A stretch of 64,000 bases of DNA from Norana najaformis (lineage: Eukaryota > Annelida > Clitellata > Crassiclitellata > Hormogastridae). The stretch spans positions 35,824,424 through 35,888,423 of the forward strand of contig OZ029914.1 in assembly GCA_964023275.1 (NCBI GenBank), written 5' to 3'. Position 1 is the first letter of the stretch; each line of letters opens with the position of its first letter. The notes beneath the pieces are model-generated. The model did not search any database and was not told the DNA's origin. It was given only the letters and a program-made list of their open reading frames with translations. The position numbers and the translations under genes were made by a program. Below, piece by piece: positions 1 to 64,000 of this stretch.

Positions 1-48
1 GAAACTATAGCTCAAGTACTTGAGCCATGAAAAGTAACTCAAACTCAC

Positions 49-144
49 ACGTCGTAATGCAAGTCTTCCCTCTGGCTGAGGAGAAGCTGGAGGAGAAGGA
101 GAAGTTGCAGAAAAACCAGATTCCTGTTCATCCTCCATCATTTC
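49..144 (-). CDS. ADAM17: Gene B exon 23: cytoplasmic tail
   Basis: 96 nt, phase 0 to 0, opening E-M-M-E-D-E-Q-E-S and continuing with a Ser/Pro/Ala stretch ([16 protein letters not shown]) to LALRR. Acceptor TTTTTGTGAAG, donor GTGAGT. It sits where gene A has its long Ala/Gly/Asp exon, and the sequence is unrelated. The ORF on the other strand here is its shadow. The remaining tail exons are off the window. Confidence 0.65.
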
Positions 145-3100
145 CTTCACAAAAACAACAGCATAAAAATTTTTGTCACTTTAGTTCCGATGGTCAAAAG
201 AATTCTTACATTTGACTCTTCCAAAATTCAGGATAATATCGCATCTTCTACAAAGCCAAATAGGTTTGAACAAAATTACAACATTTTCAGTCTTATCAAT
301 TTTAGCACAGTATGTTCAGTAACACAACTATAATTGTCACTCAAAAGAGACAACTTATACAAAGCCGTTGCAAAAGAAACCAAATCGTAGTCGCGCTGCA
401 CATGCTAGTCTCAACGATGTTAATGATTGTTTAAAATGTTCATCAATAAGAAACAATGCTCAGATAATCGAAAAGACACAAGTGTTGGGCTTCCATGCAG
501 AGAGCCAACCCAACAAAATCCCATCCAAAGTAATAGTTGACACGTGGTTGCCTCACTGTTCACCAGTCCATCGTAAATGAAAGACGCAGTGTTCGAATCT
601 CTTTCAAATCAGAAGATCTCTACAGAGTAGGCAATCATCAAGGTTTTGCCAGTTGGACGTATAACCTCTCTGAGATTGACGGATGACGCAACTCCCTGCC
701 CTTCCTTCAGGGAATCCAAAGTCTTCCACTTACAAACGGCACACAAAGGTATGAAGCTCGACACTGACCAGATGAGAACCAGTTCCGCTATGTTAACAAG
801 TCAACAAGTCCAACTGACGATAACAAACTGTTGCTGGCAACAAGCAACGACAGAAACACGTGAAATCCTTCACATAAAACAAAAATATATCCAAAAGCAG
901 ACTCCATCACAGTAGTCCAAACACAGGAATCACGGGCAAATTTCATGTGAGATTGAATATTTTGCAAAATAGACATGAACGATAGACAAATAGTGGGTGG
1001 CTAACATGGCTGCGGGAGTATGAAGAATATAGTTGGTAGTTCAACTACCAGTGACGTCGGGATTATATCCTTGGCTAAGCAATAAATCTACATAAATCCA
1101 ATGGAAAGACCCATGAAAATGGACCTTATGACTATTATTATTATCATCAGCAGCAGCAGCAGCAGCGGCAGCATCATTATTAAGTCTTCCACATAAGTGC
1201 AGGATTCCATAAATCACAGGCCTACTGCTGCTTAGAAGATACTTATCTAGATGGCTAAAACGAGTAGGTAACTAGATTTCAGAAAGAAAAGTCATCCTGA
1301 CATGCACAACTTCATGGATGATTGCATCCCTTTCTCTCTTGGCTTTCCTGTCCTAGAACAGAAAAACCAAAATTCAAGTTTTATTTAGAGTAAGCCAGGG
1401 TTCATATTAACAGACAGGTATCTACTACTAACAGTGACAAACACGGCATATAATAGCATATAAAAATCAGGCTTCAGATGACTTCAATAATGTTAATTCA
1501 GTCCAAATGCCATACCAATGATGCACCATCATTCAGAATGCCAGAGAAAGTGTTTTTCTTGTTGGGTAGCTAAATTCCAGCAAGAGAAATACCTCTATAG
1601 TTGGCAGGCTATATATAGTTACTGTAACATAAATAAATAAAATTACAGTGCCTTCAAAACTTGGGCTAAACGCAGCTCGAAGATGAGCAAAATATCATGG
1701 TGTTGGCAAGGTATCGTATTAATGGCTGTGCTCGGGAGTCGGGCATGCTGACGATAGTAAAGGTACATCGACGATCCAATTCCTCCAAATGTTAGTTCTT
1801 ACATCTGCTTCTTCAGCCAAATTTACAGCTTATGTCTCTGCAAGATGCGCAGCAAACAACCCTAATGGGGAATCCATTCAGAAAGCACATTATGACACTA
1901 AGTTATTCATGTAGGGTCATAGGATTGTCCAAATCAAAATTTTTCCGCATACAGCAACTTTGCTCCGTTAGAAACAGATCCAGGTCTGAACAAAGTTCGT
2001 GTTAGGTCAAACCCAGAAACATGAGTGACAAAACTGCATTTCGAGAACAGTCTAGATGGCAACTCAGCTAGAGCAGACTGATAACAGGAGGTTGTAAATC
2101 TGTGACCAAGAAAAGAAGGGGAAACAGAGACATTTCATCAAAGGAACACTGAATACCATACATTAAACATCAAGCAGCTTTAACATTTCATAAAAATGGA
2201 AGCTGAGTTGTATTACACTAAAAGTCTACAACAGAAATAATAATATGTCTCAGTTTGATAAATCTGCTGACCTACCATATAGCAGATAAAGCAGCTTATG
2301 GGAACCCAGATAATGAGCGACATTATCACTATGGTCCACACAATGTTGTTTCGCATAAACTTGACTACAATAAGAAGCACAGCATAAAAGAAGTAATACA
2401 ATTACAAAAGATTACATATAAACTAAACTACAGATGGACATACGGCTCACACAGCCTCTCTCGTTTTGTTTTGGACTTCATCCAACACATCCTTTCGATT
2501 TTCACAATTATCAGTGACCCACTTAGACTTTGGTCGATTTACCAAGGTCGCTTGGCTACTGGACTCCAGCCTAAAGTTGCAAGAACAATAAACCAGCTCT
2601 GTCTAATATGGACAAAAATGCAGTCACAGATATTATTGCACAATACAAACATTCCTTCCCCTGGGGCCCCAACTACCCATGCCTACATATATAAAGGCAA
2701 ACTCAAGGAACATCTCCCCTGATTCTTTCCACCTAGAAGTTTCTAAATCAGGTCAGACCCTGAAGATGGAAACCACCAAAAGGAAGCAGGAGTACTGATC
2801 CATTAATTCACTGTCTGGCAAAGAAGGAATTCCTCACTCATGTCTGCAACTTCTTCTCCTTCAACTGACATGTTCTTACACAAAGCAACAGATACGGTAA
2901 ATCATTAATCATCATAAAATACCTGCAAACACCTGAGCAGAAAGAAACAGTTATATAACCACAAGCAGCAAAGCAGGTGGGGTGCAAATAATCAAAGTTT
3001 TGTCATCACCAGCCAAAAATGTACCATTTTTGTCTAATAACAGACATGTCTCTGTGTATGTTTGTTTGCTACGCTTTGTGGTTTAACACGACAGTTTGGC

Positions 3101-6100
3101 CCTGGTTACATCAAGGCAATGAGGGAAAGAGTGATGGAGAGAAGACGTGCTTGTGATGTAGAACGGCTGCAGTAATATTTAACTTCGCTCTGTCTGAACT
3201 GGCATTTAACAGTTGTTCCTAAAATTTGTCTCAGATTCATGCGCTTTTGGAGGACAATTCGTCGCTTGTCATCGGAAATGAAATGCCACTTTGAATCGGT
3301 CAAATTATTTAATAGTTAGGTTGGTTCCCATTGGACAGCTTCGAGCCCAAGTCTTACATATGCCGTTTGCGATCTGGAATTCATCGATTCGGGTACGCAG
3401 TGGCATTAGGCAATCTTTGTAATGGCGTCGCGCGTCAAACATGGACAGGTTTTACGATCAATTGGCCGATTACTGATGAATGTCTGTCCTGTGTGTCGAG
3501 GCCTGGTGGCCTGAGGAATATCTGGACGCTGCAACTTCTAACACCTACGTTAAAGTGCCATTCTTTGAGTGTTTAAAGTGCGCGTAAGCATGCAAGTCCG
3601 TGTGTACATATAATTTTATCTGCCTTTGATCTCTGCTTGTTGAAACTCACACTTGATACTGATACCATTCCCTCCACGGAAGATTATTCTTAGTGGTTAT
3701 GCTTGGAGCATGTATTTCCCAGTGTTTATCTTGAAGAACTATAAAATTTAGGTAATAGTACTGTTTCAACAAGGCCACAGAAATTGTTAGTTGCTACTGG
3801 TATGTTTCTTACCAAAAGCACTAGGCGAAGAGAGATCCAAAATCTCCCAAAGTCTTGCCATTAGGGTTCGGGTTGACCTTATGCATACTCCCTAGACATA
3901 AAACAACTTATATAAAATTCACACATCCTAGAACAGCGGCAGCCAGTCCAGATCTCAAATACATCAAGCACTGCACCAAGAGCAGGGTTTAAGTTACCTA
4001 ATTTCACCTAGAAACGTTCGCCTAGGCTTAAAATGACACTTCACATGCTTGAGGTCTGTTCAACGAGTACATGGCTTTGCAGCATAGCATCGCTCAACAT
4101 AATAGAAAGCAGGGTTATGACCTGTTAAAATGCATTCACTCCATATCCGGCCAAAAATGAATGCCATCAATCTATTGAGATACAGTGGAACATGATATCT
4201 ATTTAACATGTAAGCAGCTGTTGTAGTTTCTAAGACTGAATTCGTTACACCGGTTGCCCATTGAGCAAAGAATCCAGTTTAAAACCTGTCTTATAGTTTA
4301 CAAATTACTACATTTAAATCAGCCAATCTATCTCTGTTCCACTCTCAACCGTTGTATCAACAATTATTGCATGCAATCAATGGACTCTCTTGCCTCGTGT
4401 CAAGACAGTGTTGGGTTCCCGAGCGTTCTCGGTTACAGGTCCACTATTTGAAAGTTAATGCCAAGTTCTATTCACTCTGTCAGTTCTTTGTTGCAACTCG
4501 GCTCTTTCAATCCACTTACCCTCTGTAGCCTAACTTCTGGTTTCTCTGACCTATCGGTATTCAACCTAGCTTCTCCAGTGGATTATGATTTTCATTACAA
4601 TTACACCTGAAGGAGAACAACCATCACCTGATGTCTTGGGCACTATGATAATGGCGCTATAGAAGTCTTTATATCAGATTAGATAAGACAGCATTCATTT
4701 TAAATGCACTAGTTTCACTTCATTACCATCTACACTAGGGTTAACGCCTTATCTGATACATCACTGTAGTCACAGGCAGTGATAGGAAGACACGGGACAT
4801 TTTGAAAAACATTATGTTAGCACCTAAAAAGCACAATAAGGGTCTAAATATGCAACTGCATAATGTGCAGGCAGGCACAACACGGTAGCTATGAAAGTGG
4901 TTCCGAAGTACAGCAAAACATCTGATGTATCATTTGTGTCCAAACTATAAAATAATTTAAAACGTTAGCCATGTGCGTACACATATAGCACAGCAACCTT
5001 AACTTGTCTATTGTCCTCTGTTTAAATAAACTTAAAAATGCAACGCAGCGTAACAAATGTTAAATAATCGCTCGTTTTGCTGTCTCTCCGTCTGACTTTT
5101 GGATCTTGACCAGGAACCGAACCATTTTTCCAATCGATTTTGTTTTGACTGAGCGCCTGTGAAAAAGCTGGTCCCTGTGATGTGGCTGTAGAAATTTCGG
5201 AATTACTATTACGATGCTTTGGTTTCTACTAAGATTCCAACCAATGTCAGTTTTTAAAAAGCATTTTGCCCTAGCATAGCCGGGCTGTGCAGTGATGCAG
5301 ACCAAGATTTTACAAAATGAATCAAACAGATTGTGTGGATGAAATGATGAACCTCACGTCATCATTGCAGATTCCTGACACGCAAGCCATTCCACCTGGC
5401 AGATTGTCATAACCTCCTTCCATAAACAGTGGATGGCAAGACCCTTTGGCATCAACGCAACATCTCTTGCAAGCATCTTCCTCTTGACAAAATCAGAATA
5501 AAGAAAGGCAACACATCATAGCTACAGCAGATTACCCATATATGCATGCTTCCATTAACAATAAACAATTCTTTGAGGGTTCTGGCCAATGCACAAATAG
5601 GTAACAACAACCTGACAACCATACAAATTATCTTCATGTGTTACATAATTCAATAAGAATATATAAATTTCGGGAACATTATAATGCCATTTTACTCCAT
5701 TTATTGCATATAAATACCATTCTTATTAAAATTCTTTTAAAACCCCTTAACAGCTATGTCTACATGGCAGTCAATGGCATCCGTAAAGGGCCATTTTGAT
5801 AAGGTGACAACTCTTTGGAACATTACCTATGTGATGTGAAGAGAAAAATAATATATATATTCCAGTTAAGGCACATAGAAATTTGAAGATTTTGGCTCCA
5901 TTAGCACCATATAGTGAAATCTGCCATGAAATGAGCACACTGATCATATGCTATTATATCCCAAATCTACAAAATAAAGAAACTCAAACTTCATACAATA
6001 ACAAAGGAGCTAGACAGTCTGCCTCTGAGTTTGTCTACTAAACTGATCTGCGATCTTCTGTAATGATATCTGTGCACAGAGGAAGAAGAAATCTTCAGGC

Positions 6101-7932
6101 AAAGATGCAGCTGTCTGTAAGAGCAGGCAGGACCATGTCATGAAACTCCAGCCATGATACTCTGACCTCCAAAGAGCAGGAAATGACAGAGTGAACAGCT
6201 GAACAGGCTTTGACTACATCTCTGTTCAGTCGAACTTAGGAAATGATCACAATATCAGGGCAACTGGCTAAAAGCATCATGGAAACGACAATAGCCTCAC
6301 CCTGACAAAGGACACTGATATACCAGTATATTATACATATATAATATTATATATGCAATCATGTAATATATCGGTATGAATATATGTATGTATAACTGCT
6401 GTTGTGTGGTTCTCTAGGCAGCACCCACTGCCCATGATGCACTGACCCAGACTGAGTAGCATCATTCTTACTCCAACATCCACAAATATGGTAATTCGCA
6501 TAATTTCCTCTTACACAAAATGGAAGTATGCTGCTGCTCTCTTACCTGTATCACAACTGCAAGTTTCAAAGCCATGAATTTTACAAAGGGTTTCGCACAC
6601 TCCATTGTTACATTTTCCTCTGCACAGAGAAATACAACAAGTCGAAGAAAAATATTATGTATTGTAACATAATGTAATTTTTTGAAATGCTGTAATCCCT
6701 TAAATATACCAAACACAGATGAATAGAAAATGTCTAAATTACGAAGTCATGTCTGTTGAAAGCAGACACTACATGATAATGTATGTCTAATAATAAAGCA
6801 TATTCCATGTAGCATGATACTGTTTACTTTTGAAGTTACTAGACAAAATTGTCTGGTACCAGATACAATGAATGTGCTTGGACCCCAAATAGCCTTAATT
6901 TAGACATTAGTGTCAATTGTTATTCCCTTAGAAGTGCTGATTCACATAAATCTGTGCAACATCTAGGCTGAACATTTGTTACCAATAAATATGTAATGAT
7001 ACACAACAGTTGAAAAACAAAAATCACGAAAAGTTTCACAACTGTGCGGACCTAGTCCTCTCGGTATTTTTATCCCTAGATTCAGCATGAAAAAGTCCTT
7101 TGAAGTAACCTTGGGAGGCCTGAAATATGAAATTAAGCTAATGACATTTATACTAAAATTCCTTTGATCCCCTATGAGTTTGTGACAAAACAAGAACAAA
7201 ACAACTCCGCTGCTACTAGTGGTAATCTACTAGTGCCTCGCGCTCGCATCTCGACCATGCAGTATCTTGCTTTCTCTGTTGCTGCCCCAACCCTCTGGAA
7301 TGGACTCTGTTACTCTACGTCTTCTGCCCCGGGATTTTACTTCTATCTTCTATTCTTCTCTTAAGACTGTTCTCTTTTGCCGAGGTTGGTTTGGGAGCGC
7401 TTCTGAGTAGTTTTCTTGAAGGGGCGCTATATAAGTGTTCTGTATAAATAAATAAATAAAATTAAAAAAACTGAATGCTTTTATGCCAATAAATCTGAAC
7501 CATACAAATTATTTCAAAAGGCTAAATTCGAAGTACAGAAAAACATAGACAACAGTTGGAAGAAATAGAACCATCTGAACTACAAGAAACAAATTTTGGC
7601 CTTTACTTATTGAAACATTCTGTTCCATTTGGCTTTGGACCTGAAGTCGGACAATTGGCGCTACGTCCACTACACAAAGCAGTCAAAGAAATAAACAGTA
7701 AAACACACTATTTTCAACAACTACAGGAGTCCGGCAAGTCCCCTTTCCCTTAGTTGTCCTCGCATTCGTTTTTTGCTTTGGTCAAAGAAGATTGATTGTT
7801 CAAGCTGAATTTTTTCTACTATGATAAACAGTTCTCACATGATTGTATTATTATTAATAATTAATAACTTCTAACACGTTGGTGTCTAATACACAAGGTA
7901 TCAACCTATGGCACAATTTACTACTACTATTG

Positions 7933-7966
<34 letters not shown>

Positions 7967-10900
7967 CACTACCACTAAGTTTACCACTATTACTACTCCT
8001 ACTATATTACTATTATTACTGCTACTATTATTCTAGGCTATAGCAGGTTGACTTCATACAAAAGGATACTTGCACTTACTGTCTAGCACACAAACATCAT
8101 CAGACGTATGGAAGCATGTAAAATTTGCAGCTGCCGACATGATCTGGCAGTTTTTGCAGCACAAATTACTCAAGTCACTGTTAGAAAAAAACTGGCACAG
8201 TGAATACAAGCAGAACTTTAATTAAGAACATGACGCCATTGCATTCTCAATGCAGCTGAGAGTTTAATGAATTGGTCCAGTCTGAGTTAAAATGAAATTA
8301 AACTACAACTGCCACAGTGAAGATATAGCGATTCATTACAGTGAAGAAATAACACTAACTTCTCCTTCAGAGCTACCTTAGGTAGTCATATGCCACATTA
8401 AAATGAGATTACACTATTTCAGTCCATACAAGAGAACTTTAAAGGGCGTGGCATCCGTTCAAAAGACAGTGACTCTGCAAGATCTCACCTAATGAATTCA
8501 CTGATATCGGAGCATGGTCAAGGCCACACGGTCGCTATAGGAAAACGTGGACATTTACCTTTATAATAGTTTTATTGTATAGTCATGTTCCCAGCTACAC
8601 ATTTTCAGATGAATCATCCAGATAGTGTGCATGATCATATGACAAATTAAATTAACTTAACTACACCGAGCTTGTGGCCTCAGTTTGCAGTTGCTATCAC
8701 AGCATTCGTCGCCATCGGTTGTAACAATAAATCCAGAGTCACACTCCTCCCCTGGGTCGACTCGATAGTTCCCACAGAAGGCCGCCTTTTTCTCTGATAA
8801 AAAAACAGAAACAAGTTAAAAAGAGTTCCTGTGCGCAAGCTGGGAGGTTAAGAAGGCGTCTTGTCATTGGATTGCTGTAGGCCTATTCGTGACTGTTCTC
8901 AGCTGAATAATCCTTTGACCTCAGAACAACGCATATTCAGCCGAGGATTTCTGTATACAGATAAAGGCATATAGACAAATGTTACCTTCACCTTTCTGCC
9001 TTTTCTAAATGATAGGAGAATGTGTTCTCAGGCATTCTTTTCATAGTCGAAACTATTTTAAATCTAATCTACTGATGATAGGATGCAGACTGCTGTTGTG
9101 CTGCTATATAACGTATAACTTCTAGGCATAAATTTATAGTCATTTACTCGTGTGCAATAGCTTTGTTGCAAATTCATTTATCTCGCAATGGTCCTTAGAT
9201 CAGGTCACTTGTGATATAAAGTGTTGTAACTTAACACTTTCCTAGCTATTTGTAGTTGAGTTATAGTTGAATCGCGATTTCCCAGCTCCGATCAACAACT
9301 CGTTGTCCACTATCAGGGTGTGCTCCTGGACAAAGAAACTATATCCATGGCCGACTACATGAACAACTGCTCCATCTTCGCAGGTCCTACTACTACCAGC
9401 TGCATCAGATACATGTCTTTTAGTGCAATATAGCATTTACTGCTGCACAAAGGCTTGCGTACATTCTTTCATCCAGTCTTTGACTTCCCTAATTCCATCC
9501 TTGCAGGCCCATCAAAGTTCAGAATCCATCAGCATCAGTCCCCAAACTGCGCTTCCCTACCATTGACCAATTCGTGAAGTTCCCTCACAATATCGATTTG
9601 CATGACGGACACATGCGCGGGTACCAAGTCAAGTCCCTTACTTAAGCTAAAGACTGTAATTTTAAAAGTACGTTACCAATAAAGCAGGAGGCTTTTGCGT
9701 TTAGTACAAGACCAATTGAACTCTTCGAGCATGGTGAAAACATCTAAAACACAAAATCCCCACAAACTTCAAAATTTCAAACTTACACTACCTTCAACTT
9801 TTAAGTACGATGTTCAACTTTGAACCACACATTGCACTATGGTTGATAAAACATGATCACATACATTAAAATGTTTGGTCAAAATATAAATTATAAATTT
9901 ATCAATAAGCCTATAACAGCACATTCAACAATGGAATATTTATCAGACAGAGCTGCGATTTTGTTTTGTCTTACAGGTTAACTTGAAGCAATCAGCAGCT
10001 GACGAGTTGCATATCAATACTGTTGAAAAGATTTCTGATTTTAATTAGCTGATAAGAAATTATACCTACGACATTATTCCTATCTCTGCCGGCTGCTGCC
10101 ATCGGATACATGATGTACTTGCCACCTTTAGATGCTGAAGGATTACAGTTTTTATTGATTTCGGAATCATGAGGAGAGCCCCAGTTGTGTCCTTCAAAAA
10201 ATCACAAAAATACACAACTGTTCCAAGCACTCTCAAAACAACGCTCTCAAAATATCGATCCTTTGTATGTATATAAATAGCATCGATGGGTATCTAATCT
10301 AATAAGGCGCTATATAAATGCTCCGAATGAATGAATGAATGAAGTGTTAACTAAATCGTTCTTCATAGCCTTTAGATTCAGTTGCAGTTGTCAAATTCTA
10401 AGACAACAGAAGCAGATAAACCTAGACAGGCAAAACTTATCAGAAAAGCTTAAATTAAATCTGTTTATATTATCAAATCAAAACCATGTCTATTTTATAA
10501 GTCATTTATTAAATTGCCAGAACATTAGGTCTGTTGAAAGACTACTGTATAAAGGGTTTTAGAAAGGAAACGGCTTAGGTCTAGGGCACATTCCTAATAT
10601 TCCCACATGTTGGTTGTAAGCAGGGAATGGTTAATGATGCATCAGCTGAATAAATCAATCACTCGATCAACAGAAAACCAATGCTTTCTTTAGGAAACGG
10701 TTTTCTGCAACAATTTTAATCTTTGTAAAGGTATTCTACACTCATTGGAACTAAGACTGTGGTCAACAAAAGATCTCTGATTAAAGTAGACACGTACACC
10801 GGATGTAACTGTCTCTCAACTGAAGGCATTAATATAGCACGAATTCTCACCTCACCAAGCAACTCACTTTACTTTTTATGACCCTCATATGATAGTCTTC

Positions 10901-13900
10901 ATGTAAGAAACACCAGATTCTAACTAAAATTTACTTTTTTCTTCAGTTGTAGAACTTATAAATCCAAACTGTGTTTTAAAATGTGTATTCTTTTATTATC
11001 AAGGTTATTTTTCAGTTGGATCTTACAACCCAAAGGAAGAATTAACATAACAGTGTAGACCTGATAGCATACCGACATCTTGGTCAATTAAGCATGCACA
11101 AAATAAACAGTTCTATACAAAACACAAAAACTGTCATCCCTAATAAGTAACTTTAACCTCTCCTCAATATTTTCAAACTACTGCAAATTATTCTCAGTTG
11201 CATAAAAATAGTAGTGCAACATAACAAACTGCAATGAAATGTAACCAAACTGAAATCTCTCCCCTTTCAAAATTTCACGGATAAAGCAGCTTGTATGTAC
11301 TGTTTTTGTTCCAAATCTCAGCCAAAGTTTAACACATACCAAGTTCTGGAAAAAAAACAGTAAAAGAGCAATAAAAAATTCTATAGCTAGATCAAAAATT
11401 CCAAAGTACTACTACATAATAAGAATCAATGAAAGAATGACCAAATGAAGGAAAGAAGCAGTTACAGTGGGATGCGAGTTTGTCAAACCTTGCATGGCAA
11501 GAGAAAAGCCTACGGTTCATTGCACTGACCCGATTCGTCAAACTGGGTCGGATCGATTCGGTGTACCATGACAATAAACCCAGTCGGAAATTATTTTATG
11601 CATAATATATCATCACAATCACCTGACGGTGCTCAGATATACCTATTGCATTACAGACCTATACATAATATTCTGTGTAGCTGCATTTGATCATACATTG
11701 CACACTAGTAGCGCCGCCGGCTATTGAATGACACTCGTAAGACGATTGCTGGCAGTATGTGTACAGAAACGTCAAGTATTTAAGTTCAATAATAAAATAT
11801 CGTTTAACAAATTGTAATGATGATGATGATGATGATTATCATAATAATAATAATAATAATAATAACAACAACAACAAAAAAACAACAACAATAATAATAA
11901 TAATAATAATAACAAAACACTGCTGTCTTTCCCCTATTGTGAAAGGAGAAAGAAAAAGAGGGAAGGATGGAGAAAGTAAATTAAAAAGAAGAGAGGGCAG
12001 GAAAAGGTAGGAAGAGGGAGGCAAAGAGGGAGGAAGGAAAGTGAAGAAGAAGGAGTAAAGAAAAGAGCAAGGAGGGGAGAAAGGGGTAGAGACGGAGATG
12101 GATTAAGGGAAAGAGGGAGGAAGAGGAGTCAAGGAAAAGGACGGAGAGAAAGGAAAGGGTAAATGTTCAGACTGAAGAAATTTCTATCAAACTGACAAAA
12201 TCTAGCAAAGTACACCGAAATCAGCCTATCCGAACCGATCCGGCCAGTCAGATCGGATCGGTGTACGGTCGCCTTAATGCAAATCTAAACAAGCATCCGT
12301 ATGCCACCAAGTGAAGAAACTGCTAAAGCATTCATGGTGAGTTGCAATTAATCAAAAGACTTGTCAAAGATAATTGCAATGGAGGCAATCCCCGGATCAG
12401 ATGCGCATATTGGTTTCTGTCAAGAAACATTGTGACATCCACTAAATTTCTGCTCCCTCAGATTTATATTGTCAGCCACGAACTCAACCATCTGTCCCAA
12501 TTAAGACACCCTTATTGCCCTTAACAGCCCTTCTTAAATGTTCCTTTCAGGAGTGGGGTATTATGAGCGAAATACTGTTCAGTACTGTGCAGTACTACGG
12601 TCAGTACTATGGTCTCGAAAGCTGTGCATTATGGTATCAAAAGTTGTGCGCTTGCTATGACACCATCAGCAGTGCTTCTGTTGTTGACACTTGGATTGTG
12701 CAGTGCCTCTATGGTTGACGAGGTATTTTGGATTGTGTTACTGTAGTAACTTAAAAACTTCTGAACTTTTTTCTGTTTTTCGTCTGAAACATCTGGCTTG
12801 TTGACAGACTGAGTTGAAATTGATTACTTTTCCTGAAGTAGTCCTTTCTGAATGTAGGCCTACAACTGCATTACATTACTGAAAGTACTGGACATGCCAG
12901 CACGCTCTGTCCATACATGTTGTGATACTGATACAAGACTGCATTTCTAGTGCATTGCTTACACCTATTTTGACCAACAGCATATTACATGAACTCAAAC
13001 ACACACACACACACGCACACACACATGCACAAACACAAACATCGAAATACGAGAAGAATGAGTCAGTTACCGTGAGCTGTGATTAGCATTGCCTGTAATG
13101 TTGGAACTCGATGACTTCCCAGATATGTAGTCCATCCAGCATTTCTTTGCACTGGTCCTGAGCGATACAGCAGAAAATGTATTTTATGTAAGTAACTATC
13201 AAAACTTTGGTAAAGTAAAAAATGCGGAAAAACTCTATATGCGAAGCCTTTTTCGAAGAAGCACCATGTCTAATGTCACTGCTCATGAAAAGGACTGTGA
13301 TCTGATGTAATGTAAACTAACCATACATTTATTCAACACCATCTTCATGACTCAGAAAAGAATTAACCTAATTCAAACTGGTATTCTAATTTAAAAATAC
13401 GAGGGAATTTTGGGCACTTACGAATGGAACAGATGCCACCTCTTTTCATAGGGTTAGGTGATCCAGTGTATGCTAGTCCCAGTACATAACCAGCATCATA
13501 AAATGATTGGTAGGTAAAGATATGACCAAGGCAAACATCACGCATTGTCGCATCTTGGCTGAAAGTCTAAAAGCACACATAACAGCACCTTCTTGATCAA
13601 GACTCATAATGGACACTTCTGCATGTACGCTGTTGCTATGACTCCATTACTTAACATAATGGAATTGTTGCAGGCACCTTTGAGGCTTTTCTTTATTAAT
13701 TGTGTGCACTATTAATACCTGTTTACTACTACTACTACTACCACTACCACTCCTACTACCACTACATACTACTACTACTACTAACAACAACAACAACAAC
13801 AATGCAATTGCTTTCCGCTAACACATTCTCTCTGCCCGAACTTGATGAGTAGTGGTCGTTCCAGAAGTTGTTACTCTTTAATAAGTTTTTAAGTCCCGAG

Positions 13901-16900
13901 GGATCATATGTACCTTGGGTCAAAAAATAAATAAATAAAATAAAAAATAATAATAACAATAAACACTGTTCATTACCAAACACTCTTCCAAGCATGATCT
14001 CTTTAACTATAATAGCAACATTGGTTCACATTTATAACGTGAACATAAATTTAGACCAGTTGCAGGATGACAGTAGTCTGAATTCACTTTAGCATGGGCC
14101 AGCCTGTCATGTCCGTCTTGCCAGAGAGAATTAATTTTTAATTCACAAAAATCTACCTTTTCCTGACTTTTCTAGACTTCTGTTCACATTTGTGCAACGA
14201 ATTTACTTGAAAACTACTATATTAAACGTGCATCTATGAATTCGTAACCGCATTGGGAGCCACATCTAGCAAGTTCACTTCAGCAGCTGATTGGTTAGTG
14301 CTCAACTTGTCCAATAATTTCTGAATGTCCTACTACTTGGACATGGATGAAGATCATGCTCAAGAACTAAATGCCATGATTCACAAATTCAACATCAACA
14401 AGCATATCAGTTGTCAAAACCAAATATTTTACAATAACAACACAATATCGGATTTCTAATAGTCAAGGTGACCAATGCGTTTGTCGGAGATATTCTTGAA
14501 GACATAATGCCTCATTCTGCACGAGTCCCAAATATACGTACGATGACTTACAAATGCCATTGACATAGTCGATGAGAGACATAGTAGAATCAAAAACAAT
14601 TCCCAAATTACGAGCAAAAACAACGCCCAAGTTACAAGCAAATGACACAGTGGAAGAACTTAATGTCCAGTCATAACCTGAAATCGTCAAGTCATGACGA
14701 ATTCTAGAAATCAGCCTGAAGACTGTTCTGCATAAGGACCAAGGCTGAAAAGTAACTTGCATCACCATACAATAAATACCAAATGATTATACGCACCAGA
14801 AGAAATTCGCTGAAACCAAAGACCTTATCATCAGTGTAAGGATACCCTGCAGTTGTCTGAGGAAATATGTGCATCTGCATAACGAAAAAGAATAAAAAAT
14901 TGTTATCCAGAATTAGAATTAGTCAAAGCCCAAAAAATCATTACCTGAGTTAGTAACATAATGTAATTAATATTATACTGTAAATATACTAAAATTAAAG
15001 AAACATAACTTGATAAAATAAACAGGCTGAAGAGAATATGATATCAAAGTCACAAAAACATGTTATTTAAACAGCACTTCAAGGAAACGTCTTGCGGGTG
15101 TTCCTTGTCTGATTTTTAAACTTAATTTATAGCTTGATGAATCTAGCAGGGATGAATTCAGCATTTAAAGTTAGGATAGGCAAGCAATGCCAGGGTTTAA
15201 AAACACGCTATTCTGTATATAATAATAAAATATAACAAACTGAAGGAAATTTTGCATGAATTGAAAATGACCACAAAATCTAACAGATAGACTTTATGCA
15301 CGAGTCACATGGATTTATAACGAATTATCCATTTCAAATGATAGACTGCGCTACAGCCCTGAGGAAGAGGCTAAACAAAAAAGCATAATTAATTTGCCAC
15401 TATGTCCAAGTATGATGAAGAATTAAAACCCACTGGTCTAATAGAAACTGTAGAAACCAGATCAAAGCACAAATATGTGCCTCTGATTCAAAATTTTTTT
15501 GATGTCTCTTAATATTCATTCATTCATTCATTATCAGGAATAATTTGAATACATACTTTCTTCACTTCAAATCCAAAACCTGCATCACAGTCTGCAAACT
15601 GATGTTCCCTGTAGATCTGATCAACTCTGTCAATAACTGTCAACTGAAAGTATACAGTAAATCTCCAGGTCACATATGGAACTTGGGACATGTGAGTGCA
15701 CTACAAAGAGCAAGGTGTGCATAATCAGTTTAAAAGTGTATAATCAGTTTTAAAAAAACTTCTGTCATTAAAAGTACACTTAAAAATCTCCACTCTTTAC
15801 AAAATCTACTCTTATGTATTGGGTTCCTCGGCGTTCTTGGTGGCTGGTTCAAAGATTTGCTGCCAAGTTCTATGCTTCCCATCAGTTCTTTCTTGTCTTT
15901 CAGGCGTAAATTTAAAACTCACCTCTTTCAACTTGTTTACCCACAGTAGCCTAATTCTCTGGTTTACCTGATCAACTGGATTTCAACCATGCTTCTCCAA
16001 TGAATTATAATTCTTGACTACAGTTTCACTTTAAGTGACCATCGATTATTTGCATCATCAAAACAGCACTATGGAAGTCTTTATATTAGGTAATCTTATA
16101 AAGTGAAAATAATTGGTGCTTCCATCATTTCTTCAATTTCTGGATACTGACCTGACTGTGACTTGAATTTGATGCCAAGTGCATTAGACACTGACGTTAT
16201 AAATATTTCTGATTAACAATAAACAACATTATTATTATTATTACGAAAATTTTTAAAGCATGTAAAGTCACACATAAATGCGAATCGGAGACATGGAAAT
16301 ATTCATGAAATTAACCATGCGGCTAGCTGTTTCTGTCATATCATCTCTTCCAACATTCGTGACAAATTTAGGATCTGCAGCCAGATACAGGTGACAAGTG
16401 TTCTTTTCAGTATCCTTGCACATTGCTCTTTTTGATCGGGAACCTAAAAATTATTACAAATACGTTCGTAGACAACAGATTAAGAAACTGTATCCATTTT
16501 ATTCATCATATTTGAAGTGCTAACCTCGCAGAAACAAAACTAAACGGGACCTTCTCAGTTAGTGCTATATGAATTATTTTACTTTTCAGTATGTATGTAT
16601 AAATGCATGCATGTATGCAGGTATGCATGTACAGATGTATGTATGCAATACATGTATCTATAAAGATGCTAGTACATCTCAAAACTGCTGCATTTGAGAG
16701 GTACTTAAAAATATATTAATTTATAAAAACTTGAAAAACTCACAAATACAAATTGTTAAATACTCAAAAGGCCTGACTTTCAGGAATTCAACTGCATTTG
16801 CAGTGCTGGAAAGTAACAAACTAAACGACTGTATTACATCATTAACACTTATATCAGAAGCAACAGAAATATTTTGGATAGTTTTAACAAAGCATTGCAC

Positions 16901-19898
16901 AACAGGAATAATATTACTTGAATCCAACTAAGATCAAAGTAATCTAACTAAAATACAAGACATCAAACAAATTTATATATAAGAACACAACACCACAAGT
17001 AAAAGAATCAATATCAAACAAATTTTCAGCAGATGAGAAGCAACATTTTAGATACACGATACGTTTTTCTTTATTCACATACTTTCAGTTTTGTTCATAC
17101 GAAGCTGATCTGTAACGGATTCTAATTCATCTTTACCATCGTTTACATACCCACATCGACTATAAATAAAAATGCAAAATAAAACATTTTCCAACAGTTT
17201 CTCTTTTGTTTTTATGCACAGATCACAAATTTCCTAACTCACAATTTTCGTAAATCTTGTTTCTTGTAATAATTCCAAACGATATATATGCCAAATCACA
17301 CAGCATGCTACATAGAAAACATGCTATTCAGCCCTTAATGCACGGATAGTTCTGATTAGATACTCTAGTTCTTAGCACTGATTTCGTTCTTAGCACTGAT
17401 TTTGTTCTTAGCACTGATTTTGTTCTTAGCACTGATTTTTTTCTTAGCACTGATTTTGTTTTGCCTGAGCGCCTGTGAATAGGCTGGTTCCCGCGATTTA
17501 GTTTTCGTTGGGCGCTGTAGAAATCTCGAGATTACGATTACGAATTACGATGTTGTCGAGCAAGTACAATCGTTTAACAACTGTTATACTCTAAAGTAAA
17601 TTTATTGATAAAAAGTCAATGCAACAGTTAACCACAACTGACAATACACCTAATATAAGTGTTTGGTTAGGTTTTTATCAATTTGTTTCATTCCTTTATT
17701 GACAGTTATACTGCTGCAGAATCTTTCAGTAGAAGCGCAGACAAAGCAGCAACAAACAACAACCAAACCCTTCTGTCAAGGCAGGTTTGCATGGCCAACA
17801 ACAAGATATCAAAGCCCCAAAAAGCACCCTGAAAGGAACACTAGACTGAGATTAAACGAACCTGTTGTTGTCCCATCTAAGGTCCGATTGCCTGTAGATG
17901 ATCATGGTGTCATTCGTTGCATTTGGAACCAGATTCACTGCAGGCTACAAATAGCAGCAACAAATATACGTATTTCAAGACTGCCATAGACATCCATCCA
18001 TCCGTCCGTCCGTCCGTCCATCCATCCATCCATGGCGTTGTAGCTCGTGTGAGCTGTGAATTTCCAATCCTCATTCTCCACTTGTTTCCTGAAACTACCG
18101 AGTCAACCCCGACTCCCAGGATATTTTTAAACAGTTAAAACAGCATAATTTGATTTCTTAGGTTGTGTTTCACTTTACTCCAGTTTCACCATGCACCGTG
18201 TTTGGTTGTCTACATTTTTTACAAAGTAATGCCTAATACTAGACTGGAGCATGGAAAATAAACAACTTAAAATGATATGAATGATGCTATATATGGTAGG
18301 AACATGTAAGTAGTTAGGTCAATAAGGTGCAAATTTAAACTCTGAGATTTCCTTTTTATGCAACAGACAAAATATTTGTTCCTTAAAGTAAGGACTTTGA
18401 AAGAATGACATAGAGAAAGCGTAAATTACTTCTACAAAATAGAGTTCATAGGTGGTCTGAATAGACGCAGACAGAACATGATCACCATTCAAATACGCAC
18501 TGACGAAGGACTTCGCTTCCCCTAGAAAAACAAAATTAACCTACTACGCTGTAGTTCTTAAACGTGTTTTTGCAAATTTGTACATTGTAATATAATGAGT
18601 AAATAAAATAAATAAACATTAACACACTTGGTAACACATCTCTATTCAAGCATGAACGAAGGGCTCAATGGGCACAAGTTGGCCTCGTATTTCTTAGATG
18701 GTCACCCATCCAATCTAGTCAGGCTTGGAGCTGCTTAATATCACTGCACCTACCAACAACAAGCCACCAAAATAAAGCATAAATAATGGTAAATTAATTT
18801 ATTACTGAAATAAGTTATACAAACTGTTGTTGAAAAGTATTAACAACCTTTCGTCTTTCATCATTATTAAAATTTCATATGCAGACCAGAAAACTAGTAG
18901 CATAAAGCATTCATGACAATTATCAGTTAACAGGAAACTATGTACCTTCTACAACTCCACGGTAAAGATTTAGGTCCAGATGCAATTCATGGCTTTTGCC
19001 ATCTTCCTCAAAGACAAGGATGTTAAAACCAGGGGCAAGAATCGAGAAGTCTTTTCGAAGTAAAAGTGAAAACTGTCTGAAAATCAAAAGTTATGACAAT
19101 ATATTTAACAAACAAGCAAGTTAGCTTCATACATTTTTTGACTTGTACAAATAATAATTTAACCTATTCATTTCTTTTTAAAATAGTGATCTGTTGACTG
19201 TAATAATATATTTCACACCTTTGATTAAATTCCAGTATTAAATATTTAAATGCTGTTTTAAAACACCTTTAAAGGTAAAACAGTATAATTAACACATTAT
19301 TTAGATGCCTCTGAAGGGTTTAAGAATACTTTGGCTGAAGTGTAAACATGAACACAGCAGTCCAAAAACAGTAACCATTTAAACCATCTGACTTGTGTTA
19401 CTAGTTATTTACTGACTTCCAGGTATGGTGCAATGATTGCTCAGATAGCCTGGTACTAGTCACACTTGGTGTTGCTTAACATCTCTGTGCCTGCCTGCAT
19501 CACACTTATGTTATTCGTACAAAGGTTCCTTACTGTAAGCCACAGTGGCAGGGCTTCTACCCCAGTTTGTTAATGAGCTCTCCAGTCACATAACTCCTTG
19601 TACTGTGTCTCTTTGTACAATTACTAAAAGGTTCTAGCATTACAAATCAGCAAACTTGGCATCATGAAAACCCAGTTGTGACTGCAGCCAAGGTGCAGTG
19701 TTCAAGGTGCACAACGGAAGTAGCAGGATCAATCTGTTAGACTTACCGATTGAAACACGAAAACTAACCTGCCGTAAGAGTCAAATGTGATCAGTTGTTC
19801 CACAGGATGTTGACTTCTCGTGTCACGTTTGACAATGTGACGTTTAATGTTTGACACGGAAAAAGTCTCCCAGTAGTTCAAGGATTCCTCTAAACCTC
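49..19898 (-). CDS. ADAM17: ADAM17-like metalloprotease gene B, partial, 22 exons recognised
   Basis: Membrane-anchored ADAM metalloprotease of the ADAM17/TACE type; family members cut ectodomains off cell-surface proteins. Coding exons on the minus strand, in order: 19898-19769, 19076-18946, 18521-18430, 17944-17862, 17159-17083, 16443-16316, 15643-15557, 14874-14797, 13566-13422, 13157-13071, 11345-11340, 10191-10070, 9743-9677, 8793-8661, 8177-8076, 7669-7607, 6619-6546, 5476-5358, 3891-3813, 2364-2276, 1352-1302, 144-49. Exon lengths and phases match gene A. Recognised parts: CGY-type cysteine switch, RSKR furin site, [12 protein letters not shown] zinc site (needs the 6-nt exon), YIMY Met-turn, disintegrin CGNYRV, membrane-proximal CKRCC, CANDIS-like helix, transmembrane segment. 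The signal-peptide exon was not found, and the 3' end lies beyond position 1. The disintegrin exon has a damaged donor, so whether the gene is functional is uncertain. ADAM10 is less likely, because the membrane-proximal and CANDIS parts are ADAM17-like. Confidence 0.88.
1130..1172. repeat. Microsatellite (ATT)n/(CAG)n
   Basis: Short ATT and AGC runs between exons 22 and 23 of gene B; nothing coding seen. Confidence 0.8.
1302..1352 (-). CDS. ADAM17: Gene B exon 22: juxtamembrane cytoplasmic segment
   Basis: 51 nt, 17 residues, [17 protein letters not shown]. It aligns with the second part of gene A exon 22 ([17 protein letters not shown]). Acceptor TTCTGTTCTAG is good; the donor GTCAGG is weak. 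Read-through would add a few residues and stop, so a short-tailed isoform is possible. Confidence 0.65.
2276..2364 (-). CDS. ADAM17: Gene B exon 21: transmembrane segment
   Basis: 89 nt, the same length as in gene A. Encodes KFMRNNIV followed by about 22 hydrophobic residues ending CFICYM. Human ADAM17 has KFLADNIV at this place. Acceptor CTTATTGTAG, donor GTAGGT. Confidence 0.9.
3813..3891 (-). CDS. ADAM17: Gene B exon 20: CANDIS-like juxtamembrane helix
   Basis: 79 nt. Starts [19 protein letters not shown], matching human ADAM17 GKCEKRVQDVIERFWDFID and gene A exon 20. Acceptor TTTTATGTCTAG, donor GTAAGA. Confidence 0.88.
4240..4690 (+). mobile_element. LINE 3'-end fragment (family R3)
   Basis: Degraded CR1/L2-like C-terminal reverse-transcriptase region: a '[19 protein letters not shown]'-type stretch followed by a 3' tail ending 'GCGCTATAGAAGTCTTTATATCAG'-like. 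Similar pieces occur at 15.8 and 52 kb. Lies in a gene B intron. Confidence 0.65.
5070..5220 (+). mobile_element. LINE 3'-tail copy (family T1)
   Basis: Carries TTGACTGAGCGCCTGTGAA and a GTAGAAAT..ATTACGATTACG-like end, as in the tail of the LINE at 23.8-25.3 kb. 5'-truncated, in a gene B intron. Confidence 0.75.
5358..5476 (-). CDS. ADAM17: Gene B exon 19: membrane-proximal domain
   Basis: 119 nt, starts [14 protein letters not shown]. Contains the C-x-x-C-C motif that in human ADAM17 (CKVCC) is the disulfide-isomerase-sensitive switch. Ends VSGICNDD before donor GTGAGG. Confidence 0.9.
6546..6619 (-). CDS. ADAM17: Gene B exon 18: disintegrin/membrane-proximal junction
   Basis: 74 nt encoding [18 protein letters not shown] then TCSCDT. 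Six cysteines spaced as in human [22 protein letters not shown]. Donor GTAAGA. Confidence 0.88.
7200..7460 (+). mobile_element. LINE C-terminal fragment and tail (family R2)
   Basis: The reading frame has [13 protein letters not shown], typical of the last residues of CR1/L2-type ORF2. It is followed by GGGCGCTATATAAGTG and an (AAAT)n end. A second tail of this kind is at 10.3 kb. Confidence 0.75.
7607..7669 (-). CDS. ADAM17: Gene B exon 17: disintegrin domain
   Basis: 63 nt, the same length as in A. Reads [20 protein letters not shown], like human GNSSECPPPG..DDTVC. Acceptor TTTGTGTAG, donor GTAAAG. Confidence 0.85.
7918..8035. repeat. Microsatellite (ACT)n, interrupted
   Basis: Long run of TAC/ACT triplets with a few substitutions; intronic. 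Confidence 0.9.
8076..8177 (-). CDS. ADAM17: Gene B exon 16: disintegrin domain
   Basis: 102 nt. Reads [12 protein letters not shown], like human CSDRNSPCCKNCQ, and ends ..DVCVLDS. I placed the donor at AA|GTGCAA, because it keeps phase 2 as in gene A. A stronger-looking GTAAGT lies 4 nt upstream but would break the frame. Confidence 0.82.
8661..8793 (-). CDS. ADAM17: Gene B exon 15: disintegrin core, donor damaged
   Basis: 133 nt, exactly the length of gene A exon 15. Contains [16 protein letters not shown] and [15 protein letters not shown]. The homologous donor reads AG|TTAAGT where A has AG|GTAAGT, so the invariant G is a T. Using CG|GTGTAG six bases earlier keeps frame but loses one cysteine. 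Confidence 0.85.
9677..9743 (-). CDS. ADAM17: Gene B exon 14: end of catalytic domain
   Basis: 67 nt as in [20 protein letters not shown] then CFI, matching human [22 protein letters not shown]. Acceptor GTTTTAG, donor GTAACG. Confidence 0.9.
10070..10191 (-). CDS. ADAM17: Gene B exon 13: zinc site second half and Met-turn
   Basis: 122 nt. Begins (G)HNWGSPHD, which carries the second and third zinc histidines, and contains [13 protein letters not shown] with the Met-turn. Human: [22 protein letters not shown]. Acceptor TTTTTTGAAG, donor GTAGGT. Confidence 0.92.
10285..10345 (+). mobile_element. Short LINE tail (family R2)
   Basis: AAGGCGCTATATAAATGCTC followed by (GAAT)n, like the end of the 7.2 kb element. 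Confidence 0.6.
11340..11345 (-). CDS. ADAM17: Gene B exon 12: 6-nt microexon with catalytic Glu
   Basis: Minus strand reads TTTTTTTTCCAG|AACTTG|GTATGT, so a strong pyrimidine tract and acceptor and a consensus donor flank six bases. Exon 11 ends CAC G and exon 13 starts GA CAC; the microexon makes CAC GAA CTT GGA CAC, i.e. H-E-L-G-H. Without it the protein would read TAHGHNWG, lacking the general base. Gene A has the same arrangement. Inferred from sequence, not from RNA. Confidence 0.85.
11815..11912. repeat. Microsatellite (ATG)n(AAT)n(AAC)n
   Basis: Compound triplet run. The Asn/Ile/Leu runs it encodes in several frames are not genes. Confidence 0.9.
11935..12170. repeat. Polypurine tract
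   Basis: About 235 bases of almost pure A/G on the plus strand, in a gene B intron next to the triplet microsatellite. Confidence 0.85.
12998..13030. repeat. Microsatellite (CA)n
   Basis: Interrupted CA run just downstream of gene B exon 11 in the direction of transcription. Confidence 0.85.
13071..13157 (-). CDS. ADAM17: Gene B exon 11: catalytic domain up to first zinc His
   Basis: 87 nt, ends [12 protein letters not shown] and the first base of the next codon. Human has ..KEADLVTTH at this point. Donor GTAACT, shared with gene A. Confidence 0.88.
13422..13566 (-). CDS. ADAM17: Gene B exon 10: catalytic domain
   Basis: 145 nt as in [14 protein letters not shown] and [12 protein letters not shown] then GGICSI match human VCLAHLFTYQDF..LGLAYVGSP..GGVC. 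Donor GTAAGT. Confidence 0.93.
13722..13802. repeat. Microsatellite (ACT)n(CAA)n
   Basis: Triplet run, intronic; the minus-strand Val/Ser run it encodes is not a gene. Confidence 0.9.
14797..14874 (-). CDS. ADAM17: Gene B exon 9: catalytic domain
   Basis: 78 nt, 26 residues, starting [16 protein letters not shown] and ending FSEFLL. Same length as A. Acceptor TTATGCAG, donor GTGCGT. Confidence 0.88.
15557..15643 (-). CDS. ADAM17: Gene B exon 8: catalytic domain
   Basis: 87 nt, [16 protein letters not shown] and then GFGFEVKK. Human: IDRVDDIYRN..GFKGYGIQIEQ. Donor GTATGT. Confidence 0.92.
15815..16095 (+). mobile_element. LINE 3'-end fragment (family R3)
   Basis: Similar to 4.4-4.69 kb and 52.1-52.43 kb: TTGGGTTCCTCGGCGTTCTT start, GTAGCCTAA-like middle, CACTATGGAAGTCTTTATAT end. 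Intronic and decayed. Confidence 0.65.
16316..16443 (-). CDS. ADAM17: Gene B exon 7: furin site and start of catalytic domain
   Basis: 128 nt as in A. RSKR is followed by [21 protein letters not shown], matching human RVKRRADP..NTCKLLVVADHRF. Pro-form cleavage by a furin-type convertase is the family rule. Donor GTTAAT is weak but phase-correct. Confidence 0.9.
16590..16640. repeat. Microsatellite (ATGT/ATGC)n
   Basis: Tetranucleotide run; intronic. Confidence 0.85.
17083..17159 (-). CDS. ADAM17: Gene B exon 6: cysteine-switch exon of prodomain
   Basis: 77 nt. (S)[15 protein letters not shown], aligned with human KVCGYLKVDNEE. Acceptor ATTTATAG, donor GTATGT. 21 nt shorter than in A. Confidence 0.82.
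17371..17552 (+). repeat. 17-bp tandem repeat fused to a T1 LINE tail
   Basis: About five copies of GTTCTTAGCACTGATTT run directly into the T1 tail (GAGCGCCTGTGAATAGGCTG .. GATTACGATTACG). The unit looks like an amplified piece of the tail's own start. Confidence 0.75.
17862..17944 (-). CDS. ADAM17: Gene B exon 5: prodomain
   Basis: 83 nt as in [21 protein letters not shown] then DLRWDNN; human [21 protein letters not shown]. Acceptor TTTGTAG, donor GTTCGT (weak). Confidence 0.85.
18430..18521 (-). CDS. ADAM17: Gene B exon 4: prodomain
   Basis: 92 nt as in [21 protein letters not shown]; human GEPDSRVLAHIRDDDVIIR. Acceptor TTTTTCTAG, donor GTAATT. Confidence 0.9.
18946..19076 (-). CDS. ADAM17: Gene B exon 3: prodomain
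   Basis: 131 nt as in [19 protein letters not shown] and later [12 protein letters not shown]; human FKLYLTSSTERFSQNFKVVV..FTGHVVG. Acceptor TTTTCAG, donor GTACAT. Confidence 0.9.
19769..19898 (-). CDS. ADAM17: Gene B exon 2: N-terminal prodomain, first exon found
   Basis: 130 nt as in A. (G)[20 protein letters not shown], human [22 protein letters not shown], ends FDSYGR. The acceptor (ATCCAAAG) has a poor pyrimidine tract and sits in a short imperfect duplication, so the exact start is less sure. Confidence 0.85.
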
Positions 19899-19899
19899 C

Positions 19900-21049
19900 T
19901 TTGGATTGGCCTTTGGATTAACATTTGAAAAATCTATGCATGTTGACATTTCTTATTGGAAAGGGAGTGCAAAGAGGACTTTTGTGTTTTACTAGTTAAT
20001 TTAGGCTTTTACTGAAACATTAATTATAATTTTAAATAAGTGTCTTTAAGTAAAAATCATGCAACACACAAAGGAATTGCATATGGTGATTAAGATTCAC
20101 CATCACGTGCCACTTTTCTGCAGAATAAGACACCTTTTCAAGATGTCATTGGACTGTTGAACAGGACAAAGGCAAAAATTGCAAAGGTAAAGTAGGGTCC
20201 GCATGAATAGCACAGGCAGCGATGATAAGTCAATAAACACTGGATAATTACATTATACTACTCACGTGGCCATGGTTATCTTCGGTACAATTACAGTCTA
20301 TTATTAGCAGCATTTTTTGTTAAGTTACTGTTATAATGGTTTTGCTCGTTGTTGTTCTTGTTGTGTCTCACACACGGGAAATACAACAAATTATTGACCA
20401 ACTTAGACACACACGGGAAATACAACAAATAATTAGCTAACTTAGACACTTGCCAGCAGCACAAGACACAGAGCTGATCGCCACACTCAACACTTGAAAA
20501 ATTATTACCGACGTCATAACAGACTGGCTCAAAATACTAAATTCTGTGACTATAAAGAAACCTTTAATAATTTACATATAAAAATAACTATATGTTAACT
20601 TTTAACATGTAAATTTTATGAAATTTAACTTTCACATTTGTCGTCGACCACTGCGTCTAATCTCAGATCATGCATCGCACATATTCAATACACCGATAAG
20701 TGACGTCACTGTCTTTGAGCAACTGCTGATCGCCTGCAAATTTGTAAGGCAATGTAACTGTAATCGTAAGTGCACATTTATATCGCGCCTCTTAAAAACT
20801 CATCATAGGTGTTCCCGACCTGACGACAGTAGGTCTACAAAACTACGATCAAACAGAATATTGCCTTCAACCGCTGGCTATAGACGCTGATGATACACGA
20901 CTGTATTTCCTTCGACATTACTTCTGTTTCTCTATCTCTTCTTTCGTTCACCAACCATCATCTGTCTCAAGCCTCTGTCTATTACACCTCAGGCATTCGG
21001 TTCAAAACTTAAGTTTCACCTTTTAAAGAAATTTTACCCTGGTCTATGC
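19900..21049. other. Spacer upstream of gene B
   Basis: Should hold or precede the signal-peptide exon of gene B, ending phase 1 with G. I looked for an ATG, a hydrophobic run and a donor on the minus strand here and on to 26 kb and found none I would defend. No other gene seen. Confidence 0.5.
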
Positions 21050-21200
21050 AATCCGCCGCCTTCCCATTTCTTTCGACTTAAACACAACCCACCGTAACAG
21101 CTCCTCTGTCTCTTTCTCTCTATGGTCTTCTGGCAGCGCTACTGAACTTTCTTCTTTACATGGCAACTTTGGCCTCAGCCCAGAGCAGTAGCTCAGCAAT
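21050..21200 (+). mobile_element. Dispersed repeat, LINE-tail-like (family R6)
   Basis: Shares CTTAAACACAACCCACC..CTCTCTGTCTTCTGGCA..CATGGCA.CTTTGG with 63.33-63.45 kb, and more weakly with 29.97-30.02 kb. The minus-strand ORF over it is a repeat shadow. Confidence 0.65.
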
Positions 21201-22559
21201 AGACGCATGTGCGTAGGTCTGTTGGGAATTCTGTTGCAGCGGTTGTGAACAATCTCGCTCAATCAATGCAGGCCTATTGCAAAACGCGCAGGGTCGACGC
21301 CATGTGGTAGCTAGGCCCTATATAAAACCATGTAGGCCTATACTAACAAACTGACAACGAGGGCCGGCCTTAGCCTCAATGACGCTCCAGGCAAAGTATA
21401 CATTTTGGCGGCCCCCGATCCCAAGGCAATGTAGACCAATATAGGCTGCAGTTGCCAAATGGCAGACTTTAAGCATTTGTTAAGACTAATTAGACGTTGT
21501 TATTCATATATGAGGTGAAAATCGCAAATCAGTATAAAATAAGACCTATTAGAAGAATAAGGCGACAACGGAACCGCACAGGATTTTATAAGATTCTTTT
21601 TGTGCTTATAAAATGAATTAGGCAATAATCTTGGTGTACAGCCTACTAGTAGCCTACTGTATTGTCTGTCTTTGCAATTAGAGATTTATGTCCATATACA
21701 ATCAAAACTCATCAGTCTAATGTATCTAAACTGTATAATAGGCCTAATTAGCTCGTTGATCGTTTCAGTAAGTACACATTTTTACTTTATTAAAGAGTCT
21801 ATATATTGACAAATTTCTTTAAAACGTTAATATTAACCAATTAAGTTGTATTAGAATTAATACAGTGTAACATATTGTCCGATTTAATTTGTTGTTGCTG
21901 TTCGGTGGCAGTCTTCCAGCTCTTACCTACGTTTCCTGAGACTCTTCGCCTTCCGTCCCTCCGTTCTCCTTCCTCGATTCTTCCCCGGGCACAAGACGAT
22001 AAAAACGCAACACAAAATCTAAGACTTGGTTTACTCGGTTTTACGCCGCGCCAGTGACCCAACAAACCCGAGGAGCTTACGGGATTTTACGCCACGCCAG
22101 AGGCCCCACGGGGTCCTACGACTAACATACAAATACAAACGCAGACAGATAGAGACGAGAGAAAAATAGGCAGCGAGGCACCACGGTATTCAAAACTCAT
22201 TTCACCTTCGTCATCAAGGATGTATATCTGCAGTAAGAAATGTAAGAAATTATTAAATAATAGGAGTCTATATTAGACTTGCACATATCAGGCTCACGAC
22301 TAGGCTAATCTCTATAGCCATTTGGAATTAGAGTCTCAAGTCGAAATATTTCACGTTGCTGACGATTCGAAACTAGGATAAATTTATACGAGCTAGTAAG
22401 CCTAAGCTACTTCTTTTGTCTGACCGCTGCGACTCACCAACCCCGATTCCTCGCTCAGTCGATGGACATGGCGTGTTAACAAATGCATTACTTACTTACT
22501 TGCTTGGTATGACCCTTTTGTCGGATTACAAATAAAGGCTAATTAGTAATAAGGCTTTT

Positions 22560-22690
22560 TGACGTCTCACGGGATCTCCGAAATCTCAACTGAACCCAAT
22601 GGAATGCGCTTTGGAATGTTCACTTTTGCTTAAGTGACAGTCGACTGATGCCTTGTGCATTATAACGTAGGGTGCTGGAAGAGTTTCCAG
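22560..22690 (+). mobile_element. Decayed R3 LINE tail
   Basis: AAGTGACAGTCGACTGATGC and TTGTGCATTATAACG resemble the end of the 52.4 kb copy (AAGCGGCCATCGACTGCTGC, TTGAGCATTATGATAAC). Confidence 0.45.
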
Positions 22691-22854
22691 ACTCGATTAG
22701 ATTTTTAACTCTAGTGATCAATTAGTAATTAAATTATTGATCAACTAAGCCACCTAGTTAACAGTTCTCACATTATTTAATTTCGGATTTCTGTCTGATC
22801 AATGATCAATTCGAAAATTCTTTCGATCATTAGATTCATCATGGCCGATCTGTG

Positions 22855-23060
22855 TCTTCAACAGGAACAGTTCTTACATCGAGCTTTGAATTTCTTCTTC
22901 TTTCTGTTTGATGATTTTCAATGATTTTCTCTTCGAAATGACAATTTTGTGTCGATCATTCGATTTTTGGTAGATTTGTCTTCAACAGGAACTGTTCTCA
23001 TATCGAACTTCAGATTTCTGCTTCTTTCTGTTCAATGATTTTCGACAATTTATTTAACCA
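22855..23060. repeat. Two-copy tandem duplication, about 120 bp apart
   Basis: TCTTCAACAGGAACAGTTCT..TTTCTTCTTCTTTCTGTTTGATGATTTTC recurs as TCTTCAACAGGAACTGTTCT..TTTCTGCTTCTTTCTGTTCAATGATTTTC. Confidence 0.75.
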
Positions 23061-23754
23061 TTTAACTATTTAACCATAATTATTTAATTAAGTTGCCATT
23101 CAGACCCTATTTTACATTGTTCATGTCATTTATTATATTGCTGTGTGCACTGTTGTTGTAAAGTGCGGGCGTTTGACTCATGCTAATAAAAGAATACTTA
23201 CTAATACTTACTTACTTAATTCTCTGTTGGAAATAATTCATCTCTTCTTCCAAGTCGATTTTCCAAATGAACTTCGTTTTCAAGGCACGAAACAATAAGG
23301 CCAAAGATGACGTCATCTATATTGCAATGACGTCATCGGAACAGTGATGTCTTTATTATTATGTGCGTCATCGCTGATTAATCCCGCGAACAGCTAAGTA
23401 GGCAAGTAAGTAAGTTACCCTCACAGGCGCACTCGTAATATTATGTAAAAACCCAAAACGCCTTTAACTGTACCACAGACAAAGTTGCTGTGCCAGTCCC
23501 AAACCTGGTAATAGGGCCTACTAAAGGCGGCGGGCAGGTTTCAAGTTCTTATTCTGCACATTCTTCAAATATTTCTGTTTTCTAAAATTTACTAATTTTC
23601 AAAATTTACTAAACGAACCACGGACCAACCATGCATGCTTACACAATTCACTCCAATCCTACCAGCCATCTTATATTTTAAGACGAGACGTTAGATTTAG
23701 AACGTTATATACGTCTCGAGACCGAGATTACATTCCTGCACACACAAAAATACA

Positions 23755-23805
23755 GGCACACGCACACATACACACACACCTACACATACACACTATACAC
23801 ACTAT
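23755..23805. repeat. Microsatellite (CA)n at LINE 5' junction
   Basis: Interrupted CA/ACAC run. The LINE begins directly after it, and CA repeats resume beyond the LINE's 3' end at 25314, so the LINE appears to have inserted into the CA tract. Confidence 0.75.
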
Positions 23806-25312
23806 ATAACTCACTCATTAACCCACACCAGTCTGGTTTTACTAAACGCCACTCAACCGAAACTCTGCTGACATCTCTCTACAACAAGCTTGTTTCTGCC
23901 ATTTCTCATCAACAGGTTTCTTGTCTCTGTCTCCTTGATATCTCTGCAGCCTTCGACACCTTAGATCACAATATCTTACTCCACCGAGTTTCAACCTGGT
24001 TTGGTTTTGCTGACACTGCTCTCCTATGGATACAGTCTTATCTCTCCTCCCGCTCTTTCTCTGTTAAAACTTCGGAAGCCTCTTCTAAGTCATGCCCTCT
24101 CACTTGCGGAGTTCCACAAGGCTCCGTTCTTGGACCTCTTCTGTTTATCCTCTACACTACCCCATTCAGTTCACTCATTAAAGCATCCTTCGCTGACCAT
24201 CACCTCTATGCTGATGACACCCAACTATTCATCTCTTTCTCTCCAAATTGTTTCAATGAGTCTACAGATCATCTTCTTTGTGTGGTTAAACAAATCTTCT
24301 CTTGGATGACATCTAATATCTTATGCCTGAACCCATCTAAAACTGAATTCATACTTATAGGCCTACGTGATCAGCTCAAGAAAATTCCTGACCCCTCTAT
24401 CTCCCTCAGCCTGGACTCTGCCTCCACCCACACCTTTAATACTAACTCCTCTGTCCGTAATTTAGGTGTTATTTTCGACCAGAACCTTACTTTTTCTGAT
24501 CATATCACCCATCTTTCCCGCTCTTGCTTTATGCATATCCGCGACCTTCGCAGAATCCGTCCTATGCTTGACTTCAAAACCGCATCTATCATTGCCACAT
24601 CCATAGTTCATGCAAAACTTGACTACTGCAATTCACTTTTCCTCAATATTGACACAACTCAGATAAACCGCCTACAAGCTATCCAGAATGCTCTCGCTCG
24701 TGATGTCACCAAAACCCCCAAACACCATCACATCACCCCCTGTTCTCAAATCACTGCACTGGCTTAAAATACCAGAACGAATAGAGTACAAAGTCTTATC
24801 CCTCACCTACAACACACTTAAATCCTCCCAACCCTCCTATCTTCGTCACTTATTTACTATCCAACCACTCCGTTCAACCCGCTCCTCATCTGTCCTAACA
24901 CTTCTTCGCCCTCCCGTCACCTCATCCTTAAAATTTGGAAATCGCTCCATAGCCATAGCTGCCCCACCCCTTTGGAATAAACTCCCGCCATAATTGCGAC
25001 AGTTGTCTGGTCAATCATACGAACTCACCAACACTTCACCTCTTTCAGTTTATGCGCAGGTCTTTCACTCAAGACTGAAAACACTTCTTTTCCAAAAATC
25101 TTATCCTGATTCTTCCTCTTCCCCTTCTCTCTTCTCGCTTCAATTTCAAACATCATCCACCGTAGCCGTCCGACTATCTGACTCCTGGGTCTTGACCTGG
25201 AACCGAACTCTTTTGCCTAGCGATTTTGTTTTGACTGAGCGCCTGTGAATATGCTGCTTCCCGCGACTTAGCTTTCGTTGGGCGCTGTAGAAATCTCCAG
25301 ATTACGATTACA
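23806..25312 (+). mobile_element. 5'-truncated CR1/L2-like LINE (T1 master-type copy)
   Basis: Non-LTR retrotransposon ORF2. One frame is open from the CA tract to 24767 with the RT signatures HQSGFTKRHSTETLL, LDISAAFDTLDH, GVPQGSVLGPLLF, YADDTQLF and LNPSKTEFILIG. The frame then shifts once near 24740 to SLHWLKIPERIEYKVLSL and ..AAPPLWNKLPP, with a stop just after. It ends in a tail with GACTGAGCGCCTGTGAA and GATTACGATTACA, no poly(A). Endonuclease domain and ORF1 are absent. The same tail recurs at 5.1, 17.4, 38, 39.5, 56.7 and 60 kb. This copy is the least decayed here, so it is probably among the youngest. Confidence 0.9.
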
Positions 25313-26476
25313 GTATACACACACACGCAACCACACACAGACCTCTATCTGAAGTTTAGCTCAAGCACCCGTACTTGTCTTTGGCTGAAACAACGGCCAA
25401 TTTTCACATGCTGGTGAGTCAACTTCCTCTGCCCATGTCAAAGTCTCAGCCCTGAAACCTCGAGTCCGAATCTTGATAATGGAAGCAGAAGTCTGCAACC
25501 GAGTCAAACGTGACTCGAGTCTGAGTCTGAATCAGGAGTCCAACAACTCTATCATTATTAATTTGTAGACCGAGATATAGTCTCTATTGGGTTATAAAAC
25601 ACCTTAACAGCAGTAACACAGATTTCTTGAAGATACAACGCATGCATACTGTTGGTATTTATATGAAAACCGTTCTACAAAAACGTTCCCGTTTAATAAC
25701 AAACTTTTTAAAAACCAAGTTAAGAAACAAGTTGACTTCGTAATTAGAAATATAAGAAACTACTTATCTAGGCTAACTTTCTGTAGAGGTGGTTACAAAA
25801 GAACACCCAGTAAAATCACAAAAGTAAAAGAAAACTACTCAGAATGAAGTCTCTAAAGTCAGTTTTTCTGTTTTGACAATCAGTAAAACACCAAAATGCT
25901 TGAACTTGTAGATTATGCTGGTGGACTTGATTAAATAGAAGATGATGTAGGTACACTATTTTTTCCGCAATACAAAATTAAACGTAGCAAACCAAAAACT
26001 CACAAAGAACTTCATTTTAACAAATTATTGTCTGCAACTATAATCTGTGAACCTTACCCTGTGGCTCAAATTTAGTATTAACTGTTGTTAATAATTACTA
26101 CCCTGTCAATGGTCAGAATTATTCCAAATTTTGCACACAAAATCAAAGATATTTTCGGGCTAGCAGTCCAGTAAATAATTGATTGAAAACTCACAATTAG
26201 GCAACTAACACCTACTGTAGCTGTGGCACTCATGAAAAACAACACTACTTATCTATTAACATCTGCATCTTCTTCAACTACAGGCAATCCTAAAGTGATG
26301 CCTACTAACAACTTACACTAAGTGGTTAAAAGGAATGTAGACATTACAGGTCCGACAATCAAGTAGTCATTATATCCTAATCAGCAACCGTACCTTATTG
26401 AAACAGGTATGATAAGGAAAGGCTCATCTAATATCCACGCACCTCATCAACAGTCATCAGAGCCACACTCCTGGAG
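25313..26476. other. Spacer between LINE and gene A 3' end
   Basis: AT-rich; CA run at its start. No gene seen. Part of it may be 3' UTR of gene A. Confidence 0.5.
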
Positions 26477-26482
26477 TTTAAT
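26477..26482 (-). terminator. Candidate poly(A) signal for gene A
   Basis: ATTAAA on the minus strand about 325 bases past the gene A stop codon. It is the first plausible signal I noticed; no transcript evidence. Confidence 0.25.
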
Positions 26483-26805
26483 TATAATTTGGTTAACGTA
26501 AAGAACTGAGTCGCTTTCAAGCGATCACACGAAGCACTGGGATTTGAACTCTAGACAGGGCAATGTAAGGCAACATTTTAGCAATCTGACACCAACACAA
26601 GTGTATAGAAGAGCACCGTTATGTAGAATTAGATAGTTGATTTCCACAAGTGTTCAAGCCACTCTACAGTCTCCGTTAGTAGATATTACGTCCAAAAGCA
26701 TAACAATGAACATGAACTTTGGAATGAAGAACCTCATTTGCTCAATTTCTCCATCGATTCTGTTTGTATCGCAGAGCCAGAGCAGACTGCAGCCTATGGA
26801 GATGG

Positions 26806-26844
26806 TTAGATGGATGGTTCTGCAAATGGAATTTCTTCTGTTTC
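26806..26844 (-). CDS. ADAM17: Gene A exon 25: C-terminus
   Basis: Residues [12 protein letters not shown] then TAA. Acceptor TTTATTTTAG. In phase with exon 24 and closes the total at a whole number of codons. Confidence 0.75.
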   Translation of the reverse strand, partial: ETEEIPFAEPSI

Positions 26845-29800
26845 CTAAAATAAACATTCAAACACTAACTACTACATAAACCAAATGAAAATGAACCCCT
26901 ACTATACTGGCAATTCTTCTGCAGTCTCATAGCTATATGTATCTATAATATGTGTGTCACAGAAATTCTCTAGAATCATATCTAGCATCATTGTGAAGTA
27001 ACCACTCATTTAACTACCACAGTCCCAGAGGGCACGATAGGATATTTGGCCGACAGCATGAAGATTGCAATCCAACAACTTTTTGTGAATTTTCATTTTC
27101 TTTGGTGCACTAGGTCTAGGATATGAACTCAGGAGGCACAGGGGAAAGGCAATAACTTTGGTAATCAGCAACACAGCCATCAGCCAATTTTTCTTGTGAG
27201 CCTAAACACACATCACTAATTTCTTTCTACTGAAGTGCAACCTAAGGTATAAATACTCTTATGTCAGAGTTAACATTTCACCTGCAATCAAATCCTTTAT
27301 GTGTTTAGGTTGTATTTATGGAGTAAACACGTACTTTATGGAATACACATATTTCACATACAATAATATTATTATAATTTTTATTATTATTATTTATTAT
27401 AATTTTTATTATTATTATCATTATTATTATTATCATTAGTAGTAGTAGTAGTATTATTATTATTAGTATAAAAGTTGTAATGTCCGCAGACACACAGCGA
27501 TGCAAATCTGAGGTTAGTCAGATACAATACTCATCATAATTATTGCACTGAAGTTTTAAAATTAAAGCACTTATAAACGTAAAAAATGTTTGATTTAAGC
27601 AAAAACGGCTAAATTAAGATTTGTTTGACCAAATTACGTTAAAAAGTCATAATGCATAATTTTGACCTAAATGACCCTTGTAACTAGTTTCTATAAAATT
27701 GCATCATGCAATTTTGTCAGAGTGGGTCACATTTGTTTGTGCATCTACGTAGAAACTACTCAGACGTGTGGTCCTGGGGCTGAAAGATCTAGCAGAAGTA
27801 CAAGAAATTACTAAAAAGTTCAAAACATAGCTTACTTGTAGAGCTTATGACTGAATTGGTTTACCTGTTGGATGATTTGCTGAAGAACTTTTCTCATTTT
27901 CTCCTTTTCAAGTTGCTGGAACGCAAAAGATTCAAGACAGGCTTAGCTCTATTCTTTTTCCACAGGTAATAATTTGCTTTAGCCAAACTCAGCTTAAATA
28001 CAAAAAAAGCATCACAAGAAGTTCTGGTGTATTTTATTTAACTTTTAAGCCTTCACTGTCTTTGTTCCATCAGTCGGAAATTGCCCTTCCACATAGTGGT
28101 TCAGAGCCATCTCTTTCAGGACTGTCATCAGAGGCATTACTGGAAGCGGCAGTTCATCTTACCGTCTTGTTCTTTATCGTCCTGACAACTGTGACCTTTT
28201 GCTTGGTTTTGCAATAGTTTAGTATTTTAGCCACTGCATTTTGGAGTGTTTTGTATTTTTCTTTTGCTGCTTTTATTTGATTTATAAATTAGACTGCATT
28301 TATTAGTCACTTGTTTCTCACTTAACATTTACTTAATTATATAAATGTGTAATTGTAATTGTAATGAGTGACTGACTTACACTTCGCTTCTGCTTCCAAG
28401 TCACCGAAGCTCGACTATCAGCAACAGCTGCAGTTTCAGTAGTAACACGGTCAGTAGCTGCAGTGCCAGCTGCCTCAACCTCATCTCCAGCCTCAACACC
28501 AGCACCTGCATCAACATCAGCACCCTCAGTGCCAACATCTGCAACATCAACACTGATATCAGTTGCAGTGGCAGCAGCATCACCTTTAGCACCACCAGTC
28601 TGCGTTCCACTCAAAGCTTCCTAGAAAGAAAATAAAATTAACATCAAAAATAAAAACAAAAATCAACAATCCTCATGAAATTTCCGCAACATGCTCGGCT
28701 ACTGACAAATTCTCATATACTGAACAAAACTTGGTGGGTGTTGATGTGAGGGATACTATTCTGCCATCAGGCCAGGGAGTGCCAGTTGGTGAGCATAACC
28801 ATGCGATGCTTAGAAAGTCTAGCTACGTAGAAAGTCTAGCTACATAGAAAGTCTAGCTACATGACATTCCCTCTTTTAGAATTTCATACAAACTATTTGT
28901 TACTGATCTGCCCTATCATTTTTGATACAAAAGTGTTGCTATAAACTAAAATTGTCACTCATGACAAGACTGCTAGTGAAAACAAGACACCTAAACATGC
29001 CACCTCCTCTGATTGCAGCATTTCCTGCAAACTTGAGAAAAGCAGTGATGACAAAAACTTCAGAAAATATATCAGCTTTATTATTTTCAAGAACACTTAA
29101 GGCTAGCTTTAAACTTGAAGCATTACTAGCATATCACTATCAAGCTATGAAAAAAAGTTGAAAATATGTGGTGTGACAACATAAGAAAAAAAAGGAGCAG
29201 AGAAGACCATTATTGAAGCTTTTATCATCATCAGTGCAGTTGAAGAGGTTTTTTGAACCAGCACTAGCCAAGATGAAGCCAGGTAAAAATTATTTAGCAA
29301 ACACACAGGAACATTAGGGCAGAAATTCTTCTGTGCAAAAGTTGTAGTAGATTTGTGTAATGGTATGGATGACAGTACTGGACACTATCCTAGCTTTCAA
29401 GAGAAAGCTATAAAGGACATTGGCTATTGAACATTCCCAGTAAGTTGCAGTGGTTTTAATAAGGACTAAATGTCTTCTGAACACCTTAAACCCATGTTAT
29501 GTTACACTTAAACCAATGTTATGTTACACTTAAACCAATGTATGTTAGGCTATGTTATCTTATTGCCTGTAAAAGGTGATTAAAAGGGCGGATTTGCCCT
29601 AAACTTGCTTCTGTTAGTATTAGCTTTTATTTCAAGAACTCCTGAACCCATATGCAATTTGGCAAACTACCTGCTGCATCTGATTCAACCATTACTTGTT
29701 CTCTACTGATGCCAAGAAAATATCATCAATCCTTGCGTAATTGTGTGCTGTGCCAATAGAGGCCTTCATATCATATTGTCCATGGTAGCAAAAAATGCAA

Positions 29801-32800
29801 ATTTCAGAATTATAGCCATGGCCAGAAGTGATGTGACAACCTCTCACATGAAAGCATGAGTAGCAAGTAATGTGCTCAGCACTCAGCAGATCAATTACAA
29901 ACTGAATACACATACAACATAAACAATTTAGAACAAACAATATAATGCCTTGAAATTTCTGTCAACCTGAAGAGAACCCACTGTACTGCTCCTCTGTCTC
30001 TTCCCTCTCTGGTCTCCAGATGTTGTACTTCGCTTATTTTTGGAAAACCCTTCTGACTTAACACAACGTTCATGAGTAAACTGGTGCACAGCGCTTAACT
30101 TTCAAGTACACAGTCTGCTTCAGAGGTGAAGCTTTAGAAATCTTGAGTTTAGCAAAACAACTGTGAATAATTATTTAATACTTAACTTCATTTCAAAATA
30201 GTTTGGCAACTTACTTCGACCACCTCTTTGATCAGTTTAGTTCTCTCTCTTTTGTCCACCCTGTCCTGTACACCACCATAATACATGTTAACGAAACTCT
30301 GAAAGCTAAAAATTATTGGTAATACATTTTTAGAATGGGGTTTAAGTATGTATTAGGCATCGAAATAACTACAGAATTAAATAAATTCCTTAAATTTCTT
30401 CCACACAACTTCACCATAGAGCATCTGATATTCTCTTGTTTGACTGACAATTGATCCAATTATTTCCAGTTATTTTACTCAAAGGATGAGGAAAATTCAT
30501 CAACACACAAAATTTTTGTGTTTCAGAATACTCCAAGTGTTGAGGCATTTCTTAGGTGCAGAATACACTTATCTAAAGTCAATACAATGCTACAATTACA
30601 GAAGTTTGGCATAAGACCACGATTTAAGATAACGTGGCTATTATAAAAATAACCAGAACATCTAACTGAGCTGTTGTTGAAATAAGTAAGTTGTTACTAA
30701 AGTTACATACCAAATAGCATATTACACAGCTTGGGGGTATCCACACCATCAAAGACACGCCAATAATAGTGACAACAATGTTGTTTCTCATGAATTTCAC
30801 TAAAACAGATACAGAATGCAACACAAGTCTACAAAGTCTCAATGTTGTTTCTCATGAACTTCACTAAAACAGATACAGAATGCAACACAAGTCTACAAGT
30901 CTCAATGTTGTTTCTCATGAATTTCACTAAAACAGATACAGAATGCAACACAAGTCTTCAAAGTCTCAATGTTGTTTCTAATCAACTTCACTTTGCCAGT
31001 GAATAGCTTTAGCGAATCTAACGATAAGTAACCATCTCACAAAATGAGTCCTAAGATGTACTTTTCATATTTGCAGATTTTAATAAAATGTGACCATGCC
31101 TGAGGAAACCCTCATAAAATCAGAAAAATTCTAAAATTAATTAATGAACTTTTTCTTTTAATGATGTTTAATATCATATCAGCTAGCATAGAAAGTATAT
31201 CTGATCAGTTTCTCTTCAACTGAGGCTATATAAATGTCCAATTACAATTACAAATACACAAGGGTGAAACACAAATGCATTTCTCAGTCTGCCACCAAGC
31301 AAACAGCAAATCAACTGAGGTTCTCAGACACAAGCAACTTGTTTCTTACATTTCAAAACACAACATGTGCTACACCTAACAATGTTGGTCCCTCAGCAGT
31401 GGAAGACAAACTTCTTTAAGCAGTAGCTGTAAATGAAACTAAAAAATTCACAAATGAACAGTACATGTATTTCTAAAGTAAAGCAAAGAAGCAAATCTCA
31501 TTTTCTAGATTTTTCACAACTGTAACAAATTGATCCAACTTACCAATATCCTCTGGGGTAGAAACATCTAAAATCTCCCAAAGCCGATGGATTATACCAC
31601 GCACAGTGCGAGCACAAACACCCTGAAATAGTTGGAAAACTGATTAAAATTCCAGTGACTCAGGAAGCTAAACATATTCCACAAACTCACTGTGCTTTGA
31701 AATGGGATAACCATGCTACACAGAGAATTACAGTCTCTACTGCTTTGGTGAGCTAAGAGAAGTTTCAAAAATAAATGCCTGCTCATATTTAAAAATTAGC
31801 ATATTATTATATCTCTTTACCTTAGGTAGAAGTGATTAATGAGTAATGAAAATTACGGATTTATATCCTAAAGATTAGAGGTCATCAAAAAGTTGTTTCA
31901 AAACAATTACCTTTCTAGATAGCCTCAAAACAGAATCCGTGATTTCCAGTGATCTGTTTTCTACTTATTACCTAATTTTTCATAGAAGCCAATCATTTCA
32001 CTGCTTGTCACAGAAAAATAGGTTCTTCAAATAAGGTTATCACATCATTATTTCTTAAATATGGAAACTGTACATCCAGGACACCATGAATAAGTGCAAC
32101 TCAGGTTTACTTACATCTTTGTCGCACGCTCCAATGATGCACGGCATGCCCTCAGGCATGTTCTTAACTGACCTTCCATCAGTGGCAAAAGGCCTGCACA
32201 GACCTTGCTGATTCATACAACAGTACTTGCAGGCATCTTCCACTGTACAAAAGCAACAACAATGTGAGATCTGCCTGTCCAACACTCTTGCACAATTATG
32301 CTTTCTTGTGAATTGTCCTCCTGGAGATCAATCTCCTAGTGAAAATACTGTTTCACGAAAGATGGCCAAAGAAATATTTAGATCTGATAGATATCCATAT
32401 TTCAGCACCTTTAAGCGGTTCTTAAATGGTGCTGTTTGTATATAAACAGAACAATATATTGCATAATATAGACTATCTAATACAATATATGCATACATAC
32501 GTACATACATATATACATGACAATATATTGGAATCATGAATGCCAGTTGCTGATAATTCTAGAGAAACTTTTACCAATGTTTTATAATAGTACAGTAATT
32601 GAAATAAAAATAAAAGTTCATTTGTTGTAATAAGGTCAGATTTCATACTCATATTCCATATTCGTGAAAGGTTCTGTCTGGACCCTGAAACAATAGCCCT
32701 TGACGTTTCTTTGTCTCTGTTCAAACCAACACTGAATACCATATTTTATTTATTGAAGTCCTATGCTGCCAGCTTGGAAGCATCTTTGAAAAGTGTCAAA

Positions 32801-35800
32801 GTATAAGTTTACAATATGAAGTTATTAAAAGTTTTTTGAAACTTTCAGGTTTAAACTTTTTACATTAGTGCCTCCAGCTGTACTACTGTAACAGACTAGA
32901 ATAAGCAGGACACTCAGAAAAGATGAAAACAAAAGCTACAGAAATTGTTACACTAAAAAAGATAGTGAAAAAATACCTGCATCACACGTGCAACTCTCGT
33001 AGCCAAACACACCACACATGGATATGCACTCGCCCCTTGAACACTGGCCCCTTCACAAGAAAAACCACTTCCATAATAAACACTGTCAAGCCAAACATGT
33101 ATGCATGCAGGTAGCATGTATGTATTTACATATGCATGCATGTATGTATGTATGTATGTGTATATGTATGCATGTAGGCCTATATATGTATTTATCTGGA
33201 CATTTTAAGGGCATATTCAAATATTCTAAAAGCAGAAGCTATTTCTGCTCCATCCCTCCCTCCCCCTCTTCCTCTCTCTCTTTCTCTCTCTGCCAAATAG
33301 CTTGTATGCAGGCCTCACTCTTTTTTCGCAGTAACTAACTTAAATATGTTTTAGAGCCTGCAGCTCTGCTGGTGAATTTTCAAACTTTAGGTATAATCTA
33401 TGAGCAGAGCTGCACTGGTTGCCCATGTAAAAAATGCCTTGAGTTTAAGATCTTTATTTTATACCCAGGTAAGCTGTACTCTATCCCATTTTAGGAAATT
33501 TGCATTTTGGTCTCATCTGTACCTGGCTGCTGATCTCTTTGCTCTGTGGCTGTTCTTCTGCTTCATACTTCCACAAAGCAACATGTATAGCAACATGGTA
33601 TATTTCTCTTGGCTGCCAAGCAGCAGGCAACATAAGCTTCTTGTCCTTTCTCTGCCAACAGTTAAGGACCATACAACTCAACTGTGGTCTTTGTTGTCAG
33701 GTCTCTTGAACAGGCATTATGTAAATGTGCGATTACAATTACAATTACAAAATGTAAGTGTTTGCACTTACTCGTTGAAGCACTTTGTGCCATCTGGTTT
33801 AGCTTTTGCTTCTGGACAGCTGGCTTTACTTCCACTTGGCAAAGTTAAAGAATAATGTAAAGTATGTACATGTACACCGTATATTATTAGTATATTATTA
33901 GTATATTATTATACAACATAATATTAGGCCTATATTACCAAACTATGTGATGATGCTCAAAATTTTATGAAAATTTTGTTACCAATACCAAATAAAAATG
34001 ACTTCAGAATCATTGGTACAAGTAAAAACCAATAAAATTTCATAAAGGATATGCAGAAATTAGAGAATTCTTTACACAGAATCTTCCAATTTGCAGAGCA
34101 AAAAAAATTCAACAAAATCTGATACTGAGGTTGTATGCGATTTAATTATTTACAGTACTTTGATACTGAGTGTGCAGTACTTGGTTAAAGGATACTCGCA
34201 GAAACTGTCCATTCTACAGAAATCTGGTGACGTTTTAAAACATGTGACGTTTACATCTCTTGTGATAATCTGACAATTTCGACAGCAGGGAGAGTTGAGG
34301 TCACTGCCAACACCACATAAACAACTACATGTACGTTGTACACTAACTGCAGCTGGGTATTACCATCATGCATTTTAAGAACCTTACAAAGCTGCTGGAT
34401 ACCGGCTATCTAACAGTTCTAAAAGGTGCAACATAAGATAAGATGAGAATGTTTCTTGAGCCTTTTGAGCCAGTAGAGTTTGAATTCTCAGTGGAAGATT
34501 GTTCCAGAAGGGAGGATCCAGTGCATTTCACTAATCCTTGGTAATGTCTGAAATGGGACTGCTTTCCTGCTCAATCATATTGTTGATGATGTTTCATTTG
34601 GTATTCAATACCTTCACTGAATGAAGTTCAACCCAATTTATGCATGCATTGGGATGAGTGAAAATTTGGTCCACTTGATGAGGAAGAGCAGTGCATGCTT
34701 CTAAACAACAATGACACAGACCACAATGAAAACCACAACATAAACAAGTTTATATAAAACCCTTGAAGATCTGGGCTGCAAATTTCAGTTCTAGCATCTC
34801 AACTTCGTTTATTGATCCCAATACGATTGACAAAGACTACAAAGTACTACAAAGTAAAATAGGTCGTTGGAGAACACGTGACCAACCCAGAAAGGACCAA
34901 AGTCCCACTTAATGAGACCTGCCTATTAATGAACAATAAAGACAGCAATAAAGAACTCCAGCAAATGAGTAGTAGATCTGAACGAAAGGAAACATCTTAA
35001 TTAAATGAAACATCTTAACTAAAAGAAACATCTTAACTAAAAGAAACATCTTAAAAAAGGAAATGGCTTAACTAAAGGAAACATAAAAGGGCGATATTTA
35101 TAACTTGCTAAATTAGCATTACCATAAAAACAGAGACAAAATTAAATGGATGAACAACTGGAATCACTTACCTACACAGAGCCGAAGCTCTTAGCATGCA
35201 GTTGCTGTCACAGCAAGGGTCTAAACTGTCAATGACACTGAGCCCAGGGTCACACTGTTCACCAGATTCCACAATGTAGTTGCCACAAAATGCGCCTCGC
35301 TTCACTGCACAACCAGCCAACCAAGGCACAGTAAGGTAAACACTAAATTGTTACACAACCCTGTCACACCCCTTCTATTACTCTATCAATTTTTATCACA
35401 GCAGTTTCTACTTCAATTCACTGAATTTTTTTAGTTTTTCGTGTTATTATTGTTATTATTATTTAGTTACTGTGAACATTCTCTGTACTATTACCATTAC
35501 CTTTATCAAGCGATTTACCTTTACCTTTTCACCTGTAATACATTAGCAATAATAATAATGATGATAATATCATTATCATTACAGTGTGGATGCATTTATG
35601 CGCTCCCATTTTATCCATAATTCCATATAATGCGAAATGGCGTCATGTCCCCCAAAGCTATTAACTTAACACAATGTGTTTGCTAAAGCGCAGTACAAAG
35701 AATTACAGTGTCGCACTAAATATCTAAATATAGGAAATAAGTTTAATAAAATCACATGAACATGCACTGTAAAGCCGATTTCCTTTTCTTTTTCATTGCC

Positions 35801-38800
35801 GTATTACACTTAATCACATTTCATATGTTTACATATTTTTCATCTGCCTATTTCATAATAACGGTCGAGTGTCAACATTCACACACTGCTCAGGAAAAAT
35901 TGGCTGCTGTAAATCAGATCTACAGTGGTTAAATGGAAGCCAAATTTCTAGAGACCTTGCTACGGCAGTCAGCTCTAGGAGGTTAATTGGTAAATAATGA
36001 AAAAACAGCGCGAATTTGTGAAAAATGCAGTTTCTCAAGTTGGAGTGGAGACAAAAGCATGCACCATTTTGCAAATAAAAATTGCCCAAGAGATAGCCAA
36101 CTGCCGCTGCCATCTGGTGAATGCTAGTACAATGACTCAGCTACTATTAAGCTTACGTAATGTTTAAAATTTTAAAACTTATTCATTACTACAAATATCT
36201 GTTATGGCAGGAAGATGAAAAGGGAAGGAGGTGCTGTCTCTTCAATGGTGAGAATGAATTCACAAAACTGTTTTCCAGAGCCTAGTAACTGTAAGTTTTT
36301 ACATCAGTTGAAGGAACTAAGCAATAGTTTGTGAAGTGCATGCACAAGGTCCTTACACAAAGATCATCCGTGTTACAATGATCACACAATCACACTGATC
36401 ATCTGTGTTACAATGATCACACTGATCATCTGTGTTACAATGATCACAATGACCATCTGTCTTACAAGGATAAAATTCAGGGATCGAGGAAAGTACATTA
36501 AGGGCAATAAGCTAACGTAAGAATTTCTTACCTTGAAAGCAGGCAGATTTTTCCTGCAGAGTTGCTCCAATTCCTCTGATAGAACAGGGTGAAAACACCT
36601 GCAATCATCAAACATAATACCAATATCTGAAGTACAAGTAACACTTCACTTGTTGTATTTACTGTGACCTAATCTGCATTTTGGAGTTATAGACAAACTA
36701 ATATTTTGAGCACTTCTGTACAGCATTTGGTCGCAAGTAATCAAAGCCTGCCCTGCCATTTTGAAATGGTTACCCTATAAAAAATACACCATCCAATCTT
36801 ATGTTAAACTCTGCCACTGCCTTGTTTGGGGGTAGTGCCAGTCCCAAGCCTGGATAAAGGAGGAGGGAGACGTCAACGGCCTTTGATGCTATAAGATGTC
36901 GTTAAACATTAGAACTACTACTACTACTATATTAAAACGTGCTCTACCCTATTATTATTGTTACCCCATTTTCAAACGCCATAACATCCTACCTACTACA
37001 CGTCCTGATTCCGTCTTCCATTCTTTCCCTTGCATTAGTTTAATAAACAATGAAGCCACCATACAAAGATATCTCCTGTTCAGACCTTGTTTTAAATGCC
37101 CCTTTTCCCTGATGACCTTCTCTCATCCTGCAACATCACTCTTTCTACGATTCCTTAAAAACATACTCTAATTATTACCAAATCCTCCTCCAGTTGAGAA
37201 TATTTGTTGATCTTTGCAACTGTTAAAGATGGATCAGCTACACTGCAGTTATCATGTTCCCATTTTAGCTAAACAACTGCTTACTGCATATACTTCGATT
37301 AGATTAGGTTCATGTATATTAGAACCACCACAAGACCATGCCTCAAATGCCTCACGGGAAGTTCCTTGGTAGGGCATATAACGAAAAAGCGATTACTCTA
37401 TTTTACTTCAAAGGTATCAAACCAGGTATCAGAGTTCAAGACCTACCAACCCAGTTGTTTTTGTCTGTGCCAGACACTGAAATTGAATACATGAGGTACT
37501 TTCCACCCGAGGAGGCAGATGGTGCACATTCTGCAGTGACATCATCATGAGTCGCACCCCAATTGTGACCTGTTCAACACCATTACCACTTCAGTAAACA
37601 AACAAGAATTTACTATTTGTACATACTTAGACAGAGCATGTTTTAAAATAATTAAATATCAAAACAACTAATTATCTACGAAAAGAAGAGATAAATTCAC
37701 CAGAATCAGTTGTACTTAAGCCTCCAGTCATGGGCCAAAAATACCGTTAAAAGCCAAGATCCGTATTTCAATCTTTAGCAAGCATCAGATACATACCCAT
37801 CTCTGCAAAGCAACAAGAAAATTTGTATTAAAAACTTCACATTTCACATAAAATGAACAGTGAAAAATAAATAAATAAATGGCAAATTGAAAACAATAGC
37901 CTGAATCAAGTCCGTAATCTAGCAACAGTGATCTACGCTGACAGGTTCCATTACAGTTGATTAGTATTCTAATTGTAACTGTAAACTCAAGATTTCGACA
38001 GCGCCCAACAAAAGCTAAGTTGTGGGAACCAGCTTATTAACAGGCGCTCAGTCAAAACAAAATCGATAGGCAAGAAGGGTTTGGTTCCAGTTGGCATCAC
38101 AATGGCCAAGATGGCTGTTGTAAACAAATCTTGTTCATTTTGACAGAGTAGTTCATCATATGCTGAATTTGTTTAGTAATGCTCATGCAGTTCAGAAGTC
38201 TACCAGACTTAAGAAATAATTCAGAAATGCAGATTCAGTCACGATATGTGTCTGACAAGAATTATCAAGTAAATTTTTAATATGATGATCTGATCTGCAA
38301 AATGAACTAAAACAAGTCAAGATGGCTGCTACCAACAGAAGACCTTCCCAGTTGTGGATCTGTGGATCTAGAAGTAAAGTAACGAGATAAATAAATAAAA
38401 AGAAAAATAAGATACAATTACGAGTGGTTTCCAAATCAACACAAATTTTTAGCTCTTTTCATTAGTGAATGCTAAATAAATTTAATAAGAAACAGATTTC
38501 CAGAATATACAAAATTAAATTACAATGGTAACTTGCATATTTGTTAAATTTGGCAGGTTATTGGCAGAGGGGTTTTAAACTGGGGATTATTTTCCTGGTG
38601 GTTATTCCCCATATGGGGTTATTAACCAGGGTGTTTGGAAAATCTTAGAAAACCTTTTTTTAACTCCCAATCTCTGTACTGACCGTTCAGCAATCTTGCT
38701 AACCATTATACGTCATATAAAACAACAAATCACAGCGCACAGATGAAAGGTACACTTCTCTATAAAGTAACTGCCACATGGAAAGAATCCAAGTAAAATC

Positions 38801-41800
38801 ATTAATAAAACCAAGAATGAAATTAAATAAATATGCATAGTTACCATGTGCTGTCACAAGCAAAGACTGCAAGGCTGGCATTCGCATGAAAGAGTAGAAC
38901 GTTGTATATCCTACATTATAATTCCCTTGGTTATCTAGAGAAGAAAATTTAAATGCAGGCTAATCAAGATGCTTAGAACTTTAACGTATGTGAGTATTTA
39001 TCTGACCACTTATATAATGCCATTTAGGAACTTCTCAAATGTGATGCACAGCTTGCCGATCTAAACAGATCAGCTAGCCATCAGCTAGCCTCAGTGTTGA
39101 GCTTTTCTACTGAAACATCAATGCATCCATTTTATCCAATTTTTAGCTGCTGACAAAGCTACTTAGGAAGTTGCCACATTTTCATACTTTTGTCATGCGC
39201 AGAAGCCGAATCCATAGCAAAACATCTGGTTTGAAGAAAATTTAACTACAAAATGGCAGGTTAGTCTCCCTCATCTAATAACTGCTATAATGCCATCATA
39301 AAGTAAAGTAATTCAATATAGCAATGCCGACAAAAGAAACACACTGCATAAATAAAGGTCACCAAGAAATTCAAATCTATAGAAATCTTTTCAGGCAGTC
39401 TGGCACATAGTCACACCATTTAAGCATTGTGAGGAAAATGGACCATCAATTAATTGCAAATTCAAAATTTTCTACAGCTTCCAACAAAAGCTGTCGGGAA
39501 CAGCTTATTCACAGGCGCTTAGTCAAAACAAAATCGATAGGCATGAAGGGTTTGGTTCCAGGTCAAGATCCATGAGTCAGGCAGGCAAGCAGTCAGATGG
39601 CTACGGTGGGTGGTGTTGGGAACTGGATCTGCAGGATAGATAAGGGAAGTAGAAGAATCAGGATAGGATCTGCAGAAGAGAAGTGTTTTCAGTTTTGAGT
39701 GGAAGACCTGTGCAGAGACTGCAAGGGGTGAAGTGATGGTGAGTTTGTATGATTAACTCTTACAGTGAACAAAACATCATAAGATAATAAAAATATTGAT
39801 AATAATAATAACGACACAAATACTAATAATAATAAGGATAATAATAATGAGATTTATGTGCCAGACATCAAACTTAAATCAGGGACAATCAGACACTTGC
39901 ATGGCACAGATTCTGCAGTTATTATTCCCATTCTCAGCAATGGATCAGAGATAATTACTCACACCAAATTCGAATGCACTCTAAAGTTATCAGTTCCATG
40001 CAGCTCAGTCCTTGGTTATTAGCTTAGCTGAGGCATAATAGCACGACAACATGCATAAGGTACGTTAAAGCTAAGTTGAATGCTTTTCAGTTTACTCATT
40101 TTAGTAACAGTTGCTAAGAAGCAGCTTTTTAATGGAAAGAATTCATCATTAGTCAAATCAATCAACAGGCTGAAAATACCCTAAGCTGAGAACATAACAA
40201 TGACCACTCACTAAACTGATATAGAACAAATGAGACCCAAAGCTACTTGCCATGAGAACAAATTCCACCAACTCTGTCCGGCAAGGGGCTACCAATGTAT
40301 CCTAAACCAAGGATGTAGCCTTTTGAAATAAGTGGCTGGTATGTGTATAGATGACCCAAACAGAAATTAGGTAAATCCGGATCCAGAGCAAATTTCTAAA
40401 ACATAGAAATGGAGAGTGATAGAAATAAAATGTTAAACTATAAAAATGACACAAATCAAGAGATTACAACTGGCTTGTTATATCAGTTATTGCTCATATA
40501 AGTTACATGTAAACTAAACTGTGCTGTTCTAACAACTTGTTACTGTATAAAGTCTGCTCCACACTGTCATTGGGAGCTTCACATTTGGTCATCATTTGTA
40601 TCTGGTCACTGATCTCTTAGCTCTGTCAGGTTACCTTGTTTTTCACTTGCCCAATACTTCCATAATGGAATGATGCACTCTGTACTGAAAGAATGCGTGC
40701 ATTTTCTGCAATGGCCAAACCCATTTAAGACGGTTCTCGACTGCCCTATGCACATGGAATTGCAATCAGCTTGTCTGATTGTTCTGTTATCAGGCTATAT
40801 TTTTTATTCCAAATGCAATGTTCTGTTATCAGGCTATATTTTTATTCCAAATGCAATGTTCTGTTTTCAGCTATATTTTTATTCCAAATGCAACAGTGAG
40901 ATGGTTGCATCTGATGTGAACAGCGAGTGACAGTAGTAGGTTTTCAAAGGCAAAGGACCCAGATGTAGATTCACACACACCGAAAAGCTTTATGCAAGAA
41001 AACTCAACCCCCCCGTGTGTAGCAGGCAAAGAAAACTGTCGAGCAGGCTCTGACTTTCCCAGCTCACAGGACAGCGTTTGGTACCAGTTAGAAAACCGTC
41101 GTAAACTTTATGCATGGGAAAACAAGAAAAGAGACCTTCAGAAACTTGGGATAAATGTTAACATAAAATGACAAAACATGTGATGTGACAGCAGTTTAGG
41201 GAACTTTTCATCTGCTTTGCAATTTATACAACTTCATACTCAATTTCTTATAATAATATCCCAGCCTCATACCTTTGCTGCCTACACTGATCCAGTACTA
41301 TCATTCAAACCCTTTAGCAAGTCTATTATTCCTGCAGTGAAAATGTTTTGCTTAATCTTCTTCTTCAAGTTCTCAGCCCCTGGGCAGGTTTGAAACTTTG
41401 AATGTCCAATGGCACCATTCCTGACATTGTTGGGCCTCCTTCTTCAGTTTACCGTATCTGTCCACCATCATCCAGTCTAGTAACATTTGTCTAGATCTTC
41501 CTCTTCTTTGCTTTCCCTCCATTCTTCCCTCTATAATGTCTCTGAGAAAGGAATCACCTCTCAGTATGTGTCCAATCCAATTCCTCTGTCTTGTTCTTAT
41601 TGTAGTCATCAGAGATCTTCTCTCCTCCACCTGATGAAGCACCTCTTCGTTTGTTTTTGTGCTCTGTCCAGCTAACCTTCTCCATCCTGTGCCATACCCA
41701 GAACTCAAAAGCCTCCAGTCTTCTGATGTCTTCTTTCTGACGGTCCATGTTTCTGATCCATACAAGACCACTCTCCATATCAATGTTTTGACCATTCTCT

Positions 41801-44800
41801 TCTTTAGGTTCCTGTTCAGTCCTCCTCTCTTTGTGCTTAATAATCTCATGCATTTCCTATACAATTTGTATGATGACTCCTACATATTACATATTGTTAC
41901 TCTGTCATCGAGTTACCATAACTATTATATCACAATCATCATTACTTACAGCAAGCAAATCCAGAGTCTCAAACTGTTGGATTTTTGTGTAATTATAACC
42001 AACTGTTGGTTGTGGAAAGATGCGGATCTGCAAGATAGAAAACAATGATTTCTCCTTCTTACAATCAGGCAAGAAAACTTTAATTATTAGTATTCATCGT
42101 GGCATTTACAAAGGCCTCTCAAAAAACATATTGCATGCAAAAAAATCAGTAAAATTTAACTTTATAAAATTTATTGGAGTTAAGTGAAACTATATGCAGT
42201 TGTAATTTAGCTTACATCAATCATTTAAAGTAATAGCTTCTTATCATCTTTGCAAACATCACTCATTATTCTGGTATGATACATATAAATATTATTAGCT
42301 TTTCATAATCCACCTAGACAGTAGACACAAATAGTCAACTCTTTTATGTATTAAATAATGCATGGAACTTTGAATAATAATAATAATAAGACAATTTATA
42401 TAGCGCCGTAGTACAGCCGAGGCCAAAGAAAAGGGCGCTGTACAAGGGTTCGAAAATCAACTGCAGTCATAAGATATCCTAAAAAGATGTGTCTTGAGTC
42501 GTGACTTGAATGTGTCCAGCGATGGGGCATTCGTCACATTCTCAGGAAGACTGCACATAGAACTCAAGTGTGCATTGATGGACATGGACAGCGTAGTATA
42601 CTTTTTGCATCAGAGTCTAGACAAGTTTAGGCAAGCAGAAATATATTGGTTTGAGTGAGATATATATACAAATGTTCTGCCTGTATACAGAGTAGGCCGT
42701 TAAAATAATGACAGTGGATATATAGAGTTCAATCCACTATTTAGTGGATATATAGTTACAGTTTATACTTTGGAGAAACTGTACAGTTTTATGCGATAAA
42801 GGACCTTCTCAAAAGGAAGAACTCAATATAAATAAAAAAGTCAACTTTGTGATTTTACACACAAAATAGGCCACATTATTTCATACAACAGCTTACAACT
42901 AGACCTTAAGACAGAACATAGTCTAGGAGTTAGGGAAGACTGAGAGGAATTCTGATACTTCTCTGTTGCATTAAAGCCTAAACAGACAATTTTTTACTGC
43001 TGCCAGTTTTGCATATTTTGCATAAGGACCTTCTTTATCTGGACACTGTTTTATTCAAATAATTTACAGAGCTGTTCTCAATATAATCCGTATAACTGTT
43101 ATTATGCTTTCTACACTGAACTGTATATTTTATATTCATTTTCATGCTGTGGGTTTTGTCTGGCATTAAGACCGCTTAGTTACTTACCTAAATACAGTTT
43201 GGCGCAGCCAAAAGCTGTCCTAAAGTGAATAGTCCAGTTAAGTAAACAATGGCATGAACTGAGCACCCGTGCGATTGAATGAGTCCTTTCCAACTCCCCC
43301 GGGGTGATGATGATGAGTTTTCTGCCCGAAGGCAGGTCCAATGGCTTTATGGCACCCAGGGATGAGATGAGTGAGGTGGTTTCCCGTTGCCTTCTTCACA
43401 GACAATTGCAACTTGTCCAAGGTCGCTACGCAGTGACTTCAGGCAAATTCGAACCCGCGACCTTCCGGTTACGAGGCAACGACCATACCACTACACCACT
43501 GTGTCCCGGGGTAGAGTACAATAAAGGGCCTACATGCCACGATGATACCAAAGACTCTTCCACAACCCAGGGAAATGTGGTGACACATGGCCAATGGGCC
43601 AGGATCCAGCTGTGTGGAGTTTGGCCCTATACTCTGCAAGTCCATCTCATGACCCCATTTGTTCTATGTTGTTGATGAGTTACAGATCAAAAGTTGCGTC
43701 ATCACCTTCTTTACTTCAAATCCAAAACCTTTATCACATCCTTCAAACTTATGACTTCGGTAAATCTGATCGATTCTATCGATATCGGACAGCTGAAACA
43801 GAACGTAAAACATCCTCATAAAAATACACAAACTGCAACAAATTAGAAATCATTTACGGTTTTTACAAGAAAACCTTACAAACTACGACAAGCAATCTGA
43901 TTACTCAGACTGTTTTAAGCCCGACAGATTCATTGACGGTCATAGGATCCATTCTAATTTTCTAGTTCAATTCAAAAATTCAACATTTCTGTGGTTATGC
44001 ACTGTAATAGATAGATGCTCCAAATTATGAGATGAGATACAAGAATTCTACTGAAAAAGCAGCCTAACCACAAAATCCTGTTCCAGTTGTCCAGTGCATA
44101 AGCAACACTTGAAAATTAACTGATTGGAAATTACGTCAAGGATCGTGGAAAGTTAAGGATTTCTCAAAAAAGAGCTGTCCAATCGTATTAGACATTTTTA
44201 GCAATTGTAAAACTTTTTTAATTATTGGTAGCTCGGCTTCTGGACAACCACATTGGGCAGGGACACTTAAACCGATTACGGCATATTTTCTGTAGAGTTA
44301 ACAGATTTATTTGTACATTTACGAGATTCAATTGCCTGATTGTAGTGGGTTAAAGAGCATTATATTTAATCATGTGTTTTCTGTTCTACGTCATTCATAT
44401 TTACACAATCTAAGGATGTCCTTTCCTTTTAACCGGGACAATCCCCTATGAGGTCACAAGTTGGACTTGCAGGGTATAAGGCCAAACACCCTGACCCACT
44501 GGCCATGGGTCGCCACATTTCCCTCGGACAAAGAGGTCTTCAACATCATCCCGGCACGTTGGTCCTGTTCTGCAGTCTAGCCAGGGGAGTTGGAACCTGG
44601 CAGCTCCAGTAAAAATAGAGTTCTTCACAATACAAATGAAAAGCCTGCAAAGAAATAACCCAAAAACTGAAAAACCAAGCGAAAACAGCTTCAAGCAACT
44701 TGTTCAGCAGAAATTAGGGCTTAACATTTACACAAACATACATACGAGAATTACTTACCACATGAATGACTGTATTCAAAACATGTTTTTCTCCAACGTA

Positions 44801-45357
44801 TGCATAGAAACGAGGATCTATGACCACATAAAGTGGACAGGTATTTTTATCAGTTGCAGTACAGGTTGATCTTCTTGATCTCTCCTCTGCCAAAATACAT
44901 CTCTGAATTAGGCAAGTTAGAGTTTTCAAAAACATACAAGAAACAAAAAAAAAACAGTAGAATAGCTGAGACTGGTACTAGAAAACTTATAAAAAAACTA
45001 AGAAGCTGAAAGGACTTCAACACAAAAGTGAGAAATCATATAAACTAAATCCTAGTCATAAACTGACCACACTAACTATTCCTGAATAGTGAATATGGGC
45101 ACTCCAGTGGTTTAACTAAGCAATGCTCCATTCAGTAACCACAGTTTAAAGTTATGCTCTACACAAACTGTGTCTGGTACTTTTTTGGTCAGGCTTCGTT
45201 AGGTTGTCAAGCCAAAAGTTCAGATGATGCGTCAAAGTCTCATTTGTGTTTACTTCGGCTTCTTTGTAACCACATAAGCTGAAAATATAAAATTGCATAA
45301 ACACGATAAAAATTGTTGGATCAGGTTATTTTTATTATTATTATTATTATTATTAGG

Positions 45358-45389
<32 letters not shown>

Positions 45390-48300
45390 AAGAAGAAGAA
45401 GACAATTTATAAATCACAAGTTAATATAACTGAATACACCCCAAATGCTCTGACAATGGTTTGATCTAGTCAGATGACATAAACAAGTAAGTCTTCAATC
45501 TTTTCCTAAAATTTCCGATGGAAAGTTCGGAAGTATGGAGTTTGATGGGCAGTGCATTCCAGACCGTTAGGCCAGATGCACTGAATGTTCTTTTACGTGG
45601 CCTAGTGGCTTTTCCGGACCATAGTAGGTTGCAGCTGTTTCTTGAATGCAATTGAGACTGGCAGGAAGTGAAGAAGCTGGCAAGCAGCCTCTGGCAAAGT
45701 ATAGTGGCACCATTCCATGTAGCTCATAAAATTCTAGGAATAAAACCCCAATTGCAGTTTCCTTAACTGATTCTGAAAGAGATATAAACAACATTAACAA
45801 TAATATGCTTATAGTATTTAAAGCACATGGCTGGAATGTATTATACACTGTACCCCTTTTATCTAAAAAAAACATTTAATTTGTAAGAAAGAAACAGCAA
45901 CTCTATTATTGTGTCAACGAGAGGTTATGAGGGGCAACATAAAATAGTCTGTTAGGATACAAAATCAAACATAAAAATAAGCAGAGAAATTTTACCTGGT
46001 ATTGTCCCATCTGAGATCAGAGTTACGATAAATAATCATTGAATCACGGGACACATTTGGCAATAGATGCCAGGCAGGCTGAAGAAGACAAGAAAAATAA
46101 TTGCAAACCTATAAACAGGATAATTTCTGTATATCTATAACTAATTTCAATCGTGTACGCATGTGCAACAGCCAAGGCAACTTCCAGCTAAACATCTAAG
46201 TCTTTCAGTGAAGGCAAGGTTCTTGGCAACTACTACACCTCATTACACTCATTACATTACTGTCTTTGGATGCCATGTCAAAAACCACCTTTCAATGAGG
46301 TCCTGCTATAACAAGTTTAGTTTCTATAGGTAAATTAATGTTGGGATAAACGTCTCTGAACATGTTATATCACAATAATGAGCCTCTCGTGTAGATACAT
46401 GTCTAATCTTATCTGTGGTAATCTGAAAACTTCTAAGGAGCTACTGTAGAAGAGTGTAAACAATTGCCACCTTTACCTTACTATTGTACTGCCATTATAA
46501 TATGCAAATCATCAATCGAGAGTTGTTTCTATGTAAAACCTCACTCCATAATTACAATCCTTTGGGTAGGATCAGTTGTGATCCAAGAAGTCAGATGGCC
46601 GGAAAGACAGGTTATGGCATATAAGCTTCCAGAAGATAAGATTTTAGAAAAGGCCCTAATGAAATAAGAGAATTAGCAGACTGGACAGAAACAGGTAGTG
46701 AATTCACAGAAAACCAATGCAAAGATTGCATTATAGAGGCGACGAGTTGGTATCTGCACATTTTCGTGGTCAGAGACGTTGATCCCAACATCGAATTCAG
46801 TAACTAGAAACTAAGACATTAGCTAGTGAATTCAAAACATCTTAAGGCATCAGAGTCCTCCTCATTCAGAGAAAATATTTCATGTATCAAATTGAACACG
46901 TAGGCAAAGGAATTTAACATGCTTTGAGAAAGACATGGTGGAATTAAATATGATGAATGAAATAAGCCTAAGGTGATGAGCCAGTGTGAGTGAATGGGGA
47001 AAATGCCAGTTGAATTTTTACAGCTGTTGCCTTGAAAAAACTACATGTTGTCATGTTCTTGTTGACAAGACCATTAAGTATGGAGTTTCATTTTTCATAC
47101 AAGCCATCAAATGATATGTGAGAATTCGGAATCCAGTGATGACTGGCCATCAGCCTGAAGTAAATTTTAAAAACCAAATTAAAATATGCTTAAATTCAAA
47201 AATCAGCTACAAATCTCATAAAAGAGGAAGTTTAACATTTTTTAAGCTGAACAGTGAACATGTAGCTTAATACTGACCCAAAACACACTGTAATTCTACT
47301 CAGAATACTGCAAATATTGTTAAGATTTGTGAATTTCTTGGCACTGCCATTTGCTTACTTCAACAACATAGAAATCGGAAGACGTCTTGAAGGCTGCCGA
47401 CAGAACGTTGTCATCATTCAGGTAGGCACTAACAAATGAATTGGGCTCGCCTGTTAAAGCGGAAAACTGGTGAGTTATTCCAGGTAACTAGCATCTTTAT
47501 GAATAATGTAAAAATAAGTTACCAGACACCTCTATATCCATTCATTATGTGAGACAAGTGAGTTAGTCGAAAGGTGGCCAAGATGGATCTTCAAAGATTT
47601 TCAGCTCAACATTTTATCACCATACATTCAAGTTTCTAGTGTCTTTTATTGTGTAATTATATCTTAATCAGCTGGATGTCTTGCTTCTTCTAATAAATGG
47701 ACTTCAAATCACTGAGCAAGGACTTCATTTAAAAAAAACTTTTCCAATCATCTGTAGCCAGTATGCAATAGTTAAAAGTCAAAATGGCAGACCTTACCTA
47801 CACTATTTGTATTTGGTCTTTGTATTCAGCTAAATGGTTTGTCTAGTTATACGCATTTGGCCAAACAGTTAAAACTACTGTGTGCAACAGCTCTAAAATA
47901 TGCATGCTTGCACATATGTATCATTTTATTTGACTCTGCTCATGACATATTTTCAATCTGCTTTAAGTCATATCTGCTTAGATAGGTAAGATGGCATGTA
48001 TGCAGCACTTTCAAGAGGTTCATAAAAGGTGTGCATTACAGTGCCTTGAAACACACCAGCATACATACATATATAAACACATACACACATATATATCTAC
48101 ATATTTATGCATGATTGCATACCTACATGTTGCATATCTACATGTTTAAGCAAGCATGCATAAACAATTAAACATGGTGGAATTCCACAACCAACTGAAC
48201 CAACAGAAGCGTCTTTCTGTAGAAAAGAACCAACCTTCGACAGTTCCCCGATAAAGATTGATGTTAGGCCGAACTTCTCTTTCCTTTCCATCTGCATTCA

Positions 48301-50467
48301 TCACTAAGATCTTGAAATCAGGAGCAATGATCGAATGATCCTTTCTCAGCACAAGTGAAAACTGTCTAAAGATTTTCAAATGCCACCGACACAGTAAGCG
48401 CATCAGTTAGAGAGAATCTTTCAGACATTCTATAGGGTTTGACATGTTACATTAATGTTCACATAAAAACGTCAACAAAATCACAGTATAGCAATGGGAA
48501 AAACATGACGAACAACAACATAATTTTTGGGTGCCTAATTTGAGTGCACTAGAACCACAGAAGGTATCATATGCTGGGAACGAAAGATAACGAATAAATG
48601 GAAGTTGGGAAAGAAATCGGCAGAAGGTGGGTCAGAGATGGTCAACAAACACCTAACGAGATGGTTCTGACTTGGAAACTTCTGTCCTCTATTGGCCTTC
48701 CACTCTCAAAACCGTGCCAACACCCTTGCTAGGGTGCATATGTGCCAGGGTGCATATGTACCAGGGTGCATATGTGCCAGGGTGCATATGTGCCAGGGTG
48801 TATATGTGCTAGGGTGCATATGTGCCAAGGTCCAATGTGCCAGGGTGCATATGTGCTAGGGCGCATATGTTCTAGGGTGCATATGTGCTAGACACACTGC
48901 AATAAGCAAAGGCATTGTGATATTAATGCCATTGACAACATGGAACAAGAAGTCTCTTTCGTTGGAAAAACAACACAGGTTTCAAAAGAGAGGAAAAAAC
49001 AATTTAAACAATGCCAGAGAAGCAGTGCATAAGATGTATAATTAGAAGCATGAAATGGTGGCTTACCTGCCATACGAGTCAAATTTGATCAGCTGTTGAA
49101 GAGGGTGATGGCTTCCAGAGTCACGTTTAATTATATGACGTTGAATTTTTGAAATGGACAATGTCTCCCAGTATTTCAAAGAGCTTTCTAAATCTCCTAA
49201 ATATTTGGCAACAAACAAACAACAAAAATTTTCTTATTTCTAAGTTTTTCTTTTATAGTAGTATTCTATTTCAACATCTATTGATTTAATTCAGTAAATT
49301 TGTATAATGCTTAAAAGAGCTTCAAGATATCTATCTATTCAGCTTAACATCAGCATTAGAAAGAAGTGCTCATAGCATCCCCAGTGGTGGAAATAACTAC
49401 AGACGTGAAGGGGCAGTTTGCAACCTTCTCATGGCACCCCTCTTGGTTATATCCCTCAGACCAGACCTGTGCATCGTGGACTGCCAGAATGTGGCACCCT
49501 CTGGAAATGCTCTTGACCCCCACTCCATGCAAGCAATCCTGGAGCCGCCACTGAGCATCCGTTTGTGACATAACTTGAACACAGAACGACTACAAAAGAA
49601 GAAGTTTTCAGTCTATGTATTGAGCTCTGCTACGGTCAGTTGGGAATTCAGTTGGGATGCACAGATAATCACAGTTTGAGACTGGTAATTGATGGTTTTA
49701 GTGTCCCAAAGTAATAACTTTATTATCCATATCATTTGTGCATTCCAAATTCACGGCATCGGTGAAGAACACAGGGTCTTCAGTGGGACTGAATGGAAGA
49801 GTCTGAAGTGTTTTCTGGTATAGGTTTCTGATTGACCAGCGGCTACACTCATAAGCTTATTCTTCAGCACATTCTGCTGAGTGTGCATATGATCTCCGAT
49901 GGATGTACAGTACATGCAATCATCAGTTTAATAATTTGGGATGCTTAAATGATAACTTACTGCTACAGGATTGTGCCAGATCAAACTTGGGTTCATGGGA
50001 TAACCCAATTATTACTTTGAAGCAGCCTAGCAGGGTAATGCAAACAAACTGGAATGCATGACGACTAATTCTAACATCTGCGAATACAAACAGAAACTTT
50101 TAAATCTGACAAACTTTAAGTATACTTTTCATATACTTTTCCTAAACTTTTCCGCGTCTCAGATTCAGATTTACTGACCTTGCGCGCGTTATAGGTGCTT
50201 TTAATAAATAAATAAACACAGGTGCCGTAATAGATATAAAAATTCACAAAAAGCGGCTTTTGAATTTGTATACAAACAAAAAACTTTCATACCACAGTAA
50301 TAAAATTTGACGCCTCGAACTATTTCTAGGGCAAGCTTACTCAGAAAACTCAGTAACTCGGATCTTGTTCTGGAACGTGACCATCAAAGTGCGCACTACT
50401 CACCATCAACGAGATGCACAGCAGAAAGGATAAAATAAACAACGGCGAAAATTAAGTAACTATACAT
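26806..50467 (-). CDS. ADAM17: ADAM17-like metalloprotease gene A, complete, 25 exons
   Basis: ADAM17/TACE-type sheddase. Minus-strand coding exons: 50467-50404, 49196-49067, 48365-48235, 47450-47359, 46078-45996, 45278-45181, 44886-44759, 43792-43706, 42027-41950, 40395-40251, 38934-38845, 37802-37797, 37569-37451, 36598-36532, 35304-35172, 34303-34181, 33834-33772, 33050-32977, 32236-32115, 31622-31544, 30799-30711, 30298-30215, 28620-28381, 27915-27865, 26844-26806. Total 2415 nt: 804 residues plus stop, with every junction in phase. Layout: signal peptide 1-21, prodomain to about 205 with CGY cysteine near 170 and RSRR furin site, catalytic domain with [12 protein letters not shown] (His375, Glu376, His379, His385) and YLMY Met-turn, disintegrin CGNYIV, membrane-proximal CKYCC, CANDIS-like helix, transmembrane about 645-667, tail of about 137. 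One GC-AG intron (after exon 10). The start is the only ATG leading straight into a signal peptide. Confidence 0.93.
27358..27470. repeat. Microsatellite (ATT)n
   Basis: Long ATT/TTA run with an AGT stretch; the minus-strand Ile/Asn ORF over it is not a gene. Confidence 0.9.
27865..27915 (-). CDS. ADAM17: Gene A exon 24: cytoplasmic tail
   Basis: 51 nt, [17 protein letters not shown], a short predicted amphipathic/coiled-coil helix. Acceptor GTTCCAG, donor GTAAAC. Confidence 0.75.
28381..28620 (-). CDS. ADAM17: Gene A exon 23: Ala/Gly/Asp/Val-rich tail
   Basis: 240 nt, 80 residues, phase 0 to 0. Starts [14 protein letters not shown] and ends [14 protein letters not shown]. The middle is low-complexity and acidic ([20 protein letters not shown]). 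Acceptor TTCTTTCTAG, donor GTAAGT. No counterpart sequence in human ADAM17 or gene B. Confidence 0.85.
28820..28866. repeat. 17-bp tandem repeat, 3 copies
   Basis: AGAAAGTCTAGCTACRT three times, in the intron before exon 23. Confidence 0.85.
29487..29550. repeat. 24-bp tandem repeat, about 2.5 copies
   Basis: ATGTTATGTTACACTTAAAC repeated, intronic. Confidence 0.8.
30215..30298 (-). CDS. ADAM17: Gene A exon 22: juxtamembrane cytoplasmic segment
   Basis: 84 nt, 28 residues: [11 protein letters not shown] then [17 protein letters not shown]. Basic and acidic residues directly after the membrane. Acceptor TAGCTTTCAG, donor GTAAGT. Confidence 0.85.
30711..30799 (-). CDS. ADAM17: Gene A exon 21: transmembrane segment
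   Basis: 89 nt as in B. KFMRNNIV followed by a hydrophobic run ending CVICYL. Its first 22 coding bases and its acceptor (TGTTTTAG) lie inside a 63-64 bp tandem repeat. I chose the acceptor nearest the exon because it gives the same length as gene B. Donor GTATGT. Confidence 0.9.
30776..30992. repeat. 63-64 bp tandem repeat containing a splice acceptor
   Basis: Three near-identical units plus a diverged partial one. Each carries the TM exon's acceptor and first exon bases; possible exon starts fall at 30799, 30863, 30926 and 30990. Confidence 0.9.
31544..31622 (-). CDS. ADAM17: Gene A exon 20: CANDIS-like juxtamembrane helix
   Basis: 79 nt as in [20 protein letters not shown], cf. human GKCEKRVQDVIERFWDFID, which binds substrate in the stalk of ADAM17. 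Donor GTAAGT. Confidence 0.9.
32115..32236 (-). CDS. ADAM17: Gene A exon 19: membrane-proximal domain
   Basis: 122 nt. [17 protein letters not shown] and [11 protein letters not shown]; human SCKVCCRDLSGRCVPY and KPCTVGFCDMN. Acceptor ACAGTGGAAG, donor GTAAGT. Confidence 0.93.
32977..33050 (-). CDS. ADAM17: Gene A exon 18: disintegrin/membrane-proximal junction
   Basis: 74 nt as in [19 protein letters not shown] then SCTCDA. Donor GTATTT. Confidence 0.88.
33110..33190. repeat. Microsatellite (ATGT)n
   Basis: Tetranucleotide run just before exon 18; gives spurious Met/Tyr/Val ORFs. Confidence 0.88.
33478..33752 (+). mobile_element. LINE-tail-like repeat (family R5)
   Basis: TTTGGTCTCATCTGTACCTGG..CTGATCTCTT..GCTCTGT..CATACTTCC matches 40563-40665. 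Ends in (ATTAC)n 20 bases from gene A exon 17, opposite in strand to the gene. Confidence 0.65.
33772..33834 (-). CDS. ADAM17: Gene A exon 17: disintegrin domain
   Basis: 63 nt as in [21 protein letters not shown]. Acceptor CTTTGCCAAG, donor GTAAGT. Confidence 0.85.
34181..34303 (-). CDS. ADAM17: Gene A exon 16: disintegrin domain
   Basis: 123 nt. [19 protein letters not shown], human CSDRNSPCCKNCQ. The donor is placed at AA|GTACTG for phase 2, homologous to gene B. Confidence 0.85.
34988..35085. repeat. 18-bp tandem repeat, about 5 copies
   Basis: AAACATCTTAACTAAAAG, decaying at the right end. Lies close downstream of exon 15. Confidence 0.85.
35172..35304 (-). CDS. ADAM17: Gene A exon 15: disintegrin core
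   Basis: 133 nt. [16 protein letters not shown] and [15 protein letters not shown]; human VCGNSRVDEGEECDPG..TCCNSDCTLKEGVQC. Intact donor AG|GTAAGT, unlike gene B. Confidence 0.93.
36361..36468. repeat. 27-bp minisatellite, about 4 copies
   Basis: GATCATCTGTGTTACAATGATCACACT repeated; the MISVIIVTQ repeat ORF on the minus strand comes from it. Confidence 0.88.
36532..36598 (-). CDS. ADAM17: Gene A exon 14: end of catalytic domain
   Basis: 67 nt. [19 protein letters not shown] then CFQ; human [22 protein letters not shown]. Acceptor GATTGCAG, donor GTAAGA. Confidence 0.88.
36805..36915 (+). mobile_element. LINE/SINE tail remnant
   Basis: GTGCCAGTCCCAAGCCTGG and GATAAAGGAGGAGG, followed by (ACT)n; a related GTGCCAGTCCCAAACCTGG piece is at 23.49 kb. 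Confidence 0.5.
37451..37569 (-). CDS. ADAM17: Gene A exon 13: zinc site second half and Met-turn
   Basis: 119 nt. (G)[18 protein letters not shown] and [14 protein letters not shown]; human [31 protein letters not shown]. In-frame stop just upstream of the acceptor excludes an extended exon. Donor GTTGGT. Confidence 0.93.
37797..37802 (-). CDS. ADAM17: Gene A exon 12: 6-nt microexon with catalytic Glu
   Basis: Minus strand reads TCTTGTTGCTTTGCAG|AGATGG|GTATGT: strong acceptor, consensus donor. It joins CAT G to GT CAC as CAT GAG ATG GGT CAC = H-E-M-G-H (His375, Glu376, His379). The intron to exon 13 is 227 nt. The paralog has the same device with AACTTG. Confidence 0.87.
37965..38095 (-). 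mobile_element. LINE tail copy (family T1), minus
   Basis: Reverse complement of the 25.2 kb tail: GTAACTGTAAACTC.. then AACAGGCGCTCAGTCAAAAC and AAAATCGATAGGC. Confidence 0.8.
38845..38934 (-). CDS. ADAM17: Gene A exon 11: catalytic domain up to first zinc His
   Basis: 90 nt. [18 protein letters not shown] then [11 protein letters not shown]. Ends CAT G before donor GTAACT. Confidence 0.88.
39455..39745 (-). mobile_element. LINE C-terminus and tail (family T1), minus
   Basis: Same tail plus the last ORF2 stretch (reverse of CTGTGCAGAGACTGCAAGGG etc.). Longest T1 fragment within gene A; nearly identical in layout to 59.95-60.25 kb. Confidence 0.8.
40251..40395 (-). CDS. ADAM17: Gene A exon 10: catalytic domain, GC donor
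   Basis: 145 nt, identical in length to [32 protein letters not shown]. The donor is G|GCAAGT, a GC-AG intron. The length match with B (GTAAGT) fixes the position. Confidence 0.92.
40563..40665 (+). mobile_element. R5 repeat fragment
   Basis: Similar to 33478-33600 (TTTGGTCATCATTTGTATCTGG, CTGATCTCTTAGCTCTGT, AATACTTCCA). Confidence 0.55.
40785..40892. repeat. About 40-bp tandem repeat, 3 copies
   Basis: GTTCTGTTATCAGGCTATAT followed by TTTTATTCCAAATGCAAT repeated; generates a repetitive plus-strand ORF that is not a gene. Confidence 0.88.
41373..41864 (-). mobile_element. RTE-like LINE C-terminal fragment
   Basis: Minus-strand frames give [55 protein letters not shown] and [13 protein letters not shown], the post-RT region typical of RTE/BovB-type LINEs. 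The pieces lie in different frames, so at least two frameshifts have occurred; an old insertion in the exon 9-10 intron of gene A. Confidence 0.85.
41950..42027 (-). CDS. ADAM17: Gene A exon 9: catalytic domain
   Basis: 78 nt as in [20 protein letters not shown] then ETLDLLA; human IRILKSPQEV. Acceptor ATCTTGCAG, donor GTAAGT. Confidence 0.88.
42376..42600 (-). mobile_element. LINE 3'-end fragment, minus
   Basis: Minus strand reads [17 protein letters not shown]-like, then GCGCTGTAC..GGCGCTATATAAATTG and (TTA)n: the usual CR1/L2-type C-terminus with tail. Confidence 0.65.
43302..43508 (-). mobile_element. tRNA-derived SINE, minus
   Basis: The head (43508-43442) has an A-box-like GTGGTGTAGTGGTATGGTCG and a B box GGTCGCGGGTTCGAAT, with CTCGTAA in the anticodon-loop position (Thr-like CGT). 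The body runs to an (ATC)n end at 43302. Not a tRNA gene: the acceptor-stem ends do not pair convincingly and it continues into a body. Confidence 0.8.
43512..43665 (+). repeat. Inverted repeat, left arm
   Basis: GGGCCTACATGCCACGATGAT .. GGGAAATGTGGTGACACATGG .. TTTGGCCCTATACTCTGCAAG. Opposite-strand partner at 44448-44590. Abuts the SINE. Confidence 0.75.
43706..43792 (-). CDS. ADAM17: Gene A exon 8: catalytic domain
   Basis: 87 nt as in [19 protein letters not shown], then GFGFEVKK. Acceptor CTGTTTCAG, donor GTGATG. Confidence 0.9.
44448..44590 (-). repeat. Inverted repeat, right arm
   Basis: Reverse complement of 43512-43665: on the minus strand the frame reads [22 protein letters not shown] against [22 protein letters not shown] in the left arm. 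Confidence 0.75.
44759..44886 (-). CDS. ADAM17: Gene A exon 7: furin site and start of catalytic domain
   Basis: 128 nt as in [17 protein letters not shown] then [17 protein letters not shown]. Cleavage after RSRR would release the prodomain. Donor GTAAGT. Confidence 0.92.
45181..45278 (-). CDS. ADAM17: Gene A exon 6: cysteine-switch exon of prodomain
   Basis: 98 nt. (S)[15 protein letters not shown], human KVCGYLKVDNEELL. Acceptor ATATTTTCAG; donor A|GTACCA chosen by phase. Confidence 0.82.
45330..45400. repeat. Microsatellite (ATT)n(ATC)n
   Basis: Triplet runs at the 3' end of the minus-strand LINE fragment next to it. Confidence 0.88.
45401..45880 (-). mobile_element. LINE ORF2 C-terminal fragment, minus
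   Basis: [20 protein letters not shown] then [15 protein letters not shown] and stop: the usual CR1/L2-type C-terminus, ending in the triplet microsatellite. Upstream part is out of frame. Confidence 0.8.
45996..46078 (-). CDS. ADAM17: Gene A exon 5: prodomain
   Basis: 83 nt as in [21 protein letters not shown] then DLRWDNT. Acceptor GTCTTCTTCAG, donor GTAAAA. Confidence 0.9.
47359..47450 (-). CDS. ADAM17: Gene A exon 4: prodomain
   Basis: 92 nt as in [21 protein letters not shown]; human GEPDSRVLAHIRDDDVIIR. Donor GTAAGC. Confidence 0.92.
48235..48365 (-). CDS. ADAM17: Gene A exon 3: prodomain
   Basis: 131 nt as in [21 protein letters not shown] and [11 protein letters not shown]. Acceptor AATCTTTAG, donor GTTGGT (weak). 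Confidence 0.9.
48730..48892. repeat. 16-bp minisatellite, about 10 copies
   Basis: CAGGGTGCATATGTGC with few substitutions, in the exon 2-3 intron of gene A. Confidence 0.92.
49067..49196 (-). CDS. ADAM17: Gene A exon 2: N-terminal prodomain
   Basis: 130 nt as in B. (G)[20 protein letters not shown], ends FDSYGR. Acceptor AAATATTTAG, donor GTAAGC. Confidence 0.9.
49586..49718 (+). repeat. Dispersed repeat, copy 1
   Basis: ACTACAAAAGAAGAAGTTTTC..GGTCAGTTGGGAATT..TTTTAGTGTCCCAAAGTA, repeated at 57129-57248. Confidence 0.85.
50404..50467 (-). CDS. ADAM17: Gene A exon 1: signal peptide
   Basis: 64 nt, [19 protein letters not shown] then VDG across the junction. Short N-region, hydrophobic core of about 15, small residues before the prodomain. 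Donor G|GTGAGT, phase 1, joining exon 2. No TATA box recognised upstream. Confidence 0.85.
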
Positions 50468-51529
50468 TCTGCCGATCCCAAAAAAGAAAGCAATTCCTTG
50501 ACAGTTGCAAACGATAGTTTAAAACCTGAAATTATTTAGGAAAGTTTTCAAACTAATTTCATCAACTTTCGTAAAATTTCTATTCGACGAAGCGTCTATC
50601 AAATAGACATCATGCATATTAATATTCAAGATGTCTATGGTCTTTCAGCTACAACACGGACCTATAGATGGGTTGATACCATACTGAATGACGTACCCAA
50701 AACTTAGTATGATACCGCGAAATTCAGGAAAACCGAAACCGACGCCAAAATTGGTATTCAGCAAACCGAGAAATACCGAAAACCGAAGAGAAAACGAAAA
50801 ACCGTGAAGTCGATATACCCAGAATGCATGCATCAAAATGCTAGTTTCTTTTACGTATAGGTCTATTATTTTTGTTCACTGACCATACTTCAACATTTAT
50901 GAGGTCGTATTTGTAAATTCCAGCCACATATGTGGCTAGTGAGATCGCCGTCTTCCTGGATTTTTACTTGGAACTGAACCAGTGAACCAAAGTGACTTTT
51001 GAGCCACACTTTTTTAGGTAATAGCCTAAATATAGTCAGGGCCATAGAATTTTAGCCTGGCATGCAAACTAGCATAAATTAGGCTAAACAACTGATGGGA
51101 AAAATAAATTATGCATTGCAATGTTACATAAGGCGCTTAAACTCTATGCCTTTGCGCCTATACTAACTGCCTAACAACGCTAACTGGATGGGAATAATAA
51201 TTAGCAGCTTCTAATGCGCCGGTGTCTAATGCACAAGGCATCAACCGATGGCGAGAATCATAGTTACGCTTATTGTTTTATTTGAATAGGCAGTGAATAG
51301 GCAGTTGCCCATCGATGACCGTCCTTTTCAACATTGCGCAATTTGGGCCTACATTATAATCTCTTTACCTCTTTGAAACTTTGGTTTTCTTGCGTCTGTT
51401 CAGTTGGGAGGATTGCTCGCAGCACTCGTAATTAAGCAAGTGATCGTAGTAAATGTGCATTCAGTTTAGGCAGAGGCCCTAATATCTGACTCAACAATGT
51501 CATTTTCTAGCTAGGCTAAGGCCATATGC
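50468..51529. other. Upstream flank of gene A
   Basis: Expected to hold 5' UTR and promoter of gene A. AT-rich, not CpG-dense; an A/C-rich stretch with repeated ACCGAAA near 50.75 kb. No gene seen. Confidence 0.5.
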
Positions 51530-51838
51530 AAACCAATTCATTTTCACTTTCGTAGAATCAGATTTCACATTGACATACGCCTCAAATTGTCTTGGTTTCA
51601 CTAGCAACTGCCCTGGTTTCTAGTCGGCATGGAAACCAATTCATTTTCACTTTCGTAGAATCAGATCTCACATTGGCATATGCCTCAAATTGTTTTGGTT
51701 TCACTAGCAACTGCCCTGGTTTCTAGTCGGCATGGAAAACAATTCATTTTCACTTTCGTAGAATCAGATCTCACATTGGCATATGCCTCAAATTGTTTTG
51801 GTTTCACTAGCAACTGCCCTGGTTTCTAGTCGGCTTGA
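51530..51838. repeat. 103-bp tandem triplication
   Basis: Three exact-length units starting at 51530, 51633 and 51736 (AAACCAATTCATTTTCACTT..); units 2 and 3 are almost identical, unit 1 slightly diverged. Confidence 0.95.
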
Positions 51839-51954
51839 TTACTTCTCCCTGACATCGCTAAGAGGATTTAGGCCTACACAAACTAAATATGATTCATAAT
51901 GATCTTGCCAGATCCATAGCATAGACTAATAAATAGCAGCATAAATTACGCCCA

Positions 51955-52435
51955 TATAGCATTCGCTACGCTGGCTGCCTATCGAGCAAAGAATCCAGTT
52001 TTTAGACCCTGTTTAATAATTAACATTGTAGGCTATCACATTTAAATGAGCCAACCTATCTCCGCTCTTTGAGCACTTCTCATACAAAATATATTCCATT
52101 GGATTAAGGGATGCTTGATTCTTGTGACTTGCATCGGATCAGTGATGGGTTCTTGGGCTTTCTCGGTGGGTCGTCTAACACTTGTTTAGATTTCACTGCC
52201 CATTTTTATGTGTTCTGTCAGTTCTTTTATGTAATTCAAGTCTAAACTTAAGACTCATCTGTTTCAGCTTGCTTACCCACCGTAGCCTGACTCTTGGCTT
52301 CACTGACCTATTCGATTTTGACAGGGCTTCTCCAACGGATTACGATTTTGGTAATGGTTTCACCTGAAGCGGCCATCGACTGCTGCCTTGAGCATTATGA
52401 TAACAACATAATAGAAGTCACTATATTAGGCTAGA
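51955..52435 (+). mobile_element. LINE 3'-end fragment (family R3)
   Basis: GCTGGCTGCCTATCGAGCAAA (RT C-terminal L-P-I-E-Q-R region), then TTCTTGGGCTTTCTCGGTGG and the AATAGAAGTCACTATATTAGG end, as at 4.2 and 15.8 kb. Confidence 0.7.
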
Positions 52436-52439
52436 TCAC

Positions 52440-53039
52440 TAGGGTTTTTTGGAGATAGCGAATGGAACTGGTTTCCGAGCCGTGTGGTCTGATCCCATGG
52501 TCATCAGCGTTTTCCTTTCTTCTCCTTTGGGTAAACGTTTCGATATGTCTATTTAGTCTATAAGTTTTACTTAAGCTTCTGGAAGTCACAGTTATGACTT
52601 ATTTTCAGTTTCATAGAGCACGATGGTGATTCACTTTCTTAGTTTCTTTTTAGCTAAGTTTTAGTTGAGACTTTCTTTTTAGTTCAGTTGTAGCCTACCT
52701 AATATTTGTTAAACATTTTTGTCGCCACATGCATCGTTTTGCAATAGGCGGCTTTAATTTAGCTGGGCAGCCTGGGCTAAGGTCCCTTTTGGGTCCACCA
52801 TTTGTATTCCAATCTATAATCTATATGCATAGACCGTAGATTTTAAAAGGAAGTTAGAGGCAGTTAGTTGTTGCAGAATATTAACTGCATTGTTTTGACA
52901 CACGAGAAAAGTCTTCAGGATCCCTTTAAACGCAGGTTAATTTTTTCTAAGTTTATGTCAATAAAACGCATGTTAAATTTTATATCTTCATGTTAATATC
53001 TTCCAGTTCATTAATGGAGGCGTATTTATATCTCGCTGC
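52440..53039. other. Unassigned AT-rich stretch
   Basis: No coding signal, repeat family or RNA gene recognised. Confidence 0.5.
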
Positions 53040-53108
53040 AGGAGACATTGAAGAGAGTTCTTCTGTTGAAGAGAGTTCTTCTGTTGAAGAGAATTCTCTT
53101 CTGTTGAG
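53040..53108. repeat. 21-bp tandem repeat, 3 copies
   Basis: GAAGAGAGTTCTTCTGTT repeated; units can also fold on themselves (GAAGA/TCTTC). Confidence 0.85.
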
Positions 53109-53519
53109 AAGGCAAAACAAGAGCTGTTCAGAAGTGGGCGTGGCCTAAATAGAACTTGTGTATCGGGTTTTTTGGTGCAACATCTTCAGAATTCAGTAGA
53201 TAAGCGTATCTTCTGATTACGGCAGAGGCCCAAAACAGTTATCGGCGTCGGCTACTTAGCATCGCTCATATAATTTCAAATCCAAGTTGATGGGTTCAGT
53301 CTTTGGCAACACAATATATAGTGCAGGGTGAGTCATGGCCCGAGGGCAGGTTCAGCGGCCTCTTGAGCTGCCCAGTTCTCGCTATAGGTGAAAAGACTCC
53401 GTGCTTCGGCCTGAACTTTGTCCTTGCTCCAAGAAAGTCCGCCGTTCTAAGACCGGTGCAGTTACGCAACGCGGTTAATGGCAAGTAGGCTAGAGTTCTG
53501 CCATCAGTATTTATTATGC

Positions 53520-53915
53520 CCTATATTCACATACACACAGAATAATTATATCATCTACTTGTACTGTGCTACTTTACACACACACACACATGGCTTTTTA
53601 TGTAGCGCCTTTATAACCTCACTAGAGCCTTAAAGCTCTGACATGAGAACGTATATGTCCTATATTCACAAACACACAGAATAGTTATATCATATACTTG
53701 TAATGTGCCGCTTTACAAATATTATATATATAGCTCTTTATGTAGCGCCTTTATAACCTCACTAGGGCCTTAAAGCTCTGCCATCAGTGTGTATTACGCC
53801 CTATATTTACATACACACTGAAGAATAATTATATTATACACTTATAATGCGCTACTTTACAAATATATATGGCTCTTTATATAGCGCATTTATAACCTCA
53901 CTAGAGCCCTAAACA
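53520..53915. repeat. About 130-bp tandem repeat, 3 copies
   Basis: Each unit has a TATATTCACATACACAC-like start, an ACTTTACA block and a TTATGTAGCGCCTTTATAAC..CTCACTAG.GCC end. Confidence 0.88.
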
Positions 53916-54044
53916 TTGCCATCTAACAGATCTATAGACTATCTATTGGTGCGTCTTCAGATAGAGACTGAAAATGTCTCTTGAGCTGTCTGGGGCAAAC
54001 AGTATGCATTTCAAGTGGATTTATACATATATATATGCACGTAT

Positions 54045-54430
54045 ATACAGTGGATATATACTTTGGATTTACATATATGTATATATTCAGTGGATTTATA
54101 TATATGTATATATTCAGTGGATTTATATATATGTATATATTCAGTGGATTTATATATATGTATATATTCAGTGGATTTAGATATATGTATATATTCAGTG
54201 GATTTAGATATATGTATATATTCAGTGGATTTATATATATATGTATATATTCAGTGGATTTATATATATATATGTATATATTCAGTGGATTTATATATAT
54301 GTATATATTCAGTGGATTTACATATATGTATATATTCAGTGGATTTACATATATGTATATATTCAGTGGATTTACATATATGTATATATTCAGTGGATTT
54401 ATATATATATGTATATATTTAGTGGTATTT
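54045..54430. repeat. 27-bp minisatellite, about 13 copies
   Basis: TTCAGTGGATTTATATATATG then TATATA. The unit is a multiple of three and stop-free in all plus frames, giving four overlapping spurious ORFs (..YMYIFSGF..). Confidence 0.95.
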
Positions 54431-54459
54431 ATCTATGTATATATATATATATTTATATA

Positions 54460-55325
54460 GGCCATATTGGAGACGTATCCGATCTGTTGGCTAAATGTAG
54501 GGACCATTATGTAGGTTAGCAGACCACAGATAGTAGGCCAACCCAGAAGCCACCTCGTTGAATTAGTAGGTATGTTATTTCGTGTCTCTCTTTCTGTCAG
54601 ACAGTATGTGTTGCTGTCCCTCTGTATTACAGAAATTTTTTAAAGCTTGTAATCCAAGAACTTCTATAGCGCCACTATACTAAAGCTCATGGCATAAATT
54701 GGTGGTTGCTGCTAAGCAAAACCGGCGAGCCTGTCAGATTCCAGGGCGAGTCTTTATACGGGCAGAGTGTAATGTGCATTGTAATACATAATTTATGTAA
54801 CGCCACTTAAAGATATCTACCCCGAGGCGATCCCAGCTGAGTCCCGGCGAGAACGGTTTTCACGGTTTTCAAGTTGAGCGAGAAGGTGCCAGTATCACCT
54901 GTGCGAATCAAAAGGCGCCGATCAAGAGAAAGATCAGTCCAGACAGATGGTGCCACGAACAAAACGGCACACTGTTACGTGGTAGAAGTTCGAGCAAAGC
55001 AGACAAGCCGTTCATCTCTGGCCACGGAATATATAGACTCTACATAAACATTATTATGTAGCTCTATACTCCGCAGATAGGCCTACAGTACCGAATGTAA
55101 ACCTGATGTTGCATTGCGATTCGTATAGCGCCTTTGTATGTTTTAGAAGCGCGTAATATTGATATGCTATAAGCATGTTCTTTGTTTTTATGTAGGCGTT
55201 CCATAACAACGGGGATGTGTTCCTAGGAATAAGTAATTAGAGCATTAGTTAGCTGACAAAAAGTAATTACATTAAGTGCAAGTGACTCGCGACACTGTTA
55301 GTTATATGCGAAGAATGTATTTTAT
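54460..55325. other. Unassigned stretch
   Basis: Mixed composition with several GCGCC/ATAGCGCC tail-like words (54.67, 54.8, 55.13 kb) suggesting decayed LINE/SINE ends; no gene seen. Confidence 0.45.
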
Positions 55326-55329
55326 TTTA

Positions 55330-55512
55330 TTTTATATGGGCACTTTATCGTCTCGGCTCTTACAGCCTGGGCTCACTGCGACCACACAATAGAACATCGA
55401 TGGCGCCGAGTAATTGTGAGTGAAGGATTAAGGTCCCCAACCGTGTCAAGGGAGGCTCGAACCCGACTTCTCAGCGTTGCAAGCCGAGCACTCTAACTAG
55501 TCGGCTACCATG
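55330..55512 (-). mobile_element. tRNA-derived SINE, copy 1, minus
   Basis: Minus strand: CATGGTAGCCGACTAGTTAG (A-box region), GTCGGGTTCGAGCC (B box), then ACGGTTGGGGACCTTAATCC body and A-rich end. Same family at 58.4 and 61.3 kb. Confidence 0.8.
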
Positions 55513-55559
55513 TATGTATGTTTGTGCAAGTAAGTAAGTAAGTATTTATGTATGTATGT

Positions 55560-55870
55560 TGTTACGAATCGGAAAACGTGTTTCAGCGACAACTTAGTTC
55601 ACGCGGCTTCAACAGTTATTTCACACGTTTCTTATGAAAACTCGCTTCTGTCTGGCCCCAACTCATAACATACATCAACATAAAACTTCCCATTTATATA
55701 GCGTTAAACTCCCTCCAAAACACACTTCAAACAGATAGGTCCATAGGCATGCCATCATCCGACCCAAGCAACCTTCCCTCTTGACCTTTGCTCCTTCAAC
55801 AGACTGTTGCATGGACATGTGTCACCTTCAGACCCAACCAACCTTCCCTTACAGACGTGCCTTAGCAACA
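55560..55870. mobile_element. Candidate solo LTR in an ATGT microsatellite
   Basis: 311-base block with TGTTAC../..GCAACA termini flanked on both sides by ATGT. An LTR fossil is the simplest reading, with no internal region present. The flanking ATGT is weak proof of a target duplication because the host tract is (ATGT)n. Family and age not determinable. Confidence 0.4.
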
Positions 55871-55909
55871 ATGTATGTATGTATGTATGTATGTATTTAT
55901 GTATGTATG

Positions 55910-55940
<31 letters not shown>

Positions 55941-56040
55941 GTATGTATGTATGTATGTATGTAAGTATGTATGTATGTATGTATGACGTATTTATGTATG
56001 CATGCATGCTTGTATGTATGCATGTATGTATGTATGTATG
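55871..56040. repeat. Microsatellite (ATGT)n
   Basis: About 40 tetranucleotide units with ATTT/AAGT interruptions; gives Met-Tyr-Val-Cys ORFs that are not genes. Confidence 0.95.
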
Positions 56041-56049
56041 CCAGGGCTA

Positions 56050-56620
56050 TTCCAGACATCCACGTTCAAAGAGCCCATATCGGGCCTGCACCGTGCCAAC
56101 GGTGGCAGCGGACGGTCAGCCACGGAGTAAGTGGGGTCCAACGAACATCGTAGTCAGGGTAATATGTCGTGTTCTACATGATGAGTCGTCCGCGAACAAA
56201 CATGCAAGCGAACAACATCTAGATCTACTGGTTCGGTCGCAGTCTCCCGCCTCACCGTCCGTCTCATCTCGTTCCGCTTCCAGACGGAGCGAGTAAATTT
56301 CATCTGGAAGGAAGCAGCGCCGCCGCCGAATCATCGCAGAACATCTCTCACCTCAAGAAGTCCCGTCCGCCGATCGATAAAAGTGTCACTCGGCGCACTG
56401 TTGGGCTCTGCGCAGACCCTGCCGACGCCTGCCGATCCATCGACCGCGTACCAGCCGAGGCCCGGCCGGGTCCTATTCGTTACCGCGTCGGCCTATTGCA
56501 TGGGCAGCGGCCGGCGCTCGGTGCGATAGGGCAGCGAAATGAACTTTCGCATCGGACGCGATAAGAAGTGACGCGGATGGGTAGCGCGGAGCCACGTGAC
56601 TTGTATTTGGGGTGGGAAAA
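56050..56620. promoter_or_regulatory. GC-rich, CpG-dense island
   Basis: Many CG dinucleotides (GCGGACGG, CGCCGCCGCCG, GGCCCGGCCGGG, GCGGCCGGCGC) against an AT-rich background. No exon recognised inside. It may be a promoter or a first non-coding exon; which gene it serves is unknown. Confidence 0.45.
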
Positions 56621-56694
56621 TTTCATCAGCTTCATTTTTGGGGAAGAAGGAGTTAAAGGCAATAGAACAAGCATGAATCTACATTAATTTGATA

Positions 56695-56870
56695 TTTTTA
56701 ATCGTAATCGTAATCTCGAGAATTATTATGGTGCTCATAGAAAGCTACATCGCGGAAACCAGCTTATTCACAGTCAAAACATGATTGATAGGCAGAAAGG
56801 GTCAGGTTTAGTTCCAGATCAAGATCAAAACGTCAGTCAGGCAGATAGTCAGATGGATACTGTGGACGGT
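56695..56870 (-). mobile_element. LINE tail copy (family T1), minus
   Basis: AATCGTAATCGTAATCTCGAG, then CCAGCTTATTCACAG, ATGATTGATAGGCAG, as in the 25.2 kb tail reversed. Confidence 0.8.
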
Positions 56871-56874
56871 TTTT

Positions 56875-58370
56875 CATATTTACCAATGCTATAAGAAGGT
56901 CATGTGATGAGAGGTGACACGACTTGTGTGGCGTGACGGTCTTCTACCTGAGGGTCACCGAAACCCCCATTAACTTCGATTTTATTGGAGTGCAGCGGGG
57001 CCAGACTTTAGAATAGGCAATGATTTACATTCATAATGCACACCTATGAACTTCTAATTTATTCTCAACCTTAACTGCACGTATTAACTTATTATAATGC
57101 ACTTGTTTAATGCCAATAATTATTATAACGACTACAAAAGAAGAAGTTTTCAGTCTATGTGTTGAACTCTGCTAAGGTCAGTTGGGAATTATCTGCTGGG
57201 ATGGGCAGATAATCGCAGTTTGGGACTTTTAGTGTCCCAAAGTACTAACAGTACTAAATAGAAATAGGGCCTACATGTACATCCAAATCTATTTATCAAG
57301 ATTGCTCAGAGTTGCTAAACAAATTTATAAAAAATTGCTGACTTTCGTCGCTGCGTGACCCACTAGCTGGCACGGGAGGGGTTATCTCTTCAGTGTAACA
57401 CCTTTGGAACCGATAATGTGCCTGTGGTCATGGCCCCATCACAACACTCAGAGCCGAAGTCCTTCTGGCCCACAGTTTACTCTAGAGATTTCAGTATAGT
57501 TGTACATAAATAATGTCACAATCTTGATTATCCAGAGGCCTTGCTTCGTCGCAAACTAGGGGCGAAAAGTATTAAGTGAACAAATCTGAACAACTTGGCG
57601 CTTGATTTTTATGCAGTTATTTAAAAAATTAGAGGATTTTGTTACATTACTAAAAACGGGCTTTCCCCTTGAGGAGTCGTTATCGTCAGCATTTTATGCA
57701 GCAATTGATTTTGAAGTCCTTTAGGAGCAAATGTGAACAATTTAGCAGCAACCGTGCAGCTCGAATTTATAATAAATTCGAAGTTCAAAGCTAAGTAAGC
57801 CTACTGTGGAAATGTAGAGTAAGTAGTCGCTTATTCTGGCTTATTTTCACGTCGTACACCCAGATGCGTTTAAAGTTAGCTCGACCTGTTCCTCGGCTAG
57901 AACCAAAATTAGCTAACACCATTTATAAAACTAACATGAGAAACATAAGTAAAGACATGTTGCTGCTCTAGGCCTTTACTGCAGTAATTGCAGTTGCATG
58001 GAGTGCTTTTTAAAGGTAACATTGAAAGGCATGCAGACGTCAAAGACCTTGAAGCAAAAGGAACCACACTGCTCAGTTTTGCGAGTACTAGGGCAATAGC
58101 TCTGGTATATAAAAGAAATACAAGCACAGAGGGCTTTAGGCTGCAGATCTCTTTTGACCTTCTACTTTCATTGTTCAATCGAGGGAGCTACCAATCCTGG
58201 TCTGGTCTTTGTATAAAAATTAAGCTTTAATTAATTTCTCAGATCTGTCCCTTTAATACTTGTAATTTGGTTGGTCTGTATTTGGATGGACCATATATAG
58301 ATTGTCTATCATTGGCGGTCGTTCCCCTGCTCTGGGCCTCTGCAGGACCCCATATGGCTAGCGAAGTATT
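56875..58370. other. Unassigned stretch with one dispersed repeat
   Basis: Apart from the repeat at 57129-57248 nothing was recognised. The ORFs near 58.0-58.2 kb on both strands overlap and have no recognisable domain. Confidence 0.45.
57129..57248 (+). repeat. Dispersed repeat, copy 2
   Basis: Near-identical to 49586-49718 with a short internal deletion. Confidence 0.85.
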
Positions 58371-58518
58371 TCTGTATTTATTAAGCGCCACTATCTAATG
58401 ATAGCGCTGAGCAGTAATTGTGGGTGAAGGACTTGCTCAAGGTCCCTACACGGCAACCGTCTCAGAGGAGGCTCGAACCCGTACTCTCCGCATTAAAATC
58501 CAAGGCTACCGTGCCCTA
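58371..58518 (-). mobile_element. tRNA-derived SINE, copy 2, minus
   Basis: GGCACGGTAGCCTTGG head, GTACGGGTTCGAGCC B box, GGGACCTTGAGCAAGTCCTT body, TAATAAATACAGAAATA end. Confidence 0.8.
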
Positions 58519-58929
58519 CGAAGGATGCCATACCTCTTCTACACCTTCCTCGTAAGCGTCCACCCCATATTTTGACCTGATAGTTTACTTTTGATCCAAG
58601 CTTAGGCCGTCATCCCACAAGATACTAACTGGAATTCTCAAAGCTGCAGCTAAGTAAACCTTAAACACTTTAGACTTAAAGCGTTGAACTTAAGCTAAGT
58701 ACAGTTCTACGGTAGGCTATACACGTCACAAATTGTTTTATTGTCACTGACAAAGCCATTCAGCTTCGTTTCCGAGATTCATTGTCTAACAGATGTTCCC
58801 TCGGGACCCACGAGATAACCGGTCTCCTAGAACTCATTGGCCAAACTTTGGCCCGCTATCAAAACCGTGCGAACGCCCTTGTATATACACACATACATGC
58901 ATACGTACAACGTCAGTTACTTAGAACTG

Positions 58930-59444
58930 AATCTGACTGGGCCCGGTGCGACTTATTCTTTGAATCTGTGGGCGCGGTGAGTTACTTTCCGGAGTCTCAG
59001 TTCGTAACCGCATGCGACCGGGTACGTGCAGGCACCGGGCCATCAAGGCCCGCCGTCTTTGAAGATGTGGCGGCAGCGGCGGTGGCGTCGGCGGAGGCCC
59101 GATACCTATTCGTCAGTTCCAGGAATAAGGGCGGCTTCAGAAGAACATCGACACTCGGCTGCTTCTGCTGCATCTTGGAAAGTGTTCGGTCGGCGGGAGG
59201 TCGTTTCGAGAACCAACAGCAGCAGCAGCAGCAGCAGCAGCATTCGGCTGCAGAGGAGGGACATTAATAATAGGATGCCCGAGGCGTCAGCCACAGCAGC
59301 TCGGCGTCTCATCCTCCTTTCATGAGGACGAATAAAAGCGGGCGAGGCTCTCCCCTTCCGTCCATCGCTGATTCTGATCGTCCCGTGGATTAGAAGTGAC
59401 TGGCGTCGCCCTCTGTCTTCGGATTAGGCGATCATCGCATCTTT
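58930..59444 (+). promoter_or_regulatory. CpG-rich candidate promoter with CAG repeat
   Basis: CpG-dense region immediately before the candidate exon at 59445. Holds a (CAG)n run at 59217-59242 and an AATAAAAG word near 59330, about 115 bases before the first ATG. The 161-codon ORF starting at 58782 runs through it and has no recognised domain; I treat it as untranslated unless transcripts show otherwise. Confidence 0.4.
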
Positions 59445-59626
59445 ATGAAACGACGACTACTCGTCGTGACGATAAGCCAGGCTCCTCCTGCTTCTTCATC
59501 TGCTGCTGCTGAAGGGATGAAGTTCGTCGTAGACGGAACGAGGCTCGGTCGACTCTGCTCAGAGTGGTTGACAGCTCTTCTGCTACTTCACGCTCTCTGT
59601 CCTACTAACGTACTCGCCCTCTGGTG
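59445..59626 (+). CDS. Candidate first coding exon, signal-peptide protein
   Basis: Two in-frame ATGs, at 59445 and 59517. From the second: MKFVVDGTRLGRLCSEWLTA then LLLLHALCPTNVLAL, a charged N-region followed by a hydrophobic core, like a signal peptide. The frame ends at TGG TG|GTGAGT, a consensus donor, phase 2. It lies downstream of a CpG-rich block. No second exon was recognised before the window ends, so the product is unknown. A chance ORF is possible. Confidence 0.4.
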
Positions 59627-59944
59627 GTGAGTCAAGTCTATCATCTCCTAACATGAAATGTCTGCTAATTGCAGAAGCTAATGAACAGAACGTTAAATGC
59701 AGTGCAACATGTAAAATAAACGAAGTATTTCCAAAATTTAAAATTAAATGAAACAATGCAAACGTTAATCTATCGTAAGGCTGCTAAAGAAACTCTTTGT
59801 CGTGAACATTGTGGGGCTTTCTTGCGATTTGCGGTTGGTATCCGCGTGAGAAAACACCAATGGGCAGCAGTGACATGGGTGGGTAGAACACATCGTCAGT
59901 GGCTGATAATCTGAAGCTTTGGGGAAGTTTTTCCTCCCGTCTAA

Positions 59945-60250
59945 ATAATCGTAATCGTAAGCTCCAGATTTCTACAACGCCCGAAGAATAGCTAAGTCAC
60001 AGAAACCAGTTTATGCACAGGCGCTCAGTCAAAACAAAATTGATAGGCAGGAAGAGTTCGATACCAGGTCATGATCCAAGAGTCAGGCAGAAAGACAGTC
60101 AGACGGCTACGGTGGATGGTGTTTGGCACTGGAGTGGAAAGATAGATAAGAAGAAGAGAAAGAATCAGGAAAGGATTTGTGGAAGAGGAGTGCTTTCAGT
60201 TTTGAGTGAAAGGTCTGCGCAAAAATTGCAAGGGGTGAAGTGTTGGTGAC
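59945..60250 (-). mobile_element. LINE C-terminus and tail (family T1), minus
   Basis: TAATCGTAATCGTAAGCTCC, AGTTTATGCACAGGCGCTCAG, AATTGATAGGCAGG and the ORF2 end region, parallel to 39.46-39.74 kb. The plus-strand ORF over it is a shadow. Confidence 0.8.
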
Positions 60251-60254
60251 TGAT

Positions 60255-61205
60255 CAGGTAATCGTGTGACTAGTCAGGTAATCGCAACCTGTTCAAAGGC
60301 TATCAATTAAGCCCAGTTTGCAGGTGCATGGCTAGGCTGGAGTCATTACTAAATTATTGTACAACACAAAGGTCATGCCAAGTGCTTGGCTTTTGAACTC
60401 TGACCTACGATAAATCGTAAAGTAATGACAGACATAATGGAACAAACTTAAGCATGAACAAGACGGAAGCAGATGGCTGTAAGCTACGAGGTGTAGATAT
60501 ATATGCTCCACTAAGGCCATCAGTTACATTACGTCTGGTAATAAATACAGTTCATGCTGATGACCTAATTCAGAAATGATATAAATGATGTCGAATTTAA
60601 TGATGTGTTACCGATTGCTTCTGGCAAATAATTAAATAAATAGCCTCTCATATACATTGTGATTATGATGGAATACGCGTTGCCTACTCTAAAGAAACCT
60701 TTCAGGCGCACTTTTTGTCATGCCATTTGATAATCTAAAGTAAATAAGTAAGTAAGTAGGCTTCTATTAATGTCAGACAAACGCTAACATTTTACCAAAT
60801 ACACAGTTGATGTAGTTAACTGTTACTGTAAAGTGGGCAGCTGGACAAAAAGACAGTTTCTACCGCATATCAGTTCTCTGCTGGTATCTTCGCTCTTAAC
60901 TTGCAATCCTTGTCTCCTTTTCATATCTGCTTGCCAATCTTGATGTGTGACGGTGTGTCAGTCGGAAAAGCACAGACATCGCATTTTGGCAGAAGAAGAC
61001 AAAATGAAAATAGTTATATAAACTGATTTATTATCGTCATTTATATTCGGCTAATCACTTGCAGTGGTGTTAAGGTCCGTTCGGTTAGGTCTTCATTGAC
61101 TTTTCAGTATTAGTTCGGATCTTGAAGTTGTCTTTTTCCAAATGCTTGCATGCTTGCAGGACAATTAAAGGTTTTTGGGCTGCAATGTGCCTACCTATAG
61201 GCCGT
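60255..61205. other. Unassigned stretch
   Basis: No coding or RNA gene signal recognised; a short AAGT run near 60.74 kb. Confidence 0.45.
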
Positions 61206-61210
61206 TATTT

Positions 61211-61401
61211 TTTATTTCTGCATTTATTAAGCGCCATTATCTAATGATGGTGATGAACGCCGTTATCAGTCGATGGTGCTGAGCAATTGCGAGTGAAGGA
61301 CTTGCTGAAGGTCTTTACATAGTAATCGTTTTGGGGGAAGCTCGAACCCGTACTATCCGCGTTACAAGCCGATCGCTCTCACCAACAGGCTACCATGCCC
61401 C
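61211..61401 (-). mobile_element. tRNA-derived SINE, copy 3, minus
   Basis: GGGGCATGGTAGCCTGTTGG head, GTACGGGTTCGAGC B box, ACCTTCAGCAAGTCCTTCAC body, TTAATAAATGCAGAAATAAA end. It contains a short internal duplication relative to copy 2. Confidence 0.82.
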
Positions 61402-61404
61402 ACG

Positions 61405-63325
61405 TTGCAGGTACTGCGAGAGGCACGGGCCATTTTCAGATTTTGAGGCCTCGGATTTTTTGCTGTACTCATTGAATTTAGATCTCATAACAATGTAAAA
61501 TCCCACAGAGGTTGAGGCCGAACCAAACGGTCTTTGTGGCCCGCTCTATGATGAGGCTTGCCACCTGCAGACTCTACTGTCGGCCTTGAACTTTAAAGCA
61601 ACTTCAAGTTTGCTTATTTTCAAGCCAGGAACTCCTTAAGAAGCTGTTCGCAAAAGCAAATATTGAAAATGTTTTTTTTTATTTTGTTAGTTGTCTGGGA
61701 AAAAGTCAGACGTCTGGTCTTATATTATGTGCTTAATATAGTTATAGAATGGATAGAATGGCCTTGTCCAGTTGTGCAGCATGTCCTTTGCTTTGGAGAA
61801 AGCTACGATGTATTGAATCCAATGAATCCACAAAATTCGTTATTTTGTATTTCGAGAACATGCATAAAAATTGCAGAACAGAGCATAAAATATTGTAGAA
61901 CAGAGCATTTTTTACGAAATGGACAGAATTACCCACGTGAAGGAAGGTGAACATGCCACGTAGCCAAGCCCCTTATGAAGTTATGCGAAACTTTGGAAAT
62001 CAACAGAAATTCAGATTCTTATCTAAAGTGTGAGTCAATTCAGTGGTTGAATTTCAGGCGGAGAATTCCAGTGTCCTGCTCTGATTTCCCCGCATTGCAT
62101 TCCGGGAGATTTTACACAGCAGATTGAGCTGTATACCGGGAGATTTTATAAAGCACATTTGCTGTATACCGGAAGATTTTACAGAAGCGCGTTGTACCAA
62201 AGCATTGTAATGTGATAGGGTTCAGGAAGAATTTCTAGCTTATTATTGGTAGTATCCAAGGGACAAGAACGTACGAATTTTGCAAGTTTACTGAAGAAGC
62301 ATACCCAATCTAGGAGCAAGAAAAAGCTCATTCAGAAAATAGTTATAAAACCTATTCATATAAGATGTGATGATAACTAATATATGAACACGTGTATTAT
62401 AGGCATGCATATATGTATGTAACATTCGTATCTGGAATTTATGCAGCCCTCTCTGTGAGCTTATTAGAACTACTTATATACTTGAAGTCGACTATGTCAT
62501 ACCATTGAGTCTTTATTTCAATCATGCATCGCCCCCTGTACCATATCTGGTAGTTTATCAGGTAGTTAAAGTATTTAAAGTGGGTCATTGACGAATAACT
62601 CTACTGTATAAAAGCAATTCAAAAGAGTCTCGATTGTGGAAAAAGAATCCCATAGGCCCCTAACTCTGAACTGAGGCAGAAACGGCATTGATCTGTCAAA
62701 TGCATATGGCAGCACTCGAGGGCTTTATTCCGAGTGGTCTACAGAATCAAGCTACGAGATCTAGTGGATTTGACACGACAGATGTTTAAACGCTGCCGGA
62801 GTTTCATTTCGACAAACCTATACCCAACAACATCCCATATTATTATATTTAATATAACAAAGATGGTTGGTGTAACTGTTTAGAGCTATGATCGAGGCCG
62901 TATTTTGATAGGTCAGAGATGTATTTGTGCTAGTCTCTCATCTGTCACGAAATGCAAACAACCGAAGATGATCGTCCGTCAGCGTGAGGCATCGTAAGCA
63001 ATACGCCTGGTGAGGAGGCACTGGTCTCGGTTAGTTGCCTCCGCTCCGTGTCGGCGTGCTATGTGGCAACAGCTGAACGCCAATAGCATTTGCAGAGCTG
63101 GGATCTCAACGCCAACTGCCACAACAGATCCACAGCAGAGGAATTCGACTAGTTCCCGTCTCACAGCGCTTACTCACTCACTCGCTCGTCTTCGGTTACA
63201 TCCAAATTGATGTGTAAACACCGCAAGCAACAAAATTAAATTCGATACGAACGCATTTCTTGCTCGGATCGCGAAACGACGTCACTCGCTTCTCTTCTTT
63301 CCCTCCTCCTCTCTGGCTTGGTTTC
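61405..63325. other. Unassigned stretch
   Basis: Short ORFs only. 62.1 kb has three imperfect GGGAGATTTTA words; 63.0-63.2 kb is somewhat CpG-rich. No gene recognised. Confidence 0.45.
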
Positions 63326-63330
63326 TACCC

Positions 63331-63540
63331 TCCCATTCTCTCAGCTTAAACACAACCCACCCTAACAGCTCCTTTCCCCTTCTCTCTCTGTCTTCTGGCA
63401 ACTGGACTTGGTTCTTGACATGGCATCTTTGGACAACCCCATTGACTTGACGCAGCCAGCGTGAATAATCTATTGCCTCGCGCTTAGCTTTTGAGTAGCG
63501 CTTTAGAAATTTCAAGTTTACTGTTACGATTACGGTACTT
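63331..63540 (+). mobile_element. Dispersed LINE-tail-like repeat (family R6)
   Basis: CAGCTTAAACACAACCCACC..TCTCTCTGTCTTCTGGCAAC..GACATGGCATCTTTGG and a GCGCTTTAGAAATTTCAAG..TTACGATTACGG end similar to the T1 tail, linking R6 to T1. Antisense ORF is a shadow. Confidence 0.7.
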
Positions 63541-63814
63541 TCATTTGCCTGATCTCGTCTTTTCTTACAGCTGAGCACTCTTAAAATTAGGCTTATCTCA
63601 GCAGACCGCCTTGAACGCTAAGATGTTCATATACAGAAGAAAATCGTTCTGGGGTTAAGGATCGTAAACTTGACTTGTATAACTAATGCGGCGCAACATA
63701 GTTCAATAGAATACAGTGCAACCCAATGCGATATGCAACGAAATGCGATACATTATATTTGGTTACACGGCCCTAAGCCTCTCGTGAGTAAACAAATTCC
63801 CATGAATTCACAGA

Positions 63815-63950
63815 AATGCATAGAAATGCACAAATTTCAAACACAATCACACGAATTCACATGCATTTATAAGAATTAACACAGATTCAAAAGAATTCAC
63901 ACAACTTTGTAAGAATTAGGTTAATACAAATTCATACGAATTCACGAAAT
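63815..63950. repeat. Degenerate short tandem repeat
   Basis: Irregular repetition of GAATTCACA/GAATTCA words separated by 8-20 bases. Confidence 0.6.
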
Positions 63951-64000
63951 GAGGCTATTGGGTATACAGCGAATTCGTGCAAACGTCTTTATACGCTGCT

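Follow-up and report, generated by a model that had tools for sequence, protein, structure and literature searches.

The window, a 64,000-nt stretch of the genome of Norana najaformis (C2:35824424-35888423 of an assembly of 608 Mb in 17 contigs), contains two genes related to the ADAM17/TACE metalloproteases. Gene A lies on the minus strand and is represented by the following features, given in window coordinates in the order of transcription.

42998..48364, minus strand: upstream exons of gene A, encoding part of the propeptide and the start of the catalytic domain (boundaries approximate; the model is without some exons)
40395-40251, minus strand: exon 10 of gene A; of the two donors examined, only a GC donor (ATG/gcaagt) preserves the frame
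38934-38845, minus strand: exon 11 of gene A, ending ACA GCA CAT G/gtaact, i.e., TAH plus the G of a split Glu codon
37802-37797, minus strand: exon 12 of gene A, the microexon AGATGG, which together with the flanking bases encodes E-M-G
37569-37451, minus strand: exon 13 of gene A, starting ag/GT CAC AAT TGG, i.e., two bases of a Gly codon followed by HNWGATHD; donor GTTGGT
30215..36598, minus strand: exons 14-22 of gene A, encoding disintegrin and ADAM17-type membrane-proximal domains and then a hydrophobic, transmembrane-like stretch

The second gene, paralog B, carries the same arrangement.

13426..13545, minus strand: exon 10 (core) of paralog B
13071..13161, minus strand: exon 11 of paralog B, ending LITAH plus G (5' boundary approximate)
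11345-11340, minus strand: microexon AACTTG of paralog B (E-L-G), in the same place and phase as in gene A
10070..10191, minus strand: exon 13 of paralog B, with HNWGSPHD (3' boundary approximate)

With its GC donor, exon 10 of gene A would be followed by a GC-AG intron. Elsewhere in the window, a reverse-transcriptase-like frame of a LINE-type element, recognized by eye, was found on the plus strand (23682-24767), as well as a tandem repeat with reading frames open on both strands (53932-54460).

The joined protein of gene A, which is incomplete (540 residues), matched the Pfam family Reprolysin_2 of M12B catalytic domains with an E-value of 2.4e-21, and a stretch of 74 residues around the active site matched ADAM17 structures in the PDB (best E-value 5.8e-14). 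The disintegrin domain PF00200 (42.3 bits, cut-off 35.1) and the ADAM17 membrane-proximal domain PF16698, ADAM17_MPD (47.4 bits, cut-off 26.2), were also detected. By these matches, gene A encodes an ADAM17/TACE-like protease. Capitella, Paralvinella and Owenia were among the top named protein matches.

The pattern HExxHxxGxxH is the zinc motif of metzincins, and its Glu serves as the general base. For HExGH to be read across the ends of exons 11 and 13 of gene A, an insert of the form A[AG]NNNG, of exactly six bases, is required. The intron between them contains ttgctttgcag/AGATGG/gtatgt, i.e., a good acceptor, six nucleotides and a GTATGT donor, so that an exon shorter than 16 nt with both splice sites and a fitting phase is present. 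With the microexon, the region reads as a stretch of 17 residues, and without it as one of 15 (14 and 12 residues, respectively, in a shorter reading of the same junction). Only its inclusion yields the complete motif HExxHxxGxxHD, and the frame remains open to exon 22 in both joins. The proposal of the initial annotation that this unit supplies the general-base glutamate of a metzincin, restoring a 12-residue active-site reading, thus agrees with the present analysis.

Whether AGATGG might be a chance match was assessed with splice-site matrices, for which the other exons of gene A supplied 16 acceptors and 15 donors. The intron contains six units of the type AG-6nt-GT, only one of which, AGATGG, has the form A[AG]NNNG, and this unit has the top splice score. 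Dinucleotide shuffling of the intron, repeated 300 times, never gave an A[AG]NNNG unit scoring as high, and the 19-base string around the microexon occurs once in the 608-Mb genome. These results bear on the reading that gene A is a pseudogene or dead paralog, in which exon 11 is joined straight to exon 13 and AGATGG is fortuitous. The evidence is of sequence alone, and some members of the family look damaged, as in the exon-11 donor of one dispersed copy described below; however, the reading frame of gene A stays open through 12 exons and the microexon with all phases fitting, the microexon surpasses every shuffle, and a six-nucleotide unit recurs across the family. This reading is accordingly considered very improbable, and the reality of the microexon, as proposed initially, is upheld by its splice sites, its frame, the shuffle test and its recurrence in related genes.

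A genome search with the gene A protein gave 105 exon-level matches. They fall into an array of ADAM17-like genes spanning C2:35.24-35.87 Mb, intron-bearing copies dispersed elsewhere (two on C1, and C15), and copies that have no introns. The array, of about 14 genes including gene A, is a tandem expansion; its listed matches are on the minus strand, with two exon fragments (35680197 and 35680685) as the exceptions, and the sequences of exons 11 and 13 diverge strongly between its copies. Broken nuclear copies of mitochondrial COX1 were also recorded in this genome (C15:410858-414226 and 568964-572781; L002-L004).

Exon 13 was located at 17 loci, 14 in the array and three dispersed. A microexon was clear at 13 of them, a weak candidate was present at two (L038 and L039), and at the remaining two array copies, C2:35326862 and C2:35504200, no microexon was found by locus searches or genome-wide patterns. 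The unit is thus conserved between homologous genes. The 13 clear loci are 11 array copies including paralog B, gene A itself and the dispersed copy L037; exon 11 was itself read in nine of them, and three (35520856, 35669681 and 35749709) are known from pattern matches alone. The microexons that were read are as follows.

AGATGG: gene A
AACTTG: paralog B, C1, C3, L041 and L043 (C1, C3 and, below, C2 and C5 denote gene copies here)
AAATTG: C2 and C5
AGATTG: L042
AATTTG: L037 and L039
AAATGG: L038

In all 11 copies in which both flanking exons were read, exon 11 ends with AH plus G and exon 13 starts with GHNWG or GHGWG; therefore, the Glu is absent from both flanks every time. All of the microexons read encode E-[M/L/I/F]-G, the initial copy-by-copy inspection having used A[AG]NNNG and hence presupposed E. 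A pattern with the E codon fixed, run over the whole 608-Mb genome, matched at 11 sites; these all belong to the C2 array and share one strand, and the reversed control gave no match. When the six exon letters were left free, so that E was not required, 34 matches were obtained, and the only mismatch-free ones were those same 11, all of the form A[AG]NNTG; the other 23, with two or three mismatches, lie elsewhere and are compatible with chance (12 and 15 matches in the control).

In 9 of the 11 introns scored, the microexon was the top-scoring six-nucleotide unit. Equally good units appeared in 6 of 300 shuffles for L041, in 16 of 300 for L039 (rank 6 of 11 among its six-nucleotide units) and in 75 of 300 for L038 (rank 9 of 17), the last two candidates being weak when taken alone. 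Near nucleotide 3490 of L039 (C15:14754801-14760000), GGAAGT stands in place of a GT donor after exon 11, and the predicted motif is HEFGHGWG; this copy may be decaying or dead.

In blastn comparisons of the 11 copies (E<=1e-3, plus strand), the introns of gene A, L037, L038 and L039 matched those of none of the others, while the intron of paralog B aligned with those of the other array copies. The array copies are related to each other, and agreement among them is not independent. A six-nucleotide exon of constant length, phase and meaning inside introns that cannot be aligned suggests selection as coding sequence.

Several other ADAM17-like or ADAM genes of this genome have an undivided motif. 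L006 (C6:25.84 Mb) and L007 (C1:23.52 Mb) are ADAM17-like and apparently intronless, with a contiguous HELGH. They were considered as support for splicing of the microexon and rejected in this role, since the tree places them in a long-branch clade of their own, separate from the genes with a microexon. Four ADAM17-like genes are apparently intronless, L006 and L007 (the two that were read), C4:43.46 Mb and C1:7.52 Mb, with open frames of 705, 769, 573 and 737 residues, respectively. In L040, which we take to be ADAM10-like from its motif, HEVGHNIGS lies apparently within one exon, so the splitting of the active site is apparently not general to ADAM genes.

Three homolog searches listed 201 proteins in all, from a database clustered at 90% identity. 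The Glu is present in 199 of them, including P0199 and P0200, which end shortly after the motif. The whole HExxHxxGxxH pattern plus flanks is missing from four: P0199, P0200, P0069 of the annelid Paralvinella palmiformis and P0196 of the freshwater mussel Sinanodonta woodiana. The last two, both genome-derived gene models, are the only ones with TAHGHN, the junction expected from skipping. P0190 from the mussel Potamilus, the sister of P0196 in the tree, has TAHELGHN, with the two residues present. P0180, which is the closest entry to gene A in the tree and groups with it at 98/85 support, reads TAHELGHNWG in a frame of 688 aa on a contig of 2,798 bases. P0066-P0068, 83-90% identical to L037 and on contigs of 2.8-3.7 kb, read TAHEFGHNWG, which matches the E-F-G encoded by the microexon of L037; P0071 has the same reading, and together with it they are 77-90% identical to L037 and 712-726 residues long, on contigs of 2.4-3.7 kb. 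Such contigs are too short for genes with introns of this kind and are therefore probably cDNA, and those of P0180 and P0066-P0068 include the two residues. The expectation that relatives would show the same split HExxH codons was borne out in paralogs of the same genome, and in other species it is met indirectly. A search of prokaryote genome contigs for a stray eukaryotic ADAM17 exon gave 169 pattern matches and no relative.

Another feature of the catalytic domain was observed in L037 (C1:2756001-2762000), where two exon-10-like units (FCLAHLFT...GG[IV]CS) are arranged in tandem (reverse-strand nucleotides 594-854 and 1565-1720). The gene models from Paralvinella and Kerria lacca, and in part the one from Owenia, have both units one after the other (P0069, P0072 and P0074). 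The pair resembles a set of mutually exclusive exons within the catalytic domain of ADAM17 and may be shared between insects and annelids.

The simplest reading of the junctions in P0069 and P0196 is that the microexon was missed in annotation; a true loss of six bases in Paralvinella and Sinanodonta is a possible alternative. If the microexon is present and unannotated in both genomes, it would predate the divergence of annelids and molluscs, a conclusion held less surely. The microexon may instead have been gained within the lineage studied here, with the gaps in the two models having another cause; this alternative concerns only its age and is compatible with the main reading. The other listed relatives show the Glu in their protein sequences; on the other hand, both models are without exactly the two residues encoded by the microexon, at the same place and in two phyla, and a recent gain is therefore regarded as unlikely.

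According to the reading preferred here, three exons together encode the active-site helix, and the microexon is a constitutive, ordinary part of the coding sequence and not a regulator of activity (probability about 0.87, which leaves aside the age of the microexon and its loss in annotation). The first zinc-binding His would come from exon 11, along with a single base for the Glu; the microexon would complete the Glu codon, add a hydrophobic residue and start the Gly codon with one base; and exon 13 would hold the other two zinc ligands. The split itself, with its phase, length and conserved E-[MLIF]-G, is seen in the genomic sequence of paralogs, several of them with introns that cannot be aligned. 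Constitutive inclusion is suggested by the enzyme being unable to work without the microexon. Less surely, annotation pipelines would drop so short an exon and thereby produce falsely "dead" ADAM17 models.

The initial annotation had proposed that inclusion or skipping of the microexon switches one transcript between an active protease and an inactive pseudoprotease. In this scheme, some cells would skip the microexon and produce an inactive ADAM17 shorter by two residues, acting as a decoy or dominant negative. Six nucleotides preserve the frame, so that the skip product can be made, as was foreseen; in addition, neuronal microexon programs are reported in non-vertebrate bilaterians (PMC8797185). 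The expectation of a clean loss of the Glu did not hold, because skipping removes the Glu together with its neighbor, turns HExxH into HGH and places the first two zinc-binding His two positions apart instead of four. The metal site would thereby be damaged, and zinc binding and the fold would probably fail. TGC-type upstream motifs mark regulated microexons, and 11 of 12 microexon acceptors have a TGC in the 30 nt before them, compared with 7 of the 16 ordinary ones in gene A; the array copies are not independent, and this count, a weak lead toward regulated skipping, was set aside as too weak to serve as evidence. The splice sites of gene A are strong, as reported for constitutive microexons of the human brain (PMC8831610). 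No skip-type transcript was found among the 201 listed proteins, in which clustering at 90% identity would hide a two-residue variant, and the two skip junctions present belong to gene models. Nothing pointing to regulated skipping was found, and such a switch is improbable. The same low probability applies to an ancient form of it, in which some cells would make a dead, zinc-poor ADAM17 as a natural inhibitor. If true, the inhibitor would be located with the partners and substrates of the enzyme, and the switch would have been retained since the common ancestor of annelids and molluscs and multiplied in a tandem family.

Under the constitutive reading, a catalytic residue that an animal protease cannot do without would be carried on an unusually small exon. 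Because failure to include this exon should directly inactivate the enzyme, the gene would offer a test case for reliable recognition of a six-nucleotide exon by the spliceosome. An annotation that misses the exon can make such a working enzyme look like a pseudoprotease, and two public models are probably already wrong in this respect; reported inactive ADAM17-like proteins of annelids and molluscs warrant a check for a missed microexon.

No report describing this ADAM17 microexon was found among the openly licensed papers listed, as judged by titles and the beginnings of abstracts. What appears to be new is a conserved active-site microexon of only six nucleotides in an animal metzincin. Animal neuronal microexons of the eMIC/SRRM4 program measure 3-27 nt, keep the reading frame and are often conserved, and they resemble the present one in these properties; however, they are alternative and usually modify surfaces, whereas the microexon of gene A should be indispensable for catalysis. 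Vertebrate ADAM17/TACE belongs to the same family as gene A and shares the motif HExxHxxGxxHD, but in the mouse the catalytic zinc-binding domain is said to be encoded by exon 11 (PMC6404580), while in gene A the motif is distributed over three exons. The closest precedent appears to be the 9-nt mini-exon of plant GH32 genes (invertase/fructan exohydrolase), which encodes DPN with one active-site residue; a natural allele without it was judged putatively non-functional (PMC4477480), and it was omitted from the rice and maize annotations (PMC8831610). Both cases combine a tiny in-frame exon, an active-site residue of a hydrolase, family-wide occurrence and omission from annotation. They differ in that the plant exon has nine nucleotides and supplies an Asp to a glycosidase, whereas the exon described here has six and would supply a Glu to an animal metalloprotease of an unrelated family.
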